Of a stretch of DNA of 64,000 nucleotides, positions 1-64,000 are shown piece by piece. The position numbers and the translations under genes were made by a program. The notes below the pieces were generated by a model. That model was not told where the DNA came from. It made no database searches and was given only the letters and a program-made list of their open reading frames with translations. The first letter of the stretch is position 1, and every line of letters begins with the position of its first letter. This DNA comes from an archaeon (lineage in GTDB: Archaea; Thermoproteota; Nitrososphaeria; Nitrososphaerales; JACAEJ01): positions 1-64,000 of the forward strand of contig JACGUK010000004.1 in assembly GCA_024256265.1 (NCBI GenBank). The letters are read 5' to 3'.

Positions 1-2
1 CA

Positions 3-173
3 ATCACCACTGAACAGATTATACAGGTTGGTGGGTGGGAACCCTCTCTTGGCGCCATAATGATAGACAAGGATAACAACGAAAGGACTCTCCAGCCGGG
101 CGAAATCGTTGAGCTTAAACCTGGTATGGGGTTCAGCAAAAAGGTTCGTTTCAAACGTGGTCTTTGTGATTAG
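3..173 (+). CDS. C-terminal end of a ubiquitin-like (multiubiquitin-type) protein, partial
   Basis: A frame open from the window edge encodes 56 residues and stops at 171-173. The tail (LQPGEIVELKPGMGFSKK, then VRFKRGLCD) resembles the end of prokaryotic multiubiquitin-domain proteins as I remember them; this is recall, not a search. The partial product would be the modifier of the E2/JAB/E1 genes that follow. Its stop overlaps the probable GTG start of the E2-like gene by eight bases (GTGATTAG), which suggests translational coupling. It ends in Cys-Asp, not a free di-glycine, so processing or an internal repeat unit would be needed for classical conjugation. The N-terminus lies outside the window. 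Confidence 0.6.
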   Translation: MTTEQIIQVGGWEPSLGAIMIDKDNNERTLQPGEIVELKPGMGFSKKVRFKRGLCD

Positions 174-570
174 TCCACGAATCCAGCAAGAGCTAGACCT
201 TCTTCGCAAGTTCTACCCTGATCTAGAATTCATTGAACAGGGCTTATGGGTTCGAATACTCAACTTTCCTCTACCTCAAGACAAACCGTGGAATAGGAAA
301 ACCACGGATGTTGCCTTTCAGATCCCCATAGCGTATCCAGGAACTCCTCCTTACGGGATATACGTGCCCTCTGGGTTAACCTACGATGGAGCACCGCCAC
401 AAAACTACCAAGATCGCGCTAACCAACAACCTCCATTTTCTGGTCAATGGGGAATATTTTCATGGTCTCCCGCCGATGGACAGTGGAAAACCTCTTCTGA
501 CATGCTGACTGGTTCGAACCTCTTGAATTTTGTTCGTAGCTTTGCGGATCGCTTTAGGGAAGGGGCTTAA
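166..570 (+). CDS. E2-like (UBC-fold) protein of a prokaryotic ubiquitin-like operon
   Basis: About 135 residues. The central segment (VAFQIPIAYPGTPPYGIYVP, then FSWSPADGQWKTSSDML) resembles Prok-E2 proteins found beside multiubiquitin, JAB and ThiF genes. I prefer GTG at 166 because it overlaps the upstream stop; the same frame is open back to a TTG at 109, which would run through the upstream gene. No cysteine occurs anywhere in the open frame, so a standard E2 thioester cannot form. It abuts the JAB gene with no spacer (TAA then ATG). Its role could be scaffolding or non-thioester transfer. The family call is recall-based; the absence of cysteine is seen directly. Confidence 0.7.
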   Translation: MISPRIQQELDLLRKFYPDLEFIEQGLWVRILNFPLPQDKPWNRKTTDVAFQIPIAYPGTPPYGIYVPSGLTYDGAPPQNYQDRANQQPPFSGQWGIFSWSPADGQWKTSSDMLTGSNLLNFVRSFADRFREGA

Positions 571-1095
571 ATGTTACGTAGCAAGCTCATCATTCCGACA
601 AAAGTCTACAAATGCGTGATACAACATTTACTACCCAGGGACTCAGAGCATGAAGAGGTTGCTTTCGTTTTTGCCGACGTCTTGCGCGGTACAGACGAAC
701 TGAAAGTGGAACACAAGGAGTGGTATGCGGTTCCTCCTGACGGTTTCTTAGTCCGATCTCTTGGGTACATAGAGCTTACAGACGAAACACGTGCTAGCGT
801 TATCAAACGGGCCCACGATTTGAATGCTACTCTTGTAGAGTTGCACTCCCATCCATATCAATCTAAGGCACGCTTTTCTCCGAGCGACCTCGAAGGACTA
901 AAAGAATTCGTACCTCACGTAATATGGCGCCTCAAAGATAGGCCTTACGTTGCGGTTGTCGTCACACCAACCGGATTTGATGCTTTGATTTGGTTAAGTA
1001 GCTCTAACAGGCCAGTGGGGCTATCCGAGCTACAGGTTGGTAGACGTACCCTTCGGCCAACCGGCCTTACCCTTCTGCAGGAGCTGAATTTATGA
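571..1095 (+). CDS. JAB/JAMM-family metallopeptidase (deubiquitinase-like)
   Basis: A 174-residue single-domain protein with a clear JAMM motif: a Glu at about 28-29, HSHP with His92 and His94, and SPSD with Asp106, the zinc ligands of Rpn11/JAMM isopeptidases. The expected role is trimming or removing the ubiquitin-like modifier encoded just upstream. The ATG follows directly on the E2-like stop, and the TGA overlaps the ATG of the E1-like gene (ATGA), so the three genes form one operon. Arginine codons are often CGN here, unlike the AGA/AGG-rich housekeeping genes downstream, which hints at transfer. Confidence 0.85.
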   Translation: MLRSKLIIPTKVYKCVIQHLLPRDSEHEEVAFVFADVLRGTDELKVEHKEWYAVPPDGFLVRSLGYIELTDETRASVIKRAHDLNATLVELHSHPYQSKARFSPSDLEGLKEFVPHVIWRLKDRPYVAVVVTPTGFDALIWLSSSNRPVGLSELQVGRRTLRPTGLTLLQELNL

Positions 1096-1961
1096 ACCAA
1101 GATAGATTTGAACGGCAGACACGTTTCTTTGGCATTGAAGGTCAACGTCGTTTGAGAGCGATGAGTGTAACCGTTGTGGGCTTCGGAGGGCTTGGATCGC
1201 ATCTGGTTCAGCAACTCGCGTTCTTGGGTGTTGGTAGGATAACTTCAATCGACCCAGACGTTGTCGAAACTACGAACTTGAATCGCCTAATTGGAACTCG
1301 TCGTGACGATTCTATGTTGAAAACTCCAAAAGTCGATGTTGCGCTCAGACTGGTTCGCACGATTGATCCTGAAATCCAAGTAACCGGGATCCAGAAGAAC
1401 CTGATCTCTGATGATGCATTTGATGCTATGAAGAACTCAGATTTTGTTTTTGGATGCGTTGATAATGACGGACCCAGATTGGTTCTAACAGAGCTATGTG
1501 CGGCATATAAGAGACCCTATCTCGATCTAGCTTCAGAAATCATACCTGGTTCACGATTATATTATGGAGGACGAGTTTGCTTCTCAGATGCAGGCGAAGG
1601 TTGTCTTGTATGCCTTGATTTGATATCTATGGAAGAAGTGCAACAGTATTTTCTCAGCAAAGAGGCAAAACGTGACAGGGCGACGCTTTACGGAGTGCCA
1701 GAGGACGAGCTTCAAGATTCTGGGCCATCGGTTGTCACAATTAATGGTGTTGTAGCTTCTTTAGCTACCACAGAATTCATGGTTCACGTAACTGGGCTAC
1801 GCAAAGCTACGCGACTTATCATCTACCGAGCTACTGAGAGTAAAGTTACGGTTGGAATTGATCGGCCAAGGGCTGACTGTTATTACTGCAAGTCTCTGTA
1901 TGGTTCGGGGTCGGTAGCGAATGTAGAGCGCTATCTGAGTGAGAGCAAAGGCACCATGTAA
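1092..1961 (+). CDS. E1-like ThiF/HesA-family adenylyltransferase
   Basis: The 289-residue Rossmann protein has the nucleotide-binding GFGGLG at 30-35, the acidic loop SIDPDVVETTNLNR and a zinc-knuckle pair, CLVC at 171-174 and CYYC at 263-266. It should adenylate the C-terminus of the upstream ubiquitin-like protein. The other cysteines are Cys122, Cys136 and Cys163; none lies in an obvious catalytic cysteine loop. The start overlaps the JAB stop. A second, housekeeping-type E1 (MoeB/UbaA-like) lies at 46.2-47.3 kb, so this copy is probably dedicated to the accessory operon. Confidence 0.85.
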   Translation: MNQDRFERQTRFFGIEGQRRLRAMSVTVVGFGGLGSHLVQQLAFLGVGRITSIDPDVVETTNLNRLIGTRRDDSMLKTPKVDVALRLVRTIDPEIQVTGIQKNLISDDAFDAMKNSDFVFGCVDNDGPRLVLTELCAAYKRPYLDLASEIIPGSRLYYGGRVCFSDAGEGCLVCLDLISMEEVQQYFLSKEAKRDRATLYGVPEDELQDSGPSVVTINGVVASLATTEFMVHVTGLRKATRLIIYRATESKVTVGIDRPRADCYYCKSLYGSGSVANVERYLSESKGTM

Positions 1962-1982
1962 CCTCTGGTGGGGCGACATGGA

Positions 1983-2216
1983 TTATAACTGCGATGTATT
2001 AAAGACGTCAGGTGAACGAGATACGTGACCTTCGTAGATAAATTGGCTGATCTGATCGACACATTTACTGTAGGCCCTTTTCATATCATTCGATCTTGCA
2101 CGCTTCAGTTTCCCCTGATAGAACTGCAGAAGAGCTTTCAATTCCTTTTTCGAAAGATTCCGCATGTCGACAATTTCTCCACTAGCAGTGATCTTGAAAT
2201 TTTGAAGACGATTCAT
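1983..2216 (-). CDS. Small basic hypothetical protein
   Basis: A 77-residue frame convergent with the E1-like gene. It is rich in Lys and Arg with a helical middle (LSKKELKALLQFYQGKLKRA) and ends close to the E1 stop. I do not recognise a family. The opposite strand also has an open frame here, but its composition (runs of Phe, Ser and Thr) looks like a shadow. The gene may be the last piece of the accessory island or a remnant. Confidence is limited by its short length and the lack of a strong ribosome-binding site. Confidence 0.4.
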   Translation of the reverse strand: MNRLQNFKITASGEIVDMRNLSKKELKALLQFYQGKLKRARSNDMKRAYSKCVDQISQFIYEGHVSRSPDVFNTSQL

Positions 2217-2374
2217 GTCTCTACGAATTTCAATTTTTCAATAAAATCTGGGACAAATCTCCCTTAAATACGTTAGTGTGAGAATATAGACAAGGGATCA
2301 AAAATCGTAACTTCATGTGAAGAACATAAAAAATAAGTATAGCGAGCCATAGTCAATGCGAAGAGGTTACTTTG

Positions 2375-2620
2375 GTGGAACGCGAAGCCCATTGTCCTGA
2401 GTGTGGAGACATACTTTCTGTATCGGTGGAAAAAGACAGGAAAACGAGGGAGATAAAGATCAGATTTTTCTGCGAGGGAGCAGGTGACGACGTATTTGAG
2501 TTTGAGATACTTACTGGTTTGAAAGATAAAGATCTTGATAATCTTAAAACCCCGCGAGAGAGAATAATGAAGGAAATGTATATTCGACTGCTAAGACGCG
2601 AACCTGAACCTCAACCATAG
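2375..2620 (+). CDS. Small protein with one CPECG zinc-knuckle half
   Basis: Roughly 81 residues, starting at GTG 2375 (or TTG 2372) behind GAGGT at 2363-2367. The N-terminus has CPECG, and a single Cys follows about 25 residues later (FFCEGAG), so a complete four-cysteine ribbon is not visible. The C-terminal half is charged and probably helical (TPRERIMKEMYIRLLRRE). I cannot assign a function. It lies between the ubiquitin-like operon and the housekeeping region. Confidence 0.5.
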   Translation: MEREAHCPECGDILSVSVEKDRKTREIKIRFFCEGAGDDVFEFEILTGLKDKDLDNLKTPRERIMKEMYIRLLRREPEPQP

Positions 2621-2917
2621 AACAGACCCAAACCCCGGCGAGCGCTCATATTTGCTACTGCTTTTTACTCCAGCAATTGATATCTGTGGTATTCGCACCT
2701 AATTAGGTGCGAAGACCGGCGGGCCCGTCATATCTAAATCTTAACTTGCCTTCTTTACTGCATAAGCAGAAATATCTTTTAATCCCTACCAATCTTATGT
2801 GAGTTTTTATAAGCGAAATTCACCGAAACTTATACTGTTATAACCCATAAATATTAGAATAAGTTGGCATTGAGAGAATACATCTTAAATAATGAATTTT
2901 AAAGAGTGTGATTGAAG
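2621..2917. other. Intergenic region with a palindrome and an AT-rich promoter-like segment
   Basis: No gene is visible. It starts GC-rich (2625-2655 and 2714-2730) and becomes AT-rich after 2735. It holds a perfect 22-bp palindrome at 2692-2713, then CCGGCGGGCCCG at 2715-2726, which resembles the 3' end of a tRNA (T-stem plus acceptor strand), though no matching 5' half is present. AT-rich TATA-like stretches near 2808-2815 and 2857-2865 could serve the next gene. Confidence 0.4.
2692..2713. repeat. Perfect 22-bp palindrome
   Basis: The half-site TTCGCACCTAA is followed directly by its reverse complement with no spacer. It stands at the junction between the GC-richer accessory DNA and the AT-rich housekeeping DNA. 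It could be a recombinase or regulator site, or the stem of a small hairpin. It is not followed by a T tract, so a simple terminator is unlikely. Confidence 0.6.
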
Positions 2918-3292
2918 ATGGTGAAGGTAACAATTAAGCCCTATGATGAATTGATAATACATGAGGTGATGGAATATAAAGCTGAAGATTTAATCAAACT
3001 TCATGGTTTAGGGCAACAGGCAGGAGCACTAGCACCACCTCTTAATTGGGCTGATGGAGTACTTTTCAGTTTTCATGGCATGCCACATATAGCTCCCATT
3101 GTAAGAGAGATGTTAGAAGGAAGGTTACATTGGATAAACGTTACTTTCGCCATCTTTCCAGTTTATCAAAATTTGATCATAATAAAGGAGACTAATGTAA
3201 AAGTTCCAATCATAGATGTGAGCGATAATAAAATATTCAAAGAAGTAGCCAAAACGCTTAAACAGTTAGCAAAAGAGTCACATAATAGTTAA
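2918..3292 (+). CDS. Conserved-looking hypothetical protein
   Basis: A 124-residue frame from ATG 2918; a TTG two codons earlier is less likely. The product is soluble, with alternating strands and helices and a His/Gly-rich centre (FSFHGMPHIAPIVREML). No Cys pair, signal peptide or membrane segment is seen, and I do not recognise a family. It is read in the same direction as the RNA polymerase operon but separated from it by about 120 bp. Confidence 0.65.
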   Translation: MVKVTIKPYDELIIHEVMEYKAEDLIKLHGLGQQAGALAPPLNWADGVLFSFHGMPHIAPIVREMLEGRLHWINVTFAIFPVYQNLIIIKETNVKVPIIDVSDNKIFKEVAKTLKQLAKESHNS

Positions 3293-3418
3293 TGTAGCAA
3301 AAAGTTATTTCTATGTTGATGAAAAAGTTTAAATAAAAGAAAAAACGCTGTGTTATATTAGTGCTTTTTGTGCCATTGTTTGGTATAGATAACATGCTCT
3401 TTAAATTAGGTGATTTTA

Positions 3419-3679
3419 ATGGAAAAAAGTTCTGAAGAGGAATTACGTGTGAAAATTACTGAGCACATATTTGTGCCTAAGCATGAGGTATTAACTCCTG
3501 AAGAAGTGAAAGAAGTCCTAAAAAGGTACAATGCTAAGCCAGAGCAATTTCCCTATATTTTGAGTACAGACCCAGTCGTTAAGGAGATAGGAGCAAAACC
3601 AGGGGATTTGATAAAGATTATAAGGAAGAGTGAAACGGCAGGAGAGGCAGTATATTTTCGTTATGTTGTGGAGGGATGA
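3419..3679 (+). CDS. rpoH: DNA-directed RNA polymerase subunit H (RPB5 homologue)
   Basis: The 86-residue product has the RpoH/RPB5 C-terminal signature (VPKHEVLTPEEVKEVL, then LSTDPVVKEIGAKPGDLIKI). It is part of the RNA polymerase jaw. ATG 3419 is chosen because GGTGAT at 3409-3414 sits just upstream; a GTG at 3410 lies inside that motif. It is the first gene of the operon rpoH-rpoB-rpoA-rpl30e-nusA, and its stop touches the rpoB start region. Confidence 0.95.
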   Translation: MEKSSEEELRVKITEHIFVPKHEVLTPEEVKEVLKRYNAKPEQFPYILSTDPVVKEIGAKPGDLIKIIRKSETAGEAVYFRYVVEG

Positions 3680-3681
3680 TT

Positions 3682-6600
3682 ATGAAAGCTAATGAATACA
3701 ATTCTTGGTTTGTCATTCAGAACATACTAGAAAGAGAAGGCATTGCTCGTCAGCACTTAAACTCTTATAACGAATTCATTTCGAAAGGCATAGAGAGCAT
3801 AATCAATGAAGGTAGCGAGGTAGAGATTGAAGCAACAGGAGGTCCTTATAAGGTAAGGTTCGGTAGAGTCTCTATAAGACAACCTAGGGTTGTGGAGATA
3901 GATGGTTCCATTAGTAATATCCTGCCCATGGAGGCTAGGTTACGTAACCTTACCTATGCTTCGCCTATATACTTAGAGATGAGCATAATAGAAGGCGATT
4001 CTATCAGAGAATCTCAAAGTCATTATATTGGGGATCTTCCAGTCATGGTCAAGTCTGATCTATGCCCCCTTCACAAAATGAATAGGGAGGAATTAATCCA
4101 GGCTGGCGAAGACCCAGAAGATCCAGGAGGTTACTTTATCATCAACGGTTCTGAGAGAGTTATAGTGGGACTTGAGGATCTATCCCCCAATAAAATATTA
4201 GTAGACTATGAGAAGAGTGGGGGAGTTTCTTTATACAAGGCTAAGGTTTATTCATCCATAGTCGGTTATAGAGCAAAGCTCGAGTTAACATTAAAGCATG
4301 ATGGTGCCCTTTACATAAAGGTTCCAACATCTCCTGTCGACCTTCCTTTTATAATAATAATGAGGGCATTAGGGATTCAGTCTGATAAAGAGATAGCTGA
4401 AACTGTGTCACTTAAAAAAGAAGTTCAGGATCTTCTAGAGGTATCTTTCGATAAGGCAAGTGACGTGATGAAGCCCCAGGAGGCTTTGACATACATAGGC
4501 AATAGAATTGCACATGGAATGCTCGAAGAATTCAGGATAAGAAGAGCTGAATCATTGCTAGATTGGGGGCTTCTGCCACATTTGGGTAGATCGCCTGAAG
4601 AGAGAATGAACAAAGCTGTATTTCTTGGAGAGGCTGCATGTAAGCTTCTTGAGCTAAAGCTTGGTTTGCTAGAAACAGATGATAAGGATCACTATGGCAA
4701 TAAAGTCATAAAGTTTGCTGGGCAGATGATAGCTGATTTATTCAGAACAGCTTTTCGAAACATGATAAGAGATATGAAGTATCAGCTTGAGAGGATGGGT
4801 CAGAGAAGAGGTATAGGTGCAGTTGGGGCTGCTATAAGGCCTGGTATAATCACGGATAAATTGAGTAATGCCATAGCAACAGGCAATTGGGGTAGAGGTA
4901 AAGTAGGAGTCACACAACTTCTTGATAGGACAAACTACATCTCAACCTTAAGCCATTTAAGACGCATCCAATCTCCATTGAGTAGGAGCCAGCCCAACTA
5001 CGAGGCTAGAGACCTTCATGGTACACACTTTGGGAGAATTTGTCCTAACGAGACTCCAGAGGGGTCTAACTGTGGTCTTGTCAAGAACATTGCCCTCTCA
5101 GCTGTGATCTCTGTCAGTGTACCAGAGGCTGAAATAGTAGACAAATTGTTAGAGTTAGGGGCTAAGCTTGTCTCAGAAGCTAATGAGGAAATTAAGAGAA
5201 ATGGTTGCAAAGTCTTCATAGAAGGTCGTTTTGTAGGCTATGTAGAGAATGGTGAATACTTTGTGACAGCCTTCAGGAAGTTACGCAAACAAGGGCTGAT
5301 AAACTCTAACGTGAGTATCTACCTCTACAAACCGAAAGATGCAAGGGGAACTAATAGAGTTTACATATCTACGAGTTCTGGGCGAGTTATGAGACCTCTT
5401 ATCATAGTAAAAGACGGGAAGCCACTCTTGACCAATGAGATGATAACACAAATCTCAAAAGGGGAGCTGAGTTGGCGTGATTTGTTAAAGGGAGGAATTA
5501 TAGAGTTAATAGATGCGAATGAAGAGGAGAATTGCTTTGTAGCTATGGATTTAAACTCTCTAACAAAGAGGCATACTCATCTTGAGCCTTCGACATCTGC
5601 CATTTTTGGAGTCACGGCTTCTGTAATCCCATACCCTGAGCATAATCAGTCACCACGCAATACGTATGAAGCTGCTATGGCCAAACAATCTTTAGGATTT
5701 CCAATACCCACTTTCTCTTTTTCAACTTATGTGAGAGGGCATATGCTAGTTTATCCTCAAAGACCCTTAGTCAAGACATGCTCATCATCCTTGTTAAAAT
5801 TAGATGGGAGGCCCACAGGGCAGAACTGCATAGTAGCCGTACTATCCTTTGAAGGTTATAATATAGAAGATGCAATAGTTATGAACAAGTCTTCTGTAGA
5901 TAGGGGGCTTGCCCGCTCATTCTTCTACAGGCTTTACGAGGCAGAAGCCAAGCAGTATTTAGGTGGCATGAAGGATGAATTTAAAGTACCTTCACCAGAA
6001 GATAATGTAAGAGGATATCGTGGTGAAAAATACTACCGTCTTTTGGAGCCTGATGGCGTGGTTATGCATGAAGCTAATGTATATGGTGGAGATGTAATCA
6101 TAGGTAGGACAAGCCCGCCTAGGTTCATGGAAGAGTACAGAGAATTTGAGATCAAGGGCCCATACAGGAGGGATACATCAGTGGCAATAAGGCCATCAGA
6201 GTCTGGAGTTGTAGACGACGTATTCCTTACTGAGAGTGAGGATGGTGGCAAGATGTTCAAGGTAAGAGTTAGAGACATGAGAATTCCTGAAATAGGAGAT
6301 AAATTTGCCTCTAGGCATGGGCAGAAGGGTGTAGTAGGTCTTTTAGTGAATCAAGAGGATATGCCCTATACAGAGGATGGCATCGTTCCAGATATCATAA
6401 TAAATCCCCATGCCTTCCCATCAAGAATGACCGTTGGTCAGTTCGTAGAATCTATAGCAGGAAAGGCGGCATCAATAAGAGGCACCCATACGGATGCTAC
6501 AGCATTTTCTGGTGAGAAGGTAGAAGAGCTAGGGGAGATTCTGGCTAAAGCAGGCTTTCATCCTTTAGGAAGAGAGGTAATGTATGATGGAAAGACTGGT

Positions 6601-7032
6601 AAAAAGTATAAGACGGATGCATTCATAGGAGTGGTGTATTATCAAAAGCTTCACCATATGGTGGCTGATAAGATTCATGCTAGGGCAAGAGGGCAAGTTC
6701 AGATGCTTACAAAACAACCTACTGAAGGAAGGGCAAGGGGCGGCGGGTTAAGGTTTGGCGAGATGGAAAGAGATTGCTTGATTGCCTATGGGGCATCTAT
6801 GGTGCTAAAAGATAGATTGCTAGACGAGGCTGACAGAACTGAGGTTCATGTTTGTGAGAAATGTGGCTTGATAGCACACTATGATGCAAGGCAGAGAAAG
6901 TACGTGTGTAAGATTTGTGGCGATTCAGCAGAGATATCGACAGTCGTTGCAGCTTATGCATTTAAGTTATTATTACAAGAGATAATGAGCCTGAACATAG
7001 CTCCTAGGTTGATAATAAAAGATAAAATGTAA
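3682..7032 (+). CDS. rpoB: DNA-directed RNA polymerase subunit B, unsplit
   Basis: About 1116 residues, a complete RPB2/beta homologue in one chain, not the B'/B'' split form. Typical segments are the GGYFIINGSERVIVGLEDLS lobe, the FGRICPNETPEGSNCGLVKN fork, GDKFASRHGQKGVV, and a C-terminal zinc site (CEKCG ... CKICG). ATG 3682 is favoured by GGAGG about seven bases upstream; an ATG at 3676 overlaps the rpoH stop but sits too close to that motif. It forms the active centre together with RpoA. Confidence 0.97.
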   Translation: MKANEYNSWFVIQNILEREGIARQHLNSYNEFISKGIESIINEGSEVEIEATGGPYKVRFGRVSIRQPRVVEIDGSISNILPMEARLRNLTYASPIYLEMSIIEGDSIRESQSHYIGDLPVMVKSDLCPLHKMNREELIQAGEDPEDPGGYFIINGSERVIVGLEDLSPNKILVDYEKSGGVSLYKAKVYSSIVGYRAKLELTLKHDGALYIKVPTSPVDLPFIIIMRALGIQSDKEIAETVSLKKEVQDLLEVSFDKASDVMKPQEALTYIGNRIAHGMLEEFRIRRAESLLDWGLLPHLGRSPEERMNKAVFLGEAACKLLELKLGLLETDDKDHYGNKVIKFAGQMIADLFRTAFRNMIRDMKYQLERMGQRRGIGAVGAAIRPGIITDKLSNAIATGNWGRGKVGVTQLLDRTNYISTLSHLRRIQSPLSRSQPNYEARDLHGTHFGRICPNETPEGSNCGLVKNIALSAVISVSVPEAEIVDKLLELGAKLVSEANEEIKRNGCKVFIEGRFVGYVENGEYFVTAFRKLRKQGLINSNVSIYLYKPKDARGTNRVYISTSSGRVMRPLIIVKDGKPLLTNEMITQISKGELSWRDLLKGGIIELIDANEEENCFVAMDLNSLTKRHTHLEPSTSAIFGVTASVIPYPEHNQSPRNTYEAAMAKQSLGFPIPTFSFSTYVRGHMLVYPQRPLVKTCSSSLLKLDGRPTGQNCIVAVLSFEGYNIEDAIVMNKSSVDRGLARSFFYRLYEAEAKQYLGGMKDEFKVPSPEDNVRGYRGEKYYRLLEPDGVVMHEANVYGGDVIIGRTSPPRFMEEYREFEIKGPYRRDTSVAIRPSESGVVDDVFLTESEDGGKMFKVRVRDMRIPEIGDKFASRHGQKGVVGLLVNQEDMPYTEDGIVPDIIINPHAFPSRMTVGQFVESIAGKAASIRGTHTDATAFSGEKVEELGEILAKAGFHPLGREVMYDGKTGKKYKTDAFIGVVYYQKLHHMVADKIHARARGQVQMLTKQPTEGRARGGGLRFGEMERDCLIAYGASMVLKDRLLDEADRTEVHVCEKCGLIAHYDARQRKYVCKICGDSAEISTVVAAYAFKLLLQEIMSLNIAPRLIIKDKM

Positions 7033-7044
7033 GGAGGTTAGATA

Positions 7045-10000
7045 ATGTCTCTAGAAGAATCTATCAAGACTATAGGTTCCATAAAATTTGCAGTCTTCTC
7101 CCCAAGTGAGATTAGAAGATATTCTGTTACTGAGATAACAGCCCCTGAAACCTACGATGAGGATGGGATGCCAGTTCAAGGCGGGCTCATGGATAGCAGG
7201 CTTGGAACTCTAGAGCCAGGGCAAAAATGCGCTACATGTGGGAATACTACAGCGAGATGCCCAGGGCACTTTGGTCATATAGAGTTGGCGGAACCTGTAT
7301 TACATATAGCCTTTATCGATGTCATTCATAAACTGCTTCTCTCGACTTGCAGAGCCTGTGGCAGGCTTCTAATCTCTGAGGCTGAACTTGAAAATTATAG
7401 GAAAAGATTTGCTAATAAAAGCATCTCTACACAAAGATTTGAAGAAGAGAACATAAAGGAGATAATAGCTAAGGCTAAGAAGATCAAAATCTGTCCTCAT
7501 TGTGGCAAGCAGCAATATGAGATAGAATTCACAAAACCAACTATTTTCCATGAAATTACAGAAGAGGGCGGAGCCATAAGATTGTTGCCTGTAGCCATAA
7601 GAGAGAGGCTTGAGAGGATTCCTAACAACGATCTTCAGCTTTTGGGCTATGATCCTAAATCTTCAAGACCTGAATGGTTCATCTTACAGGTCTTGCCAGT
7701 CCCTCCAGTCAGTGTTCGACCTTCTATTACACTTGAGTCAGGGATAAGGTCTGAAGATGATCTGACACATAAATTAGTTGACATACTAAGAGTGAACCAG
7801 AGGGTTAGAGAGAGCAAAGAATCAGGCACGCCCCCTTTGATCGTCCAAGACTTGGTGGACTTGCTACAATATCACGTAACTACTTATTTTGATAACGAAG
7901 TCTCTGGAATACCTCAGGCTCATCATAGATCGGGTCGCCCTTTGAAGACTATAAGTCAACGCCTTAAGGGAAAAGAGGGACGTTTTAGGGGTAGCCTATC
8001 AGGCAAGCGTGTTGACTTCTCCAGCAGGACTGTCATATCTCCAGATCCAAGCTTAGATATTTCTGAGGTTGGAGTGCCATTAGAAGTAGCAAAGAAACTA
8101 ACCATCGCAGAAAAAGTCTCTCCTTGGAATATTGAATTCTTAAAGAATCTGATCACCAATGGTCCATTCCAGTACCCAGGGGCAAATTATATAATCAGAC
8201 CTGATGGGGTGAAGATAAGGCTCGATTATGTTAGCGATAGAGCTACTTTAGCTAATACCCTTGCCCCAGGCTTCATTGTTGAGAGGCATTTGATGAATGG
8301 AGATATAGTGATATTCAATAGGCAACCATCATTGCATAGAATGTCCATAATGGCTCATTATGTGAGAGTATTACCTTATAGGACCTTTAGGCTACACCCT
8401 GCTGTATGTCCCCCCTATAATGCTGACTTTGATGGAGACGAAATGAACCTTCATGTGCCTCAAAGCGAGGAGGCGAGGTCGGAGGCCTTAACTTTGATGA
8501 GGGTTCAGCAACAGATACTATCCCCAAGGTATGGCGGACCTATTATAGGTGCCATAAGAGATTTCATCACTGCAGCTTACTTGCTAACAAAGCCAGAGAC
8601 CCTCTTAACAAAAGAAGAGTTTGCTGATCTAGCCCTTTCAGGCGGGTATAGCGGGCCTCTGCCTAAACCTGAGATCAAGAAACCAGTCGAGCTTTTTACA
8701 GGCAGGCAACTATTCTCCTTGTTTTTGCCAAAAGATTTCAACTATATTATGACTTCAAAATGGGCTAAAAGTCTGAAGAAGGGCGAAGGCGTTAGAGATA
8801 TAGTTATCAAGAATGGCATGTTGATTAGTGGGGTAATAGATAGGGCAGCTATTGGAGCTGAGGAATCCGATAGTGTTCTCCACAGGATAGCGAAGGACTA
8901 TGGCATGGAAGTAACACGTAGTTTTCTAAATTCAATCCTCTCTGTCCTTAAGTCTTACATTGCGAGATACGGTTTCTCTTATAGGTATGATGAGCTTATC
9001 CTTAGTGAAGAAGCCAGAGAGACTATAAGTGAAGAGATAGACAAATCTTATGAAAAAATTAAAGAACTTATCGGTCAATTTGAACAGGGAACTCTTTCAA
9101 CAGTTCGTGGTCTATCCCCAGAAGAAAACCTTGAATATCACATAGTAAACGAATTGGCAAGAGCCCGAGATCGTGCTGGGAGAATCGCTGATAAGGCCTT
9201 TCCTCTGGATAATAATGGTGTGATCATGGCAAGGATTGGTGCAAGAGGCTCAAGTCTAAACATAGGACAGATGACAGCTACTTTAGGACAACAATCTGTA
9301 AGAGGGAAGAGGATCGAAAAAGGCTACCAAAGCCGTGCTCTTTCTCACTTTCTGCCTCAAGATCGTACACCGGATGCGAAGGGCTTCGTTAAATCCAATT
9401 ATAGGGATGGGTTGAATCCAGCAGAGTTCTTCTTCCATGCCATGGGAGGACGTGAAGGTTTGGTGGATACAGCTGTAAGAACCCAGCAGAGTGGCTATAT
9501 GCAAAGGCGTCTTATAAATGCTCTTGAACATTTAAAAGTAGAATATGATCTAACTGTAAGAGATCCACATGGTAACATCATACAGTTCTTGTATAGTGAA
9601 GACGGCGTTGATCCAGCCAAGAGTGATCATGGAAAAGCTGTAAATGTAGAGCGCCTAGTCGAAATTGAAGCATTAGTCAATAGGAGTGAAGAACCAATAG
9701 GAGAAGAGCAAATAAAAAATATTTTAGAAAAATATGCAAAACAACTTAACCCTCGACTGATTCAAGACTTAAGGATTTCTCTACTTAAAATTCCCTTGAA
9801 TATTTCAGGTATCAAGAACGTCTGCAAAAAGGTTGTAGAGCTATTAAACAAGGCTGCCATTGAGCCAGGAGAGGCTTGTGGGATAGTAGCTGCCCAGTCT
9901 TTAGGCGAGCCAGGCACACAGATGACTTTAAGGACTTTCCATTTTGCAGGTGTGAGAGAAAGGGATGTAACTTTAGGCTTACCTAGGCTTATTGAACTTA

Positions 10001-10854
10001 TAGATGCAAGAAAGCAACCTAAAACACCTTCTATGGATATTTATCTTGACGATGAGCATAAGTCTACCAAAGAGAGTGCTCTTAAAGTAGCAATAGAGAT
10101 CCTCTTTACAAAGGTTGCTGATCTACTGGACCGTAACAAGCCTTGGGAGATAGAATACAATGCCGTAAAGTTATTCTTAAACAAGGAGGCACTCCAAGAG
10201 AGGGGCTGTAGCCCTGAGCTTATAAGAAAAGTAGTGCAAGTAGGAAAACGTAAAGTAGAAGTGGATGAAGAAATTGGTGTCGTCTCTATTACAGTAGAGG
10301 GTGCTGATTTTTCAGCTTTATCTGCTTTAAGAAACAAGATAATGAACATGCGCGTAAAAGGAGTTCCAGGAATTGAACATGTTACATTAGTAAAGAAAGA
10401 TGATGAATGGATGATACAAACTGTAGGATCTAACTTGGCAAAGGTCTTAAGGATGCTTGGAGTAGACCATAGACGTACAACCACCAACTCTATCTATGAG
10501 ATAGAGACAACTTTGGGAATAGAAGCAACAAGGACAGCTCTTGTGAGGGAGATCATGGGCACATTAGAGGAACAAGGTCTTGAAGTGGATATTAGACATG
10601 TGCTACTTATAGCAGATCTCATGACTTCTAAAGGCTTCTCCCAACAAATAGGGAGGCATGGAATAGCTGGAAAAAAGGCCAGCATACTAGCTAGAGCTGC
10701 TTTTGAGATAACTGTTCCTACTCTGGTCGAGGCATCTGTAAAGGGAGAGGTTGAAGAGCTAAAAGGTGTGACAGAGAATGTGATTGTTGGTCTCCCTATA
10801 CCTGTAGGTACAGGTATGGTCGATCTCTTCATGAGAAGTGGTGAAAGTGATTAG
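7045..10854 (+). CDS. rpoA: DNA-directed RNA polymerase subunit A, unsplit A'-A'' fusion
   Basis: A 1269-residue continuous chain. The A' part has the N-terminal zinc site (CATCGNTTARCPGHFGH) and the Mg-binding NADFDGD at 459-465. The A'' part follows without a break and includes EPGEACGIVAAQSLGEPGTQ near residue 938 (trigger-loop region). Most archaea split this gene in two. A fused gene is known for Nitrososphaerota and some relatives, and is the main lineage clue in the window. An AAGGAGG precedes the start. Confidence 0.97.
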   Translation: MSLEESIKTIGSIKFAVFSPSEIRRYSVTEITAPETYDEDGMPVQGGLMDSRLGTLEPGQKCATCGNTTARCPGHFGHIELAEPVLHIAFIDVIHKLLLSTCRACGRLLISEAELENYRKRFANKSISTQRFEEENIKEIIAKAKKIKICPHCGKQQYEIEFTKPTIFHEITEEGGAIRLLPVAIRERLERIPNNDLQLLGYDPKSSRPEWFILQVLPVPPVSVRPSITLESGIRSEDDLTHKLVDILRVNQRVRESKESGTPPLIVQDLVDLLQYHVTTYFDNEVSGIPQAHHRSGRPLKTISQRLKGKEGRFRGSLSGKRVDFSSRTVISPDPSLDISEVGVPLEVAKKLTIAEKVSPWNIEFLKNLITNGPFQYPGANYIIRPDGVKIRLDYVSDRATLANTLAPGFIVERHLMNGDIVIFNRQPSLHRMSIMAHYVRVLPYRTFRLHPAVCPPYNADFDGDEMNLHVPQSEEARSEALTLMRVQQQILSPRYGGPIIGAIRDFITAAYLLTKPETLLTKEEFADLALSGGYSGPLPKPEIKKPVELFTGRQLFSLFLPKDFNYIMTSKWAKSLKKGEGVRDIVIKNGMLISGVIDRAAIGAEESDSVLHRIAKDYGMEVTRSFLNSILSVLKSYIARYGFSYRYDELILSEEARETISEEIDKSYEKIKELIGQFEQGTLSTVRGLSPEENLEYHIVNELARARDRAGRIADKAFPLDNNGVIMARIGARGSSLNIGQMTATLGQQSVRGKRIEKGYQSRALSHFLPQDRTPDAKGFVKSNYRDGLNPAEFFFHAMGGREGLVDTAVRTQQSGYMQRRLINALEHLKVEYDLTVRDPHGNIIQFLYSEDGVDPAKSDHGKAVNVERLVEIEALVNRSEEPIGEEQIKNILEKYAKQLNPRLIQDLRISLLKIPLNISGIKNVCKKVVELLNKAAIEPGEACGIVAAQSLGEPGTQMTLRTFHFAGVRERDVTLGLPRLIELIDARKQPKTPSMDIYLDDEHKSTKESALKVAIEILFTKVADLLDRNKPWEIEYNAVKLFLNKEALQERGCSPELIRKVVQVGKRKVEVDEEIGVVSITVEGADFSALSALRNKIMNMRVKGVPGIEHVTLVKKDDEWMIQTVGSNLAKVLRMLGVDHRRTTTNSIYEIETTLGIEATRTALVREIMGTLEEQGLEVDIRHVLLIADLMTSKGFSQQIGRHGIAGKKASILARAAFEITVPTLVEASVKGEVEELKGVTENVIVGLPIPVGTGMVDLFMRSGESD

Positions 10855-11155
10855 CGAAAAAGATCTTGAGAAGATTCTAAGAACAGTCATAAAAACAGGG
10901 AAATTCATCATCGGTGCAAAGGAAGTATCAAGATCCATAAAGGGGTCGAAGATGATCATTTATTCATCATCTTTACCCAAAGATTGGATCTCAGAAGTTG
11001 TAAACACATGCAAATCCTTATCTATACCATTCATAGAGTTTAAAGGGACCTCTGTGGACCTTGGTAGAATTTGTGGCAGACCTTTTCCTGTATCTTCCAT
11101 AGCTATAAAGTCTCCTGGAGAAAGTGACCTTTCTTCTCTAACTGGAGGAGCATAA
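10838..11155 (+). CDS. rpl30e: Ribosomal protein L30e
   Basis: The 105-residue L7Ae/L30e-fold protein (KILRTVIKTGKFIIGAKEV, then SLSIPFIEFKGTSVDLGRIC) lies in the conserved archaeal position between rpoA and nusA. It overlaps the end of rpoA by up to 17 bases, which implies translational coupling. Three GTG codons (10838, 10841, 10847) could serve as start, and I cannot choose between them. Confidence 0.9.
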   Translation: MVKVISEKDLEKILRTVIKTGKFIIGAKEVSRSIKGSKMIIYSSSLPKDWISEVVNTCKSLSIPFIEFKGTSVDLGRICGRPFPVSSIAIKSPGESDLSSLTGGA

Positions 11156-11256
11156 AGGATGAATCTATCTGGCGTTTAGATGGTGCATGAATAAGCTTAA
11201 ATCTATCCATTAATACTCGAGTGATGTAGACCTTACTATATGGAGAGCTTAGCACG

Positions 11257-11697
11257 ATGGAAAAAATCAAATTGACTTCTGAAGAATTGGGTTTGATATC
11301 CCTCTTTCAAAGCATAAGTGGTGCAACAGCTAAAGATTGCATCATAGACAACAGAATGAATAGAATCATCTTTGTCGTGAACAAAGGAGACATGGGCTTA
11401 GCAATAGGCAAAAAAGGGCAATCGATAAGAACATTAGAAAAACTCATAGGGAAGCCCGTTGAACTTGTAGAGTACTCTGATGATCCAAAGGAGTTCATAG
11501 GAAATGCCCTTAACACCAAATATATTTATGATGTTAGGCTTACAGAGAAGCTGGATGGTACAAAGATAGGCGTTATAGTTGTAGATCAAAGGCATAAAGG
11601 AGCAGCTGTTGGAAAAGGAGGAAAGAATGCTGAGAAGGTAAGATTGCTTGTCAAGAGGTACTTTCAGATAGATAAAATACACATAATTGCACAATAA
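11257..11697 (+). CDS. nusA: Archaeal NusA-like protein with two KH domains
   Basis: A 146-residue protein with two KH motifs (GLAIGKKGQSIRTLEKLIGK near 47-66 and GAAVGKGGKNAEKVRLLVKR near 110-130). It is the short archaeal NusA, without the S1 domain of bacterial NusA. It ends the RNA polymerase operon. In many archaea rps12 and rps7 follow; here they do not, and a non-coding or decayed stretch comes next. Confidence 0.93.
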   Translation: MEKIKLTSEELGLISLFQSISGATAKDCIIDNRMNRIIFVVNKGDMGLAIGKKGQSIRTLEKLIGKPVELVEYSDDPKEFIGNALNTKYIYDVRLTEKLDGTKIGVIVVDQRHKGAAVGKGGKNAEKVRLLVKRYFQIDKIHIIAQ

Positions 11698-11782
11698 TAG
11701 ATAGATCGAGAAAAATTTCGTATTAGAAATCAAGATATCATTTTACTATTTTGTTTAACTCGATATTACAAAATTTTAAGAA

Positions 11783-11947
11783 TCATTTTTTCTTTTTATA
11801 TCTTCTATATCTTGTAGGGAGTGGAGCTTTTGATAATGCTTCAGCTTCTTTTCTATGCTTACTTGTTAATATACCAAAGCTTTCAAGGTGCAACCTAGCT
11901 AATTTAATGGCATCAAAACTTTCAGAATCAACTCCAACTCGTAATAT
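11783..11947 (-). pseudogene. Coding-like basic frame without a canonical start
   Basis: A reading frame of about 54 residues with protein-like composition (GVDSESFDAIKLARLHLESF, ending PLPTRYRRYKKKK). An in-frame TGA lies five codons upstream of 11947, and there is no ATG, GTG or TTG. The only candidate is ATA at 11947-11945, about ten bases after a GGTG motif. The strongly basic tail suggests an RNA- or DNA-binding protein. It may be a gene remnant, a gene with an unusual start, or chance. Confidence 0.3.
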
Positions 11948-12118
11948 GAAATCTTTGCACCATCAACGAAAACTACATTTACACCAAGAATAAACAAGGT
12001 TTTTAATTCAAAGAGAGATGAAGTAAAAGAGATTGCTGATAAGATATGCCCCTTTGCTGATACAGATAAGATGAGGAGGCAATGTAAAAATTTCTATGAT
12101 GTCTATAAAAAGCTATAA
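11945..12118 (+). pseudogene. Coding-like frame without a start, upstream of the ESCRT cluster
   Basis: An open frame of 57 codons, preceded directly by TAA, reads like the end of a protein (NSKRDEVKEIADKICPFADT, then DKMRRQCKNFYDVYKKL) but has no usable start until the last few codons. With the divergent basic frame on the other strand it fills most of the 500-bp gap between nusA and cdvB. It probably records a decayed gene. I do not recognise the family. Confidence 0.3.
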
Positions 12119-12199
12119 AGGGATTTTTATAAAAAACTCAACTATTCTATACCCACTCTCTTATCGCTTACCATTCTCGACTATCTTTCAGGTGATAAA

Positions 12200-12841
12200 A
12201 TGTCCAAATTTTCTGATAAATGGCAAAAAGCACCAACCCCAACAGTTGGCGAGAAGGTCAAGGAAGCCATTAGACCTCCAGGTCCTCTAAAGCAAAGGCT
12301 AGAGGCAGCAGTAAGGCAGATTCAAGTTCAGATTTCTAGGCTCGACAACACTACCAACAGAATGAGAGAGAAGGATAGCGCTATATTCAACAAAGTAGTC
12401 ACAGCCATTCAAAAGCATGATATGAGCCATGCATCAGTGTTTGCGAACGAACTCGCTGAGGTAAGAAAGATAAGCAAGATGGTCACTCAAGCCAAGGTAG
12501 CCCTTGAGCAGATAGTTTTACGCTTAAACACTGTCCAAGAGCTTGGCGATATAGTCGTTACACTTACTCCAGCAATGGCTGTAATAAGGAATGTGAGGGC
12601 AGGGCTTGTAACAGTATTGCCAGAAGCTGAGCATGAGATGGGAGAGATCAACGGCTTACTAAGTAGCATCCTCGTAGATGCAGGCATGTTAGGAGGCTAC
12701 ACAATAAGCTTCGAAGCAGCTAGTGAAGACGCTGAGAAAATACTTGCAGAAGCCTCAGCAGTAGCAGAGCAGAGGATGAAAGAGAAGTTACCAGAGTTAC
12801 CAATAGGCGCGAAGATTCCTACTACTGAAAGCATAAGCTGA
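12200..12841 (+). CDS. cdvB: ESCRT-III-like cell-division protein (CdvB family), short form
   Basis: A 213-residue helical protein with the Snf7/ESCRT-III core (LKQRLEAAVRQIQVQISRLD onward). It ends with a proline-rich segment (EKLPELPIGAKIPT, about 194-207) like the MIM2 motif that binds the Vps4 MIT domain. It lacks the winged helix of Sulfolobus CdvB and so resembles the shorter paralogues. GGTGAT at 12191-12196 supports ATG 12200. It lies upstream of a second ESCRT-III gene and Vps4; no cdvA is found here. Confidence 0.9.
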   Translation: MSKFSDKWQKAPTPTVGEKVKEAIRPPGPLKQRLEAAVRQIQVQISRLDNTTNRMREKDSAIFNKVVTAIQKHDMSHASVFANELAEVRKISKMVTQAKVALEQIVLRLNTVQELGDIVVTLTPAMAVIRNVRAGLVTVLPEAEHEMGEINGLLSSILVDAGMLGGYTISFEAASEDAEKILAEASAVAEQRMKEKLPELPIGAKIPTTESIS

Positions 12842-13013
12842 ACAGAAAAGATCGAACATGACAGCCGTAGCTCTCGTAGGGCTTAAAGAGATACTGATAT
12901 TTATAGAAACGGCTAGGGAGCTATGGTTGTCTCCATTTTTTCTTTTAAGATCTGCTATCAATTTTGTATACCATCAGTTAGAAGGTATTACGCTAAATCT
13001 ATGAGGTGATTTT

Positions 13014-13814
13014 TTGAAATTTTTTGGATCGTTAAGAGATGATGGAATAAAGGAAAAGCTATCCTCAGCTATAAGAGAGATAGAGACTCATAGGACTAAC
13101 CTTTTGAGTCTAAAGGATAAGTTAGAAGCCCGTTGCAAAGATTTTTTAGAGATAGTTAAAAAAGAATCTGAACTTAAAGAAGATGCCAAATTCTATGGGA
13201 CAGAGTATTCAGAGCTGGAGAAAGTCGTTCAGATAGTTAATGCAAGTGAGTTAGTGCTCAGTCAACTCATATTAAGGCTAGAGACATTAAAAGATTTAGG
13301 AGATGCAGTATACCATTTGAGTTCTGCACTAAAGGCTATGAAGAAGATAGATAAATCTGTATCAGGGCTATTGCCCAGCATTGAGGGAGTTCTCGATGAA
13401 TTCAACTCTACATTGAATGAGATTATCATCGAATTACAAATCACACTACCTTCAATTTATCTTAATCTAAAGAAGGAAGAAGGAGAAGAGTTCATCGAAG
13501 AAGCCATAAAATATGTTGAAAAGAAAGCTATGCAAAAAGAGATTCTAACGTCAAAGGATGAGTTGATTAAGACTAAAAGAGTGGCCTTGTTGGCAACTGG
13601 AGAAAGTATGGATGAGACAGAGCCTGAATTCATTATATCATCAAAAAGTTCTAAGCTCGATGAAGCTATGCTCAACTACATTTATGAACATAAAGACAAC
13701 TTGAATTTGATAGAAGCCTCGACTTTACTGGATGTACCATTGGATGAAGTTAAGCAATCTATTTTAAGGCTCTTACATGAAGGGAAGGTTAGTTTTGGGA
13801 AGAAAGCTGAATAA
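13014..13814 (+). CDS. ESCRT-III-like protein with C-terminal winged helix
   Basis: The 266-residue product has an N-terminal ESCRT-III helical core (about 1-165), a Lys/Glu-rich linker, and a C-terminal winged-helix region (AMLNYIYEHKDNLNLIEAST, about 218-266). Sulfolobus CdvB carries such a domain for contact with CdvA. The start is TTG 13014, supported by GGTGAT at 13005-13010. It lies 172 bp after the short CdvB-like gene and 10 bp before cdvC. It probably forms membrane-remodelling filaments that Vps4 disassembles. Confidence 0.88.
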   Translation: MKFFGSLRDDGIKEKLSSAIREIETHRTNLLSLKDKLEARCKDFLEIVKKESELKEDAKFYGTEYSELEKVVQIVNASELVLSQLILRLETLKDLGDAVYHLSSALKAMKKIDKSVSGLLPSIEGVLDEFNSTLNEIIIELQITLPSIYLNLKKEEGEEFIEEAIKYVEKKAMQKEILTSKDELIKTKRVALLATGESMDETEPEFIISSKSSKLDEAMLNYIYEHKDNLNLIEASTLLDVPLDEVKQSILRLLHEGKVSFGKKAE

Positions 13815-13824
13815 GTGAAAGAAA

Positions 13825-15027
13825 ATGAGCATGGTTGCTGCTAAAGAATTAGAGGATGCAGCTGGCAAATACGCTTCAGAAGCCATACGCCTAGACTCAC
13901 AAGGCGCCCATGGCATGGCTATAGTTATGTATCAAAAGGCTATATCAGCTTTGATAAAACTAGCCCAGCTTTATCCTGAATACAAGTTGAATAAGCTTTA
14001 CCTAGAAAGGGCTACAGCTTATCAAGAAAGGATAAAAGCCCTTCAGTCAGCCCATGGTCTTATTCAAGATGATTCTCAAGTAGAAGATTCAAGAAGGCGT
14101 GATGAGATTACCATAAGCTCTAGCCAAGCACCTAAGATGGTAGAGTCTTTGAAGGCATCTTATGATGATTTAGTTTTAAGAGAGAAGCCTAACGTAAAGT
14201 GGGATGAAGTGGTAGGTTTAGACGATGCGAAAAGAGTTTTAAAAGAGTCGATAATATTCCCAGCCCAAAGACCAGACCTTTTTCCTTTAGGTTGGCCCAG
14301 AGGGATACTGCTCTATGGCCCCCCTGGTTGTGGCAAGACTATGCTGGCAGCGGCTACAGCCTCAGAAATAGATAGTGATTTCATAACAGTTGATGCAGCC
14401 ACTATAATGTCAAAATGGTTAGGAGAAGCAGAGAAGAATGTAGCAAGGCTCTTTAACTCAGCTAGGAAGATGCTCGAGAAAGATAGGTCTGTCATAATAT
14501 TCATAGATGAATTGGATTCTATGCTTGGATCAAGATCTCAAGAGGTTGGAGGGGAGATTCGTGTGAGGAACCAATTTCTTAAAGAGATGGATGGTATAAT
14601 AGATAAAGGCAAGGATATACACCTATACGTCGTAGGGGCTACTAACAAGCCTTGGTCTTTAGACTGGCCTTTCTTAAGGCGCTTTCAGAAGAGAATTTAT
14701 GTGCCTCTACCATCTCTGAAGTCAAGGATGGAGATGTTAAAGCTCTACACTTCACCCCTTAGACTTGACCCAAGTTTCAACCTATTAGAGCTTGCAAGAA
14801 TGACCGAAGGTTATTCTGGTAGCGATATCAAGGATATGTGCCAAGCTGTTCAGATAAGAGTTGTCTCAGAGCTCTTCGATTTAGGTAAAGCTTTAGACAA
14901 GTCTTTACAACCAAGAGAGATAACTCAGAATGATTTTAAGGAGGTTCTTAAGTCGAGAAGACCAAGTGTAAGCCAGGATATGCTTAAGGCTTACATCACT
15001 TGGAGTGAGAATTTTAAAGCATTATAA
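13825..15027 (+). CDS. cdvC: Vps4-like AAA ATPase (CdvC)
   Basis: The 400-residue product has an N-terminal MIT domain (about 1-75, AGKYASEAIRLDSQGAHGMA), then one AAA module with Walker A GPPGCGKT near 165-172, Walker B IIFIDELDS and arginine-finger region WPFLRRFQKR. It remodels ESCRT-III filaments during division. Starts at ATG 13825 and 13831 are both possible. It closes the three-gene cluster, and the following aspS is on the opposite strand. Confidence 0.95.
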   Translation: MSMVAAKELEDAAGKYASEAIRLDSQGAHGMAIVMYQKAISALIKLAQLYPEYKLNKLYLERATAYQERIKALQSAHGLIQDDSQVEDSRRRDEITISSSQAPKMVESLKASYDDLVLREKPNVKWDEVVGLDDAKRVLKESIIFPAQRPDLFPLGWPRGILLYGPPGCGKTMLAAATASEIDSDFITVDAATIMSKWLGEAEKNVARLFNSARKMLEKDRSVIIFIDELDSMLGSRSQEVGGEIRVRNQFLKEMDGIIDKGKDIHLYVVGATNKPWSLDWPFLRRFQKRIYVPLPSLKSRMEMLKLYTSPLRLDPSFNLLELARMTEGYSGSDIKDMCQAVQIRVVSELFDLGKALDKSLQPREITQNDFKEVLKSRRPSVSQDMLKAYITWSENFKAL

Positions 15028-15065
15028 AATAGATTTTAATTTTTGCTGAACAGTTTTGCAAGCCT

Positions 15066-16385
15066 TTAGGGGTTTAGCCTGAGTCTATCCCTTGGGTAGA
15101 GTACTACATCCCTTATGTTCTTTATCCCTGTAATAACCATTATAAACCTATCCAAGCCTAAGCCCCAACCAGCATGCACAGGCATTCCCCATGTGAAGGC
15201 TTTTAGATGTTCAGAGAAATCTTTAGGGTCAAGACCGTTATCCAATAAGCGCTTCTCTAGTTTTGCTCTATCTGAAACTCTAGTACCCCCTGATGCGAGC
15301 TCAAGATAACCATACATTAGATCGAAGGACTCAGAAATTTCATCATTATCTTTCTTGGTCTCTATGTAAAAAGGTTTAAGGCTAGTGGGCCAGTCTGTGA
15401 TAAAGTAAAAGTCTTTATGCCTTTTACTAAGCCTTTTTAACGCTTTAGTATCAGGATCGTCTCCAAATTTTATCTTCAGACCTGATTCTTTTAGCTCCTC
15501 TATAGCTTGTGAGTAAGTCATTCTATTAAAGGGAATTCTAGGAATCTTCAAATCTCTATTAAGGATCTTCAACTCATTCTTGCAGTTCTTCAGAACGTCA
15601 TCAATAGTCCTTACAACTATCTCTTCCAATATGCTCATGACATCTTCTTTATAAGAAAATGCTGCTTCAATATCAACGCTTACGAACTCGTTAAGGTGTC
15701 TCCTTGTATGAGATTTTTCAGCCCTAAAGTAGGTCGATATCTCAAATACTCTATCTAAGGATAAAGTTAGTTGCTCCTTATATAATTGTGGAGACTGAGC
15801 AAGAAAAGCCTCCTTTCCGAAGTAATCTAGAGAGAAAAGATCTGCCCCTCCCTCAGCTGCCTGCCCTATGATCTTTGGCGTATTCACTTCGATGAATTTC
15901 TCATCAATCAAGGTCTTTCTAATCGATTGTAAAGCTGCATGCTTTATTTTGAATATGGCTAATGTAGAAGGATTGCGAAGGTCCAAAGCTCTAGCATCAA
16001 GCCTTAAATCTAAAGAAGAACTAACTCTCCCTGTAGGGTCTATAGGTAAAGGATGATGGGCTTTAGAAAGGACTTGCATATCATCAGCTTGAATCTCTAC
16101 TTTTGCACCTTTAGCCTTGCTCTCTTTTACAGTACCATGAATTAAAACAGCACTCTGCCTTACTACTAGCTTTGCAGTTGAGAATATATCCTGAGGGGTG
16201 TTGCCTTTGCTGAATACGACTTGAATGATTCCACTAACATCCCTTATAGTTAAGAAGGTCAAAGAGCCAAGAGGCCTTACATCCTCAACCCAGCCTGCTA
16301 CGCTAACCTTCTTCCCGATGAGGCTTTCATCTAGTTCAGATGCAAAGACTCTCCTTATCTCTTTATCATTACCGCTCGAACTCAA
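15066..16385 (-). CDS. aspS: Aspartyl-tRNA synthetase, archaeal type
   Basis: A class II synthetase of about 440 residues: N-terminal OB-fold anticodon domain (VSVAGWVEDVRPLGSLTFLT), motif 2 region (FRAEKSHTRRHLNEF) and motif 3 with the usual end (GLGLDRFIMVITG ... LYPRDRLRLNP). The start is uncertain. The frame is open to TTG 16418, but TTG 16385 gives a shorter overlap with the upstream KH gene. Whether it also charges tRNA-Asn cannot be told by eye. Confidence 0.95.
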   Translation of the reverse strand: MSSSGNDKEIRRVFASELDESLIGKKVSVAGWVEDVRPLGSLTFLTIRDVSGIIQVVFSKGNTPQDIFSTAKLVVRQSAVLIHGTVKESKAKGAKVEIQADDMQVLSKAHHPLPIDPTGRVSSSLDLRLDARALDLRNPSTLAIFKIKHAALQSIRKTLIDEKFIEVNTPKIIGQAAEGGADLFSLDYFGKEAFLAQSPQLYKEQLTLSLDRVFEISTYFRAEKSHTRRHLNEFVSVDIEAAFSYKEDVMSILEEIVVRTIDDVLKNCKNELKILNRDLKIPRIPFNRMTYSQAIEELKESGLKIKFGDDPDTKALKRLSKRHKDFYFITDWPTSLKPFYIETKKDNDEISESFDLMYGYLELASGGTRVSDRAKLEKRLLDNGLDPKDFSEHLKAFTWGMPVHAGWGLGLDRFIMVITGIKNIRDVVLYPRDRLRLNP

Positions 16386-16875
16386 CCAAGAGGTCAATTC
16401 CTCTGACTTCCTTTGCAACCCTCTTGACCTGCTCTATATCAAGGGGGAATTTTTCTGTCTTTCTACCTGGTATTATTGCTTTCGTTAACTTGCTCCCATC
16501 AGGTAGCCATACCATATTAACGGTTACGATCTTTATAGGATAGAAAAGGTCTTCCAGCATCTTTCTATCTGATGCTTCTCCTTCAATATACCATACTTTT
16601 CTCTGTAGCTCAGACTCTATCTTCTTTATAGTTTGTGGTTCTCTTCTTAATGTGACTAGATCGCCTGCTTTAAGCACTAAAACGTATTCCCCATCGATAT
16701 CGAAGGCACGAATCAGTGTTATTTTATTGAGTTCAGGCAACTTTTCAGCAAGCTTCGTCAATTGAACCGATGCTTCTACATCTGCCTTGCTTATATGCCC
16801 GCCTCTAAGTTTAGCCTCACATTTTGGGCAAAGAATCCCAGTTTTGGCGCAGAAGGAGCATATTGGTGTCTTCAA
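16369..16875 (-). CDS. Zinc-ribbon plus KH-domain RNA-binding protein
   Basis: A 168-residue archaeal protein that begins with two Cys pairs (CSFCAKTGILCPKC), followed by an alpha/beta domain and a C-terminal KH-like segment (IEQVKRVAKEVRGIDLLVEF). It overlaps the start of aspS and is probably co-transcribed with it. The class is often annotated as a NusA-like or KH-domain transcription/translation factor. The exact role is unknown. Confidence 0.75.
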   Translation of the reverse strand: MKTPICSFCAKTGILCPKCEAKLRGGHISKADVEASVQLTKLAEKLPELNKITLIRAFDIDGEYVLVLKAGDLVTLRREPQTIKKIESELQRKVWYIEGEASDRKMLEDLFYPIKIVTVNMVWLPDGSKLTKAIIPGRKTEKFPLDIEQVKRVAKEVRGIDLLVEFER

Positions 16876-16954
16876 GTCAAGTTATATTAGAAAAAGACGG
16901 GTAAATTTACTTTACGCATTAAAACAAAAAATGGTGGGGGTCGTTGAGCCCCGT

Positions 16955-17230
16955 TCATTTGCCAAGATATATTTCGATGGAACTGACGTTGTTCATGTTA
17001 CCGGTTTCACTGCTCTTGACTTGTTCTGTGTCTATGTTTATCTTCTTCACGTTTATACCTGTAGCAAATCTTTTTACGGCTATCTGAGCCACGTCTACAG
17101 CCTTACTTATGGCTCTGCCCCTAGCTTTGATTATCACTGGATCACTACCGTTTTGGAACAATGTGAGACATGCCAAGACATAGTTCATGACTGGCTTCTT
17201 ACCTATGAATACAGAGTTTATCTCTGGCAT
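16955..17230 (-). CDS. alba: Alba DNA/RNA-binding chromatin protein
   Basis: A 91-residue Alba-fold protein. The N-terminal NSVFIGKKPVMNYVLACLTL matches the family's first strand and helix, including the conserved Lys that is acetylated in some species. RGRAISKAVDVAQIAVKRF is the second helix. It coats DNA and binds RNA as a dimer. It is transcribed divergently from thiC across a 129-bp AT-rich spacer. Confidence 0.95.
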   Translation of the reverse strand: MPEINSVFIGKKPVMNYVLACLTLFQNGSDPVIIKARGRAISKAVDVAQIAVKRFATGINVKKINIDTEQVKSSETGNMNNVSSIEIYLGK

Positions 17231-17294
17231 ACTGACACCTACTTGTAAGAAATAGCAGTAGAAATTTACCCTTTAAATACATTGCGGTCTCGAC

Positions 17295-17302
17295 TTTAAA
17301 TA
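17295..17302 (+). promoter_or_regulatory. Candidate TATA box upstream of thiC
   Basis: TTTAAATA lies 58 bp before the first ATG of thiC in the alba-thiC divergent spacer. It fits the archaeal box A consensus and would leave a leader of about 30 nucleotides. I saw no conserved TPP riboswitch elements in that short leader. Confidence 0.4.
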
Positions 17303-17359
17303 AACTTAGCTTGATCGATAAAGCCAATATTCATAAATAAAGGCATAAGTAATTTTAAG

Positions 17360-18649
17360 ATGATCATGACAACTCAAATGATATCAGCCCGCCAGGGCAT
17401 TATCACAGAAGAGGTTAGACAAGTAGCCCTATTGGAAGGTTTATCTGCTGAAAGGCTAAGAGATCGCGTAGCTCGTGGTACAGTAATAATTACCCGTAAT
17501 AATGTTAGAGGCTCTTCTAAGCCCATTGGTATAGGGGAAGGGCTTAGGACAAAGATCAATGCAAACATAGGCACATCTCCTGATGTCTGTGATTTGAGCC
17601 TTGAATTAGAGAAGGCAAAAGTAGCCATTAAGTATGGGACAGATACCATCATGGACTTAAGTACAGAGGGAGATTTAGATCTTATAAGAAACACAATCCT
17701 TAAAGAAGTTCAAGTCCCCTTTGGCACAGTGCCAATATACCAAGCTTACATAGAAGCTGTCAAGAGAAATAAAAATCCTGTCAGCATGAGTGTGGATAAT
17801 CTTTTAAATGTTATTGAAAAGCACATGAAGGATGGAGTTGCATTCATGACCGTACATTGTGGCATAACCTCAGATGTTGTGAATCATGTAATAGATCACC
17901 CGAGGTTAAATGGTATAGTGAGTAGAGGAGGAGCCTTTCTCGCTGCTTGGATGCTTCATAATGAAAAGGAGAATCCACTCTACTCGAATTATGATTATCT
18001 TCTTGAATTGGCAAAGAAGTACGATGCAGTATTGAGCTTAGGAGATGCCTTAAGACCTGGAAGCCTTGCCGATGCTAGCGATTATGCTCAACTTCAAGAG
18101 CTAATGACCATAAGCAATCTTGTGAAAAGGGCTTGGGATAAAGGTGTTCAGGTTATAGTCGAGGGGCCAGGTCATTTACCATTGGATCAGATAGAGGCTA
18201 ACGTAAAGATGGAGAAGCTATTGTGTAAAGGTGCACCTTTTTACCTACTTGGTCCTCTCGTGACAGATATAGCTGCGGGCTACGATCATATAGCTGGAGC
18301 CATAGGTGGGGCAATAGCAGCCATGGCTGGAGCAGATTACCTTTGCTACGTTACTCCAGCAGAGCATCTCGGTCTTCCTAACATAGAAGATGTTCGTCAA
18401 GGAGTAATAGCATCAAAGATAGCTGCCCATGCAGCCGATATAGTAAAGCTTGGCAAGAAGGCTATTAAGCACGATATAAAGATGTCAAAGGCTCGCTCTC
18501 TTCTTGATTGGAAGGCTCAGATAAATTTAAGCATAGACCCTGATGGAGCAAAAGAGATACATTATAGAGTGAGAAGCAAAAGTGGAGCGTGCACGATGTG
18601 TGGGTCTTATTGTACGTACCAAATGTTAAAGAAGTTTCAGAAACTCTAA
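17360..18649 (+). CDS. thiC: Phosphomethylpyrimidine synthase
   Basis: A 429-residue radical-SAM enzyme of thiamine pyrimidine synthesis (AIR to HMP-P). Family segments are ARGTVIITRNN near the N-terminus, TDTIMDLSTEGDL, FGTVPIYQAYIEAVKR, EGPGHLPLDQIEANVKMEK, and the C-terminal cluster motif CTMCGSYC for the 4Fe-4S cluster. The short archaeal form lacks the N-terminal extension of bacterial ThiC. ATG 17360 and 17366 are both possible. Confidence 0.96.
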   Translation: MIMTTQMISARQGIITEEVRQVALLEGLSAERLRDRVARGTVIITRNNVRGSSKPIGIGEGLRTKINANIGTSPDVCDLSLELEKAKVAIKYGTDTIMDLSTEGDLDLIRNTILKEVQVPFGTVPIYQAYIEAVKRNKNPVSMSVDNLLNVIEKHMKDGVAFMTVHCGITSDVVNHVIDHPRLNGIVSRGGAFLAAWMLHNEKENPLYSNYDYLLELAKKYDAVLSLGDALRPGSLADASDYAQLQELMTISNLVKRAWDKGVQVIVEGPGHLPLDQIEANVKMEKLLCKGAPFYLLGPLVTDIAAGYDHIAGAIGGAIAAMAGADYLCYVTPAEHLGLPNIEDVRQGVIASKIAAHAADIVKLGKKAIKHDIKMSKARSLLDWKAQINLSIDPDGAKEIHYRVRSKSGACTMCGSYCTYQMLKKFQKL

Positions 18650-18698
18650 GTACTCATCCTAAAAAAGATTATAAGAACGATCTGTTGGTGAAAAATCT

Positions 18699-18866
18699 AT
18701 GCCCATTACAGATGCTACGAAAAAGCAGTTGGCTCAGAAGAGGAAATTATTCTTCAAGATTTGTTTAAAATGTGGCTCAAAGAATCCTATATTAGCTACT
18801 AGATGCAGAAAATGTAGAAGTGAAGACTTAAGATTAAAGAATAGAGCCCTTGGTGCTAAGAAGTAA
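18699..18866 (+). CDS. rpl40e: Ribosomal protein L40e
   Basis: A 55-residue zinc-ribbon ribosomal protein (KICLKCGSKNPILATRCRKC) with the basic tail and CxxC...CxxC spacing of L40e. It starts at ATG 18699, nine bases after the GTTGGTG segment, and ends ten bases before a tRNA-Val gene. In eukaryotes L40 is made as a ubiquitin fusion; here it stands alone. Confidence 0.93.
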   Translation: MPITDATKKQLAQKRKLFFKICLKCGSKNPILATRCRKCRSEDLRLKNRALGAKK

Positions 18867-18875
18867 ATTGTATAG

Positions 18876-18951
18876 GGGCCGGTAGTCTAGTCTGGTTTAG
18901 GACGTCGCTCTCACACAGCGGAGGTCCCAGGTTCGAATCCTGGCCGGCCCA
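18876..18951 (+). tRNA. tRNA-Val (CAC)
   Basis: The acceptor GGGCCGG pairs with CCGGCCC, followed by discriminator A at 18951. The T arm is CCAGG-TTCGAAT-CCTGG. The anticodon arm is TCGCT-CTCACAC-AGCGG, giving anticodon CAC. No intron is seen and CCA is not encoded. It follows rpl40e closely. Confidence 0.95.
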
Positions 18952-19036
18952 TCCGTTAATTTTAAGTGTTTTTGCAAAAGAGTCTTAAAGTTAAGCCGAA
19001 AGGCTAGAGTGCCTCTTAGAGAACCAGAGGATTGAA

Positions 19037-19114
19037 GTGAAAGCAATCTCAAATACAACCCCATTGATCTATTTAGCAAAGATAGATAGGTCGAGTATTC
19101 TAAAGGAAGTATAG
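19037..19114 (+). pseudogene. Truncated PIN-domain (VapC-like) toxin fragment
   Basis: From GTG 19037 the 25-residue product (KAISNTTPLIYLAKIDRSSI) matches the start of PIN-domain toxins, whose first strand reads like SDTTPLIYLAKI. It stops at TAG after LKEV; the rest of the roughly 150-residue domain is missing. It sits 48 bp upstream of a UPF0175-like antitoxin gene, the usual partner of such PIN proteins. A decayed toxin with a surviving antitoxin is the simplest reading. Confidence 0.6.
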
Positions 19115-19162
19115 AATTATTCAAAGTTTATTAATCCATCCTCTCCATAAAGGTGATCAAAG

Positions 19163-19459
19163 GTGCAAGTTGAGCTGGAGATACCTGAGAACATTAGGTA
19201 TGTGGTAGAGATTTTAGCCAAAGAAGAAAGCATAGACGAAAAGACAGCATTAAGAAGGCTGATTTATGAAGGGATGAAAGGATACGTATTGAACCTCTAC
19301 TCTAAGGGCAAGATTTCACTTTCAAAATCTGCTGAATTGCTTAACTTATCGGTTCACGATGTATTAAGATTATCAAAGACTTATGGATTAGAGATGGGTT
19401 CAACTCAGGAGCAAGGAAAGATAAGCAGGAAGCATGCTGAAGAAATCATCAAAACTTAA
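19163..19459 (+). CDS. UPF0175-family antitoxin-like protein
   Basis: A 98-residue protein. The N-terminal part (PENIRYVVEILAKEESIDEK, then ALRRLIYEGM) and the helix-turn-helix-like SLSKSAELLNLSVHDVLRL are typical of UPF0175 proteins paired with PIN toxins. GTG 19163 follows GGTGAT at 19152-19157. The neighbouring toxin is only a fragment, so this may be an orphan antitoxin or a plain DNA-binding regulator. Confidence 0.65.
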   Translation: MQVELEIPENIRYVVEILAKEESIDEKTALRRLIYEGMKGYVLNLYSKGKISLSKSAELLNLSVHDVLRLSKTYGLEMGSTQEQGKISRKHAEEIIKT

Positions 19460-19469
19460 TAGGACTTAC

Positions 19470-19485
19470 GAATTCCATGGAATTC
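19470..19485. repeat. Perfect 16-bp palindrome in a 250-bp gap
   Basis: GAATTCCATGGAATTC reads the same on both strands. It lies ten bases after the UPF0175 gene and about 230 bp before gvpF. The rest of the gap (19486-19708) is AT-rich with no gene visible. It might be an operator for either neighbour. Confidence 0.4.
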
Positions 19486-19717
19486 AAATTCTTAATTGAC
19501 ATGACTTATTCTCATACCGATTTGACTCGGTTATCAAGCTGAGTAGAAAGATCTTCAATTATATTAGTACCCTCCTAGCTTCCTCGATTCGCCACTAATC
19601 CTAAAATCCCTAAGATATTATCATTTAAACAAAATGGAGCTCTCATCAAGAGGAAAAATTAATAAATATGAGACTGAGTAGTTTGAAAGGCTAGTGTAAA
19701 GCATTCGAGTGATAGGG

Positions 19718-20464
19718 ATGACTGAAGAAGGCAGGTATGTGTATTGCATCATCGAGTGTGGAGAGAGGATAAACTTTGGTAAAATTGGGATTGGTGATCG
19801 TGGTGATGAAGTTTACACTATACCTTATAAAGATATAAGCGCAGTTGTAAGCGATACACCTCTTGTAGAGTATGAGCCTAGTGAGGAAAACGCTCTAACA
19901 CATATGAATGTGATTCAGAGGGTGATGCAAGATTATACAGTACTTCCTCTAAAGTTCAGCACTATCTTCAAGAGCGAGATGAATTTAAAGAAAATCCTTA
20001 TGATGCACTATAATGAATTCAAGGCAGAGCTTGAAAGGTTAAGGGATAAGATCGAATTTGGGGTTAAAGTCTTATGGCAACCAGAGGTAGCTATAGATGA
20101 AGTTAGAAGGACTAGTGAGAAGGTCAAGAGCCTAGAAAGAGAGATGAAAGGCAAAGCACTAAGGATGAAGCAAAATTTGAAGGAAAAACTTGATGAAGCA
20201 ATAAAGGATGAATTGAACAGAAAGGCAGAAGAATACTCTGAAGCCATTTTTGAGGAGCTTAAGAAGCATGCCAGCGAATCTCGAAAATCTAGAATGGTAG
20301 GACATATGATCCTTAATGGAGCCTTTCTCTTGCATAAGAGCAGTATAGATGAGTTCAAAATTGCTTTGGAAAGAATCAAAAGTAGATACGAGCCTAAAGG
20401 ACTAGAGTTCATCTTCAGTGGTCCATGGCCGCCTTACAACTTTGTTAAGATAAGGTATGAGTAA
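19718..20464 (+). CDS. gvpF: Gas vesicle protein GvpF/GvpL
   Basis: About 248 residues. The family signature is clear: an N-terminal GRYVYCIIECGERINFGKIG, VYTIPYKDISAVVSDTPLVE, then VLPLKFSTIFKSE and a C-terminal FSGPWPPYNFVKIRYE. GvpF/L proteins are assembly or chaperone-like factors that bind GvpA. ATG 19718 is preferred over GTG 19709. It is convergent with gvpA. A paralogue lies at 24.7-25.5 kb. Confidence 0.93.
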   Translation: MTEEGRYVYCIIECGERINFGKIGIGDRGDEVYTIPYKDISAVVSDTPLVEYEPSEENALTHMNVIQRVMQDYTVLPLKFSTIFKSEMNLKKILMMHYNEFKAELERLRDKIEFGVKVLWQPEVAIDEVRRTSEKVKSLEREMKGKALRMKQNLKEKLDEAIKDELNRKAEEYSEAIFEELKKHASESRKSRMVGHMILNGAFLLHKSSIDEFKIALERIKSRYEPKGLEFIFSGPWPPYNFVKIRYE

Positions 20465-20545
20465 AGCAAGGAATTGAGCAAAATTAAATGTCGCTTTAAA
20501 ACTTAAAAAAAGGGTGAAGGGGTACCCCTTACTGAGTTACCCTTT

Positions 20546-20773
20546 TTATGCTGCTTTTGGTACTGGTGCTGCTACTAGCCCGATTTCGTGGACTCTTTCT
20601 GCGTACTTTAGGTAGGTCTCTACTGAGGCGACAACGACCCTCGCCTCTATGGTGAGGAGCTCGATGCCTACCAAGGAGACCCTTACGAAAGCATCGATGA
20701 CTATTCCCTTGTCTAAGATTCTGTCAAGAACTTCAAGTAGACTGACTGGAGCCGGTGGAACGCCTGCTGCCAT
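20546..20773 (-). CDS. gvpA: Gas vesicle structural protein GvpA
   Basis: The 75-residue main shell protein: [20 protein letters not shown] followed by [20 protein letters not shown], a close match to the conserved GvpA core of helix, beta-hairpin and helix. It stands apart from the other gvp genes, with a 409-bp upstream region that holds a repeated AATCTG/CAGATT motif. Its base composition is more GC-rich than its surroundings, as expected for a highly expressed gene. Confidence 0.97.
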
Positions 20774-21182
20774 ATTTCTATTTTCACCTTAAGTAAGGTG
20801 TTAACATTAAAATTAAATAGCATTATTCAAAAATTCGATCAAAAATAAAATTTCTTAAGTAATAGATCATGGCTTTAATTTATAGCTCATCAGCTTGCCG
20901 GAAAATAAGCATGATGTGGGGTCAGAGGTGGGGTTTTTAAGCATTTTATTCTCAGATTAGTAATCTGCGAAAGGTTTTAAGTTAATCTGCGAACATTCCC
21001 AGATTAGAATCAATTTTTGCAAAAGACTTTTATATCGATCTATGAATACTTTGCACCAATCTGAGAATATGCGTATAATTTTTGCATTAATCTGCGCATT
21101 GTACAGATTGACATCAATTTTCCGATAAATTAAAAAGGCTCTAGTAAGTTAAAATGTTGAGCATTTTCCGATAGCCTACTCA
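20774..21182. other. 409-bp upstream region of gvpA
   Basis: No gene is visible. On the minus strand, near 20800-20850, AT-rich segments could form the gvpA promoter. From 20951 to 21109 seven copies of AATCTG or its complement occur. The region also separates gvpA from a GNAT acetyltransferase gene read on the same strand. Confidence 0.5.
20951..21116. promoter_or_regulatory. Array of AATCTG/CAGATT sites (candidate operators)
   Basis: AATCTG occurs at 20962, 20984, 21058 and 21089; its complement CAGATT occurs at 20953, 21000 and 21104. Three dyads result: CAGATTA-g-TAATCTG (20953-20967), AATCTG-10 bp-CAGATT (20984-21005) and AATCTG-9 bp-CAGATT (21089-21109). Several copies continue as CTGCG. 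The spacing suggests a dimeric regulator acting on gvpA. Confidence 0.5.
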
Positions 21183-21644
21183 TTAGAAAAGATGCTTGAC
21201 CATAAAAACTGCATCCTCTGTGTAGCCCCTCATCCTATAATAATGCCTAGCTATCTGAGTTTCGACAAAACCTAGATGGGAATAAAATCTTCTAGCTTCA
21301 ATATTTTTTAACTTCACTTCGAGCCTCACTTTATTAGCACCTTTTCTCTTGAACATTTCCGAAATATGCTCAACTAGGATTGTTCCTATGCCTTGCCCTC
21401 TGTAGGCAGGATCAATAGCTATGTCTAATATGTGTCCCTCTTTACAGCCTTCATTAATATTTCCAACTATGTATCCAACCACTTTGCCGTTGATTTCTGC
21501 TATAAGAAAACCTTCGCTAGGGATATCATAGTAACGCAATATTTGATTTAGAGGAGTAACATATCTGATCGAAGCTTTCTCGATCTCCCTAACCCTATCC
21601 ATATCGCTTTTCATAAACTGTCTGATGTTGATCTGACCTTTCAA
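21183..21644 (-). CDS. GNAT-family N-acetyltransferase (RimI-like)
   Basis: About 153 residues with the GNAT fold: INIRQFMKSDMDRVREIEKA at the start, the acetyl-CoA loop DPAYRGQGIGTILVEH, and ARRFYSHLGFVE near the end. Archaeal RimI/Ard1 proteins acetylate protein N-termini. I prefer TTG 21644 with a GGAG motif about 12 bases upstream; GTG 21656 overlaps that motif. Confidence 0.85.
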   Translation of the reverse strand: MKGQINIRQFMKSDMDRVREIEKASIRYVTPLNQILRYYDIPSEGFLIAEINGKVVGYIVGNINEGCKEGHILDIAIDPAYRGQGIGTILVEHISEMFKRKGANKVRLEVKLKNIEARRFYSHLGFVETQIARHYYRMRGYTEDAVFMVKHLF

Positions 21645-21803
21645 TATATAACTCACTCCTTAAGATAATAAAATATCAGATGAGCCAATTCTTTTATTAC
21701 TCCTCATTCTCATCGAGCTTCTTTATCATTTTTTCCTAAATGCATTATGATGTAATTTAGTACATGAAAATCCCTTTAAAACAAGCTAAAGATAATTGTA
21801 TAA

Positions 21804-22568
21804 ATGCCAAGCGTGCAAGTGCTCATAACATTCGATTTCGAGGAATGGGAGGTTAAGGCTGACTTATACGCAAAAACAAAGCGGATAGTGAACTTACTTA
21901 TGGAAAGAGGATTGCCTGCAACTTTCTTTCTGGATGCTGATACAGTTTTAAAGTACCCTGAAGCAGCTAGGCTACTATTAGATGGGCAATTCGAGCTAGC
22001 ACTGCATAGCGATTATCACTTCACTAAGAATAATTCATCTTCACATGATCTAGACTTCAGTCTCCAGAGCCATGAAACACAAATCTTAAGGTTGATGAAG
22101 GCAATAGAAATGATACGGAAGGTGATTCCTAGCTTTGATCCTAAAGGGTTTAGAGCCCCAGGTCTAAGGTGGAACGATGAACTTTACATTTCACTTAGCA
22201 AACTCAACTTCCTTTATGATAGTTCCCAGCAAGATAGATTCACATTCAAGCCCTTCCTTAAGAATGGTATTATAGTATTTCCAGTAAACTGTGGAGAGCA
22301 TGACTCTGCCTGCTATAAGCAAAAGCCTCAATATGTGATAAATGACTGGATAGACAAATTCAAAAGTGTTTATAGAGCCACAAATGAAGGTGTAAAGCCC
22401 TACTTCCTCGTTCTGGCTCATCCCTCTGTCTCTGGAAAGTACAAGTATATCGGAATGCTGAAAGCCATCCTCAACCGCATTAGCTACTACGATGTGGAGT
22501 ATTTGACATGTAGCGAGGCAGCACATAGATATTTAAGGGAAAGAAAACTGGAGCTCTTGCAGAGTTAA
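21804..22568 (+). CDS. Polysaccharide deacetylase (NodB-homology) family protein
   Basis: A 254-residue NodB-fold hydrolase. Metal-site motifs are LITFDFEEWEV (Asp11), LALHSDYH (His68, His72) and FRAPGLRWND, and a late HPSV segment carries the second catalytic His. It has no signal peptide, so it would act inside the cell or on a lipid-linked glycan at the membrane. Location in the gas-vesicle region may be incidental. Confidence 0.82.
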   Translation: MPSVQVLITFDFEEWEVKADLYAKTKRIVNLLMERGLPATFFLDADTVLKYPEAARLLLDGQFELALHSDYHFTKNNSSSHDLDFSLQSHETQILRLMKAIEMIRKVIPSFDPKGFRAPGLRWNDELYISLSKLNFLYDSSQQDRFTFKPFLKNGIIVFPVNCGEHDSACYKQKPQYVINDWIDKFKSVYRATNEGVKPYFLVLAHPSVSGKYKYIGMLKAILNRISYYDVEYLTCSEAAHRYLRERKLELLQS

Positions 22569-22677
22569 AACAGGGATGTTTGGGCTAACAGATCATTGAG
22601 TTTTGATTTTCGATCTATTTTTTTAATATTCCTTAAAAACCTTGAAATTTACTTTAGGAATTAGGGTGATAAGAAAT

Positions 22678-22935
22678 ATGGAAACTGTAATTGGGAAGTG
22701 GTCAAAGGATATCGAAGAGATGGAGAGCAAGATCAGTGATATAGAGAGCAAGGTTAATGCCTATGCCAATCAATTTCATATGAGAGTTAACATGCTGAAG
22801 GATGCGATAAAGAAGATGAGTAAGGCATTTGAAGCTTTCGCTAATCAATCTCGCGCAGAAGCCAATGCAATGAGTGTTCATATATGGGGAACGCAAGAAG
22901 CCAAGGAGGCATGGCAAAAGAAGTACGGTCGGTAA
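22678..22935 (+). CDS. Small coiled-coil protein
   Basis: An 85-residue product from ATG 22678, preceded by GGGTGAT at 22661-22667. The first 65 residues are a heptad-like coiled coil (KDIEEMESKISDIESKVNAY), and the end is WGTQEAKEAWQKKYGR. It lies only 12 bp before a second small helical gene. I do not recognise a family; a structural or assembly role in the gas-vesicle region is a guess based on location. Confidence 0.6.
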   Translation: METVIGKWSKDIEEMESKISDIESKVNAYANQFHMRVNMLKDAIKKMSKAFEAFANQSRAEANAMSVHIWGTQEAKEAWQKKYGR

Positions 22936-22947
22936 GCTGTCTGGGGT

Positions 22948-23208
22948 GTGAGCTTGTCTGAAGTAAAAGGGAGACCACAAAGATTCTACCTTGCTAGTCC
23001 TCGAATTATGGATGATTTTTACATAAGAGCTTGGCGCTCTCTACTTAATGAAAGAATAAAGTCAGATGATTCATACGCCAGAAAATTCCTGAATGAGGTA
23101 GACGAAATGGACAAAAAGGTTGAGCTGATGAAAGAAAGAGATGCTGCTTTTAAAAAGGATTTCTATGCTAGAGTGCGACAAAGAGAGGAGAAAATCTGGG
23201 GGAAGTAA
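22948..23208 (+). CDS. Small charged helical protein
   Basis: An 86-residue product starting at GTG 22948 or TTG 22954. The C-terminal half is highly charged and helical (NEVDEMDKKVELMKERDAAF) and ends REEKIWGK. It follows the coiled-coil gene by 12 bp, so the two are probably co-transcribed and may interact. No known family is recognised. Confidence 0.6.
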   Translation: MSLSEVKGRPQRFYLASPRIMDDFYIRAWRSLLNERIKSDDSYARKFLNEVDEMDKKVELMKERDAAFKKDFYARVRQREEKIWGK

Positions 23209-23238
23209 AAATATAGTTCTAAGAGTTGAAGTAAAGAA

Positions 23239-23442
23239 ATGGAAGAGAATACTGAACGCGTATATTCCTACATGATGACAGATGGGAAGTTTGGAGCACA
23301 TCCGTATCAAATAGCCAAGGCCTTAAACCTTACTGAAGCCACAGTTATAGATGCTCTGATGGAAATGGAAAGACATGGTAAGATAACTCTGAGAAGTTCG
23401 AATATAGAATGGAAGTTTAAGGGCGTAAAAAAGCCAAAATAA
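23239..23442 (+). CDS. Small winged-helix DNA-binding protein
   Basis: A 67-residue winged helix: GAHPYQIAKALNLTEATVID forms the recognition HTH and RHGKITLRSSNIEWKF the wing. It is the third of four small same-strand genes and a plausible local regulator. The start ATG 23239 follows a GAAGTAAAGAA segment with no strong Shine-Dalgarno. Confidence 0.7.
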   Translation: MEENTERVYSYMMTDGKFGAHPYQIAKALNLTEATVIDALMEMERHGKITLRSSNIEWKFKGVKKPK

Positions 23443-23458
23443 AGCTTGGTAGGAGGTT

Positions 23459-23704
23459 GTGAGTACTATCTCTCGGGCATGCTATAAGTTTATCCCAAAA
23501 TATCGACCTATTTATAGACCGAGGTATAGACCTAGGTATAAATCAGTCTATCGACCTATATTTGCCAGAACTAAGCCCTTAAAAGCTAGGTATAGATGTG
23601 CAGAAGATAAGTCTGCTTTCTTTTGGCTGAGCGATTTTCTTAGCCACGTTAAGAACGAACATCCAGGAAAGATGATCACACGGATACCTAAGATAAGTAT
23701 GTAA
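23459..23704 (+). CDS. YRP-repeat protein with degenerate C2H2-like C-terminus
   Basis: An 81-residue, very basic product. Residues 15-33 form a period-four repeat (YRPIYRPRYRPRYKSVYRP), also visible in the DNA as related TAT(C/A)GACC units. The C-terminal part (YRCAEDKSAFFWLSDFLSHV, then KNEHP) has the spacing of a C2H2 finger, but only one of the two cysteines (Cys47) with His63 and His68. GTG 23459 follows AGGAGG at 23451. Function unknown; nucleic-acid binding is possible. Confidence 0.55.
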   Translation: MSTISRACYKFIPKYRPIYRPRYRPRYKSVYRPIFARTKPLKARYRCAEDKSAFFWLSDFLSHVKNEHPGKMITRIPKISM

Positions 23705-23720
23705 ATAAAAATTAACGATA

Positions 23721-24611
23721 CTACATCGAGGATTTTTCTCTGTAAGAGTCGTAAAGTCTTTTAAATATATCTAAGGCTGATATTGCAAGGCGTATGCGAG
23801 TCCAGTGTATGGGTTTCTCTTCCTCCTTATAGGATTTGTAGTTCTCAAGCAAAATCTGAAGCTCATCATCAAGCTTTAAAGAGCGAGCTATTGTTGATGC
23901 TACCATGGTTAGCATAGGCAATAAATCTGGAGATTGTATAGTTAACTCTAACAATCTGCTAATAGCATTATGTTGCTCAAGGGCATCTTTAGCCTTGACA
24001 TAGTCCATCAGGCATTGTGGCAGTAACTGCTGAACCTCCTCCTTAGGCTTCTCTAGTTTATAGTGAAAGATTACGTAGCCTTCAGCTTTCCTATCTAATA
24101 TTGGGCTTAGCCTGCCCGTTACAATATTCTGGATAAAAGCGCTTATCATGGACAGTGTCTCCCTGACTTCTTCCTCCGTCATAATTGGGTGCGTATCAGT
24201 AGCCAGCGATGTTTCCAAAGATATGTGAAGAGGCTCGATACCTAGCATTTTGTATATGCTTAAATCATCTCTAACCATCATTTGAGCAACACGCTCAAGC
24301 TCAGGAAACAGCTCGATCTTTTGATGAGCCGAAAACCATTTCTCCATGCTAAATATCTTGTCTAAATCAAATATGCGTCTGGCATGCTCTGTGAATCTGT
24401 AAGCCGCCTTTAGCCTTCCGTTCGATTTCTTATACTCCTCTATTATACCCTTCCCCTTCAAGCTGGCTACTTTCTTTATGAAGGTGGTGTTACTCCCGCC
24501 AACCTTCTTCCTAAGATCGATTCTAAATGTGTCTCCCCCTTCATCTTTCATTATATTCACGATTTTGCTCTCTTTCTCATCCAAGAAGGGTAGTGACGCT
24601 TGCATTGCCAA
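23721..24611 (-). CDS. Winged-helix protein with long helical C-terminal domain
   Basis: A 296-residue protein with an N-terminal winged helix (LDEKESKIVNIMKDEGGDTF, then LRKKVGGSNTTFIKKVASL) at about 10-75 and a long helical domain. It is the last minus-strand gene after the gvp operon, separated from it by about 80 bp. A role as local gas-vesicle regulator or division-linked sensor is inferred from position only. Confidence 0.7.
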   Translation of the reverse strand: MAMQASLPFLDEKESKIVNIMKDEGGDTFRIDLRKKVGGSNTTFIKKVASLKGKGIIEEYKKSNGRLKAAYRFTEHARRIFDLDKIFSMEKWFSAHQKIELFPELERVAQMMVRDDLSIYKMLGIEPLHISLETSLATDTHPIMTEEEVRETLSMISAFIQNIVTGRLSPILDRKAEGYVIFHYKLEKPKEEVQQLLPQCLMDYVKAKDALEQHNAISRLLELTIQSPDLLPMLTMVASTIARSLKLDDELQILLENYKSYKEEEKPIHWTRIRLAISALDIFKRLYDSYREKSSM

Positions 24612-24693
24612 TTCTTTGGTACTATATCTGTATTTAATACTATATTCGATACTCGATACTCTAGAATTTATCTTTCATTCGAAGGATTTTTGT

Positions 24694-25476
24694 TTAAACA
24701 AAGCTATAAGGCGGCCAAGGTCCAGTAAAACGTGCATCGAAGCCCTTCGTTTCCTTGATTCTCGCTAACTCTCTCCCAATACCTTCAATTTTTCCTTTAT
24801 CTATTAGCAAGGACAAATTCATTAACATTTGTTTATCCTTATCTTTCTTCAGCTTTTCTACACAGATATCTTTAGTATGCTTCCTAATTTTATCATAGAA
24901 TTCTCTAAAGAGCATGTCTGCTTTTTTCTCCATTTCTCTTTTTAATACATTTTCTATCTTCATTTTATAGAAATAAGCCATTCCCTTTGGCTTTCTTTCC
25001 ATCTCCTCTCTTAGTTTCTTAATTTCATCACTCGTATTTGTGATCTTCTCAGCCATGATCTTCATATCCCAAAATATTTGAAAACCAACTTCGACTTTTC
25101 CCTCAAATTTATTCAACTTCTCTTTGAATTTTTCATACTCTTTCTTCAACCATTTTTTAACGTTTTTTTCACCTTTCACTATTACATCGAAACTCATTGG
25201 AAGTACTGTGCTGAATTTTTCCATTGCTGTATCGATAACCTCCTGATGCTTTAAAACGTAGCTTTTCACTTTTTCTTCATCCCCTTTATAAGGCTCAAGA
25301 GGGCAATCATGAACAACTGCACTAATGTTATTATATGGTATTGTATAAACCTCGTTATCATCTATGCCTATCTTACCGAAGCTCGTTCTGTCTCCACATT
25401 CTATAATGCAGTAAACGTATCTCCCTTTCCTGACATTTTCTATCGCTTTAACTTTCTCAGCTTTTTTAATGGACAT
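24694..25476 (-). CDS. gvpL: Gas vesicle protein GvpL/GvpF (second copy)
   Basis: A 260-residue paralogue of the 19.7-kb gvpF product: GRYVYCIIECGDRTSFGKIG, VYTIPYNNISAVVHDCPLEP and the C-terminal RFTGPWPPYSFV are shared. It is the last gene of the compact minus-strand gvp operon. The middle is Lys/Glu-rich coiled coil. Having two diverged copies agrees with other gas-vesicle clusters, where GvpF and GvpL are separate assembly factors. Confidence 0.92.
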   Translation of the reverse strand: MSIKKAEKVKAIENVRKGRYVYCIIECGDRTSFGKIGIDDNEVYTIPYNNISAVVHDCPLEPYKGDEEKVKSYVLKHQEVIDTAMEKFSTVLPMSFDVIVKGEKNVKKWLKKEYEKFKEKLNKFEGKVEVGFQIFWDMKIMAEKITNTSDEIKKLREEMERKPKGMAYFYKMKIENVLKREMEKKADMLFREFYDKIRKHTKDICVEKLKKDKDKQMLMNLSLLIDKGKIEGIGRELARIKETKGFDARFTGPWPPYSFV

Positions 25477-25495
25477 AATTATACCTCTTGAAAAA

Positions 25496-25841
25496 TTAAA
25501 TGAAAGATTCTTGTTGAAAGTTCTTCGCTAAAATAATAGCATCCCTCCATCGCTCAGGATTAGTGACAGCAACGTACCAATGCCCTTTTTCCATGATTAT
25601 GCAGATCGTCTTTCTCTTTAATCCAAATATCTCTCACTTTATCTAAGGAAATTTCGACTATTACTCTAATTGAAGGCTGGCAGAAAAGTAGCCTCTTATT
25701 TGTAAGGATTAAATTAATTGGCTTCCATGAGTTAGGGTGTAAGCCGATGGAGATGCATGCTGTTACACGTTTAACGATTTTCTCTCCTTCTATCAGAGGA
25801 GGATTCTTCATCATGTTTTTATGCTGAAGCAAACAAAGCAC
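25496..25841 (-). pseudogene. Frameshifted small gene within the gvp operon
   Basis: The first frame (GTG 25841, or ATG 25814/25811) gives PINLILTNKRLLFCQPSIRV and SLDKVRDI, like the beta-strands of a PH- or GRAM-like domain, then runs into poor sequence and stops at 25560. The +1 frame continues smoothly from about 25630 (GLKRKTICIIMEKGHWYVAV, then NPERWRDAIILAKNF) to a stop at 25496-25498. Joined, they would make about 105 residues. One base is missing or extra near 25625-25635. It lies between gvpK and gvpL. Confidence 0.6.
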
Positions 25842-25864
25842 CAGCTTGTATCAAGGTAATTGAA

Positions 25865-26191
25865 TCACACTTTATGATATGATTTAGCTTCATCTGCCCA
25901 TCTCTCAGGATTTAGAAATTTATCTAATACATCATCCACTACGCTATCTAAGCCATCCCTAATCTTTTGAACCGATTCCACTATTCCCTGCTCTTTCTTT
26001 ATCTCATCAATAGCTATATCTATATCCATAAGAGCTTGCCCTAGCCTTGTGCACTCTTCTTCTGTTAAATCTCCGCTTTCCATTCTCTTAAAGGCTTGAA
26101 GTTTTAGTGCATCCCTTATTATTTCAACAAGAGCCACAACGAGCCCAAGTACGCCATGCTTAAGATTTTTTTCATCTATATCTAGAACCAT
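25865..26191 (-). CDS. gvpK: Gas vesicle protein GvpK
   Basis: A 108-residue GvpK family member: KHGVLGLVVALVEIIRDALK with QAFKRMESGDLTEEECTRLG and a conserved helical end (LDSVVDDVLDKFLNPERW). GvpK is an accessory protein essential for vesicle formation in several systems. It follows the GvpJ/M gene by 10 bp. Confidence 0.92.
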   Translation of the reverse strand: MVLDIDEKNLKHGVLGLVVALVEIIRDALKLQAFKRMESGDLTEEECTRLGQALMDIDIAIDEIKKEQGIVESVQKIRDGLDSVVDDVLDKFLNPERWADEAKSYHKV

Positions 26192-26201
26192 AAATAATCC
26201 C

Positions 26202-26528
26202 TCATCTTATTGGCTTGCAAGCTAACATTGCTTGCTTTCTCATTTTATTTTTCGATATTGCTTCTATGAGAGCTTCCTTAGGTTCTTTTTTCTCAGCTTC
26301 TTTTCGTGCATAGGAGCGCATACGCTCATCCCAATCTTTCAATAAACCATACCTTAGCATAGTTTCCATGCTTGCAAGTGCAGCCCTAAGATTAACGCCA
26401 AGTAATGGAATACCTGCAACAGATATTATGATGTCTGCATTAATAACTAATCCTTTATCTAAGACTCTATCTAGCAAGTCAACAAGAGTAGCATGTTTTT
26501 CTCTTATTGGCTGTAGAACGCTTTCCAT
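26202..26528 (-). CDS. GvpA-related minor protein GvpJ/GvpM
   Basis: A 108-residue product with the GvpA-like core (LVDLLDRVLDKGLVINADII, then VAGIPLLGVNLRAALASMET), followed by a charged tail typical of GvpJ/GvpM. These are minor components or nucleators that cap the growing vesicle. The core is very close to that of the zinc-ribbon protein at 27.6-28.0 kb. Confidence 0.9.
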   Translation of the reverse strand: MESVLQPIREKHATLVDLLDRVLDKGLVINADIIISVAGIPLLGVNLRAALASMETMLRYGLLKDWDERMRSYARKEAEKKEPKEALIEAISKNKMRKQAMLACKPIR

Positions 26529-26561
26529 TCAATTATCATCCTTTATATACTATTAACCTAA

Positions 26562-26810
26562 CTACAATCTTAAGTCTATGACGTTTCCTCGCCTATTACT
26601 GGCAATTGTGGCAGATATGTTCTTTATCCGCTCTATTAATTCAGTCTCTAATTTCTTATAATCTTCTCTGCTTATTTTTCCTGTCTCGTATAGCAATCGA
26701 ACTTCACTTAGTTTATCTCGAAGAATGCGGAGATATTCTCGATCTGCGTATTGAGAGATTGAGTCCAGAAGAGTTATTGTTGAATCCCAGATAAGCTTTA
26801 TGAATGCCAA
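26562..26810 (-). CDS. gvpG: Gas vesicle protein GvpG
   Basis: An 82-residue helical protein. The spacing between residues, the N-terminal hydrophobic helix and the motif RLLYETGKISREDYKKLETE fit GvpG, an accessory factor found beside GvpF and GvpL. It lies in the operon 11 bp after gvpH and 33 bp before gvpJ/M. Confidence 0.82.
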   Translation of the reverse strand: MAFIKLIWDSTITLLDSISQYADREYLRILRDKLSEVRLLYETGKISREDYKKLETELIERIKNISATIASNRRGNVIDLRL

Positions 26811-26821
26811 TTTAATACCCC

Positions 26822-27310
26822 TTATTTACATTTTTCCAATCTAGCCTCTAAGATACCGTTTCTATACCTTGTGTTAATCTTATCAGCCTTGATAATGGTT
26901 GGTAGAGATATTTCCTTATAAGTTAAATTGTTGATCGATATTATGAGTTTATTACCCATAGGCTTTAACTTAATGTCCTCCTCCTTAAATCCAGGCAAAT
27001 CGATGATTAAAGTTAAATTGTCTTTACTATCAAATATGTCTATAAGGGGTTCTTTCCCTGATTCTTCTGAAAGTCCTCGGATTGTTGAATATCTTTTGAG
27101 TGTTGATTCTTCGATTTTATCATTCGTCAATGTTCTTATAGAGTAACTGTAAACCATGCTACTACCTTTGATTCCCAATAGGTCTTTAACTTCCCCTGCT
27201 TTCTTAACTTCACCATTTTTAAGCACTTCATCAAGTAAATGGAGAGCCTTCTCTAATCCTCTGAACATGGCACTGAACTCGGTATCATCAAGACGTCTTC
27301 TCTTGGACAT
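26822..27310 (-). CDS. gvpH: Gas vesicle protein GvpH (Hsp20-like)
   Basis: A 162-residue protein with an alpha-crystallin/Hsp20 domain in the second half (PLIDIFDSKDNLTLIIDLPG and YRNGILEARLEKC) and a GvpH-like N-terminal region. It may keep GvpA soluble before assembly. It lies four bases after gvpO. A larger Hsp20-like paralogue is at 29.9-30.6 kb. Confidence 0.85.
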   Translation of the reverse strand: MSKRRRLDDTEFSAMFRGLEKALHLLDEVLKNGEVKKAGEVKDLLGIKGSSMVYSYSIRTLTNDKIEESTLKRYSTIRGLSEESGKEPLIDIFDSKDNLTLIIDLPGFKEEDIKLKPMGNKLIISINNLTYKEISLPTIIKADKINTRYRNGILEARLEKCK

Positions 27311-27314
27311 TTAC

Positions 27315-27587
27315 TCACCTTATAACAGGGGCACGCCATTCTAGATCGCTTCTTCTCCTTAAGCTCTTTCGATCGTAGCTTATTACTTCCATCTTCTCGT
27401 TTAAAGTAACTTCGTATAAGCCAAGGATAGGGTCGAAACCTGCTCCAGTATCATCGATTACTTCAAGTGAAACCTCCCAGCCTTCCTCAACCTTCTCTAC
27501 GCCAATCACAGTAGCAGGCTTGCCCACAATTTCTTTGAAAAACATCTTTGCGGCTTCGCCAATCTTTTTAATTTCCATCTTTCTCAC
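27315..27587 (-). CDS. gvpO: Gas vesicle protein GvpO
   Basis: A 90-residue protein. The segment GWEVSLEVIDDTGAGFDPIL with LGLYEVTLNEKMEVISYDR is the GvpO signature (a wedge of strands ending in a Y-E-V pattern). Starts at 27587 and at the Met four codons downstream are both possible. It is the second gene of the compact operon, nine bases after the zinc-ribbon GvpJ. Confidence 0.9.
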   Translation of the reverse strand: MRKMEIKKIGEAAKMFFKEIVGKPATVIGVEKVEEGWEVSLEVIDDTGAGFDPILGLYEVTLNEKMEVISYDRKSLRRRSDLEWRAPVIR

Positions 27588-27596
27588 ATCCTTTGC

Positions 27597-28013
27597 TTAT
27601 GCATACCTCTCAACTTCCATCTTTCTTGTTTTACGGCGTAAATTGGTTGGCACTGTGACAGGCTTCTGTAATTCACCCTTCGATAGAGCGCTTCTCCATC
27701 CACACCACGGGCATCCTATATGAAGAAGCTCTTTTCTCTCAACCTTCTTATTACATTGAGGACAAGTCTCTTTGTCTATTTGTGCCTCCTTCCATGCTGC
27801 AGTCTCATAAGTTGTTCCTGAAGGAAAATCTAAGCCATACTTTGCTGCAGTCTCAAAAGATGCAAGAGCAGCCCTTATTTTTATGCCTAGCAACTCTACA
27901 CCAGCAACTGAAACCGTAATATCTGCGTTAATTACAAGCCCCTTATCTAGAATTCTGTCGATTAAGTCAACAAGAGTAGTATCTCTCTCCCTTGTAGGTT
28001 CAAGAATACCCAT
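27597..28013 (-). CDS. GvpJ/M-like protein fused to a zinc ribbon
   Basis: A 138-residue product. Residues 10-60 are a GvpA-family core (LVDLIDRILDKGLVINADIT, VAGVELLGIKIRAALASFET). After a linker, residues 84-104 form a zinc ribbon (CPQC ... GCPWCGW), followed by a basic tail. The combination is not one I know from described GvpJ or GvpM proteins. It is the first gene of the operon, downstream of the GTACT dyads, so it may link vesicle nucleation with metal or redox sensing; that is inference. Confidence 0.88.
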   Translation of the reverse strand: MGILEPTRERDTTLVDLIDRILDKGLVINADITVSVAGVELLGIKIRAALASFETAAKYGLDFPSGTTYETAAWKEAQIDKETCPQCNKKVERKELLHIGCPWCGWRSALSKGELQKPVTVPTNLRRKTRKMEVERYA

Positions 28014-28336
28014 CTATTTCACCACTAATTCTATAGAATATTTTTTTAAAAAGAATTTTTATGTACTAAAGTACACTGAAGCCTAGGTACTGATTTGTAC
28101 TATCACCCTTTTTTCATAACTCGATTTGTGAAACTTCTTACTCATTATTCCATGCTTATCAATGATAGGACTAGCGAATGGCATTCTATTATTGAAGAGT
28201 CCTTCTTTTGACGAAATACGAAGCCAACAGTATCATTGAACCAATCATTGTAATGTAAGGACCTAATCCTACTTTGAAGTATGATGATACAGGGGGAAGG
28301 GGGCTATAACTTTAGTATCATTTCTTCTGGATTCAT
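28014..28336. other. 323-bp upstream region of the gvp operon
   Basis: No gene is visible. Near 28040-28060 a T/A tract gives a TATA-like element on the minus strand. GTACT-type repeats lie at 28062-28101. Further out the sequence has short repeats such as GTATCAT but nothing that looks coding. Confidence 0.45.
28062..28101. promoter_or_regulatory. GTACT dyads upstream of the gvp operon
   Basis: TGTACTaaAGTACA (28062-28075) is an inverted repeat with a two-base spacer. It is followed by two direct GTACT copies at 28087 and 28097. The set lies 50-90 bp before the first gene of the minus-strand gvp operon, where an activator or repressor would bind. The motif differs from the AATCTG array in front of gvpA. 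Confidence 0.45.
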
Positions 28337-29023
28337 TCATTTTACCTTACCTATCTCTTTGCCCAACATTTTCATAAGTGAGGAGAAGGGAATTTTGATA
28401 TCTCGAACAGTCTTATGAAGGTTGGAAATTTGTGCCTTGTCAATCTTATCAAAGACCGCTTTTGGGAATCCTGTAGCAAATATTATTTCATTATTATCGT
28501 TGGATCCTTTCAAATTCAAAACAAATGGGTATTTTTCATCTTCAACTTGGCCTTGTATTAGTATAGAGAAGTAGTAACCTTGCCAGAACTCGTGAAAGCG
28601 ATTGCTAACTTTAGACCTAAACACTTCTGGTTGATCTACGCCAATAACCTCAATTCTTTTCACAATTTCTTCATTAACTACGCGTTGAACCTCTTCTTGT
28701 AAACTAGCCCTAATCTTATTGTATTCTTCAGCCAGACCTTGCCATTCTTCTATTGCTTTCTTCACAGATTTATCGACCAATTGATAGAATATCTTTTCCT
28801 TAATATCTCGAACTGGCTTGAGATTTGCCTCTGCATAAACGTTAATGTTTTTTTCTTGTACTGAAATCACAATTGTGTTCAAAGGGGCATATATTTCTTG
28901 GATGGCCAGAAGATTTATGGGTTGCTTAACTAACCTATGAGTTGAGTAAGCATACCATATTGTGACACCGACAAGAACTAGCATCGGACTGTTTGTAACG
29001 AGCCAATCAAGTATGTCTAGCAA
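28337..29023 (-). CDS. Membrane-anchored hypothetical protein
   Basis: A 228-residue protein with one N-terminal membrane helix (SPMLVLVGVTIWYAY, about 12-26) and a soluble, mixed alpha/beta body. I recognise no family. It starts two bases after the stop of the AbrB-type gene, so the pair is probably an operon. Confidence 0.65.
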   Translation of the reverse strand: MLDILDWLVTNSPMLVLVGVTIWYAYSTHRLVKQPINLLAIQEIYAPLNTIVISVQEKNINVYAEANLKPVRDIKEKIFYQLVDKSVKKAIEEWQGLAEEYNKIRASLQEEVQRVVNEEIVKRIEVIGVDQPEVFRSKVSNRFHEFWQGYYFSILIQGQVEDEKYPFVLNLKGSNDNNEIIFATGFPKAVFDKIDKAQISNLHKTVRDIKIPFSSLMKMLGKEIGKVK

Positions 29024-29025
29024 TT

Positions 29026-29205
29026 TTAAACCTTAACCTTCCTCATCGTTATTATCAGCCCCCCATCCCTTGCCTCTATGGACCAATCGAGCTTATCTCC
29101 AGGCTTAAGGTTGAATTGCCTTGCTATTCCTTTAGGGATTACGGTCCTAATTGAGCCTGTTGTGGTGGCTGCCTTGCTTATAGTTGTTATCTCCCCTGAT
29201 CCCAT
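29026..29205 (-). CDS. AbrB/SpoVT-type DNA-binding protein
   Basis: A 59-residue swapped-hairpin protein: ATTTGSIRTVIPKGIARQFN, then PGDKLDWSIEARDGGLIITM, matches the AbrB/MazE fold. The frame is open to 29259, but the Met at 29205 begins the domain. It may autoregulate together with the membrane protein downstream. Confidence 0.8.
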   Translation of the reverse strand: MGSGEITTISKAATTTGSIRTVIPKGIARQFNLKPGDKLDWSIEARDGGLIITMRKVKV

Positions 29206-29227
29206 ATAACTCACGCTCAAGGTTAAG

Positions 29228-29392
29228 TTATGAAGGGTAATAAACATTATATATGACAATATCGATTACCTTAACGATGGTAATAATGGCTAAGAAGGAT
29301 TTTCCTATTGGAGAAGAGTAATCAATTATTTCTTGGAGGTCTTTCTTTGATATTTTTACAGTATTCTTCCTCTTCACTCTTCTTATCATCAT
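29228..29392 (-). other. Possible small ORF beside an AbrB remnant
   Basis: A 54-codon frame from ATG 29392 (RRVKRKNTVKISKKDLQEII, then a hydrophobic end). Its ATG overlaps the stop of an AbrB-like remnant (ATGA), as in antitoxin-toxin pairs. Nothing confirms it is translated, and the end reads like chance AT-rich sequence. Confidence 0.25.
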
Positions 29393-29490
29393 GCTTTCCT
29401 GACAACTATTATCATTTCTCCATCCCTAGCCTTACTATCTTCTAATCCTTTTATGAGATGATCTTTTACAGTGTAAGGGAATCTTTCTTT
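29389..29490 (-). pseudogene. C-terminal remnant of a second AbrB-type antitoxin
   Basis: The frame FPYTVKDHLIKGLEDSKARD, ending GEMIIVVRKA and a stop at 29389-29391, matches the end of AbrB/SpoVT antitoxins, as does the intact gene nearby (ARDGGLIITM). The N-terminal DNA-binding part is missing. It shows that an earlier AbrB-type element has decayed here. The rest of 29206-29571 holds no clear gene. Confidence 0.45.
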
Positions 29491-29571
29491 TTAGAGGTTC
29501 TTAGCTTGCTTCACCATAGGTATATATATTCGATTTTCGATTGGTTTCTGAATGAAGGGAGGTGAGAGGCA

Positions 29572-29850
29572 GTGGCATGGTTGCTCTGCAAAAAGTGGGG
29601 TAAGAAGCTAATTCTTGGTGACGTAGGAGCTATAGAGGGTGTAGATCCAGAGGTAGGAGGGTACGTTTTCTGCGGCTTTTACCATAATCAAGCCTACAGA
29701 CCCAGATTGACCGAAAAAGTGCCAGTAGCAAACGTTGAGGAATCTTGTAAGAACTGCAAGTACTTTAATTCGATAACATGGGATTATGCCGGAAGGAAGT
29801 TCGTACTAATGGGGCAAATGGATGATAGGTGGAAACACAAGAGAGAGTAA
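29572..29850 (+). CDS. Small cysteine-containing hypothetical protein
   Basis: A 92-residue product starting at GTG 29572 after GGGAGGTGAGAGGCA. Cysteines occur at the N-terminus (LLCKKWGKK), in FCGFYHNQ and as a CKNCKYF pair, a possible metal site. No family recognised. It stands alone between divergent genes of the gas-vesicle region. Confidence 0.55.
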   Translation: MAWLLCKKWGKKLILGDVGAIEGVDPEVGGYVFCGFYHNQAYRPRLTEKVPVANVEESCKNCKYFNSITWDYAGRKFVLMGQMDDRWKHKRE

Positions 29851-29917
29851 GCTATCTAATCCCATGAAACAAAAATGGAAGGTAAGGGAGCTAAGTAAAG
29901 CTCTATGATATAAATGA

Positions 29918-30562
29918 CTATTCAGCCTTCTTCTTCAACTTTATCCTAAGGATACCATTTGTGTACGTTCTTTCAACAGGCTCTGAGAAGACCTTAGTTG
30001 GAAGTTTCTGCTCAGTGTGATACTTTCTTTCAGAGGTCTCAGCCGATATAGCAATCTTCTCCTCATCTATGACAAGATTCAAATCCTTCTCTTCGATTCC
30101 AGGTAGTTCAACTATGACTTCCAGATGCTCCTTTCCCTCAATGAACTCTACTAAAGGCTCCCTTACCCCCTCTTTCACAGTATAGGGGATTTTTCTCCCA
30201 GTGGGTCTTAGCCTGCTCCTCCACTCCGCCCTCTCTTTTGCTAATTCATCCATTCTGCTGAAGAACTCTCCGCCTCCAATGCGTAAGCCTTCCTTCCCTC
30301 CTAAAAGGCCACCAATGTGAATGTCGTAGTCTACTCTAATCGTGTCGCCGTACTTTTTCCTGAGCTCCTCTTGCATTTCTAGGAACTTCTTCCTCTGCTC
30401 CTCAAGTCTCTCCTTAACTTGCTCTATCTGCTTTGAGTCGAGTAAGGACTTGAAGTCTTCCATTCCTGTCCAGCTTTTGATGATTTCTCCAAGGTCAAGA
30501 CCGAGTATTCTAATGTTGAAGATATCCCACAACTTAGGCTCCTTCTTTTCTTTCTCACTCAT
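29918..30562 (-). CDS. Hsp20/GvpH-like small heat-shock protein
   Basis: About 214 residues: a long coiled-coil N-terminal region (KQIEQVKERLEEQRKKFLEM), then an alpha-crystallin domain (EHLEVIVELPGIEEKDLNLV, ending YTNGILRIKLKKK). It is longer than a typical Hsp20 and fits the GvpH class. ATG 30562 is preferred to the start five codons upstream. It is divergent from an ArsR-type regulator across a spacer of about 95 bp. Confidence 0.8.
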   Translation of the reverse strand: MSEKEKKEPKLWDIFNIRILGLDLGEIIKSWTGMEDFKSLLDSKQIEQVKERLEEQRKKFLEMQEELRKKYGDTIRVDYDIHIGGLLGGKEGLRIGGGEFFSRMDELAKERAEWRSRLRPTGRKIPYTVKEGVREPLVEFIEGKEHLEVIVELPGIEEKDLNLVIDEEKIAISAETSERKYHTEQKLPTKVFSEPVERTYTNGILRIKLKKKAE

Positions 30563-30656
30563 ACATACTTCCTCCACCTATCACTAGTTAACCGATGGAT
30601 ATAAACCTTTTGTTATAATCCAAAACCTTATATCTTAAGAATTTATAACTTTAATA

Positions 30657-31364
30657 GTGGGAGTAATGTCTGAGCCAGTTATTACAGCAGATACTTTGCT
30701 TGACGTTCTAGGAAACCCTAATAGAAGAAAGATTCTTGAGCTCTTAGCTGAAGAGCCAAAGTACCTACTACAGCTCTCAAAGGAGCTGAATGTAAGCCTT
30801 CCAGCTGTCCAGAAGCACTTAGAAATCTTGGAAAAGAACAATCTCATCACATCGTATCAAAAGGAGAGCGAGCTGGCTGCACCTCCAAGAAAGTACTATC
30901 AGTTAAAGAGCTCATTATACTTGTCCATAGGGATAACTGGGCATTTTATGAAGATTGGTTTTACCCCCATAGAAGAAAGGGTAATCAAGGATCTTCCTGA
31001 TGATGTATCCAAAATACGAGAAGAAATAGAAGGGCTCAGGCAGAAGCAGGATTTAAGGGAAAGGTTAAAGGAATCCCATAGGATTCTGGCTCAACTAGAT
31101 GAGATGATTAAGAAGTTTGATGACATAAAGCTATCTTTGTTAAGTCTAAGATATGAAGTTCAGCAGATAGCTAGCCAAATGATAAAGCAGATAGGTAGTA
31201 CAGTTCTAGAGAGGAGGGTATTATATACTATACTTGGATCAAAAACTCTAAACTCTGATATAATATCTGCCAAGTTGGAAGTGAGAGAAAGGACTATTGA
31301 AGAAATATTAAAAGAGCTTGATCAAAAAGGTATGTTGCCTTTTAAAAGGAAAGTTGAAAAGTAG
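30657..31364 (+). CDS. ArsR-type winged-helix regulator
   Basis: A 235-residue protein. The N-terminal winged helix (DVLGNPNRRKILELLAEEPK, then LSKELNVSLPAVQKHLEILE) is of the ArsR class; a coiled coil occupies about 105-190, and a second HTH-like segment lies near the end (SAKLEVRERTIEEILKELDQ). It is divergent from the Hsp20 gene, a natural regulatory target. The reading frame continues past the stop in coding-like form (see the next entry). Confidence 0.82.
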   Translation: MGVMSEPVITADTLLDVLGNPNRRKILELLAEEPKYLLQLSKELNVSLPAVQKHLEILEKNNLITSYQKESELAAPPRKYYQLKSSLYLSIGITGHFMKIGFTPIEERVIKDLPDDVSKIREEIEGLRQKQDLRERLKESHRILAQLDEMIKKFDDIKLSLLSLRYEVQQIASQMIKQIGSTVLERRVLYTILGSKTLNSDIISAKLEVRERTIEEILKELDQKGMLPFKRKVEK

Positions 31365-31526
31365 AAATAGTATCATAAAGAGCATGCAAGAGTGGCTGAG
31401 GCAAATAAGCAAAGGATAGTAACTCAAACCGATAATTCGAAGAAAATATAGGAAGGTATGGATAGAAAAAAGATTTCTCAAGAAGCAGTCAAGTAAATTA
31501 TTAAAGCTAAGAAAAGGAAGACTTAA
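31365..31526 (+). pseudogene. Coding-like continuation of the ArsR frame, interrupted by stops
   Basis: In the same frame as the regulator and just after its TAG, segments HARVAEANKQRIVTQTDN, EGMDRKKISQEAVK and IIKAKKRKT are separated only by TAG at 31368 and 31449, TAA at 31494 and a final TAA at 31524. The Lys-rich composition is coding-like. It could be a decayed small gene or a lost C-terminal tail. No readthrough signal is evident. Confidence 0.3.
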
Positions 31527-31642
31527 GTTTAGCATTGAGGGTAGAATATCTTAATAAAAATGATCTTGGCGGAGTGACATACCTGCCTTCCGCCAGATTT
31601 CTTCTGTCATAAAAGTATGCTCTTATTGAGAGCTTATTCCTA

Positions 31643-31912
31643 CTACTCTTCTCCCTTCTCTACGGATTCGACTATCTGACCGTTGGCGTATCTGTTTCCA
31701 ACCTGAGTGATTTTGATTTTTGCTTTTTGTCCAGCTTTTGCTCCAGGGACGAAGATGATGAATCCTTCGATCTTCGCTATTCCATCGCCACGTCTGCTGA
31801 TCTCAGTAATGGTAACATCATATTCCTTGCCTACTTCGACAGGCTTGGGTTTGAACGTCCTTGGACCACCAAAGCCGCCACGTCTGTAGCTACCTCCGCG
31901 TTCGTAACTTAT
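31643..31912 (-). CDS. TRAM-domain RNA-binding protein, no canonical start
   Basis: An 89-residue protein: an Arg/Gly-rich N-terminus (SYERGGSYRRGGFGGPR), then a TRAM domain (YDVTITEISRRGDGIAKIEG, then IIFVPGAKAGQKAKIKIT) ending in TAG at 31643-31645. The closest paralogue starts at 58.36 kb. The only plausible start is ATA at 31910-31912, behind a GGAG motif; a TGA lies three codons upstream. TRAM proteins are abundant archaeal RNA chaperones with cold-shock-like roles. The gene looks functional apart from its start. Confidence 0.75.
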   Translation of the reverse strand: MSYERGGSYRRGGFGGPRTFKPKPVEVGKEYDVTITEISRRGDGIAKIEGFIIFVPGAKAGQKAKIKITQVGNRYANGQIVESVEKGEE

Positions 31913-31921
31913 ATCTTTTCA

Positions 31922-32035
31922 ACTCCTAGCGCTTTGTTGCGCTGGACAGAGGGTAGCAATTGTCACATATATGTCTATTGTTTGACCAGTGCTTAGTCCT
32001 TCAGCAAGGCTTTTTAGCAAATTATACTCGGACAT
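31922..32035 (-). other. Possible small ORF in frame with the TRAM gene
   Basis: From ATG 32035, 38 codons (MSEYNLLKSLAEGLSTGQTI, then DIYVTIATLCPAQQSARS) end in TGA just before the TRAM frame, in the same phase. It may be a leader peptide or the original N-terminus of a longer protein cut by a stop. The remainder up to 32157 is AT-rich promoter DNA for the genes on both sides. Confidence 0.3.
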
Positions 32036-32157
32036 ATCAAGATTTAGCTTCTTTTACCTTATTGGCTGATTTTCTGATATACTTATTCAAATAAGTTTAT
32101 AATCTTAACACTAATATACTTAAATACTTAAACAATTTCTTGTAGAAAGGGAGTAGG

Positions 32158-32826
32158 ATGAGACGCAGACCTTCATCAGGCCTTGTAGGATTTCTAGATA
32201 GGCTTGGAGGGACTTTATTAGAGCCTGGTAAGACTTTTTATGATATATTAGAAGAAAAGAGAGGCATACTAGAGCCTTTGTTCTTGATCATAATATTCTT
32301 TAGCATTCAAGGTGCCCTTATCGGTGTCTTCATAGTTAGAATATTATACTCTTTTCTTGCTTTTTTAAGTCCAATCATCGGGGCTGGACAATTAAAGGCT
32401 TTTCAAGAGAGTCTTTTCATAATCCCTATTGTAACTACTGTATCTTGGATTATCTTTGCTCTCTTACTATGGGTAATTTCAGCAGGCATTGCCCACCTAT
32501 GCGCAAGGTATGTCTTTAAGGGCATAGGTTCATACATCCAGCTCCTCAAGCTTTACGGCTACGCCTCTGTTCCAAGTTCTCTAGTCACATTAGCAATGCT
32601 ATTTGTAAGTTTGGACTTTTTTCTCTTCTTTGGCTTCTCCATAATCCTCTGCTTGATAGCTGTCTTCTGGACAGTTATTATCTTAGTAGTTGCTGTTGAG
32701 AGATGCCATCTGATAGACCCTGGTCAAGCCTTCATTTCCTCTTTCATAGCACCCTTAATTTTCTACCTTATATTATCAGCACTTATTTGGCTAATCTTCT
32801 CAGCTCTAGGAGGGCTCTTTTTATGA
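32158..32826 (+). CDS. Yip1-family multi-pass membrane protein
   Basis: A 222-residue protein with about five hydrophobic segments (for example LFLIIIFFSIQGALIGVFIV and FFLFFGFSIILCLIAVFW) and the Yip1 N-terminal signature (LLEPGKTFYDILEEKRG). Prokaryotic members are of unknown function. It overlaps the next gene by four bases (ATGA), so the two are co-translated. Confidence 0.8.
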   Translation: MRRRPSSGLVGFLDRLGGTLLEPGKTFYDILEEKRGILEPLFLIIIFFSIQGALIGVFIVRILYSFLAFLSPIIGAGQLKAFQESLFIIPIVTTVSWIIFALLLWVISAGIAHLCARYVFKGIGSYIQLLKLYGYASVPSSLVTLAMLFVSLDFFLFFGFSIILCLIAVFWTVIILVVAVERCHLIDPGQAFISSFIAPLIFYLILSALIWLIFSALGGLFL

Positions 32827-33686
32827 GGGCTAACACCATCATAGGAGGGATAATAATTGCCATTCTATTGGCAAGTGTGATCTTTGCTTTTGCGTCTCCT
32901 ATTGTCCTTGGACCTCTTATCCGATTTGAGGAAGATAGAAACAAAGTTTTTAGGACATACTCACTTACTGATGCTGAAGTATCAGGAGTAGACTACGTAA
33001 GTTTGAACTTTACAGTAAAGACTGGCGGGATTGATGTCAATTTCACTGATGAGAGCAATTTGATCTATAGGTTTGTATTTAAGCAAGACCAAGGAGTTGC
33101 AGAGCCTTATATCGAAAATGTGACAGTAGATAATAAGTTACTCGTTAAAGTCATGGCTGAATCCGGTGATGTAAAAGTGACATTTGGTAATAATTACACT
33201 TATGACGGCACATTGAAGGTAGGTCTTGGGGGGATAGTGGCAAAATTATCAAAAGATTCTAATGTAGAATTTTTCGACCTTGTTACCATGTATGCTGGCG
33301 GTGTTTCAGTAGAGGTATATGATGATACATCATTCGACCATTTGAATATCAGAGTGAATGCAGGTGGAATAATGATGCGCATCGAAGCCGAGAATCTTGA
33401 AAGAAATTCAAGCATATCTGCTAGAGTTGAGGTTGGAGGAGTCATGATTGGCTCAATCCCTAAGGGAACAAGCTTTGGAAGCAGATTAAGGGCATTTGCA
33501 GATATAGGAGGCATAAGTCTAAACCGTGGAGATCTCACAGTGATCAAAGAGACGGTCAATGAAGTTGAGATAATGACAGATAATTATCCAATTGCTCCTA
33601 CCAAGCTTGACATTGAAATCTTCACAGGGCTGGGAGGATCGTTAATAAACCAACCCCTCTTAACCTTTCCAAGCAGTTTCGGCTAA
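32823..33686 (+). CDS. Membrane-anchored beta-repeat (toastrack-like) protein
   Basis: About 287 residues from ATG 32823: an N-terminal signal anchor (TIIGGIIIAILLASVIFAFA) and an extracytoplasmic domain of beta repeats with recurring GG-I/V units (KTGGIDVNF, GLGGIVAKL, AGGVSVEV, AGGIMMRI, VGGVMIGS). This resembles DUF4097/toastrack-type domains. It is probably displayed outside the cell and works with the upstream Yip1-like protein. Confidence 0.65.
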   Translation: MRANTIIGGIIIAILLASVIFAFASPIVLGPLIRFEEDRNKVFRTYSLTDAEVSGVDYVSLNFTVKTGGIDVNFTDESNLIYRFVFKQDQGVAEPYIENVTVDNKLLVKVMAESGDVKVTFGNNYTYDGTLKVGLGGIVAKLSKDSNVEFFDLVTMYAGGVSVEVYDDTSFDHLNIRVNAGGIMMRIEAENLERNSSISARVEVGGVMIGSIPKGTSFGSRLRAFADIGGISLNRGDLTVIKETVNEVEIMTDNYPIAPTKLDIEIFTGLGGSLINQPLLTFPSSFG

Positions 33687-33787
33687 GAACCAGCTGAGTA
33701 TCCAAGAAATGAACCAAAAGAACGATCGATTAAAGTTTTAATATTTGGAAGAAGTCTCTGAGCATCTTATCATAGAGGGTGTAATAA

Positions 33788-34603
33788 TTGAACAAAATTA
33801 GGAAAATAGGCATAATAGGGGCAGGAAACATGGGAGAAGCTTTGATTGCGGGCTTCCTTAAGTCAAAGGCATTTTCTCCTCAAGACGTATATGCTTCAGA
33901 GATAATAGAAAAGCGTCGCAAATATATTGCCAATAATTATCATATAGATTGCTTTGATGATCCAAAAGAATTGGTAGAGTTTATCGATTTGGCAATAATA
34001 GCTGTCAAGCCAAAGGATGTAAAGAATGTCCTCGAGAGTATAGGGAAAGAGATAACCCCTGAAAAGATTCTTGTGAGCATAGCTGCAGGTATTACGTTGG
34101 ATTACTTAAGAAAGTATCTGCCAAAAGATATTCCTATCATAAGAGTTATGCCGAATATTGCATGCTTTGTGAGAGAAGGTATGATGGCAGTCTGCTCCTC
34201 AGATAATACTCCAAAAGAGAGATTAGAAGCTGTAAAAGAAGTGCTTAGCTTTTTAGGAAGAGTGATCATCCTTGATGAGAAATACTTTGATGCTGTAACT
34301 GGCTTGGTTGGGAGTGGACCGGCTTACATATATCTAGTTATAGAAGCATTGAGTGATGCTGGGGTTAGGCTAGGTCTGCCTAGAGACGTTGCGATAACTC
34401 TCAGTGCTCAAACTACTTTAGGAGCTGCAAAGATGGTTGTAGAGACTGGTGAGCATCCTGCAAAGCTTAAGGATATGGTAGTAACACCAGGAGGCACTAC
34501 GATAGAGGGATTGATAGAGCTTGAGAGAGGAAGACTTAGAGCAACATTTATAGACGCTGTCATAAGAGCAACGGAGAGAGCAAAGGAATTAAGTAGAGCT
34601 TAA
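33788..34603 (+). CDS. proC: Pyrroline-5-carboxylate reductase
   Basis: A 271-residue enzyme: Rossmann GAGNMGEAL near the start, RVMPNIACFVREGM, and the C-terminal signature DMVVTPGGTTIEGLIELE. It reduces P5C to proline with NAD(P)H. The TTG start follows a GGGTGT segment. A P5C dehydrogenase-like gene follows 20 bp downstream, so one transcript may handle both directions of P5C flow. Confidence 0.94.
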   Translation: MNKIRKIGIIGAGNMGEALIAGFLKSKAFSPQDVYASEIIEKRRKYIANNYHIDCFDDPKELVEFIDLAIIAVKPKDVKNVLESIGKEITPEKILVSIAAGITLDYLRKYLPKDIPIIRVMPNIACFVREGMMAVCSSDNTPKERLEAVKEVLSFLGRVIILDEKYFDAVTGLVGSGPAYIYLVIEALSDAGVRLGLPRDVAITLSAQTTLGAAKMVVETGEHPAKLKDMVVTPGGTTIEGLIELERGRLRATFIDAVIRATERAKELSRA

Positions 34604-34623
34604 TATCAGCTTAGGGGATTAGA

Positions 34624-36198
34624 ATGGTATTTGAGAACGAGCTTACATGGTTCAAGGCTTTGAATTCTGGCAAAGCCGAAGAATTTCATAAGAAATATGA
34701 AGAGGCTATAGAGAAGGTTAAGAGGGAGTTTGGGAAAAAGTATCCAAATATAATAGATGGTAGAGAAGTTTACTCTGAAGGAGAAGAATTCGCTAAGACA
34801 AGCCCATCTGATACAAGAATAGTTTTAGGATACTTTCAAAAAGGTACAAGAGATGATGTAAGGAAGGCTATAGAGGCAGCGAAGAGAGCTTTTCCCCTTT
34901 GGAGTTCTATGCCATACTATGAGAGAGTGAAGATACTTAGAAAGGCTGCAGATATCTCATCTCAAAGGAAATATGAGATGGCTGTACTCATGAGCATGGA
35001 AAACGGGAAGAACAGATTTGAGGCAATAGCAGATGTAGATGAGGGCATAGATTTGATGAGATATTACTGTGAAGAGATGGAGATAAACAAAGGTTATGAA
35101 AAAGAGATGATAAAGGCTTTCCCTAATGAAGAAGCAAAGAGCGTTATGAAGCCTTATGGAGTCTGGGGAGTGATTTCACCTTTTAACTTCCCTTTTGCTA
35201 TAGCTATTGGCATGAGTTCAGGAGCCTTGATCACAGGAAATACTGTTGTGTTCAAGCCTTCTAGTGATACACCTCTAACAGGCTTTAAGATTTTTGAAAT
35301 TCTTCATGAAGCAGGATTGCCAAAAGGGGTCTTCAACTATGTATCTGGTTCTGGCGATATTGTAGGAGCTGAATTGGTGAATAATGATGATGTAGCAGGA
35401 ATAGTCTTCACAGGGTCTAGAGATGTGGGTGTATCTTCACATAGAATTTTCAATGATAAACATCCAAGACCTTTCATAGCTGAGATGGGCGGCAAGAACC
35501 CAGTCATAGTTACATCTAAAGCAGATTTGGATAAAGCTGTAGAAGGAGTTACAAGGGCAGCCTTTGGTTATAGCGGTCAAAAATGTAGTGCTTGCTCTCG
35601 TGTTTATGTAGATAAGAGAGTAAGGAAGGATTTCGTTGGAAGGCTTGTAAGGAGGACAAAAGAACTTGTGATAGGCGATTCAACATTAAAGGATAGTTTC
35701 ATAAGTCCTTTAATCAACCAAAGAGCCTACAGAAATTACCAAAGTTATATAGAGATTGCAAAGAGAGATGGCAAGATTCTAACAGGTGGGAGAGTTCTAA
35801 CTGATGAGAAGCACAAGCATGGTTATTTTGTCGAGCCTACTATAGTTGATGGCCTTCCAAAGGAGCATAGATTTTTTAAAGATGAGTTATTCGTACCAAT
35901 ACTTTGCATAGCTGAGGTTGATTCTCTTGATGAGGCGATAGAGCTATCTAATAATGTAGATTATGGTTTAACAGCAGGCATCTTCACTGAGGATGAGAAA
36001 GAGATAAAAAAATTCTTTAATGAAATTCAAGCAGGAGTAATATATGCTAATAGAAAGATAGGGGCTACAACAGGAGCCATGCCAGGAGCACAGCCCTTTG
36101 TAGGATGGAAGTTCAGCGGATCTAGCGGTAAAGGAGCTGGAGGAATCTACTATCTACATCAATTTCTAAGAGAGCAAAGCCAGACTATTGCTCATTAA
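34624..36198 (+). CDS. 1-pyrroline-5-carboxylate dehydrogenase-like aldehyde dehydrogenase
   Basis: A 524-residue NAD-dependent aldehyde dehydrogenase. Catalytic regions are WGVISPFNFPFAIAIGMSSG, the Glu of AEMGGKNPV, and the Cys of GQKCSACSRVYV; the C-terminal KFSGSSGKGAG is typical of P5C dehydrogenases. With proC next to it, oxidation of P5C to glutamate is the likely reaction. Other aldehyde substrates cannot be excluded. Confidence 0.88.
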   Translation: MVFENELTWFKALNSGKAEEFHKKYEEAIEKVKREFGKKYPNIIDGREVYSEGEEFAKTSPSDTRIVLGYFQKGTRDDVRKAIEAAKRAFPLWSSMPYYERVKILRKAADISSQRKYEMAVLMSMENGKNRFEAIADVDEGIDLMRYYCEEMEINKGYEKEMIKAFPNEEAKSVMKPYGVWGVISPFNFPFAIAIGMSSGALITGNTVVFKPSSDTPLTGFKIFEILHEAGLPKGVFNYVSGSGDIVGAELVNNDDVAGIVFTGSRDVGVSSHRIFNDKHPRPFIAEMGGKNPVIVTSKADLDKAVEGVTRAAFGYSGQKCSACSRVYVDKRVRKDFVGRLVRRTKELVIGDSTLKDSFISPLINQRAYRNYQSYIEIAKRDGKILTGGRVLTDEKHKHGYFVEPTIVDGLPKEHRFFKDELFVPILCIAEVDSLDEAIELSNNVDYGLTAGIFTEDEKEIKKFFNEIQAGVIYANRKIGATTGAMPGAQPFVGWKFSGSSGKGAGGIYYLHQFLREQSQTIAH

Positions 36199-36258
36199 TA
36201 CCGATTTTTCATTTAGTTCCAGCAAAACCTATTTATTCGCTTATTCTAAGCTTTTTCC

Positions 36259-36894
36259 ATGAATTTTGAGCAAGTTGAAGAATCCCTTGTAGACATATCG
36301 AAAGAGCTTGATGAAGTTGAGGGAAAGCGTGAGAGGATACTGCGTGAATCTAGAGATGTCATATCCTTATCTGCTAAAGCGATAACTAACATTCATTTGA
36401 TGAAACTAGATGAGGCAGTCTCTAAACTTGATTCTGCTAAAGCATTATTGGCAGAGCTGAGGAAAGTTGGGACTCATGATTTACACAGATATCTTATAGC
36501 ACCTGAGGTAGAGTATGTTGAAGCTTCTGTCCTTTACTCTATAGCCATGAAGAAACCGATCCCTTCATACAAGGAGCTTGAAGTAACAAATGTCTCTTAC
36601 CTTCTCGGTTTATTAGATGCAATAGGAGAGATAAAAAGGCGTATATATGATGAAATCAGAAGGGGAAAAAGTGGCGAGGCTTCTACACTCTTCAGCATTA
36701 TGGAGCGTTTATACATCCTTCTACTACCCTTTGCAGTCTATGACCACTTAGCTCAAGGCATAAGAAGAAAGTTAGATATAGCAAGGATACTAATAGAGGA
36801 TACTCGCTCTGCGGTAACAGAGGAGACAAGAAGGTCAAAGATAATAAGGTCTATGGAGAGACTCTCTAAGAAGCTCTCATCAAAAAGTAAATAG
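36259..36894 (+). CDS. Translin-family protein
   Basis: A 211-residue all-helical protein like archaeal translin/TRAX homologues, with KELDEVEGKRERILRESRDV near the start and the IAPEVEYVEASVLYSIAM region. Eukaryotic translin binds RNA and ssDNA and joins a C3PO nuclease. Its role in archaea is not established. It is convergent with the gvpD-like gene. Confidence 0.8.
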   Translation: MNFEQVEESLVDISKELDEVEGKRERILRESRDVISLSAKAITNIHLMKLDEAVSKLDSAKALLAELRKVGTHDLHRYLIAPEVEYVEASVLYSIAMKKPIPSYKELEVTNVSYLLGLLDAIGEIKRRIYDEIRRGKSGEASTLFSIMERLYILLLPFAVYDHLAQGIRRKLDIARILIEDTRSAVTEETRRSKIIRSMERLSKKLSSKSK

Positions 36895-36915
36895 TCCATT
36901 TATTCAGAAGAAATT

Positions 36916-38223
36916 CTAAACGATTGGTATGAGTCTAACCTTATTTTCAATTAAGTCGACTGCATAAAGACCAGTCTTAGGTCGCATTCCATACACAACG
37001 AGAGCATTATTAAGGTCTTTGAATACAAAGTGAGAATCTGCTACATGTGTAACATATCCTAGGAATTTCATGCCACGTTTCATCGTTCCAATAATTGTAG
37101 TTCCGCTTTCTTGTGCATAATTGATGATGGCTTCAACTATGGCGAGCGTCTTGTCAGATCCAAATCGATTTACAAGTGTGTCAAAACCAAGAAAAATGAC
37201 TAAACCGTTCCTAAGATGCTTAGAATCAAACCTTTTTTCTGCAATTTCTTTCACAACCTTTATCTCGCTTTCAAAGTCATTTGTATTAGGACGATGTAAA
37301 ACAACCTCTTGTACTAATTCAGAAGGATAAATTTCACCTATGGAAGGAATTATCATCGTCCCTCTCTTATTCATAACAGCGTTCCAAGTGATTTGTGTAT
37401 GTATTTGTAAGTACCTCATATCCACGCTGTGCTCAACCTCTAATAAGTTAAAACTCCCTTTTTTGAAACCTCCGGTGATCCTATCAAGATCAGGAATCCC
37501 TGATGAGATTCGGTCGTTGGCAAGATCCACGATTTTTACTGGTCTGACAGATAGGTCTTCACAAAACGGGGGAAAAGACCTAAACCTTCCACCTTCTAAA
37601 GTAAATGTGTATTTCTTATTTAAGACTCTGATTCCTCTCAACTTTTTAAGTTCCATCTCTCTTGCAGCTCGTCTTTCGAGGCGATCTTCATAGACTCTGC
37701 CTGCTTCAGCTTCACCATAAACGTCCGTAGAAGTGAGGCTCACAACGCCGTCAACAAGAAAATCAAGGAAAGATGTTTTTTCTGTCTCTTCTACCAATAT
37801 TGTTCTGCCATTTGTCACATACGTCGTCATTATGATTGCTTTTGCAGCTCGTAACTGTTCTTTATGATCCATCTCCATAGCCATAGCGTCCCAAGTATCA
37901 ACTACAAGAAAAGGGTGCTCCATCTTCAGTAATTGATCTCGAAGTCTATTCAAGAGCCTCTCAGGGCTTTCCTGGCGTGTTTCCAAAAATCGTATCTCTT
38001 CTGGACCTAGAACTATCTTATCCTTAAGCCAAGGGTAGTATTCGTAAAGGATGTTTGGTGGAGTTTTCGTTGAAAAGTAAATACAGTCAACTGGTTCAAA
38101 AAATTGAAGTATTTCTAATGCTAAGGTAGTTTTGCCCGTCCCAGCATCACCTTTGATGAGCAAAGTGCGTCCTATCTTAAGGAAATGGCTCAACTCATCA
38201 GGGATTCTTGGTGCGCTTATCAA
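36916..38223 (-). CDS. gvpD: GvpD-like RecA/KaiC-family ATPase
   Basis: A 435-residue P-loop protein: Walker A GDAGTGKTT near 24-32, Walker B FLVVDTWDAMA, and an Arg-rich element (RLERRAAREMELKKLRGIRV) like the basic region of haloarchaeal GvpD, a regulator of gas-vesicle expression. The TTG start follows GGGGTGAT. A small ribbon-helix-helix gene lies 26 bp upstream in the same direction. Placement at the end of the gas-vesicle region supports the call. Confidence 0.8.
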   Translation of the reverse strand: MISAPRIPDELSHFLKIGRTLLIKGDAGTGKTTLALEILQFFEPVDCIYFSTKTPPNILYEYYPWLKDKIVLGPEEIRFLETRQESPERLLNRLRDQLLKMEHPFLVVDTWDAMAMEMDHKEQLRAAKAIIMTTYVTNGRTILVEETEKTSFLDFLVDGVVSLTSTDVYGEAEAGRVYEDRLERRAAREMELKKLRGIRVLNKKYTFTLEGGRFRSFPPFCEDLSVRPVKIVDLANDRISSGIPDLDRITGGFKKGSFNLLEVEHSVDMRYLQIHTQITWNAVMNKRGTMIIPSIGEIYPSELVQEVVLHRPNTNDFESEIKVVKEIAEKRFDSKHLRNGLVIFLGFDTLVNRFGSDKTLAIVEAIINYAQESGTTIIGTMKRGMKFLGYVTHVADSHFVFKDLNNALVVYGMRPKTGLYAVDLIENKVRLIPIV

Positions 38224-38248
38224 AAAATTATCACCCCAAACAGTCTAA

Positions 38249-38410
38249 TTAGGGAGACCTAGCAAACTCCTCGGCTATGAGTAATCTTATAAGTTCAGTG
38301 TTATTCTTTATGCCCTTGCGTGACTTGATTAAGTTAAACTTTCTCGCTAGGTCTCCCTCCAGAATAACTCTTATCACTACTTTGTTATTAAAAGTGTTTT
38401 TTTGTTCCAT
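38249..38410 (-). CDS. Small ribbon-helix-helix protein upstream of gvpD
   Basis: From ATG 38410 the 53-residue product (NKVVIRVILEGDLARKFNLI, then NTELIRLLIAEEF) has the strand-helix-helix pattern of RHH transcription factors. It reads into the gvpD-like gene, with 25 bp between. It may regulate the divergent wHTH gene, gvpD itself, or other gas-vesicle genes. A 13-base inverted repeat is embedded in its coding sequence. Confidence 0.7.
   Translation of the reverse strand: MEQKNTFNNKVVIRVILEGDLARKFNLIKSRKGIKNNTELIRLLIAEEFARSP
38251..38358. repeat. 13-bp inverted repeat inside the RHH gene
   Basis: AGGGAGACCTAGC at 38251-38263 has its exact complement GCTAGGTCTCCCT at 38346-38358, 82 bp apart. 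Both arms lie within the small RHH gene, the first covering its stop codon. In RNA they could form a long-range stem covering the end of that gene before gvpD. Confidence 0.5.
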
Positions 38411-38444
38411 TTTAATACCTTATGTCTAAAAAAGAGACAAAAGG

Positions 38445-38452
38445 TATATAAA
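38445..38452 (+). promoter_or_regulatory. TATA box of the 38.48-kb wHTH gene
   Basis: TATATAAA starts 32 bp before the ATG at 38477. Archaeal transcription usually starts about 25 bp after the box, so this mRNA is probably leaderless or nearly so. The same short spacer must also carry the divergent promoter of the RHH gene. Confidence 0.45.
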
Positions 38453-38476
38453 CTTTAAGATAGGCACCCATTAAAC

Positions 38477-38728
38477 ATGGAAAGCGATATAGAGAATGGG
38501 CAGATTAAGAAAATCCTGCTAATCTTAGATAGGGCCAAAAGTCCAGCACCTTTAGATTATATTTCCTTCCATACAGGAATCAAAGAACCTCTTGAAATCT
38601 TGGAAAAAATGGAAGAGGAAAAGGGCTTAGTTCGCAGAAGTCTACCCTCATGCTGGTCCTGTAGTATGGATCCCATGTACGAAATAACACCTAAGACAAA
38701 GAAGGAATTATGCAGTATATTGTTTTAA
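38477..38728 (+). CDS. Small winged-helix-like protein with Cys pair
   Basis: An 83-residue product with a helix-turn-helix-like region (PAPLDYISFHTGIKEPLEIL, then EKMEEEKGLVRRS) followed by CWSC and a C-terminal ITPKTKKELCSILF. It could be a metal- or redox-responsive regulator. It precedes the glutamate synthase genes, 23 bp upstream, and may be in their transcript. Confidence 0.65.
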   Translation: MESDIENGQIKKILLILDRAKSPAPLDYISFHTGIKEPLEILEKMEEEKGLVRRSLPSCWSCSMDPMYEITPKTKKELCSILF

Positions 38729-38751
38729 TCCCATAGAGGCGGTGAACAAAA

Positions 38752-39660
38752 ATCTGCGGTATAGCTGGTCTTTTATCTTTAGAAGATATACATGTTGGAA
38801 AGCTATTAGTGAATATGATGGATGCCCTTCAACATCGTGGGAAGGACTCTGCTGGAGTGGCAATGTATAATAAAAGCTCTTCTACTGATGACGAATACAT
38901 ACTAAGGATTTTTACTCGAGATATTATAGGCGCTGCCAGCGGGGTTGCAACGGCAATAGCTAAAGCAGGTGGTGACATTAGGAGTATCCAGTTAAATCCT
39001 ATAAACGGTTTTGGATTCGACCGATACATAATTAGGGCTAAAAAAGAATATTTAGAAAGAATGGTTCATGAAATCAATTCAACTAAAGTCTCTCGAGTTC
39101 TCAGCATAGGACATTGTATGGAGATAATAAAGGATGTTTGCACTGTAGAGGAGCTGGATAAACGCTTTAAAGTATCTGATCTAAATGGGACTCATGGAAT
39201 TGGACATGTACGCTTCTCTACTGAGAGTAAAGTAGATCTGTTTCATGCCCACCCATTTCAATCCTTTAATTATCCAGACATAGCTGTAGTTCATAACGGG
39301 CAAATCACGAACTATTATAAAATGAGAGATAGACTCGAAAGGAGAGGACATAGATTTGAGACAGAGAACGATTCAGAACTGATAGTCCATTATGTATCTG
39401 ATAGGCTTGAAAATGGTTTAGACCTTGAAGAAGCTTTAAATGCATCTGTAAAAGAACTTGATGGACCTTTCTCTTACATAATTTCGATGCCAGATGCCAT
39501 AGGTGTAGCTAAAGACAAGCTAGGATTAAGACCAGCTCTTGCATTGGAAAGTGATAAAATTTTTGCTATTGCATCTGAAGAGGTCGCTCTAAGGATTCTT
39601 GGTCATACAGGAAATATTCGTAACCTAAGGCCAGGGGAGGTAGTGACATGGAGAAGGTAA
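38752..39660 (+). CDS. Glutamate synthase glutaminase (class II amidotransferase) domain protein, ATC start
   Basis: The frame reads ATC TGC GGT ATA from 38752 (I-C-G-I-A-G-L-L), the N-terminal nucleophile site of class II glutamine amidotransferases. It goes on with DALQHRGKDSAGVAMY, HGIGHVRFSTE and VVHNGQITNYY. There is an in-frame TGA nine bases upstream and no ATG/GTG/TTG before the Cys. The first normal start (GTG 38809) would remove it. GAGGCGGTGA precedes ATC. Residues about 48-145 form an insertion resembling an ACT-like domain. Starting at GTG 38742 would need loss of one A from a run of five. Confidence 0.85.
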   Translation: MCGIAGLLSLEDIHVGKLLVNMMDALQHRGKDSAGVAMYNKSSSTDDEYILRIFTRDIIGAASGVATAIAKAGGDIRSIQLNPINGFGFDRYIIRAKKEYLERMVHEINSTKVSRVLSIGHCMEIIKDVCTVEELDKRFKVSDLNGTHGIGHVRFSTESKVDLFHAHPFQSFNYPDIAVVHNGQITNYYKMRDRLERRGHRFETENDSELIVHYVSDRLENGLDLEEALNASVKELDGPFSYIISMPDAIGVAKDKLGLRPALALESDKIFAIASEEVALRILGHTGNIRNLRPGEVVTWRR

Positions 39661-41783
39661 TATATGCCAAAATAGAAGAGACGATAGAAGCAAAAGATCT
39701 CAATACTCGTCAATTGAATAAAGCTTTAAAAGATCTATCAGAAAGAGCCAAGAAGATCATCATAAAGGATCCTAAAGGTAAGCATCATATAGTAGCCGGT
39801 CTTTGCCAAAAAGTTGAGATCGATATAGAAGGCTCTGTAGGTTACTTCGTAGGAACCATGATAGATGGATCAAAGATAAGAATTCATGGCAATGCTGGAT
39901 GGTTTGCAGGAGATAATATAACTTCAGGAGAAGTCATAATAGATGGACATGCAGGCAATGGTCCTGGTCAAGGCATATATGGTGGAGTAGTAGCCATCAA
40001 AGGAGATGCTGGCGACCGTGTAGGAGCGTTAATGAAACGTGGAACTGTCATAATAGGTGGAAGCACAGGAATAATGACAGGATTGTACATGATGGGAGGA
40101 GAAATAATAGTTTTAGGTAATCTTGGGGATTATGCTGGCGAGTCTATAATAGGTGGGCATATAATCTTTACAGGCAATGCCCCAAGCTTGGGTAAAAATG
40201 CAAAGATAGTCGAATTAAATCAAAGTGAGGATAAAACGGTACGCATATTGCTAGAGAAATACGGCTTCAACGCACCTTCACATCTTAGGAAAATAGTTCC
40301 TGAGAAACCCCGTCCTTTCTATAAAGAGGTTGAAAAACCAAAAGTGAGAATAAGAAGAACTCATACACATTACCAAGTTTCTATAAACCAAATTCTTTGT
40401 AATAAATGCAAAGTTTGTATAAGGTTTTGCCCTAAAGAAGTATTTGAGCTTGTAAGAGAGAGTGTAATTCCAGTCCAAAGGATCGAGTGCGTTGGTTGTA
40501 GAGTATGTATGGAGTACTGCCCAACTCATGCTATAGAGGTCATCCCTATACCATTAGATTCTAAATTTATCTGGAACAACTATAGCGTCGATGAGATACA
40601 ACGTAAAGCAGATTTTGGGCATCATTTGGTTAGAGGAATGGGTGCTTGGAGAAAGTTTCTTCACTTTGATGATTTAGTTCTACTTTGCGCTCAAGCATCA
40701 AGACCACCTATAGACCATTACAGAGAACCTTGCAATACTGAGACTGTGATTGGGACAAGATTTGCTGAAAAGCCCCTAATACTCAAAGCACCAATACTCA
40801 TAGGTGCCATGTCTTTTGGTGCCATAAGTAAGGAAGCAAAGATAGCTATAGCAAAAGCTGCCTCAAACATTGGAATAGCTGTAAATACAGGAGAAGGAGG
40901 AATGTTGCCTGAGGAGAGGGAGAACTCTTCGATCTTGATTTCTCAGTATGCTTCAGGAAGATTTGGGGTTTCAGCCCATTATCTTCAAGTCTCAGATGCT
41001 GTTGAGATAAAGATAGGCCAAGGCGCAAAATCAGGTCAAGGTGGTCTTCTATTAGGAGAGAAAGTAAGTGAGGAGATAGCAAGTGTTAGAGGGATACCTA
41101 TAGGTACAGATGCCATAAGCCCAGCGCGCCATCTAGACATAGTAGGTCCAGAGGATTTAAAGATGAAGATAGAGCAGTTAAGAGAAGTTACAGACTGGAA
41201 AGTACCTATAATGGTCAAGTACTCAGCTGGTAGAGTGTTTGATGATGTCAAGATAGCGGCTAAAGCCGGAGCTGACATAGTCGTAGTGGATGGTAAGCAG
41301 GCAGGTACGGGAGCTGCTCCAGAGATAGTCCTTGAGCAAGCTGGCATGCCAACACTCCCAGCTTTAGTGGAGGCAAATAAAGCTTTGAAGGAGATAGGAC
41401 TCAGGGATGAAGTCAACCTAGTAATATCTGGTGGGATAAGAAATGGCGCTGATATAGCCAAAGCCATAGCGTTAGGAGCTGATGCTGTAGCCATGTCCAC
41501 ATCAATTCTAATAGCTATGGGATGCACTGTATGTGGATTATGTAACACTGGTCTTTGTCCAAGAGGAATAGCTACTCAAGACCCTAGTTTGAGGAAGAGG
41601 TTAAAAGTAGACATTGCTGCAGTCAGGGTTGAGAACTATCTAAGAGCTACTATAGAAGAGCTTGAGATGTTGGCACAATTGGCTGGGAAAACAGATGTTA
41701 GAAACTTTGAGTTGGAAGACCTTAGGGCGATCACAGTAGATGCTTCTGCTATAACTGGTGTCAAGCTTGCTGGAAGAGACTAG
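39648..41783 (+). CDS. gltB: Archaeal-type glutamate synthase (GXGXG, ferredoxin and FMN domains)
   Basis: A 711-residue protein in three parts: GXGXG beta-helix (about 35-200, repeats such as GYFVGTMIDGSKIRIHG), two 4Fe-4S motifs (CNKCKVCIRFCP near 248, CVGCRVCMEYCP near 281), and an FMN-binding synthase barrel (about 350-690, with GCTVCGLCNTGLCPRGI for the 3Fe-4S cluster). It overlaps the glutaminase gene by 13 bases. Together they make glutamate from glutamine and 2-oxoglutarate, probably with ferredoxin as electron donor. Confidence 0.93.
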   Translation: MEKVIYAKIEETIEAKDLNTRQLNKALKDLSERAKKIIIKDPKGKHHIVAGLCQKVEIDIEGSVGYFVGTMIDGSKIRIHGNAGWFAGDNITSGEVIIDGHAGNGPGQGIYGGVVAIKGDAGDRVGALMKRGTVIIGGSTGIMTGLYMMGGEIIVLGNLGDYAGESIIGGHIIFTGNAPSLGKNAKIVELNQSEDKTVRILLEKYGFNAPSHLRKIVPEKPRPFYKEVEKPKVRIRRTHTHYQVSINQILCNKCKVCIRFCPKEVFELVRESVIPVQRIECVGCRVCMEYCPTHAIEVIPIPLDSKFIWNNYSVDEIQRKADFGHHLVRGMGAWRKFLHFDDLVLLCAQASRPPIDHYREPCNTETVIGTRFAEKPLILKAPILIGAMSFGAISKEAKIAIAKAASNIGIAVNTGEGGMLPEERENSSILISQYASGRFGVSAHYLQVSDAVEIKIGQGAKSGQGGLLLGEKVSEEIASVRGIPIGTDAISPARHLDIVGPEDLKMKIEQLREVTDWKVPIMVKYSAGRVFDDVKIAAKAGADIVVVDGKQAGTGAAPEIVLEQAGMPTLPALVEANKALKEIGLRDEVNLVISGGIRNGADIAKAIALGADAVAMSTSILIAMGCTVCGLCNTGLCPRGIATQDPSLRKRLKVDIAAVRVENYLRATIEELEMLAQLAGKTDVRNFELEDLRAITVDASAITGVKLAGRD

Positions 41784-41816
41784 TCTCGAGTTAAAGTTAT
41801 CAGTATAAAGAATTTT

Positions 41817-42458
41817 ATGAATATTATGAAATTGGATAAGGCAACACTAAGTTTACTTGCTAAGATTCAAGAGATTATAGCAAAAGTGCATCAACTTGAA
41901 CCTTTAGATAAAGATAGAATCATAAATGTTTGTGGGGTAGACGTATCTTATAAGAAAGAGAAGGCTGTAGCTGTAGCAGTATTATGGAGTTGCTCTGAAA
42001 AGAAAGTGATAGAGGTAGCAAAGAGCATAGGCAAGCCCTTCTTCCCTTATGTATCTGGTTATCTCTTCATGCGTGAAGCTCCTCTTGTGATTTCAGTAGT
42101 TAAAGCTCTTAAGGAAAAGATAGATTTAGTTCTAGTTGATGGACATGGTATAGCTCATCCAAGGAGAGCAGGGCTAGCTGTATTTGTAGGACTTGCTTTA
42201 GATATTCCTACTCTAGGAATTGCAAAGTCTCTTTTAGTTGGAAAGATAGGACCCTTTGAAGGTATTATGGCTCCAATCTTATTGAATGAATCTATAGTTG
42301 GAATAGCTTTTAGAGTTCCTGAGACAGGCAAAACTTATTTTGCAAGCCCTGGGCATAAACTAACTGTCGAGGATTCAATCAGGATAGTTAAGTATGAATA
42401 TATGAATCTCATAAAAGCTCTAGAATTGGCTCATCGCTCATCAAAATCTCTTAATTAA
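41817..42458 (+). CDS. nfi: Endonuclease V
   Basis: A 213-residue deoxyinosine-specific nuclease: VCGVDVSYKK carries the first catalytic Asp, SGYLFMREAPLV and LVDGHGIAHPRRAGLA the next conserved segments. It cuts the second phosphodiester 3' to deaminated adenine. A stand-alone gene 33 bp after gltB. Confidence 0.92.
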   Translation: MNIMKLDKATLSLLAKIQEIIAKVHQLEPLDKDRIINVCGVDVSYKKEKAVAVAVLWSCSEKKVIEVAKSIGKPFFPYVSGYLFMREAPLVISVVKALKEKIDLVLVDGHGIAHPRRAGLAVFVGLALDIPTLGIAKSLLVGKIGPFEGIMAPILLNESIVGIAFRVPETGKTYFASPGHKLTVEDSIRIVKYEYMNLIKALELAHRSSKSLN

Positions 42459-42499
42459 AGGAAGGTAAATAAGCTTCAGGATACAAAGATAAAAATAGC

Positions 42500-43234
42500 T
42501 TGAAGGATAAACATAAGAGTATAAATCGAATCTGGGGATTAAAAGTAGCTCACATCCCAATACTTATCGAGCTTTTATTGTCAGGAGCAAAAGACAGCCC
42601 TATCAAAATCTCAACAATTGAAATCTCAAAGAGAATAGGTAAGTCTCAACAGCTTGCCTCTAAGCATCTTTTAGAATTGGAGAATGAAGGTTATGTGGAA
42701 AGGTTCAAAGGCGATCGCCAATATAGCATAAAGCTGACTGAAAAGGGGTTAAATCAGCTTGTGAAGCTTTATCTAGCCTTAAGGGAAGTTCTTGAAGCTC
42801 CTCCATCAGTAATCGAAATTGAGGGTGAATTATTCTCTGGTCTTGAAGAGGGCGCCTATTATGTATCTTTAGAGAACTATAGGAGGCAATTTATCGATAA
42901 ACTTGGCTTCGATCCATACATTGGAACTTTAAACCTAAAACTCACATCATCAAAAGATAGGAAATTAAGGCATGAACTAGAGCATTATTCAGGCATCAGC
43001 ATAGATGGTTTTAAGAATGAGCATAGAACTTATGGTGGGGCAAAGTGCTTTATGGCAGTTGTTAACGATCTAGTTGAGGGGGCTGTAGGAGTCTTTGAGA
43101 GATCACATTACGATGACTCAGTCCTTGAGGTAATATCTCCAATAAAAATTAGAGAAAAGCTTGGCTTGAAAGATGGAGATAGAGTGAAGGTCAAGGTCTT
43201 TTTAGAGAGTCCATCGAAGCCTAAAATTCATTAA
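42500..43234 (+). CDS. ribK: CTP-dependent riboflavin kinase with HTH domain
   Basis: A 244-residue fusion. Residues about 1-90 form a MarR-like winged helix (ISKRIGKSQQLASKHLLELE). Residues about 100-240 match the archaeal riboflavin kinase (EGAYYVSLENYRRQFIDKLG, then PYIGTLNLKL). Such proteins can be both kinase and transcriptional regulator (RbkR). The end overlaps the convergent RibL-like gene by 14 bp. Confidence 0.93.
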   Translation: MKDKHKSINRIWGLKVAHIPILIELLLSGAKDSPIKISTIEISKRIGKSQQLASKHLLELENEGYVERFKGDRQYSIKLTEKGLNQLVKLYLALREVLEAPPSVIEIEGELFSGLEEGAYYVSLENYRRQFIDKLGFDPYIGTLNLKLTSSKDRKLRHELEHYSGISIDGFKNEHRTYGGAKCFMAVVNDLVEGAVGVFERSHYDDSVLEVISPIKIREKLGLKDGDRVKVKVFLESPSKPKIH

Positions 43235-43847
43235 TGATTTCTTTTCTATTTTCAATTATCTTAGAGCTCTTAATATCTGGCATCTTAGTCCCAAGCCTCA
43301 CAAATTTTAAAGATAATTCATGCCTTTTAGCCTCTTTTTCCAATTCAGATTCATTATGCTTCTGATCATAACCCAATGCAATTACATCAGGCATTACCTT
43401 CATTACACTTTCAAATATATTGCCCTCACTGCCCAATATAGCAGCATCTACAATCTTTAATGAATTAACCAACTCTAGCCTTTGCTCTTCATTATTAAAA
43501 GGGCTACGCCCTTTATTCTTCGTAACTGTCTTGTCTCTTGCCACTATCACTACTAAAACATCGCCAAGATTTTTTGCAGAAGATAGAGTAAATATATGAC
43601 CAGGGTGTATTATATCGAAAACTCCTCCAGTTAATACTACCTTGATCTTCGATCTTCCCGTATCAGTAAGCTTAAACTCACCCTCTGATTCTGAAATCAA
43701 GCCCTGTTTTCTCATTGAATTGCATAATTCTCTTACATAATCTTCTTTTAGATGTAAATTCTTTGCAAATGCCTCTATGGTATTTTTTATATTGAGTAGG
43801 GAGTTTGAATAAATCTTCATGAGCAATTGTTTGTATAGCCCTTCCAT
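43221..43847 (-). CDS. ribL: FAD synthase (RibL-like) with N-terminal HTH
   Basis: A 208-residue protein: an N-terminal HTH-like region (about 1-65, AKNLHLKEDYVRELCNSMRK) and a nucleotidyltransferase domain (VVLTGGVFDIIHPGHIFTLS) whose HPGH is the variant HIGH motif. Archaeal RibL adenylates FMN to FAD. Convergent with ribK, so the two consecutive steps from riboflavin to FAD are encoded tail to tail. The extra HTH is less usual. Confidence 0.85.
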   Translation of the reverse strand: MEGLYKQLLMKIYSNSLLNIKNTIEAFAKNLHLKEDYVRELCNSMRKQGLISESEGEFKLTDTGRSKIKVVLTGGVFDIIHPGHIFTLSSAKNLGDVLVVIVARDKTVTKNKGRSPFNNEEQRLELVNSLKIVDAAILGSEGNIFESVMKVMPDVIALGYDQKHNESELEKEAKRHELSLKFVRLGTKMPDIKSSKIIENRKEIINEF

Positions 43848-43931
43848 TTTCTCTCTCCTTTATTCTAAATTTATTCTAAAATAAATCTAAATTAATTTAT
43901 CTAAATACACCATTCTAAAAACTTTTATTGA

Positions 43932-44984
43932 TCACCATTCTATCTCAATTTCCTTTATGAGTCTAAGAGAGTCTAAAAGACCCTCTGCATAGCCTATGCT
44001 CAGTATAGCCAACTCATACTTTCCCATATTTAGAAATCTTTCTGCATCAGAAAGGTAGCACTCAATATTTTCGAAGAGATCATTAAAATTCTTCTCCTTA
44101 GCCTTGCTCCTCTCTCTAGCTTTAGAAAGAGCCTTTCTAGTGTTCATTGAATATCTTTTGACCATACTCATAGCCAAATTTTTTGCTTTAGAAGAATTAT
44201 CAGCAATTTGATCTCCATCTATCTTCATTAAAGTTTTCAGAGCATCTATCTCTGTGAAATGAAGTTTTCCTGGCAATATTATTACATGAGGAGGCTCACC
44301 ATAATCTTTATGGATTAAACTTCCTAATTTTCCACCAGATAAAAGTTGAGAGTTGCTACCTATTCTTGATGCTATTATCACAAAAGTTTCATCATCTAAT
44401 ATGCCTTGCCTAAAATCCTCCTCCATACTTAGCAATGATCTCAAAGCTTCATCAGGCTTGAGGAAGAAGCCAGTAGAATGATCATACTCTAAGAGTATTA
44501 TTGTATGGAGACCCCGCACTAAGTTTTCATGAATTACTTCATAAACTGTAGATTTTGAGGTTAATCCTGATTTCATCAATGTTACTAGCTTACCAAAGTT
44601 ATAGACGTGAAGACCAATTTCACCAGGTAAAGCACAAAGAATGGATGAGGAATGTATCACAAAGGTCTTTATGCCAGATTTTTCAGCCCTTAGCCTCAAA
44701 TCTATATGAGTAGTTGCCACCATAGGGTCTCCTGAGGCTATTAAAACTACATCCTTCTGCCTTGCCTGATTAATGATCTCAAGTCCATCTTCAATGAAAT
44801 CTCTACTAACTGTTATTATCTCATTGCTTATCAAGCCTTGGAGAGAATTTATTTCATCTTGAGAAATAGGGCTTGTGTAAACATCTAGATAGACTTTTTC
44901 AGCCTTCTTTGCAACATCTAGACCAATTAATGGCATCCCTTTTGCCCCATGTAATCCTAAGCCTATGAAGAATAGCATATCCAT
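43932..44984 (-). CDS. dphB: Diphthine synthase with C-terminal DUF357-like domain
   Basis: A 350-residue protein. Residues about 1-260 are DphB (FIGLGLHGAKGMPLIGLDVA, LIASGDPMVATTHIDLRLRA), the SAM-dependent methyltransferase that builds diphthamide on EF-2. The remaining 85 residues (NMGKYELAILSIGYAEGLLD) resemble DUF357, in many archaea a separate protein. The fusion may tie translation-factor modification to an unknown partner. Confidence 0.88.
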   Translation of the reverse strand: MDMLFFIGLGLHGAKGMPLIGLDVAKKAEKVYLDVYTSPISQDEINSLQGLISNEIITVSRDFIEDGLEIINQARQKDVVLIASGDPMVATTHIDLRLRAEKSGIKTFVIHSSSILCALPGEIGLHVYNFGKLVTLMKSGLTSKSTVYEVIHENLVRGLHTIILLEYDHSTGFFLKPDEALRSLLSMEEDFRQGILDDETFVIIASRIGSNSQLLSGGKLGSLIHKDYGEPPHVIILPGKLHFTEIDALKTLMKIDGDQIADNSSKAKNLAMSMVKRYSMNTRKALSKARERSKAKEKNFNDLFENIECYLSDAERFLNMGKYELAILSIGYAEGLLDSLRLIKEIEIEW

Positions 44985-45069
44985 ATTTATTCACCAATTA
45001 AGCTACCTATAAACATCATGAAAAATGTTTTTTGGTAATCTTAAATAATCGATTTTTCTTTTTGAAGAT

Positions 45070-45171
45070 GGGCCTGTGGCTCAGCCAGGTAGAGAGTTAT
45101 CCTATAACGGCTGGCTCTTAAATTTGATTAGGGAGACCAGTAAGTCGTGGGTTCAAATCCCACCAGGCCCG
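45070..45171 (+). tRNA. tRNA-Lys (CTT) with two apparent introns
   Basis: Acceptor GGGCCTG pairs with CAGGCCC, with G at 45171; the T arm is GTGGG-TTCAAAT-CCCAC. Reading the archaeal tRNA-Lys consensus requires removal of 13 bases at 45095-45107 (between GTAGAG and CGGCTGG) and 15 bases in the anticodon loop near position 37/38 (45121-45135 or 45122-45136). The mature anticodon arm is then GCTGG-CTCTTAA-CCAGT, anticodon CTT. The first insert contains a GTTAT-CCT-ATAAC hairpin. Exact boundaries are inferred. Confidence 0.85.
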
Positions 45172-45222
45172 CTATTCTCAACTTTATATTCGAGATATCC
45201 TTTAGTCTTTGTCCTCGGAGTC

Positions 45223-45573
45223 TTACTGGGGTTGCTTGAATACTTTAGTAGTAAAGACCTCGATTAGAAACGCCCAAATGATCGGAAAGATCAAAGCTAC
45301 CACCCAGAATTCATCAAATCTTCCTACAAAGCTAATGCTAAGGAAGATACTGAAAAGAACTCCCCAGAGGATTCCATGAGCAGCCCAGTTGATCTTGAGC
45401 GCGCTTGCCCCAATTGCAAATCCCATCACGGTGTGGTGTAAGAGTAAGGAGATGCCCATTGGCCAAAATGGTACTTGAAGAGAGTATTCAGATAGAAGCA
45501 TGCATATCGCCCCGAAGACCACACCTAGGATAGTAGTTGTGAACACACGAGATAAATTAGCCATTGAGCTCAT
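45223..45573 (-). CDS. Four-helix membrane protein, hypothetical
   Basis: A 116-residue protein with about four hydrophobic segments (such as FTTTILGVVFGAICMLL and VVALIFPIIWAFLIEV). No family recognised. It lies between tRNA-Lys and a degenerate copy of the tRNA 3' end at 45641-45666, so it may have come with an integrated element. Confidence 0.65.
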   Translation of the reverse strand: MSSMANLSRVFTTTILGVVFGAICMLLSEYSLQVPFWPMGISLLLHHTVMGFAIGASALKINWAAHGILWGVLFSIFLSISFVGRFDEFWVVALIFPIIWAFLIEVFTTKVFKQPQ

Positions 45574-45640
45574 CGATATTCGGCCAGCATAGAGGTATTT
45601 ATTCGTTTATCTTATCGATTTTTAGGTCAAAGCGAATATA

Positions 45641-45666
45641 GTGGAACTGAGTCTCACTAGGCCCGC
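45641..45666 (+). repeat. Degenerate copy of the tRNA-Lys 3' end
   Basis: The stretch ending CACTAGGCCCGCT resembles the tRNA end CACCAGGCCCGCT; the last nine bases are identical and upstream bases match in part (AACTGAGTCT against TTCAAATCC). Partial tRNA 3' copies often mark the far end of an element integrated at a tRNA. The rest of 45574-45825 shows no gene. Confidence 0.35.
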
Positions 45667-45825
45667 TTACAAATTTAAGTTATTTGTCAATTCAAGGTTT
45701 GAACTGCTTTATTGTTTCTCCACTTCTCTTTAAGCCATCTGTAGAGAAATTTCTGTTGTGATTCAATCATTTACATGATAATCTTTGCTAACATCGCGTA
45801 ATAGATATGTTTTTATTATCTTCTG

Positions 45826-46176
45826 ATGAACCATTATGGCGAGAAATTGGCTTTAATTGATGAAATAATAGCATTGATCTCAGGTAGCATTTCTGGCATA
45901 CCGACTATCGTTATAATGATCATACCCTTCATTGTAGGCTTTATAATAGGATTCTTCATAAAAAAGATTCTCAAGATAATGATAGTCGTGGCAATTATAG
46001 CATTGATTGCATCTTACTTTGGCATCATCAGCCTTACCAGCATAGCCACGGAGCTGACACACCTTGCATCGACATATGGACCACAAGTTTATAGTTACAT
46101 AACTCTGGTTATAGGAATATTACCACTAGGGCTAGGATTCTTTATTGGCTTATTAATAGGATTTCTGCTGAGCTAA
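45826..46176 (+). CDS. Small glycine-rich membrane protein
   Basis: A 116-residue protein with about three or four hydrophobic helices rich in Gly and Ile (IPTIVIMIIPFIVGFIIGFF, then LPLGLGFFIGLLIGFLL). Repeated GFFIG/GFIIG pairs suggest tightly packed helices. It has some likeness to FUN14-type proteins, but that is a weak impression. It is convergent with the MoeB-like gene. Confidence 0.6.
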   Translation: MNHYGEKLALIDEIIALISGSISGIPTIVIMIIPFIVGFIIGFFIKKILKIMIVVAIIALIASYFGIISLTSIATELTHLASTYGPQVYSYITLVIGILPLGLGFFIGLLIGFLLS

Positions 46177-46210
46177 ACTTAGCTAATTGTTCAGAAGTTC
46201 AAATAATGTT

Positions 46211-47293
46211 TTAATCTATGTTAGACCAAGGTATTTTTAATCCTTTAGCTATGATCTCTTTATACAAATTCATGGCTTGCTCTTTATCACTAGCTCCTTC
46301 GATTATCATAGTTCCACTCTTTAATGCACTTAATGTTATCTTTGGACTATAATCAAAGGTAATGCCTAGATTTGCTTTAACTCTAACATTTAGCCCTTTA
46401 TCTTTTATCAATGAATAAAGATCATCCATGCTCAAATCTAAGTTTCTCCTTGGGTTTATCACATGAGTCTTTTTTCCACTCCTACCACATATCTCCTCTA
46501 AGAACTTCCTCTTCACTGTAAGTTTAGAGTTTGAACCACAGACTTGGCAATTTTCCCTTCGGGCTATCTTGATCTTCTCAAAAGAGAAATTTCTTAGATC
46601 ACAGTATAGCAAAGAATTTAGAAGGTGAGGCCTCTTGCCCAGAATTATCCTAACAGCCTCAGAAACTTCCAAGCTCGATATTATACTTGGAAGTGATGGA
46701 TGAACTCCTACGACACCACATGTGGGCAACATCTCGTCTGTTAACCCTCCGCTGAAGCACTCAAGGCAAGGCGTTTCTCCTGGGATTATAGTTGATACAT
46801 TACCATATGCTTCTATGGCTGCTCCAAATACGTAAGGTACTTTATGTTTAACGCAAGCCCAATTTAAAGCATATCTTGGCTCTATAGCATCTAAACCATC
46901 AACAACTACATCCATGCCTTTTATCATTTCTTCAGAGTTATCAGCATTCAATGAAGCAGGAATTGGATCTATCTTTATATTCGGATTTAATTGGCTTAGT
47001 TTCTTTGCAGCAATCTCTACTTTAGGGTAATAGAGAGAATTGATATCATAAAGAGTCTGTCTCTGAAGGTTTGAACGCTCGATAACATCCCTATCTATTA
47101 TGCGCAAGTAACCAATGCCCATAGCAGCCAATTGAAGGGCAGCAGGACAGCCAAGACCGCCTAATCCAACAAGACAGACTTTAGCGTTTAAAAGCTTCAA
47201 CTGCCCCTCATAGCCTATATCTGTCAATACTATCTGCCTAGAGTAGATTTCTAGCTCATCATCTGAGAGTTCTTTGATCAACATATCTGCCAT
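46211..47293 (-). CDS. MoeB/ThiF-family E1-like adenylyltransferase (UbaA type)
   Basis: A 360-residue protein: nucleotide loop GLGGLGCPAALQLAAMGIGY, acidic site IIDRDVIERSNLQRQTLYD, zinc pairs CLEC and CQVC, and the CGVVGVHPS active-cysteine region. A C-terminal extension of about 90 residues follows the second zinc pair. Archaeal homologues activate SAMP/MoaD/ThiS-like proteins for sulfur transfer and protein conjugation. It is much closer to that type than the E1 at 1.1 kb. Confidence 0.9.
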   Translation of the reverse strand: MADMLIKELSDDELEIYSRQIVLTDIGYEGQLKLLNAKVCLVGLGGLGCPAALQLAAMGIGYLRIIDRDVIERSNLQRQTLYDINSLYYPKVEIAAKKLSQLNPNIKIDPIPASLNADNSEEMIKGMDVVVDGLDAIEPRYALNWACVKHKVPYVFGAAIEAYGNVSTIIPGETPCLECFSGGLTDEMLPTCGVVGVHPSLPSIISSLEVSEAVRIILGKRPHLLNSLLYCDLRNFSFEKIKIARRENCQVCGSNSKLTVKRKFLEEICGRSGKKTHVINPRRNLDLSMDDLYSLIKDKGLNVRVKANLGITFDYSPKITLSALKSGTMIIEGASDKEQAMNLYKEIIAKGLKIPWSNID

Positions 47294-47325
47294 CGATCTT
47301 TCCCTTAAATATATTTTAATAGCAC

Positions 47326-47430
47326 CTATTTACTCTTAAAACTTTCTAAGATGAACTCAGCATGCTTTTTGGCTTCTAAGAGATCGCCCTTTATTAGCAA
47401 TTCAGAAATATTCTTATAAATAAGGTTTAT
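47326..47430 (-). pseudogene. Coding-like remnant upstream of the MoeB-like gene
   Basis: A frame ending at 47326 reads INLIYKNISELLIKGDLLEA then KKHAEFILESFKSK, strongly protein-like, and stays open upstream into the ahbAB start, but has no ATG, GTG or TTG. It overlaps the ahbAB promoter (TATAAATA near 47415). It is likely the decayed end of a gene once linked to the MoeB gene. Confidence 0.3.
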
Positions 47431-47464
47431 TACAAAGTGATCTAATATTGGTTGGAAAGTATGG

Positions 47465-48448
47465 ATGACGTTAGATTTTTTAGACCAGAAAATCTTGGAT
47501 ATAATTCAATACAGCTTTCCTTTGGTTGAGAGACCTTTTTTAGTCATAGCTGAAAAGCTCGAAGTCTCTGAGGAAGAAGTCTTGGGGAGGGTTAGGAGGC
47601 TGAAGGAGGAGGGTATCATCCGACAGATCAGCGCTATTTTCGATGCTCGTATGCTTGGATACCAGAGTGTGTTAGTAGCCATGAAAGTTAATGAAGCGTA
47701 TGTAGACATTGTGGGAGAGGAAGTAAGCAAATGCTCATATGTGAGCCATAACTACCTAAGGGACAATGAGATCAATCTTTGGTTCACTTTAGCTCTTCCA
47801 TCAAACATAAGCTTAGCCTCCTTTATCAAGAGGCTGACTGAATTGGAAGGTGTGAGGGAGTATTACGTTCTTCCTGCTGTAAGGATCTTTAAGAATACTG
47901 TAAAGTTTAACTTTACTGGGTTAGATTCTTCTTGTAAAGAGGAGGAGCCTAGAGTTGTGGAAAAGGTTAGGTCTAAAAGTCTTTCAGACCAAGATATAGC
48001 TCTGATTCGAGAGCTTGAGAGAGATATTGAGCTCTCATTTAGACCCTTCGCTAAGCCCGCATACCGCCTTAGAATAAGTGAGAAGACTCTACTTGAAGCA
48101 GCTAAAGAACTGGAAAGAAAAGGTATTATGAAGCGTTTTGCAGCCGTGCTGAGACACTATAAAGTTGGCTATATAGCCAACTGCCTCCTTTGTATGAAAG
48201 TTTCTGAGGACGATGCGAACAGGATTGGTATAATTGTCTCATCCTTCCCTGAAGTTAGCCATTGCTTTGAGAGGACAGGTTTCCCTAACGAAGAATACAA
48301 TCTTTTTACAGTGATTCATGAAAGGAGCAGAAAAAGATGTGATGATGTCATAGACAAGATTTTGAAATTCACTGGGGCGAAACATTATCTCAGTCTTTAC
48401 AGTGTTAAAGAGTATAAGATGAAGAGAGAATACTTTATTCAGAGTTAG
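47465..48448 (+). CDS. ahbAB: Fused siroheme decarboxylase (AhbA-AhbB type)
   Basis: A 327-residue protein with two tandem Lrp/AsnC-like halves: HTH (LDQKILDIIQYSFPLVERPF onward) plus RAM-like domain, and again from about residue 170 (LSDQDIALIRELERDIELSF). AhbA and AhbB are usually separate and decarboxylate siroheme to 12,18-didecarboxysiroheme. Convergent with ahbD and ahbC, which complete the pathway. The end overlaps that of ahbD by four bases. Confidence 0.88.
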   Translation: MTLDFLDQKILDIIQYSFPLVERPFLVIAEKLEVSEEEVLGRVRRLKEEGIIRQISAIFDARMLGYQSVLVAMKVNEAYVDIVGEEVSKCSYVSHNYLRDNEINLWFTLALPSNISLASFIKRLTELEGVREYYVLPAVRIFKNTVKFNFTGLDSSCKEEEPRVVEKVRSKSLSDQDIALIRELERDIELSFRPFAKPAYRLRISEKTLLEAAKELERKGIMKRFAAVLRHYKVGYIANCLLCMKVSEDDANRIGIIVSSFPEVSHCFERTGFPNEEYNLFTVIHERSRKRCDDVIDKILKFTGAKHYLSLYSVKEYKMKREYFIQS

Positions 48449-49479
48449 TAAAAACAGTAAGGTTCCTGCTGGAAGAGATCACCGAAGACTCCATAAGCCC
48501 TCGCCCTACAACCTCCACACACAGCCTTAAACCTACAGAGCCCACACTTCCCCTTTAAAAAACTTCTATCCCTAAGCTTCTCGAAGAGCATAGAGCCCTC
48601 ATAAATCTCTTTTAAGGGCTTTTCTCTAATACTTCCAGCCGATATAGGTAAGAAGCCGCATCCATAAACTTCGCCAATGTGTGAGATGAAGCAGTAGCCG
48701 TTTCCAGCCATACAGCCCCTAGCCCCTCTCATTCTAGCTGCTTCGACAAAATCCTTAATCCTTAAATTTCCCTCCCCTGATTCTTTTTCAATAACAAATC
48801 TAACATAATGGGGTGTGCAAGTCATCTTCACGTTCATTGAGAGGATTCTGCTTAATTCATAGATAAAGCTCATCACCTTCTCATATTCTTTTGGCTCAAC
48901 CTCCATCTCAATTCTTCCTTTGCCTGTTGGTATGAGCATGAAAAGGTCCCAAGATGAAGCTCCCAGAGATAGCACTAAGCTTCTTATTTCATCAAGAAAG
49001 TTTACATTATATTTTGAGATCGTTGTATTGATCTGAAGGTCTAAACCACAATCCTTCACGGCTCTAGTGGCTTTTAAAGCCTCGTCAAAGGCACCTGTAA
49101 CACCTCTAAACCTGTCATGGACTTCAGCATTATGTCCATCTATGCTGATGGAGACAGTCCTCACTCCAGCCTTCTTCATCCTCCCCACCACGCTAGAAGT
49201 TAATTTGCTCCCACTCAAAGCCATAGCTACATCTAAGCCTTTTAGGGAAGCGTATTCTACAATCTTAAACACATCTTCCCTCAGAAGGGGGTCTCCCCCT
49301 GTAACTATCAGCAAAGGTTTTGAGAAGGATGTGATTTCTTCCACCATCTCTAAAGCCTCTTCCGTAGAGAGCTGGTTTGGATCAGGATTGATCTGAGCTT
49401 CAGCCCTACAGTGTATACATTTAAACCTACAGGCTTTTGTAGCCTCCCAAGCTACAACTCTAAGACTCTTAGCCTTCAA
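48445..49479 (-). CDS. ahbD: Radical-SAM haem synthase (AhbD)
   Basis: A 344-residue radical-SAM/SPASM enzyme: the cluster motif CRFKCIHC in LRVVAWEATKACRFKCIHCR, then TGGDPLLR, and C-terminal cysteines CGLCRFKAVCGGCRARAYG. AhbD decarboxylates Fe-coproporphyrin III to haem. It overlaps the end of ahbC by 11 bases in the same direction. Assignment between AhbC and AhbD is by N-terminal sequence style. Confidence 0.85.
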   Translation of the reverse strand: MKAKSLRVVAWEATKACRFKCIHCRAEAQINPDPNQLSTEEALEMVEEITSFSKPLLIVTGGDPLLREDVFKIVEYASLKGLDVAMALSGSKLTSSVVGRMKKAGVRTVSISIDGHNAEVHDRFRGVTGAFDEALKATRAVKDCGLDLQINTTISKYNVNFLDEIRSLVLSLGASSWDLFMLIPTGKGRIEMEVEPKEYEKVMSFIYELSRILSMNVKMTCTPHYVRFVIEKESGEGNLRIKDFVEAARMRGARGCMAGNGYCFISHIGEVYGCGFLPISAGSIREKPLKEIYEGSMLFEKLRDRSFLKGKCGLCRFKAVCGGCRARAYGVFGDLFQQEPYCFY

Positions 49480-50620
49480 CTCCTATCTCCTTGCCCGTAA
49501 GATAACAGGCTGGGTCTGGAGCCCATATGTCTCCTGTAGTTACTTCAGCCCTCACCCTTAGGTTTCCATTACAAAGCTCGAGGAATGCACAGCGTGAACA
49601 TTTACCCTTAAGAAAGAGTTTTCTCATTCTTAAAGCCTTCAACAAGGGCTCAGATTCATCCTCCCAAATTTCGCTAAACTTCCTCTTCTTTACATTCCCT
49701 AGAGAGTAGTGAGTCCAGAACTGGTCAGGGTGTACGTAGCCTTGAGAATCTATATCTGCAATTCCAACCCCAGAGCTGTTTCCACCGTGCTTCTTCATAA
49801 GATTATAGACTCTCTCAGCTCTCTCATCCCCTCTCTCCTTCAACTTAAGGTAAAGGTAGATTGCATCAGCATAGTTGTCTACTGTAAGAACGTCATTTAT
49901 AACACCTTTATCAGCAGGCTCCTCAGTCCTACTGATTATGAGGTTCATAATCCCCCTCTTCTCATCAGGGCTTAAGTCCTCTTCAACCATGCTACTCCCC
50001 CTTCCCACATAAACAAGATGGTAGAAGCAGACCCTTGGAACCTTCAGTCTCTTCGCCAGCCTAAAGATTCTCTCAACTTCAAAGTAGTTACGTTTTGTAA
50101 GAGTAAACCTGATACCAGTCTTTAATCCCTCATCTCTACAGTTCTTTAAACCCTCTACTGCAAGCCTAAAGGCTCCTTTCACCCCTCTAAGCCTATCACT
50201 CGCCCCTCCAACCCCATCTAAGCTTATACCTACGTAGGTGAAGCCAGCCTCCCTAATCTTCTCAGCCATGTTTTTGCTGATCAAAGTTCCGTTGGTGGAT
50301 AAAATAACCCTTAAACCTAGCATCCTACAGTGTTCTGCAAGCTCGAAGACATCCTGCCTGATTAAAGGTTCTCCACCAGAGAAGAGGACTACTGGAACCT
50401 CATAAGATGCAAGGTCCTCAGCCACAGCCTTCGCCTCCTTGGTTGAGAGCTCCCCAAGATATTCTTTAGCCTCAGAATCAGAGTAGCAGTGGGCGCAATG
50501 TAAGTTACACCTTCTAGTAATGTTCCAAACTATTATTGGTCTTTGATGGGCTTTAACCCCATATCTTAAAGGGTCTTCAAACTCAGCATTGCCAAAGAGA
50601 AGCTTTGAAAGGTTGATCAA
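49469..50620 (-). CDS. ahbC: Radical-SAM 12,18-didecarboxysiroheme deacetylase (AhbC)
   Basis: A 383-residue radical-SAM/SPASM enzyme: RRCNLHCAHCYSDSEAKEYL, FSGGEPLIRQDVF and a C-terminal SPASM set (CSRCAFLELCNGN ... C). The start (KAHQRPIIVWNITRRCNLHC) resembles AhbC, which removes acetate side chains to give Fe-coproporphyrin III. It is read into ahbD with a short overlap; with ahbAB opposite, the whole siroheme-to-haem pathway is here. Confidence 0.85.
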   Translation of the reverse strand: MINLSKLLFGNAEFEDPLRYGVKAHQRPIIVWNITRRCNLHCAHCYSDSEAKEYLGELSTKEAKAVAEDLASYEVPVVLFSGGEPLIRQDVFELAEHCRMLGLRVILSTNGTLISKNMAEKIREAGFTYVGISLDGVGGASDRLRGVKGAFRLAVEGLKNCRDEGLKTGIRFTLTKRNYFEVERIFRLAKRLKVPRVCFYHLVYVGRGSSMVEEDLSPDEKRGIMNLIISRTEEPADKGVINDVLTVDNYADAIYLYLKLKERGDERAERVYNLMKKHGGNSSGVGIADIDSQGYVHPDQFWTHYSLGNVKKRKFSEIWEDESEPLLKALRMRKLFLKGKCSRCAFLELCNGNLRVRAEVTTGDIWAPDPACYLTGKEIGVEG

Positions 50621-50646
50621 CTTTCTTAACCTATGGTTTGAATCAT

Positions 50647-52107
50647 TTAATATGCCTTTGCCAGATAGACGATACGATCAGACTCTTTTCCACACCAAAA
50701 GCATTTGCCTGAAGGAATCTCTTTAATATCTATTCTCTTACCTCTTACTTCTAGTCCTCCTGTTTCAGCTTTTATCTCATCTGCACAATTCTTTCTCCCA
50801 CAGAAGGGAGCTCTTATAATCCTTGCCTTTTCTCTCTTTTCAATTAAATCTTCCTTGCTGTTTATTGACATGATAGAAGAGTTAAATCTATCCCATGCTC
50901 TTTTCCCTAACTCTTTAAGGATTAGATTCTTAAGATTCAAGATATGATCAATGGTATCTTTATCCTTAACTTTCTCCTTTGATCTTAAATCACGTCTAAA
51001 GATAGTGACAAAGCCTTTATTGACTTCTTTCTCTCCTACCTCAATTCTTATTGGTGCTCCTAGCATCTCCCACTTGTAGTACTTCTCCCCAGGTCTTTCA
51101 TCAGAATCATCGAGCATCACTCTAAAGCCTGCTTTTGATAAATTTTGAGTTATAATCCTTGATTTCTCCATTATTGCATCTTCCTTACCAGCTTTAAGTA
51201 TAGGAATAATAATGATTTGTAAAGGGGCTACATCGAAAGGCAATACTAAACCGTACTCATCCCCATGAACACTTATTATAGCTGCCACTATCCTTGATAC
51301 CCCTGGTCCATAGCAAGTCTGATGAACATTCTTTCTAATTCCATCTTTATCAGTAAATTTTATGTCAAATACATTGGGATTAGAGAAGTTCTGACCTAAG
51401 TAATGAGTTGTAGCAACTTGTAAAACTCTACCATCTGGGAGAAGAGTATCGAAGGCATAAGAATCTACAGCCCCATAGAATCTATCGTAAGGCTCCCTCT
51501 CTACCATCAAGAAGGGTAAGCCAAACTCATGAAAAGCCCTTTTCGTAATTTCTAAATCATCCTCTACCTGCTTTCTTGCACCTTCTTCATCAGCAAATGC
51601 ACAATGAGATTCTACCCAAAGGAACTCTCTCCCCCTAAGAAGAGGCCTTGTAGCCTTTGTCTCGTGCCTATAAACAGACACTGATTGAAATATCTTCATA
51701 GGTAAATCCTTATAGCTCCTTATCCATAGAGCAAACATAGGGTAGATCGCAGTTTCAGATGTAGGGCGAAGTATCAATTCCTCTTCAAGCTCTTCACCAC
51801 CAGCCTCACTTATCTTGAATACTTCTCTCTCAAAGCCCTTTATGTGCTCACTCTCCTTTCTAAAGCTGGAGATTGGAATTACAATGGGGAATAGGGCTGG
51901 CTTATGACCTTTCTCTAAAAGAAGACTCTCTATGATTTCATAGACTCTCTTAACTATGAACATTATATTCGGTCTGTAAACTATGAAACCTTTTACATTG
52001 TATCTAACATCTACTAATTCAGCTCTCTGTAATACGTCATCAAGCCATTCGCCAAAATTCTCATTCTTTTTCTTAAGGGGAGTTTCAGTGCCCATCTCGA
52101 TCATCAT
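50647..52107 (-). CDS. proS: Prolyl-tRNA synthetase, archaeal/eukaryal type
   Basis: A class II synthetase of about 486 residues: the N-terminal ENFGEWLDDVLQRAELVDVR, motif 2 with RPTSETAIYPMFALWIRSY, HETKATRPLLRGREFLWVES, and a C-terminal zinc-binding domain (FCGRKNC ... CFWCGKES). The frame is open to 52278, but Met 52107 or 52104 fits the family's start. It is divergent from the peptidoglycan-binding gene. Confidence 0.95.
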   Translation of the reverse strand: MMIEMGTETPLKKKNENFGEWLDDVLQRAELVDVRYNVKGFIVYRPNIMFIVKRVYEIIESLLLEKGHKPALFPIVIPISSFRKESEHIKGFEREVFKISEAGGEELEEELILRPTSETAIYPMFALWIRSYKDLPMKIFQSVSVYRHETKATRPLLRGREFLWVESHCAFADEEGARKQVEDDLEITKRAFHEFGLPFLMVEREPYDRFYGAVDSYAFDTLLPDGRVLQVATTHYLGQNFSNPNVFDIKFTDKDGIRKNVHQTCYGPGVSRIVAAIISVHGDEYGLVLPFDVAPLQIIIIPILKAGKEDAIMEKSRIITQNLSKAGFRVMLDDSDERPGEKYYKWEMLGAPIRIEVGEKEVNKGFVTIFRRDLRSKEKVKDKDTIDHILNLKNLILKELGKRAWDRFNSSIMSINSKEDLIEKREKARIIRAPFCGRKNCADEIKAETGGLEVRGKRIDIKEIPSGKCFWCGKESDRIVYLAKAY

Positions 52108-52199
52108 GCCAAAGTTAAATGAAGATATTAACCTTAATTCTTCTAGAGAAGAACCACGTGTATAAGCCTTAAGCGTAATATATTTAAGGTTGCTAGCCA

Positions 52200-53021
52200 G
52201 TGATTTTTTTAATGAGTGAGTATTCTGATAACCCCGGATCATTACCTGCTGAAAAACTATGCAATAGTTCTCCCCCATACAATCCCGTCAAAGGGGATGG
52301 AGCTCTAGGTAATCAATATCATGGGAAGATGTTTTATAGGGGGAATAATAGGGAAGAATTGGTCAAGACTCTTCAGATGATGTTAAAAACACTCGGCTAC
52401 GATCTTGGCACCTTTGGCCCTAACAAGGATGGTATAGATGGAAAGTTCGGTGACGATACTGAAAAGGCTGTAAAGCAATTTCAGGAGAAGAACAAGAATT
52501 GGGATGGCAATAATCTTAAGGTTGATGGATTAGTCGGCCCTGAAACTTCAGATGCTTTGAACAGAGCAATGGTTGGTTTATGGTATGATCATTACCAAAC
52601 ACCGAAAGAGTTGGTGGAAAATAAGCCATATCATACTGTGACATCAGATTTCTTGACAAACGGTTTGGCATTTGATCCATATGAAGCAGACAAATCCAAA
52701 GTTTTTGTGAAAGGTCCTCTTCCCCAGGGATATCTGAGTCACATTTCAGTACTACTTCGTAGCAATTCTGGCGCTGTACCATTGTCTAACCTTGCCTACC
52801 GCATCCAAGTCAGCGAGAGCAAAATTTTGGAAGGAAAGACCGATAAGGATGGGCTCGTCCATCATTCAAACGTCTCTCCAGGGGATTATCGAATGAAGAT
52901 CGAAGGACTCGAAGACGAAATCCTCGTTTCGACGCTACCGACTCATATCGTGCACCGAATAACAAGAGTGCCGGGCTATTTTCTTTTTGAAAAAGGTTCT
53001 GAGAAGGAGGATGTGGAATAA
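52200..53021 (+). CDS. Peptidoglycan-binding-domain protein with beta-sandwich C-terminus
   Basis: Roughly 270 residues; the likely start is ATG 52212 (MSEYSDNPGSLPAEK). A PG_binding_1 domain spans about 45-120 (EELVKTLQMMLKTLGYDLGT, DGKFGDDTEKAVKQFQEKN, DGLVGPETSDALNRAM). The C-terminal part (SNLAYRIQVSESKILEGKTD, then KDGLVHHSNVSPGDYRMKIE) is like a small beta-sandwich common in bacterial T6SS- or eCIS-associated proteins. No signal peptide is seen. The gene abuts the next one. It looks bacterial in origin. Confidence 0.75.
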   Translation: MIFLMSEYSDNPGSLPAEKLCNSSPPYNPVKGDGALGNQYHGKMFYRGNNREELVKTLQMMLKTLGYDLGTFGPNKDGIDGKFGDDTEKAVKQFQEKNKNWDGNNLKVDGLVGPETSDALNRAMVGLWYDHYQTPKELVENKPYHTVTSDFLTNGLAFDPYEADKSKVFVKGPLPQGYLSHISVLLRSNSGAVPLSNLAYRIQVSESKILEGKTDKDGLVHHSNVSPGDYRMKIEGLEDEILVSTLPTHIVHRITRVPGYFLFEKGSEKEDVE

Positions 53022-54526
53022 TGAGTGTCAAGCCGGACACGTACTTTCATGCAACGCTTACACCGGGGGTACTCAGTAGTCTCAAAAAGATAGTGACGAT
53101 TAGCTTTGACTCACCCAAACGCGCTGATGACGTACAAATAGGTTTGTTTGAGGCAGATGAGTGGACTCAAGGAACTACACATGTAGAAGAGGGTACTGGC
53201 TCCTTCAATCTGATCGCACTATTTAAAGGTGATATACGTGACGGAAAATTTATCGGTTTACCTAGGCTGCAGGGTCGAGGGGCAGGGCCAAATCCACGAA
53301 AACTGCGAGTGCATATAGATGGAGACCCAGACGATAAATACTACACTCTCGAAATCTCTGAGGACACTGGCGAACAAGAGGGCGAGCTTCTGGAAATAGT
53401 CTTTTGTGTCAGCGGAACTATCGATGGAGTCAAGAAGGAATACAAGGACTGCAACCCAGTCTTCGTGAGGCTTATACCAGATCGCAGGCCGGTGATCACA
53501 TTTATTACGGGCCATGACGCGAAGAAAGGCAACCCTTTCTTCGGTGCTGCAACACAGTACTTTGAACATTTAGCTGATGGAATAATTCCACCACCAAAGC
53601 AAAGAGATCTCAGCTTCGAAGAAATCCTGGATTATCTCGATCGACCGATTCGCAAAGGCAAGCATGTGATCAATCCACCCTGGGGTGAAGTCAATATTGT
53701 AACACATGGCACTAATTATGGGAGAAGGAAAGATGGTAGCAATTGCGACTTTTGTGAGATATTCTCTCCGCTATTCCCAAACGGTGACAGAATCACTGCA
53801 GGCTTACTTAAGAGAAACTCAGGGAACCCTAGATTAAGGGCGGACAAAACGAAACTGGACGAGGACTCCATAATAGTCATTCGGGGATGCGAGATAGGTG
53901 ACGATCAGGTTCTGCTTGATGAGCTCAGGCGACTTTTTGGAGGGCGCGCAACCGTCATTGCACCCAGACCGATCCAAAAGTATGCACCTGAGAGGCCGAA
54001 AGAACCCTTGAGTGAAGGAAATCCCACGAGGGAGTCTTTTTTGGAGTATTTCTTCTTCTATGTTCCAGGTTCTAAATCTCCTGACCAAAATAAGACAAAA
54101 GAGGAGAGAAAAATTTGTATAGGTAAACTAAGGGAGAAATACCCGGATCGGAATTCTGATGACCAATGGACTGAGATGCTCAATAGCGACTTGAGACATG
54201 ACCGTAATACTGAGCAGGTTACACTCAGGGTACTATATCCATCAATTCCGGAAAAGAACAAAGACTTCCTTGGAGACGCAGAAAATGTATTCAATCAGAC
54301 CAAGAAGACTTCTCCAGAGGAAATTTTCTTCTCAGACTTTAAGGATTGGGAATGGCATAGGCAGGGTCCGTTTCCATTGGTTTATGGTGGTGAAAAGAAA
54401 TTCGAATGCCGTTTTACGGGCAGAAGGTACCGAGTGGATGTAAGGCGTGTGTTAAACGATTCCAAAGGGAGTCCTGTGATACCAGTCATTACTGACCCAA
54501 CATACTATGGTCGCTCAGAGCTTTGA
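53021..54526 (+). CDS. Large hypothetical protein with HG...GC pattern
   Basis: A 501-residue protein starting one base before the end of the previous gene. The N-terminal 150 residues look beta-rich (an Ig-like carrier). The middle part has VNIVTHGTNYG (His229) and IIVIRGCEIGDDQVLLDELR (Cys290), each at the end of a hydrophobic strand, a layout like clan CD cysteine proteases (CHAT/caspase-like). That is inference from pattern only. It is almost certainly a functional partner of the upstream protein. Confidence 0.7.
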   Translation: MSVKPDTYFHATLTPGVLSSLKKIVTISFDSPKRADDVQIGLFEADEWTQGTTHVEEGTGSFNLIALFKGDIRDGKFIGLPRLQGRGAGPNPRKLRVHIDGDPDDKYYTLEISEDTGEQEGELLEIVFCVSGTIDGVKKEYKDCNPVFVRLIPDRRPVITFITGHDAKKGNPFFGAATQYFEHLADGIIPPPKQRDLSFEEILDYLDRPIRKGKHVINPPWGEVNIVTHGTNYGRRKDGSNCDFCEIFSPLFPNGDRITAGLLKRNSGNPRLRADKTKLDEDSIIVIRGCEIGDDQVLLDELRRLFGGRATVIAPRPIQKYAPERPKEPLSEGNPTRESFLEYFFFYVPGSKSPDQNKTKEERKICIGKLREKYPDRNSDDQWTEMLNSDLRHDRNTEQVTLRVLYPSIPEKNKDFLGDAENVFNQTKKTSPEEIFFSDFKDWEWHRQGPFPLVYGGEKKFECRFTGRRYRVDVRRVLNDSKGSPVIPVITDPTYYGRSEL

Positions 54527-54654
54527 AGGTAATAAAGTAGTACAGAATCACGTTATTTGGGGCGGCTTCGCACATAGCCCTTTGACATCAACGATCAAAG
54601 ATTTGAAAATGATTCGAAGGGATAGCTTCTCCAATTTACAAATAATGTTGATTG

Positions 54655-54897
54655 TTAGGCAGGTAGAGACAGTTTAATTTCATTCTTTGCTTTAGGTACC
54701 TCAATAATTCCCTCTTTGTCAGTTTGTTTAGCCATCGTATTTCCATTATCAACCGTAACATTAAACGTAACACCTTCAACGGCTTTTTGTTCATTATCAA
54801 GAATCTCTATAACAAAACTTACTGGTTGGATATCAGGAACCTTATACTCCTTACGAGAAACCATAAGTTCCAATCCTATAGAGAAAGATTTAAGCAT
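54655..54897 (-). CDS. Small beta-sandwich protein
   Basis: About 80 residues from ATG 54897 (open to 54927). Residues from about 30 onward (DNEQKAVEGVTFNVTVDNGN, then TDKEGIIEVPKAKNEIKLSL) repeat the pattern seen in the C-terminus of the 52.2-kb protein (...GKTDKDGLVHH...). It is convergent with the 501-residue gene and so may be part of the same module. The domain itself has no known catalytic residues. Confidence 0.6.
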   Translation of the reverse strand: MLKSFSIGLELMVSRKEYKVPDIQPVSFVIEILDNEQKAVEGVTFNVTVDNGNTMAKQTDKEGIIEVPKAKNEIKLSLPA

Positions 54898-55072
54898 TCT
54901 ATCCTTAAATATCATAATGATAGGCAAGGATTATATCTTCCTCATCGTTAAGAATTAGATACAGGGACGCTATCCAACTTTTTGAATTAAGTTTAATAAA
55001 ATTGCTAAGAGTTATGTTCTAGATCATCAAAATTTAAATCCTTATGAATTAATTATAAATTAAGGAACCTTA

Positions 55073-56356
55073 ATGAGAGTATTAGCTGACTTTCATATTC
55101 ATAGTTATCTGAGTAGAGCAACGAGCCAAAGTATGAATTTAGATGAGTTGAGCAGAAACGCAAAGCTGAAGGGATTAAATCTGCTAGGCACTGGAGATTT
55201 TACCCACCCTACTTGGATGAAAGAATTGAAAGAAAAATTAGTGCCTTTGGACGATTATGGCTTATTCACTTACAATGGAATATATTGGATGATAACGACA
55301 GAAGTCAGTACAGTATATGAGCAAGAAAGCAAGGCTAGAAAGATACACCATGTCATTCATGTACCAAGCTTAGATATTGCAGATCAGATCATAGATTCAT
55401 TATCAAAGAGAGGAAATTTATCATCAGATGGTAGACCTATATTCAATGATTTATCATCTCCAGAGCTTGTTGAAATGTTGATGAGCATATACAAGGATAT
55501 TCTAATAATACCTTCTCATGCTTGGACTACTTGGTGGAGCATATTTGGGGCTTTCTCTGGATTCGATTCTATAGAAGAGTGCTATAAAGATCAGACCAAG
55601 CATATATATGCAATAGAAACTGGGCTTTCTTCTGACCCTCCTATGAACTGGAGGCTAAGTAAGCTCGATAGATTCTGCCTTATGAGCAACTCAGATGCCC
55701 ATAGCCCTTGGATTTGGAGGTTAGGCAGAGAGTTCAATGTATTCGATCTTAAGAAATTATCGTATCATGAGATAATAGATGCTGTTAAGAAGAGGGATAA
55801 TAAGAGGTTCATATTCACAGTTGAAGTCCCACCAGAGTATGGTAAATATCATTACACAGGTCATAGAAATTGTGATGTCTCTTTACATCCAAGAGATGCT
55901 ATCAAGCTTAACAACAAATGCCCAAAATGTGGTAAGAAATTGACTATAGGAGTATTACAAAGAGTTGAAGAATTGGCAGATAGACCTGAAGATTTTATAT
56001 TAAAAGATGCTATTCCATACAAATCATTGTTACCATTATATGAGATAATCTCTTATGTCATGGGTGTAGATCAACTTTACTCAAAAAAGGTCATGGAGGA
56101 GCAGGATAAACTGATAGCAAAGTTTGGTAATGAATTGAATGTATTGCTCAATGCCAAGAAGGATGAGCTATCAAAGGCAACTAATGCAAAGATTGCAGAT
56201 GCAATAATCAAAACTAGAGAGGGAAGAGTAGATTTCATAGCAGGATACGATGGGGTATATGGAAAGCCCATCTTCAATACATTTGAAGATAAAGACATGG
56301 AAAAAAGAGAATTACATGCTAAAAAAGAAGTGAAGAGCTTAGACGATTTCATATGA
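55073..56356 (+). CDS. PHP-domain phosphoesterase family protein
   Basis: A 427-residue protein. The N-terminal LADFHIHSYLSRATSQSMNL and GTGDFTHP are PHP metal sites, followed by SHAWTTWWS and SNSDAHSPWIWRLGREFN. A four-Cys/His zinc region (HRNCDVSLHPRD ... CPKCGKK) lies at about 262-290. Such proteins are often annotated as PHP-domain or endonuclease Q-like; EndoQ cleaves at deaminated bases, which would complement the endonuclease V at 41.8 kb. Confidence 0.82.
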   Translation: MRVLADFHIHSYLSRATSQSMNLDELSRNAKLKGLNLLGTGDFTHPTWMKELKEKLVPLDDYGLFTYNGIYWMITTEVSTVYEQESKARKIHHVIHVPSLDIADQIIDSLSKRGNLSSDGRPIFNDLSSPELVEMLMSIYKDILIIPSHAWTTWWSIFGAFSGFDSIEECYKDQTKHIYAIETGLSSDPPMNWRLSKLDRFCLMSNSDAHSPWIWRLGREFNVFDLKKLSYHEIIDAVKKRDNKRFIFTVEVPPEYGKYHYTGHRNCDVSLHPRDAIKLNNKCPKCGKKLTIGVLQRVEELADRPEDFILKDAIPYKSLLPLYEIISYVMGVDQLYSKKVMEEQDKLIAKFGNELNVLLNAKKDELSKATNAKIADAIIKTREGRVDFIAGYDGVYGKPIFNTFEDKDMEKRELHAKKEVKSLDDFI

Positions 56357-56763
56357 TACACTTCTCATACCTTAGCTACTTAAGGGGCGCTGTTAGTTTG
56401 AATCAACCAGCAAAAGGTTTCGTTGAGGTTTGTATCTATGAAGTCAAACCTAATAAAACAGAAGAATTTGAGCGATTAATTGAGCGTGTAGCCAAGCATC
56501 ATCGAGATTTTCCAGGTGTCAAAGATGTAAGATACATAAAGCGGACTCATAGACAAGGTGATTTTTCTGCCGTTAAAAAGGGAGAACCACCTATTAGACT
56601 GACCAGAACACTAAAATCTGTCACTTATGTGTTGTATTGGGAGATGGATGATGAGATCACTCATGGCAAAGCGACTAAATCTGGTCTTGAGCACTTTTTC
56701 AAGGAATTCACAAAATGTTTAGTTTCGACGCCTAAGATAATTTTAGGGGAAAGGATTCAATGA
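56353..56763 (+). CDS. Dimeric alpha/beta-barrel (ABM-like) protein
   Basis: Up to 136 residues; ATG 56353 overlaps the PHP stop (ATGA), and TTG 56398 is an alternative. The core (FVEVCIYEVKPNKTEEFERL, then IERVAKHHRDFPGVKDVRYI) has the ferredoxin-like pattern of antibiotic-biosynthesis monooxygenase-type domains. Substrate unknown. It is probably co-transcribed with the PHP gene. Confidence 0.65.
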   Translation: MIHFSYLSYLRGAVSLNQPAKGFVEVCIYEVKPNKTEEFERLIERVAKHHRDFPGVKDVRYIKRTHRQGDFSAVKKGEPPIRLTRTLKSVTYVLYWEMDDEITHGKATKSGLEHFFKEFTKCLVSTPKIILGERIQ

Positions 56764-56830
56764 AAAAAGCGGATAAAATGGATCATTAAAAGAGAAAAAC
56801 AATATAATAAAAGGAAAATTTTTGCTAGGA

Positions 56831-57469
56831 TTATCGTGTTAATTTACTCTTTTTCTCAACTCTTAAGCTATAAAAGAATAAAGCAATGCCTGCTATGAAT
56901 ATTAAAAGAGGGATGTAGAATACGATATTAGAAGATAATTTTAAGCGCCAAAATATGTAGAGCAATAAAGGAGAAGATGCTATAAGAATAATAGGGATTA
57001 CCTCAAAGATTATTACCGAGAATTTTAAGAAATGCTTTATTGAAGGAGATAGAGCAAAAGAAAAGAATAGCAAGAAGAGAGGGTATGATATAGCGTATCT
57101 TCCTTCTAAATAAAGATCAAAAATGTCGAATATGTTGGATGAGTAACCACTTGCACTCCAAACAGAAATCAAGGATAAAATTATGAATAAGAATGCTAAA
57201 ATTCTCATTCTTGAGATGTTTTCTCCTATCTTCTTAATCCTCATATCTTTAGGATTTATCCATAACTCCATTACCAATGCTATGAGTATTGCAAATACAC
57301 CTGCTAAGAAGACGATATTATCATTAGTAACTTTAAGGTAAACATCAACTGGAAGTAAATTCAAGGTAAACCAAAGGTAAAGGGCATATAAGCCATTGAT
57401 CAATAATGGAGATAGGTATAAAAGAAAAGATATGTCTTCAATCATCCCTAATTTATCCAATCTATTCAC
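56831..57469 (-). CDS. Multi-pass membrane protein, hypothetical
   Basis: A 212-residue protein with about six hydrophobic segments (for example LYLSPLLINGLYALYLWFTL and VIIFEVIPIILIASSPLLLY). No family recognised. It lies downstream of trmI on the same strand, with 32 bp between them. Confidence 0.65.
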   Translation of the reverse strand: MNRLDKLGMIEDISFLLYLSPLLINGLYALYLWFTLNLLPVDVYLKVTNDNIVFLAGVFAILIALVMELWINPKDMRIKKIGENISRMRILAFLFIILSLISVWSASGYSSNIFDIFDLYLEGRYAISYPLFLLFFSFALSPSIKHFLKFSVIIFEVIPIILIASSPLLLYIFWRLKLSSNIVFYIPLLIFIAGIALFFYSLRVEKKSKLTR

Positions 57470-57501
57470 CTTTAAGCGGTATTATTATATGAATTTAACC
57501 T

Positions 57502-58290
57502 TTATTGATCCATCAATATTTTTCTTGCGAATGTGAGATATGCTGTATGTCCTATCATCCTCATAGAAGGTCTTGTCATGCCAATTCTTGCTTCAAGACC
57601 TCTCAATAGTAATTCTAAGCTCTCTATGCTTACAAAACCAGTATTAACAAGCTCAGCAACCAACTTCTCAACTTGGTTCATTGTAGGAGATATAGAAGTA
57701 AATATCCCTCCACCTTTTAGAGCTTCCCATGCAACTCTTACTAAAGTCCAAGGGTCGCCTACATCTATTACCACAGCATCGACATTTCTCTCATCAAAGC
57801 CTTTCTTTGCATCAGCCTGCTTTATAGTGACAAAATCCCTCAGACCAGCCCTATCTATATTCCTCTTAGCCATCTCTATGAAATCAGGCCTAATCTCATA
57901 TGAGAAAACATGACCATCAGGCTTGACCAAATTGGCAAGAAAAGTAGTAAGCGCACCGCTACCAGTACCAGCCTCTACTACTATGGAGCCAGAAGATATG
58001 CTAGTCATAGCTACAATCATCCCGAGATCCTTAGGATAGACTATCTGAGTCCTCCTCTCAGCCTTAAGAATTAGATCTACTATAGTTGGCTTAAGTATCC
58101 ATAATCTCTCTCCTAAGCTTGTTTTTATAGATGAGCCATACTCCTTTCCTATAACAGAGCCTAAGTCTATGTACCCTAGATGTGTATGGAGCTTTTCATC
58201 AGCATTAGCCCTAACCAACCACTTCTTCTTATTCGTAAGATAGATCAGTACATTATCTCCAGCCCTAACATAATTATCCAATTGTAGCAC
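57502..58290 (-). CDS. trmI: tRNA (adenine-58-N1)-methyltransferase TrmI
   Basis: About 262 residues: N-terminal beta region (GDNVLIYLTNKKKWLVRANA), then a SAM-binding Rossmann core (VVEAGTGSGALTTFLANLV) and DAVVIDVGDPW, as in archaeal TrmI. GTG 58290 or TTG 58281 is chosen because frames upstream overlap the divergent TRAM gene and lack family similarity. Confidence 0.93.
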   Translation of the reverse strand: MLQLDNYVRAGDNVLIYLTNKKKWLVRANADEKLHTHLGYIDLGSVIGKEYGSSIKTSLGERLWILKPTIVDLILKAERRTQIVYPKDLGMIVAMTSISSGSIVVEAGTGSGALTTFLANLVKPDGHVFSYEIRPDFIEMAKRNIDRAGLRDFVTIKQADAKKGFDERNVDAVVIDVGDPWTLVRVAWEALKGGGIFTSISPTMNQVEKLVAELVNTGFVSIESLELLLRGLEARIGMTRPSMRMIGHTAYLTFARKILMDQ

Positions 58291-58358
58291 TGAAAGATTT
58301 AAAATAAGGCTTAAATATAGACATAATGTAGAGTCCGTCAAGGAAGAGGACGTAGTAA

Positions 58359-58613
58359 TTGTCTGAAGAGGAGAGACCATCCCAACAGCAAGGCTATCCA
58401 CGCCGAAAGTTTCCTACAACCTACTTCAGGGCAAAACCTGTAAAGGTTGGTGATGAACTGGACGTCACCATATCGGAAATAAGTAGACGTGGAGACGGTT
58501 TAACAAGGGTTCAGGGCTTCGTTATCTTCGTGCCAAATACAAAGCAAGGAGATAGCGTTAAGATAAAGATAACCCAAGTCAAACCGAGCCATGCGATTGG
58601 GCAAGTAATATAA
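58359..58613 (+). CDS. TRAM-domain RNA-binding protein
   Basis: An 84-residue protein with a basic, Gln-rich N-terminus (SEEERPSQQQGYPRRKF) and a TRAM domain (LDVTISEISRRGDGLTRVQG, then VIFVPNTKQGDSVKIKITQV). TTG 58359 follows GAGGA. It is a close paralogue of the protein at 31.6-31.9 kb. A GGCC...T-rich stretch at 58650-58665 could terminate transcription. Confidence 0.88.
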   Translation: MSEEERPSQQQGYPRRKFPTTYFRAKPVKVGDELDVTISEISRRGDGLTRVQGFVIFVPNTKQGDSVKIKITQVKPSHAIGQVI

Positions 58614-58665
58614 CCAGTATCCCGTGATGCCGTAGGCTATACGCCAACACGGCCTATTTTTTATT

Positions 58666-58956
58666 TTAGACTATATCCTTGTCTTCACCTAAACGTTTTG
58701 CGAGCTTCCCTTTGAGCTTTATCCCAACCCCGAAATCCTCAGGGCGTAGCTTATCTACAGTCAACCTTTTGACCATCAATCCACACATATTTCCTGAGAC
58801 CAGCTTACCTCTTATGCATTGCACATATGCACAGAGCTTTACATCACAGTAATCATTAGTAAAGCTACACCAGGGCTTGGAATTCCTTATTTGTAAGGCC
58901 CTGCGACCACACCTGAAGAATACGCATGTAGGAGAACAAGGTTTTGTCGACGACAT
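58666..58956 (-). CDS. Cysteine-rich small protein
   Basis: A 96-residue protein with nine cysteines (CSPTCVFFRCGRRALQIRNS ... CSFTNDYC ... CAYVQC ... C), probably binding Fe-S or zinc in its first two thirds. The last third (KLRPEDFGVGIKLKGKLAKR) is charged. No known family is recognised. It is convergent with the TRAM gene. Confidence 0.7.
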   Translation of the reverse strand: MSSTKPCSPTCVFFRCGRRALQIRNSKPWCSFTNDYCDVKLCAYVQCIRGKLVSGNMCGLMVKRLTVDKLRPEDFGVGIKLKGKLAKRLGEDKDIV

Positions 58957-59087
58957 ATCTCCTATGTCCGTATGTGTTGATAAAGGTTATAGATTAAAGT
59001 TTTTCGTTTGTTGCAGATTTTAACTCTTTCATAGCAGCGAATATAGGGTAGCTATCTTCCTTTGGCAAAGTTTTATTGATGATTTTT

Positions 59088-59570
59088 TTATAATTTGGCG
59101 AGTAGAAGTTCGAATTTCGCCTCGTGCTCTATCTCTTCCTGCATTATGTGCACAGCAAGATGGTAGGTTACATGATCTTTTCCACGAGTCTTCTCAGCTA
59201 GCTTATTATAGCCCTCTATTGCGCATGCCTCAGCCAATAAAACATCATCTACTATCTTCTTTAAGTCACTCGGATCCTTAGGAGGCTCTATGAACTTGCA
59301 TTTACAAAGCTCACCAAATTTTTTAGGATTTGTTATTGGCGTACCGTTTAGCTGAGTAATTCTCTCTGCAAGCTCATTGGCATGCTCCTGCTCATCTTTT
59401 AGAATTTCCTCCAGTGCTTTAATAACTGTTGGAGCGTTTATCCCCATAGCTATTTTAGAGGCTATCCAGTATTGGTATGTAGCATTCCACTCATCAGCCA
59501 AAGCGCTGTTCAGATCAGCTATGAGTCCCTTCACATCAAGACCTACTATTTCTACACTTTTTCTTCCCAT
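59088..59570 (-). CDS. Ferritin-like (DPS-like/bacterioferritin-type) protein
   Basis: A 160-residue four-helix bundle with di-iron ligands: ALADEWNATYQYWIASKIAM (Glu in helix 1), ILKDEQEHANELAERITQLN (E and H in helix 2), and helix 4 MQEEIEHEAKFELLL. A Cys pair (CKC) in the loop before helix 3 is typical of archaeal DPS-like proteins. It likely stores iron or detoxifies peroxide. Confidence 0.85.
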   Translation of the reverse strand: MGRKSVEIVGLDVKGLIADLNSALADEWNATYQYWIASKIAMGINAPTVIKALEEILKDEQEHANELAERITQLNGTPITNPKKFGELCKCKFIEPPKDPSDLKKIVDDVLLAEACAIEGYNKLAEKTRGKDHVTYHLAVHIMQEEIEHEAKFELLLAKL

Positions 59571-59653
59571 TTTATCCCCCTAAGCTAACTCAACGACTAA
59601 TTAATAACATTTTATATTGAACCCTAATATTCTATCTTGAGGATAGCAAGCAG

Positions 59654-60850
59654 ATGAAGGGCATATTATACTTATGTGAAATCGGAGCAATAGTCTTAGA
59701 TGAGAAGTTTAACGTCATCTCTAATTGGAAGTATCCAAGTGATGCTCAAGTCAAGAATTATGGGAGATTAAAAAGAGGAGAGTTGCCTTTAGAATTAAAA
59801 GAAATTTTATCAAATTCCATGAGGAATTTAGAGGCATTGATGATAATTGAAGATGAATTGAGGAAAGAGCTGAGCAGAGAAGGGTTTAAAGTTGATGAGG
59901 CTTCTAACGATTTGATAGATGAGCTTAGGTCTAGAAAGATAGAGCTCATGATAAAAGCAGGCTTAGCAAGCTCTGAAGATGATGCTAAAGATATGATTAG
60001 AAATTTTGCCATAGCTTTATCTGAATTCAAGTTAAGGGAAGTTTCAGCAAAGCCAGACCTTCATGCAATAGAAGCTATACAGGCTCTTGATGAGGTGGAT
60101 AAGACCTTGAACATTTTGGCAACGAGGGTGAGAGAGTGGTATGGATTGCATTTTCCTGAGCTCAGCTCTCTTATTGATGATCCTTTAACATATACAAAAT
60201 TTGTTAATGAATTTGGTGAAAGGAAGAATGTAAGAAAGGAAGAGCTTGCAAAATTTGGATTCTCTCTAAAAAAGGCTGAGGCTATATCTATCTCGGCTGA
60301 AAAGTCTAAAGGAGGAGACATTCGTGAAGAGGATTTAAGGAGAATTTTAGCAATAGCTGAAGAAGTGATAAAGCTAGATTCCCTTAGAGATAAGCTTTCA
60401 AGCTATGTTGAGAGGAACATGGAAACTATAGCACCAAATATATCATCTGTAGTAGGAGCAACTATAGGAGCTAGATTGATGGCTAAGGCAGGAGGGTTAG
60501 AGAAGTTAGCTATGCTACCTGCCAGTACTATACAAGTTCTTGGAGCTGAGAAGGCTCTCTTCAGGGCTTTGCGCACTGGTACAAGACCTCCAAAGCATGG
60601 CATTATCTTTCAGCATCAAGCTGTCCATTCAGCTCCAAAATGGCAAAGAGGCAAGATAGCCAGATCGATAGCAACAAAGATAGCTATAGCATCAAGAATA
60701 GACGCCTTCAGAGGAAGTTCGGAGAAAGAAATTGAACAGAGGCTTCAAAAGAGATTAGAAGAAATCAGGACAAAGTACAAAGAGCCACCAAAAGAAGAAA
60801 GGAGAGTTAAGAGGGTAAAAAGAGTGAAGAGAATTGGAAAGAAGAGGTAA
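59654..60850 (+). CDS. nop5: C/D box snoRNP core protein Nop5
   Basis: A 398-residue protein: N-terminal fibrillarin-binding domain, a central coiled coil, and the NOP domain (NISSVVGATIGARLMAKAGG, AEKALFRALRTGTRPPKHGI, HSAPKWQRGKIARSIATKI), with a Lys/Arg tail. Together with fibrillarin and L7Ae it directs 2'-O-methylation of rRNA and tRNA. It overlaps flpA by 17 bases. Confidence 0.95.
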   Translation: MKGILYLCEIGAIVLDEKFNVISNWKYPSDAQVKNYGRLKRGELPLELKEILSNSMRNLEALMIIEDELRKELSREGFKVDEASNDLIDELRSRKIELMIKAGLASSEDDAKDMIRNFAIALSEFKLREVSAKPDLHAIEAIQALDEVDKTLNILATRVREWYGLHFPELSSLIDDPLTYTKFVNEFGERKNVRKEELAKFGFSLKKAEAISISAEKSKGGDIREEDLRRILAIAEEVIKLDSLRDKLSSYVERNMETIAPNISSVVGATIGARLMAKAGGLEKLAMLPASTIQVLGAEKALFRALRTGTRPPKHGIIFQHQAVHSAPKWQRGKIARSIATKIAIASRIDAFRGSSEKEIEQRLQKRLEEIRTKYKEPPKEERRVKRVKRVKRIGKKR

Positions 60851-61514
60851 TCTACAAGGAGTTCATTGGTTGATAGTAGATGGCGAAGAGAAGATTGCTA
60901 CTATAAACCTTGCTCCAGGAGTTCAAGTTTATGGCGAGAGATTGATAGTTGATAAAGGAATCGAGTATAGGTTATGGGATCCTTTTAGGAGTAAGCTTTC
61001 TGCAGCTATAATAAAAGGGCTTAAGATTTTGCCATTTAAGGAAGGTAGCAAAGTCCTTTACTTAGGAGCTTCTACAGGGACTACTGCAAGCCATGTCTCA
61101 GACATAATAGGAGAAAAGGGGATAATATTTTGTGTTGAAATTTCTCCTAGAGTAGCAAGAGAGCTCATGGAGAGATGTGTGAAATACAGAAAGAACATGA
61201 TACCTATCATTGAGGATGCAAGAAAGCATGAGAAATATCATTCTATATTTGGGCATGTTGATTTAGTTTATTGTGATATAGCCCAACCAGATCAGACAGA
61301 TATAGCTATTGCTAATTGCAAACATTTCTTGAAGAAAAATGGTCATCTTCTCTTAGCTGTCAAATCGAGAAGCATAGATGTAACAAAGAAACCTTCTAAA
61401 GTCTTTAAAGAGGAGGAGGAGAAGCTTGAGAGAGAAGGCTTTAAAGTAGAGCAAGTTATTGAGCTTGAGCCCTTCGATAAGGATCATGTTCTGATTCATG
61501 CCATTATGGAATAG
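60834..61514 (+). CDS. flpA: Fibrillarin (rRNA 2'-O-methyltransferase)
   Basis: A 226-residue SAM methyltransferase: YRLWDPFRSKLSAAIIKGLK, VLYLGASTGTTASHVSDIIG and VYCDIAQPDQTDIAI are the fibrillarin motifs. The first codons overlap the Lys-rich end of nop5, showing the conserved nop5-fibrillarin operon. It is the catalytic subunit of the C/D sRNP. No C/D box sRNA gene was seen nearby. Confidence 0.95.
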   Translation: MERRGNLQGVHWLIVDGEEKIATINLAPGVQVYGERLIVDKGIEYRLWDPFRSKLSAAIIKGLKILPFKEGSKVLYLGASTGTTASHVSDIIGEKGIIFCVEISPRVARELMERCVKYRKNMIPIIEDARKHEKYHSIFGHVDLVYCDIAQPDQTDIAIANCKHFLKKNGHLLLAVKSRSIDVTKKPSKVFKEEEEKLEREGFKVEQVIELEPFDKDHVLIHAIME

Positions 61515-61587
61515 AATATTGTTGTAACCCTTTGAAACTCCAATTTTGCAAAAAAAGGTGTGAGTAGAGCTAGTGTAATAGGCTCGA

Positions 61588-61881
61588 TCATGGGAGCTTT
61601 TCGACTATTTTGACGAATTCGGCCTGTGTGAAGGCTTTAAGGGTCGTGGTGCGGACATTGCCTAGACTTCCTAGAGCTAGAAAGGCAGACACCGCTGCCT
61701 CATCGTTAGGGAACTGTGCTACTCCTACAACGTCATACTGCCCAAACGTGAAATATATGGCTTGCCATTTTCCACCTGCTTTTTCGATAAGAGCTTTGCT
61801 TGTTGCGAGTCGCTTAGGAAGGTCCCTGATAGTTTTTATTCCTTGATCCGTCCAATTTATGAGGACAATATAGTTAGGCAT
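61588..61881 (-). CDS. GYD-domain protein
   Basis: A 97-residue dimeric alpha/beta-barrel protein of the GYD family (NYIVLINWTDQGIKTIRDLP, then GQYDVVGVAQFPNDEAAVSA). These small proteins are widespread, with unknown function, and are often linked to one-carbon or stress metabolism. Convergent with flpA. Confidence 0.85.
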   Translation of the reverse strand: MPNYIVLINWTDQGIKTIRDLPKRLATSKALIEKAGGKWQAIYFTFGQYDVVGVAQFPNDEAAVSAFLALGSLGNVRTTTLKAFTQAEFVKIVEKLP

Positions 61882-61916
61882 TTTTCATCAAATTTGATTT
61901 ATTTCCTTTGGATTAA

Positions 61917-62039
61917 ATAAGGTTTGCCATCGTCAGTTTTAACATTGAAGCATATGACAAAGAGAGGTTTAGGGCTGAAGTTCTAGCTTTGAAAGCTCTT
62001 GGTCTGCCAAGATTCATAGAGAAAACTGCTCAATCGTAG
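61917..62039 (+). pseudogene. Coding-like 40-codon frame starting at ATA
   Basis: After a TAA, the frame reads (ATA)RFAIVSFNIEAYDKERFRAEV then LALKALGLPRFIEKTAQS and stops at 62037. The amphipathic, charged pattern is protein-like, but no ATG/GTG/TTG start is near and no clear ribosome site precedes ATA. It is likely a gene fragment between the GYD gene and trm1. Confidence 0.25.
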
Positions 62040-62075
62040 TTTTGATGCATTAACTGACTTATAAATTATTTAATG

Positions 62076-63233
62076 CTATCTATTCAATTCCTTTATTATC
62101 TCTATTATGACTGATGATGGTGCATCTGTCTTTATTCCTTTAGAATTTATTGCACTTCTAGTCGCTCTATAGCCTTTATCTTTTATAGAATTAATAATAT
62201 AATTTAATTTTGGTACATTTAATTGTAATTTATCAGCTATCTTATCAGGAATATAATAAGTAGGTGGCATATCAGCCTCGTTCAATGAGTTTCTTATCAT
62301 CTTCTCACATTCTTTATTCAAATCTATGTTATTCAATAAATATGATAAGAAATTTTTGTCATGAATCTCTTTTATCCAAAGGAGACCAGCAAATCTAAAA
62401 ATTTCTCCACATTCATCACAATTTTTTTCTATTGTTGAGCTTATTTTTCTATTAAAGCAATTAAAGCAGTGAAGTATGTATCCTAGACTATCTCTTGTTT
62501 CATCAGCATAGCTTGCTCCTGATGATATAGTGGCATAGATGCGAATGTAATGCCTTGTACTATGAGAGAATAAAGGATTAATGCCTATATCTAATCTCAT
62601 GGCTGAGTGAGCTAAAGCTCCTAGTAGTAGCCTAATCCCTATCTCGTGACAGTACTCAGTATTAAGAGAGTAGCCAAAGTACTTCCTAGCAGAAACCTTT
62701 GGGTAGATTCCACACAAGACAGCTGTGTCAGTAGCAGTTATAGATATTAGTCCTTTATCTCTTACAGCTCTTACTGCACAGTCTAAATAAGGAGCAGGAG
62801 AACCGAAGGGATCAATGTCCACTATCTCAAACCTATCTCTAGGAGAAGAGTGCTCTATAAGAAAATGACAAGCATCCATAATAGAGAAGGAGCATTTATC
62901 ATATACCTCATTCATCTTCGCTGATGCCTTTGCATAATCTATAGCAACAGGGTTAAGATCGTTCATGAACACCTCACCTATCTCAGGAGATTCGACAGCA
63001 ACTCTAACCCCCCTAGCCCCTATACCTGCCAATGAGTCTGCCATTCTAATATGCCCAGATAGTCTTCTCGCCATAGCCTTGTAGATGAATATCGATAAAT
63101 CCCTGTTCAACTTCGCTTGAGGATTATAAAATGCAGGCATCTTGGGAGGAACATCAGACTCAATGGAGACTTTTGGCACTAATAAAGTTGTCTTGCCCTC
63201 TACTATCTTTATCGATTGCTCATAAACACACAA
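62076..63233 (-). CDS. trm1: tRNA (guanine-26-N2)-dimethyltransferase
   Basis: A 385-residue Trm1: SLAGIGARGVRVAVESPEIG, NDLNPVAIDYAKASAK and DIDPFGSPAPYLDCAVRAVR in the SAM domain, and a C-terminal zinc-finger region (CFNCFNRKISSTIEKNCDEC). It methylates G26 of tRNAs. The divergent NTPase frame overlaps its start only if the distal ATG there is used. Confidence 0.94.
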   Translation of the reverse strand: MCVYEQSIKIVEGKTTLLVPKVSIESDVPPKMPAFYNPQAKLNRDLSIFIYKAMARRLSGHIRMADSLAGIGARGVRVAVESPEIGEVFMNDLNPVAIDYAKASAKMNEVYDKCSFSIMDACHFLIEHSSPRDRFEIVDIDPFGSPAPYLDCAVRAVRDKGLISITATDTAVLCGIYPKVSARKYFGYSLNTEYCHEIGIRLLLGALAHSAMRLDIGINPLFSHSTRHYIRIYATISSGASYADETRDSLGYILHCFNCFNRKISSTIEKNCDECGEIFRFAGLLWIKEIHDKNFLSYLLNNIDLNKECEKMIRNSLNEADMPPTYYIPDKIADKLQLNVPKLNYIINSIKDKGYRATRSAINSKGIKTDAPSSVIIEIIKELNR

Positions 63234-63308
63234 GAGACTCTCAACCCTATTTTTTACTTATTATTTAATTTAGCAAACTTAAATTATAATCTTTATAGAA
63301 AAGACTAT

Positions 63309-63890
63309 GTGCAAGGCTTGAAAGAATCAGTTAGAGTCTGGCTCATAACAGGTGATCCAGGAATAGGAAAAACAACAGTTCTGATAAAAACGATGAGTAT
63401 AATGAGGAATTATGGATATGCTTTAGGAGGGATGCTATGTAGAGAGGTTAGAGTCAAGGGTGAAAGAATGGGCTTTGAGTTGATGGATGTAGCCTCAGGT
63501 CGAAAGGGAGTATTGGCAGCTACCAAACTCAATACAGGTCCTAAGCTTGGAAAATATCGAGTAAATCTTATAGACTTGGCTGAGATAGGAGCAAAAGGCT
63601 TGGTGAATGCTATAGATTTCTGTGATATAATCATATGTGATGAGATAGGGCCTATGGAGCTCTTCAGCCCTGATTTCAGAAATGCTGTGAAAGCTATAGT
63701 AGAGAGTGGAAAGCCAGTATTAGGTATTGTTCATAAGCGTCTTAACGATCCTCTTATTCAAGAGCTAAAGTCAAAGCCTTTTGTTGAAGTTATAGAAGTC
63801 ACTCATGAGAATAGAGAGAAACTTCCCAGAATATTGGCTGAAGAATTATTATCAAAGATAAAAGGTAAAAATTATGCAAATGAGAGATAA
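63309..63890 (+). CDS. THEP1-type nucleoside-triphosphatase
   Basis: About 193 residues from GTG 63309: P-loop VWLITGDPGIGKTTVLIKTM, Walker B region IIICDEIGPMELFSPDF, and KPVLGIVHKRLNDPLIQEL, as in the THEP1/KAP-family NTPases (COG1618). The frame is open upstream to 63216, but that part reads as non-coding. The role is unclear; an NTPase/kinase activity has been shown for relatives. Confidence 0.85.
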   Translation: MQGLKESVRVWLITGDPGIGKTTVLIKTMSIMRNYGYALGGMLCREVRVKGERMGFELMDVASGRKGVLAATKLNTGPKLGKYRVNLIDLAEIGAKGLVNAIDFCDIIICDEIGPMELFSPDFRNAVKAIVESGKPVLGIVHKRLNDPLIQELKSKPFVEVIEVTHENREKLPRILAEELLSKIKGKNYANER

Positions 63891-64000
63891 AATAGCTGGC
63901 GTTGATGATGCAGGCAGGGGAGCAATATTAGGTCCCTTGGTAATTGCAGGTGTATGTGTAAGAGAGGATAAATTAGAACAGTTGATCAAGATAGGTGTTA
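63875..64000 (+). CDS. rnhB: Ribonuclease HII, N-terminal part (runs off the window)
   Basis: The frame begins at ATG 63875 or 63881, overlapping the NTPase stop, and reads KIAGVDDAGRGAILGPLVIA. The family motif is usually GIDEAGRG; here the second acid is Asp, a substitution I recall from thaumarchaeal copies. It removes RNA from RNA-DNA hybrids. The C-terminus lies outside the window. Confidence 0.88.

What the first reader, a model, noticed from the sequence alone, without database searches (positions are those of the whole stretch)
52200..54897. Bacterial-style module: peptidoglycan-binding protein plus HG...GC protein in an archaeon
A PG_binding_1 protein with a T6SS/eCIS-style beta-sandwich is followed at once by a 501-residue protein whose His229 and Cys290 lie at strand ends as in CHAT/caspase-like proteases. 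A small protein with the same TDKxG sandwich motif lies opposite. Archaea of this group lack murein, so the target may be bacterial. No signal peptide is visible, so release would need an injection or lytic route. This is the best candidate for an undescribed effector system here.
Basis: partly seen in the sequence, partly recalled or inferred. Interest (0 to 1): 0.72.

Follow-up and report, generated by a model that had tools for sequence, protein, structure and literature searches.

The report
Archaeal injection-type protease and carrier pair
An archaeon carries a gene pair for a caspase-fold protease and a cell-wall-binding carrier protein; in bacteria relatives of this pair sit beside molecular-syringe genes, so it is probably a weapon injected into neighbouring cells, although the syringe itself was not seen in the stretch we could read.

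Summary
The window is Nitrososphaeria archaeon DNA. Genes 52212-53021 and 53021-54526 overlap by one base. The first is a peptidoglycan-binding domain plus a C-terminal transthyretin/prealbumin-like (TTR) domain. The second is an Ig-like N-domain plus a clan CD (caspase-fold) protease domain; His229 and Cys290 are invariant in 28 of 28 aligned rows, and its best solved-fold match is the T6SS protease Tce1 (moderate Z, 9.3). In eight bacterial loci the gene directly upstream of the protease carries the same TTR domain, alone or fused to OmpA/PG-binding proteins or VgrG. Six of the eight have PAAR or VgrG genes nearby, and seven of the eight genomes encode a T6SS sheath. The N-domain was detected in seven of these eight proteases and in none of eight relatives without a seen TTR partner. 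Best reading: a protease effector docked on a TTR adaptor and carried by a contractile injection system, the archaeal carrier adding murein binding. No injection gene was found in the 64 kb and the genome is not held, so delivery and target are inferred. The third gene is only a distant TTR-like relative. New variant of a known kind.

The parts
52176..52187 (+). TATA-like stretch (TAATATATTTAA) about 30 bases before ATG 52212, beside the divergent ProRS gene; possible archaeal promoter
   Evidence: seen by eye in the sequence printed; inference, not tested
52212..53021 (+). carrier protein, 269 aa: N-terminal LPAxxLCN...GDGALGN region, PG_binding_1, linker, C-terminal TTR-like domain
   Evidence: Pfam; homologs; model pLDDT 85
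52353..52559 (+). PG_binding_1 domain
52728..53000 (+). TTR/prealbumin-like domain (residues 173-263 of 269), proposed docking site for the protease
   Evidence: fold matches to CnaB and transthyretin-like proteins; sequence match to the gene upstream of the protease in 8 bacterial loci
53021..54526 (+). clan CD cysteine-protease-like protein, 501 aa
   Evidence: homologs; alignment A1; model pLDDT 83.5
53042..53479 (+). Ig-like N-terminal domain (residues 8-153); among the loci examined it was detected only in proteins that follow a TTR-bearing gene
   Evidence: fold rows; N-domain profile
53480..54523 (+). protease domain (residues 154-501)
53705..53707 (+). codon of His229, putative catalytic
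   Evidence: invariant 28 of 28
53888..53890 (+). codon of Cys290, putative catalytic
   Evidence: invariant 28 of 28
54655..54864 (-). small convergent gene, about 69 aa from ATG 54864, TTR/SpaA-like; membership in the module uncertain
   Evidence: SpaA E 0.002, below cut-off; 58% identity to the N-terminal domain of P0066, which continues into a related PG-binding carrier

Best explanation
The two genes encode a carrier-effector pair of the contractile-injection (T6SS/eCIS) kind. The 501-aa protein is a toxin protease of clan CD with a His229-Cys290 dyad. Its Ig-like N-domain docks on the TTR-like domain at the end of the carrier. The carrier rides with the spike or tube of a contractile injection system encoded elsewhere in the genome. 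After injection the carrier's peptidoglycan-binding domain holds or guides the payload at the murein of a bacterial target, and the protease cleaves target proteins. Shown here: both domain sets (by profile and model), the invariant dyad, the conserved TTR-protease gene order, co-occurrence of N-domain and TTR partner, and linkage to T6SS/eCIS in bacteria. Inferred: docking, delivery in this archaeon, a bacterial target, and proteolytic activity.
For: Fold: the protease region best matches the T6SS effector Tce1 and other clan CD domains. Dyad: H and C in 28 of 28 rows; in 17 further locus ORFs both are kept in 16, the exception (L022) matching only the N-domain (His lies in the seed pattern of the 14 genome-contig loci, Cys does not). 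Pairing: 16 protease loci were seen (L001-L014, L019, L021). In 8 (L001-L006, L010, L019) the gene immediately upstream carries the window's TTR domain (single-sequence phmmer E 7e-8 to 8e-29; profile), with gaps of -8 to +79 bases. Carriers differ: separate TTR proteins with PAAR close by (L001, L002, L003, L006), VgrG (L004), OmpA or OmpA/PG-binding (L005, L010, L019; some of these domain hits below cut-off). Of the other 8, 5 with a visible upstream gene have no TTR match, 2 are cut by a contig end, 1 (L021) is unclear. N-domain: detected in 7 of the 8 TTR-linked proteases (not L010), weakly in the L022 protein that also follows a TTR carrier, and in 0 of the other 8 loci, two of which are cut at that end. 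Machines: VipB sheath in 6 and TssC in 1 of the 8 TTR-linked genomes against VipB in 12 of 98 genomes of one phylum sample; phage-type sheath in 5 of 5 genomes of L007, L008, L011, L013, L014 (one below cut-off). Of three genomes without a sheath hit, two have members with an export- or anchor-like N-terminal segment (L009, L012); the third (G001) does not. A related carrier from a Methanoregula MAG ends in a PAAR-like stretch (P0081; 25.3 bits, cut-off 27). A TTR domain of VgrG binds effector Tle1 (PMC10433429, passages). Nitrososphaera evergladensis is listed with a chromosomal sheath protein (PMC9230969, passages).
Confidence: 0.64

Rival explanations
1. The protease is a releasing enzyme, not the toxin: like the processing domains of RTX toxins it cleaves the carrier or another cargo during or after delivery.
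For: Its fold neighbours include autoprocessing domains; caspase-like domains act as releasing peptidases in many polymorphic toxins (PMC3482391, passages).
Against: It is a separate protein with the protease at the C-terminal end and no other recognised toxin domain; PMC3482391 reads C-terminal-most caspase domains as toxins. In G044 a parallel TTR carrier is followed by a protein with a weak N-domain match (E 1.1e-6) and no protease (L022), as if the C-terminal part were the exchangeable payload.
Confidence: 0.15
2. The pair is used outside the cell without an injection system: released by lysis or by an unknown route, with the carrier binding bacterial murein so that the protease works on cell-surface proteins.
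For: Peptidoglycan-binding domain; no injection gene seen in the window; two relatives (L009, L012) in genomes without a sheath hit have export- or anchor-like starts; secreted archaeal peptidoglycan hydrolases kill bacteria (PMC12352652, passages).
Against: No export signal by hydropathy in the window's proteins; bacterial relatives are coupled to T6SS or eCIS.
Confidence: 0.11
3. A cell-internal role, such as a caspase-type defence or cell-death protease.
For: SAVED-CHAT and Craspase are among the fold neighbours.
Against: No PADLOC match at E 0.01 for the three proteins; no sensor or gasdermin-like gene recognised beside it by eye; peptidoglycan binding has no evident use in an archaeal cell without murein (recalled lineage trait).
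Confidence: 0.05
4. A recently acquired, non-functional or misassembled bacterial fragment.
For: Codon usage of the protease gene is the second most atypical of 41 large ORFs (z -2.22); the named relatives of the protease are bacterial.
Against: Both frames are intact with an invariant dyad; the carrier's codon usage is ordinary for the window (z -0.87); the flanking ProRS is archaeal (85% to a Nitrososphaerales MAG); 81%, 63% and 93% identical homologs come from other contigs (P0002, P0003, P0029); related carriers come from two named archaeal MAGs (P0081, P0094).
Confidence: 0.05

Closest known systems
Tce1 / Tce2, Pseudomonas aeruginosa H3-T6SS cysteine protease effectors (PMC13323088, passages read)
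   Different: Tce1 is enclosed by Hcp rings; here the partner gene is a TTR carrier and the N-domain is Ig-like; the Tce1 chain is not among the sequence hits; archaeal host
Autoprocessing cysteine protease domains of MARTX and TcdA toxins
   Different: those are internal domains of giant toxins (recalled); here a separate effector-like protein
VgrG-TTR / Tle1 loading in enteroaggregative E. coli (PMC10433429, passages read)
   Same: a transthyretin-like domain on a spike protein paired with a cargo effector; L004 here has the TTR domain on VgrG itself
   Different: cargo is a protease, and the TTR domain is mostly on separate, OmpA/PG-binding or archaeal carriers
Tox-Caspase of polymorphic toxin systems (PMC3482391, passages read)
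   Same: caspase-fold domain predicted as a delivered toxin, including with PVC-type injection
   Different: the passages name T7SS, PVC-SS, TcdB/TcaC and T2SS delivery; 'transthyretin' does not occur in the held part of the text (300,000 of 357,715 characters)
Haloarchaeal T6SS (PMC11566945, outline, abstract and section 10 read)
   Same: archaeal injection of toxins
   Different: its toxins, several with DUF4157, were toxic in a haloarchaeon; this pair is in a different phylum, lacks DUF4157 and has a murein-binding-type carrier
Archaeal peptidoglycan hydrolases such as Woldo (PMC12352652, passages read)
   Same: archaeal protein with a peptidoglycan-binding domain, aimed at bacteria
   Different: those have a hydrolase domain; Woldo has a Tat signal and 32% (67 of 210) of the archaeal homologs a known signal peptide; here no hydrolase domain and no signal

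Membership tests
Clan CD (caspase-fold) cysteine peptidase | His and Cys dyad at the ends of successive strands | tested here: met
   H229 and C290 in 28 of 28 rows, after strands 223-227 and 284-288
Clan CD (caspase-fold) cysteine peptidase | caspase-like alpha/beta core | tested here: met
Clan CD (caspase-fold) cysteine peptidase | proteolytic activity needing the Cys | not testable with these tools
   needs an assay
CHAT or peptidase C80 family by sequence | match to the curated family profile | tested here: not met
   no Pfam family at E 5 or better and no NCBIfam family
C80-type domain | activation by inositol hexakisphosphate | not tested
   no residue comparison was made
T6SS/eCIS cargo effector | genes linked to injection genes in relatives | tested here: met
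   PAAR, VgrG or other T6SS genes in L001-L004 and L006, a VgrG about 6 kb away on the L019 contig; hub and PAAR in L011
T6SS/eCIS cargo effector | injection machine in the host genome | tested here: inconclusive
   bacterial hosts: a sheath hit in 12 of 15 genomes (G001-G014, G044), G063 tested for VipB only, none; window's own genome not held, none seen in the 64 kb
T6SS/eCIS cargo effector | secretion dependent on the machine | not testable with these tools
   needs a sheath mutant
TTR effector-adaptor | transthyretin-like fold | tested here: met
   CnaB2, 5-hydroxyisourate hydrolase and transthyretin rows, CnaB/SpaA pilin rows
TTR effector-adaptor | binds the effector | not testable with these tools
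   only gene order and N-domain co-occurrence support it
Peptidoglycan hydrolase | a catalytic hydrolase domain | tested here: not met
   no such Pfam domain in either protein; the PHROGs endolysin rows with E under 1e-6 align with the binding domain region
DUF4157 eCIS/T6SS toxin | DUF4157 domain | tested here: not met
   no Pfam hit

The most novel reading that the evidence does not exclude
A Nitrososphaeria archaeon fires a contractile injection system at bacteria, using a carrier that grips the victim's murein and delivers a caspase-fold protease through a TTR adaptor. This would be an inter-domain weapon assembled from an archaeal-type carrier and a protease acquired from bacteria.
Probability: 0.33. 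Interest if true: 0.78.

Novelty: new variant of a known kind. Interest (0 to 1): 0.58.

Why it matters
If right, a family with no match in Pfam, NCBIfam or PADLOC becomes a named class of injected protease with a recognisable partner, so that effectors can be found by looking one gene downstream of a TTR domain. It would extend archaeal injection weapons beyond haloarchaea to Nitrososphaeria and point to bacteria as targets, since the carrier has a binding domain for a polymer that archaea of this group are not thought to make (recalled). The docking claim (Ig-like N-domain on TTR domain) can be tested directly with two small purified domains.

Tried and rejected
Own-genome search: not held. 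Plasmid and phage records: no match for the protease; for the carrier 1 plasmid and 4 phage records, each matching only about the PG-binding stretch. Viral contigs: no relative of either protein. Solved-structure sequence search with the protease and with its alignment gave only chance-level hits. Foldseek on the full protease model gave poor matches in the 50 rows shown, and the viral structure library nothing at E 0.001; the second-look aligner was needed. Considered and rejected: chimera (archaeal flank, ordinary codon usage of the carrier, homologs from other contigs); peptidoglycan hydrolase (no catalytic domain); defence protease (no PADLOC hit); prophage lysis gene (no phage gene recognised among the frames looked at). 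The third gene as part of the module is neither shown nor excluded. L021 (weak protease match, overlapping a PAAR-like frame with a TTR hit of E 0.005) was left out of the pairing count as unclear; L020 and L023 repeat L002 and L006. A strict rule 'sheath or export signal' fails for G001, which showed neither. The protease tree places the window with P0002 and P0003, whose hosts are unnamed, and deep branches are weak, so donor and direction of transfer are unresolved. The search for papers on this family found none: (open-licence PMC papers only; mostly listings, with passages read from 11 papers).

Full report
What is there. The window is archaeal: the ProRS that flanks the module is 85% identical to that of a Nitrososphaerales MAG and 79% to Ca. 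Methylarchaceae archaeon HK01B, and an unsplit rpoA-like frame of 1269 aa lies at 7045-10851 (name by eye). Between ProRS (-) and the gene at 55073 (+) lie two genes on the + strand. The first, 52212-53021, has PG_binding_1. The second, 53021-54526, begins on the last base of its stop codon. A third small frame is convergent, 54655-54927.

The protease. The 501-aa protein has no match in Pfam or NCBIfam at E 5 and none in PADLOC at E 0.01; the one PHROGs row (E 0.35) is chance-level. The protein search found 28 hits, one of them the window's own shorter form (P0001); the other 27 plus the window were aligned as A1. His229 in WGEVNIVTHG and Cys290 in IVIRGCEIG are invariant in 28 of 28. In 17 further locus ORFs both residues are kept in 16; the other, from L022, matches the N-domain only. 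The 14 genome-contig loci were collected with a pattern that includes the His, so for them only the Cys is an independent test.

The pair is conserved. One genome-contig scan gave 14 loci. Phylum samples added L019 and the weak L021: 3 of 98 genomes had a hit, one being G002 itself, and 1 of 40, which was G006 itself. In 8 loci (L001-L006, L010, L019) the gene immediately upstream of the protease carries the TTR domain: single-sequence phmmer with the window's domain E 7.2e-8 or better, profile E 1.4e-15 or better. The L019 carrier begins like P0104, which is in the profile and seems to be the same protein, so for L019 only the single-sequence result is independent. Intergenic gaps run from -8 to +79 bases. 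The TTR domain is a separate protein in L001, L002, L003 and L006, the C-terminal end of VgrG in L004, and the C-terminal end of OmpA-type proteins in L005, L010 and L019 (OmpA in L010 and PG_binding_1 in L005 are below cut-off). In L001 a LysM/PG_binding_1 gene stands directly before it. So murein-binding domains recur with this module, and the archaeal carrier is another fusion on the same theme. Of the remaining 8 protease loci, 5 with a visible upstream gene (L008, L009, L011, L012, L013) have no TTR match there, 2 are cut at a contig end (L007, L014), and L021 is unclear.

The N-domain goes with the TTR partner. A profile of residues 1-153 hits 7 of the 8 TTR-linked proteases (not L010), none of the other 8 (of which L007 and L014 are cut at that end), and weakly the 408-aa protein of L022 (E 1.1e-6), which has no protease match but follows its own TTR carrier in the same G044 cluster. 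This suggests that the N-domain is the docking part and the C-terminal part the payload; L010 is an exception, or too diverged.

The machines. VipB sheath was found in 5 of 14 genomes and in G044. TssC PF17541 was found in G002 (1 of 8 genomes tested), beside Hcp and an AAA ATPase. Thus 7 of the 8 TTR-linked genomes have a T6SS sheath; G001 gave none, nor a hub, although a PAAR gene lies close by. For comparison, VipB occurs in 12 of 98 genomes of the phylum of G002, G044 included. Phage-type sheath was found in all five genomes of L007, L008, L011, L013 and L014, in G013 below cut-off. L011 also shows an eCIS-like hub and a PAAR gene. G009 and G012 gave no sheath or hub hit, and their proteases start with a hydrophobic segment (2.39 and 2.27, against 1.51 or less in the rest). 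Export signal and sheath may thus be alternatives, but numbers are small and G001 has neither.

In the archaeon. No injection part was seen in 64 kb. Fifteen queries from the loci gave two tblastn rows: VgrG of L004 on the carrier's own TTR stretch (E 3e-6) and a chance-level TssC row (E 0.32). Thirty of the 79 frames, chosen as unclear, gave no such Pfam family. The genome is not held. Plausibility comes from print: haloarchaeal T6SS with toxins (PMC11566945), a chromosomal sheath protein listed for Nitrososphaera evergladensis (PMC9230969, with the authors' own caution about binning of MAGs), and a hint that archaeal murein hydrolases without signal peptide go with sheath genes (P 0.059; PMC12352652). 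Codon usage: carrier z -0.87, protease z -2.22 against 39 other large ORFs of the window, consistent with an established carrier and a later-acquired protease. The tree does not resolve the donor.

Mechanism and limits. The most likely working is docking of the N-domain on the TTR domain, transport with a contractile machine, retention at murein by the carrier, and proteolysis in or at the target. A TTR domain on VgrG is reported to bind the effector Tle1 (PMC10433429). Docking, delivery, target and activity are inferences. Caspase-fold domains also serve as releasing peptidases (PMC3482391), which is the main rival. Novelty: a new variant of a known kind, not a new principle.

Noticed in passing
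window 19709-30577: Gas vesicle cluster in a Nitrososphaeria archaeon: two GvpL/GvpF, three GvpA-type, one GvpK and two HSP20-like genes, plus a GvpD-type P-loop match at 36919-38223.
   Followed up: partly
window 109-1958: Three adjacent genes like a bacterial ubiquitin-type set: E2-like (Prok-E2_E, below cut-off), JAB-like (below cut-off) and E1-like with PADLOC E1-E2 matches; the E1-like gene has the most atypical codon usage of 41 large ORFs (z -3.69).
   Followed up: partly
L022 745-1968 (G044): 408-aa protein with a weak match to the N-domain but not the protease, after its own OmpA/TTR carrier and next to a LysM/PG_binding gene: possibly a second payload of the same loading type.
   Followed up: partly
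L004 11512-12234, L005 5574-6671: The gene directly after the protease in two Myxococcota loci starts like a lipoprotein by eye, the usual place of a periplasmic immunity gene; no Pfam match for the L004 protein.
   Followed up: no
L007, L008, L011, L013, L014: Cyanobacterial and Chloroflexi relatives, up to 953 aa, carry the protease domain in their C-terminal half, without a detected TTR partner or N-domain (L007 and L014 are cut at a contig end); L011 lies beside hub and PAAR genes.
   Followed up: partly
window 13014-15024: Cell-division (Cdv/ESCRT) type genes: Snf7-like (below cut-off) and Vps4-like.
   Followed up: no
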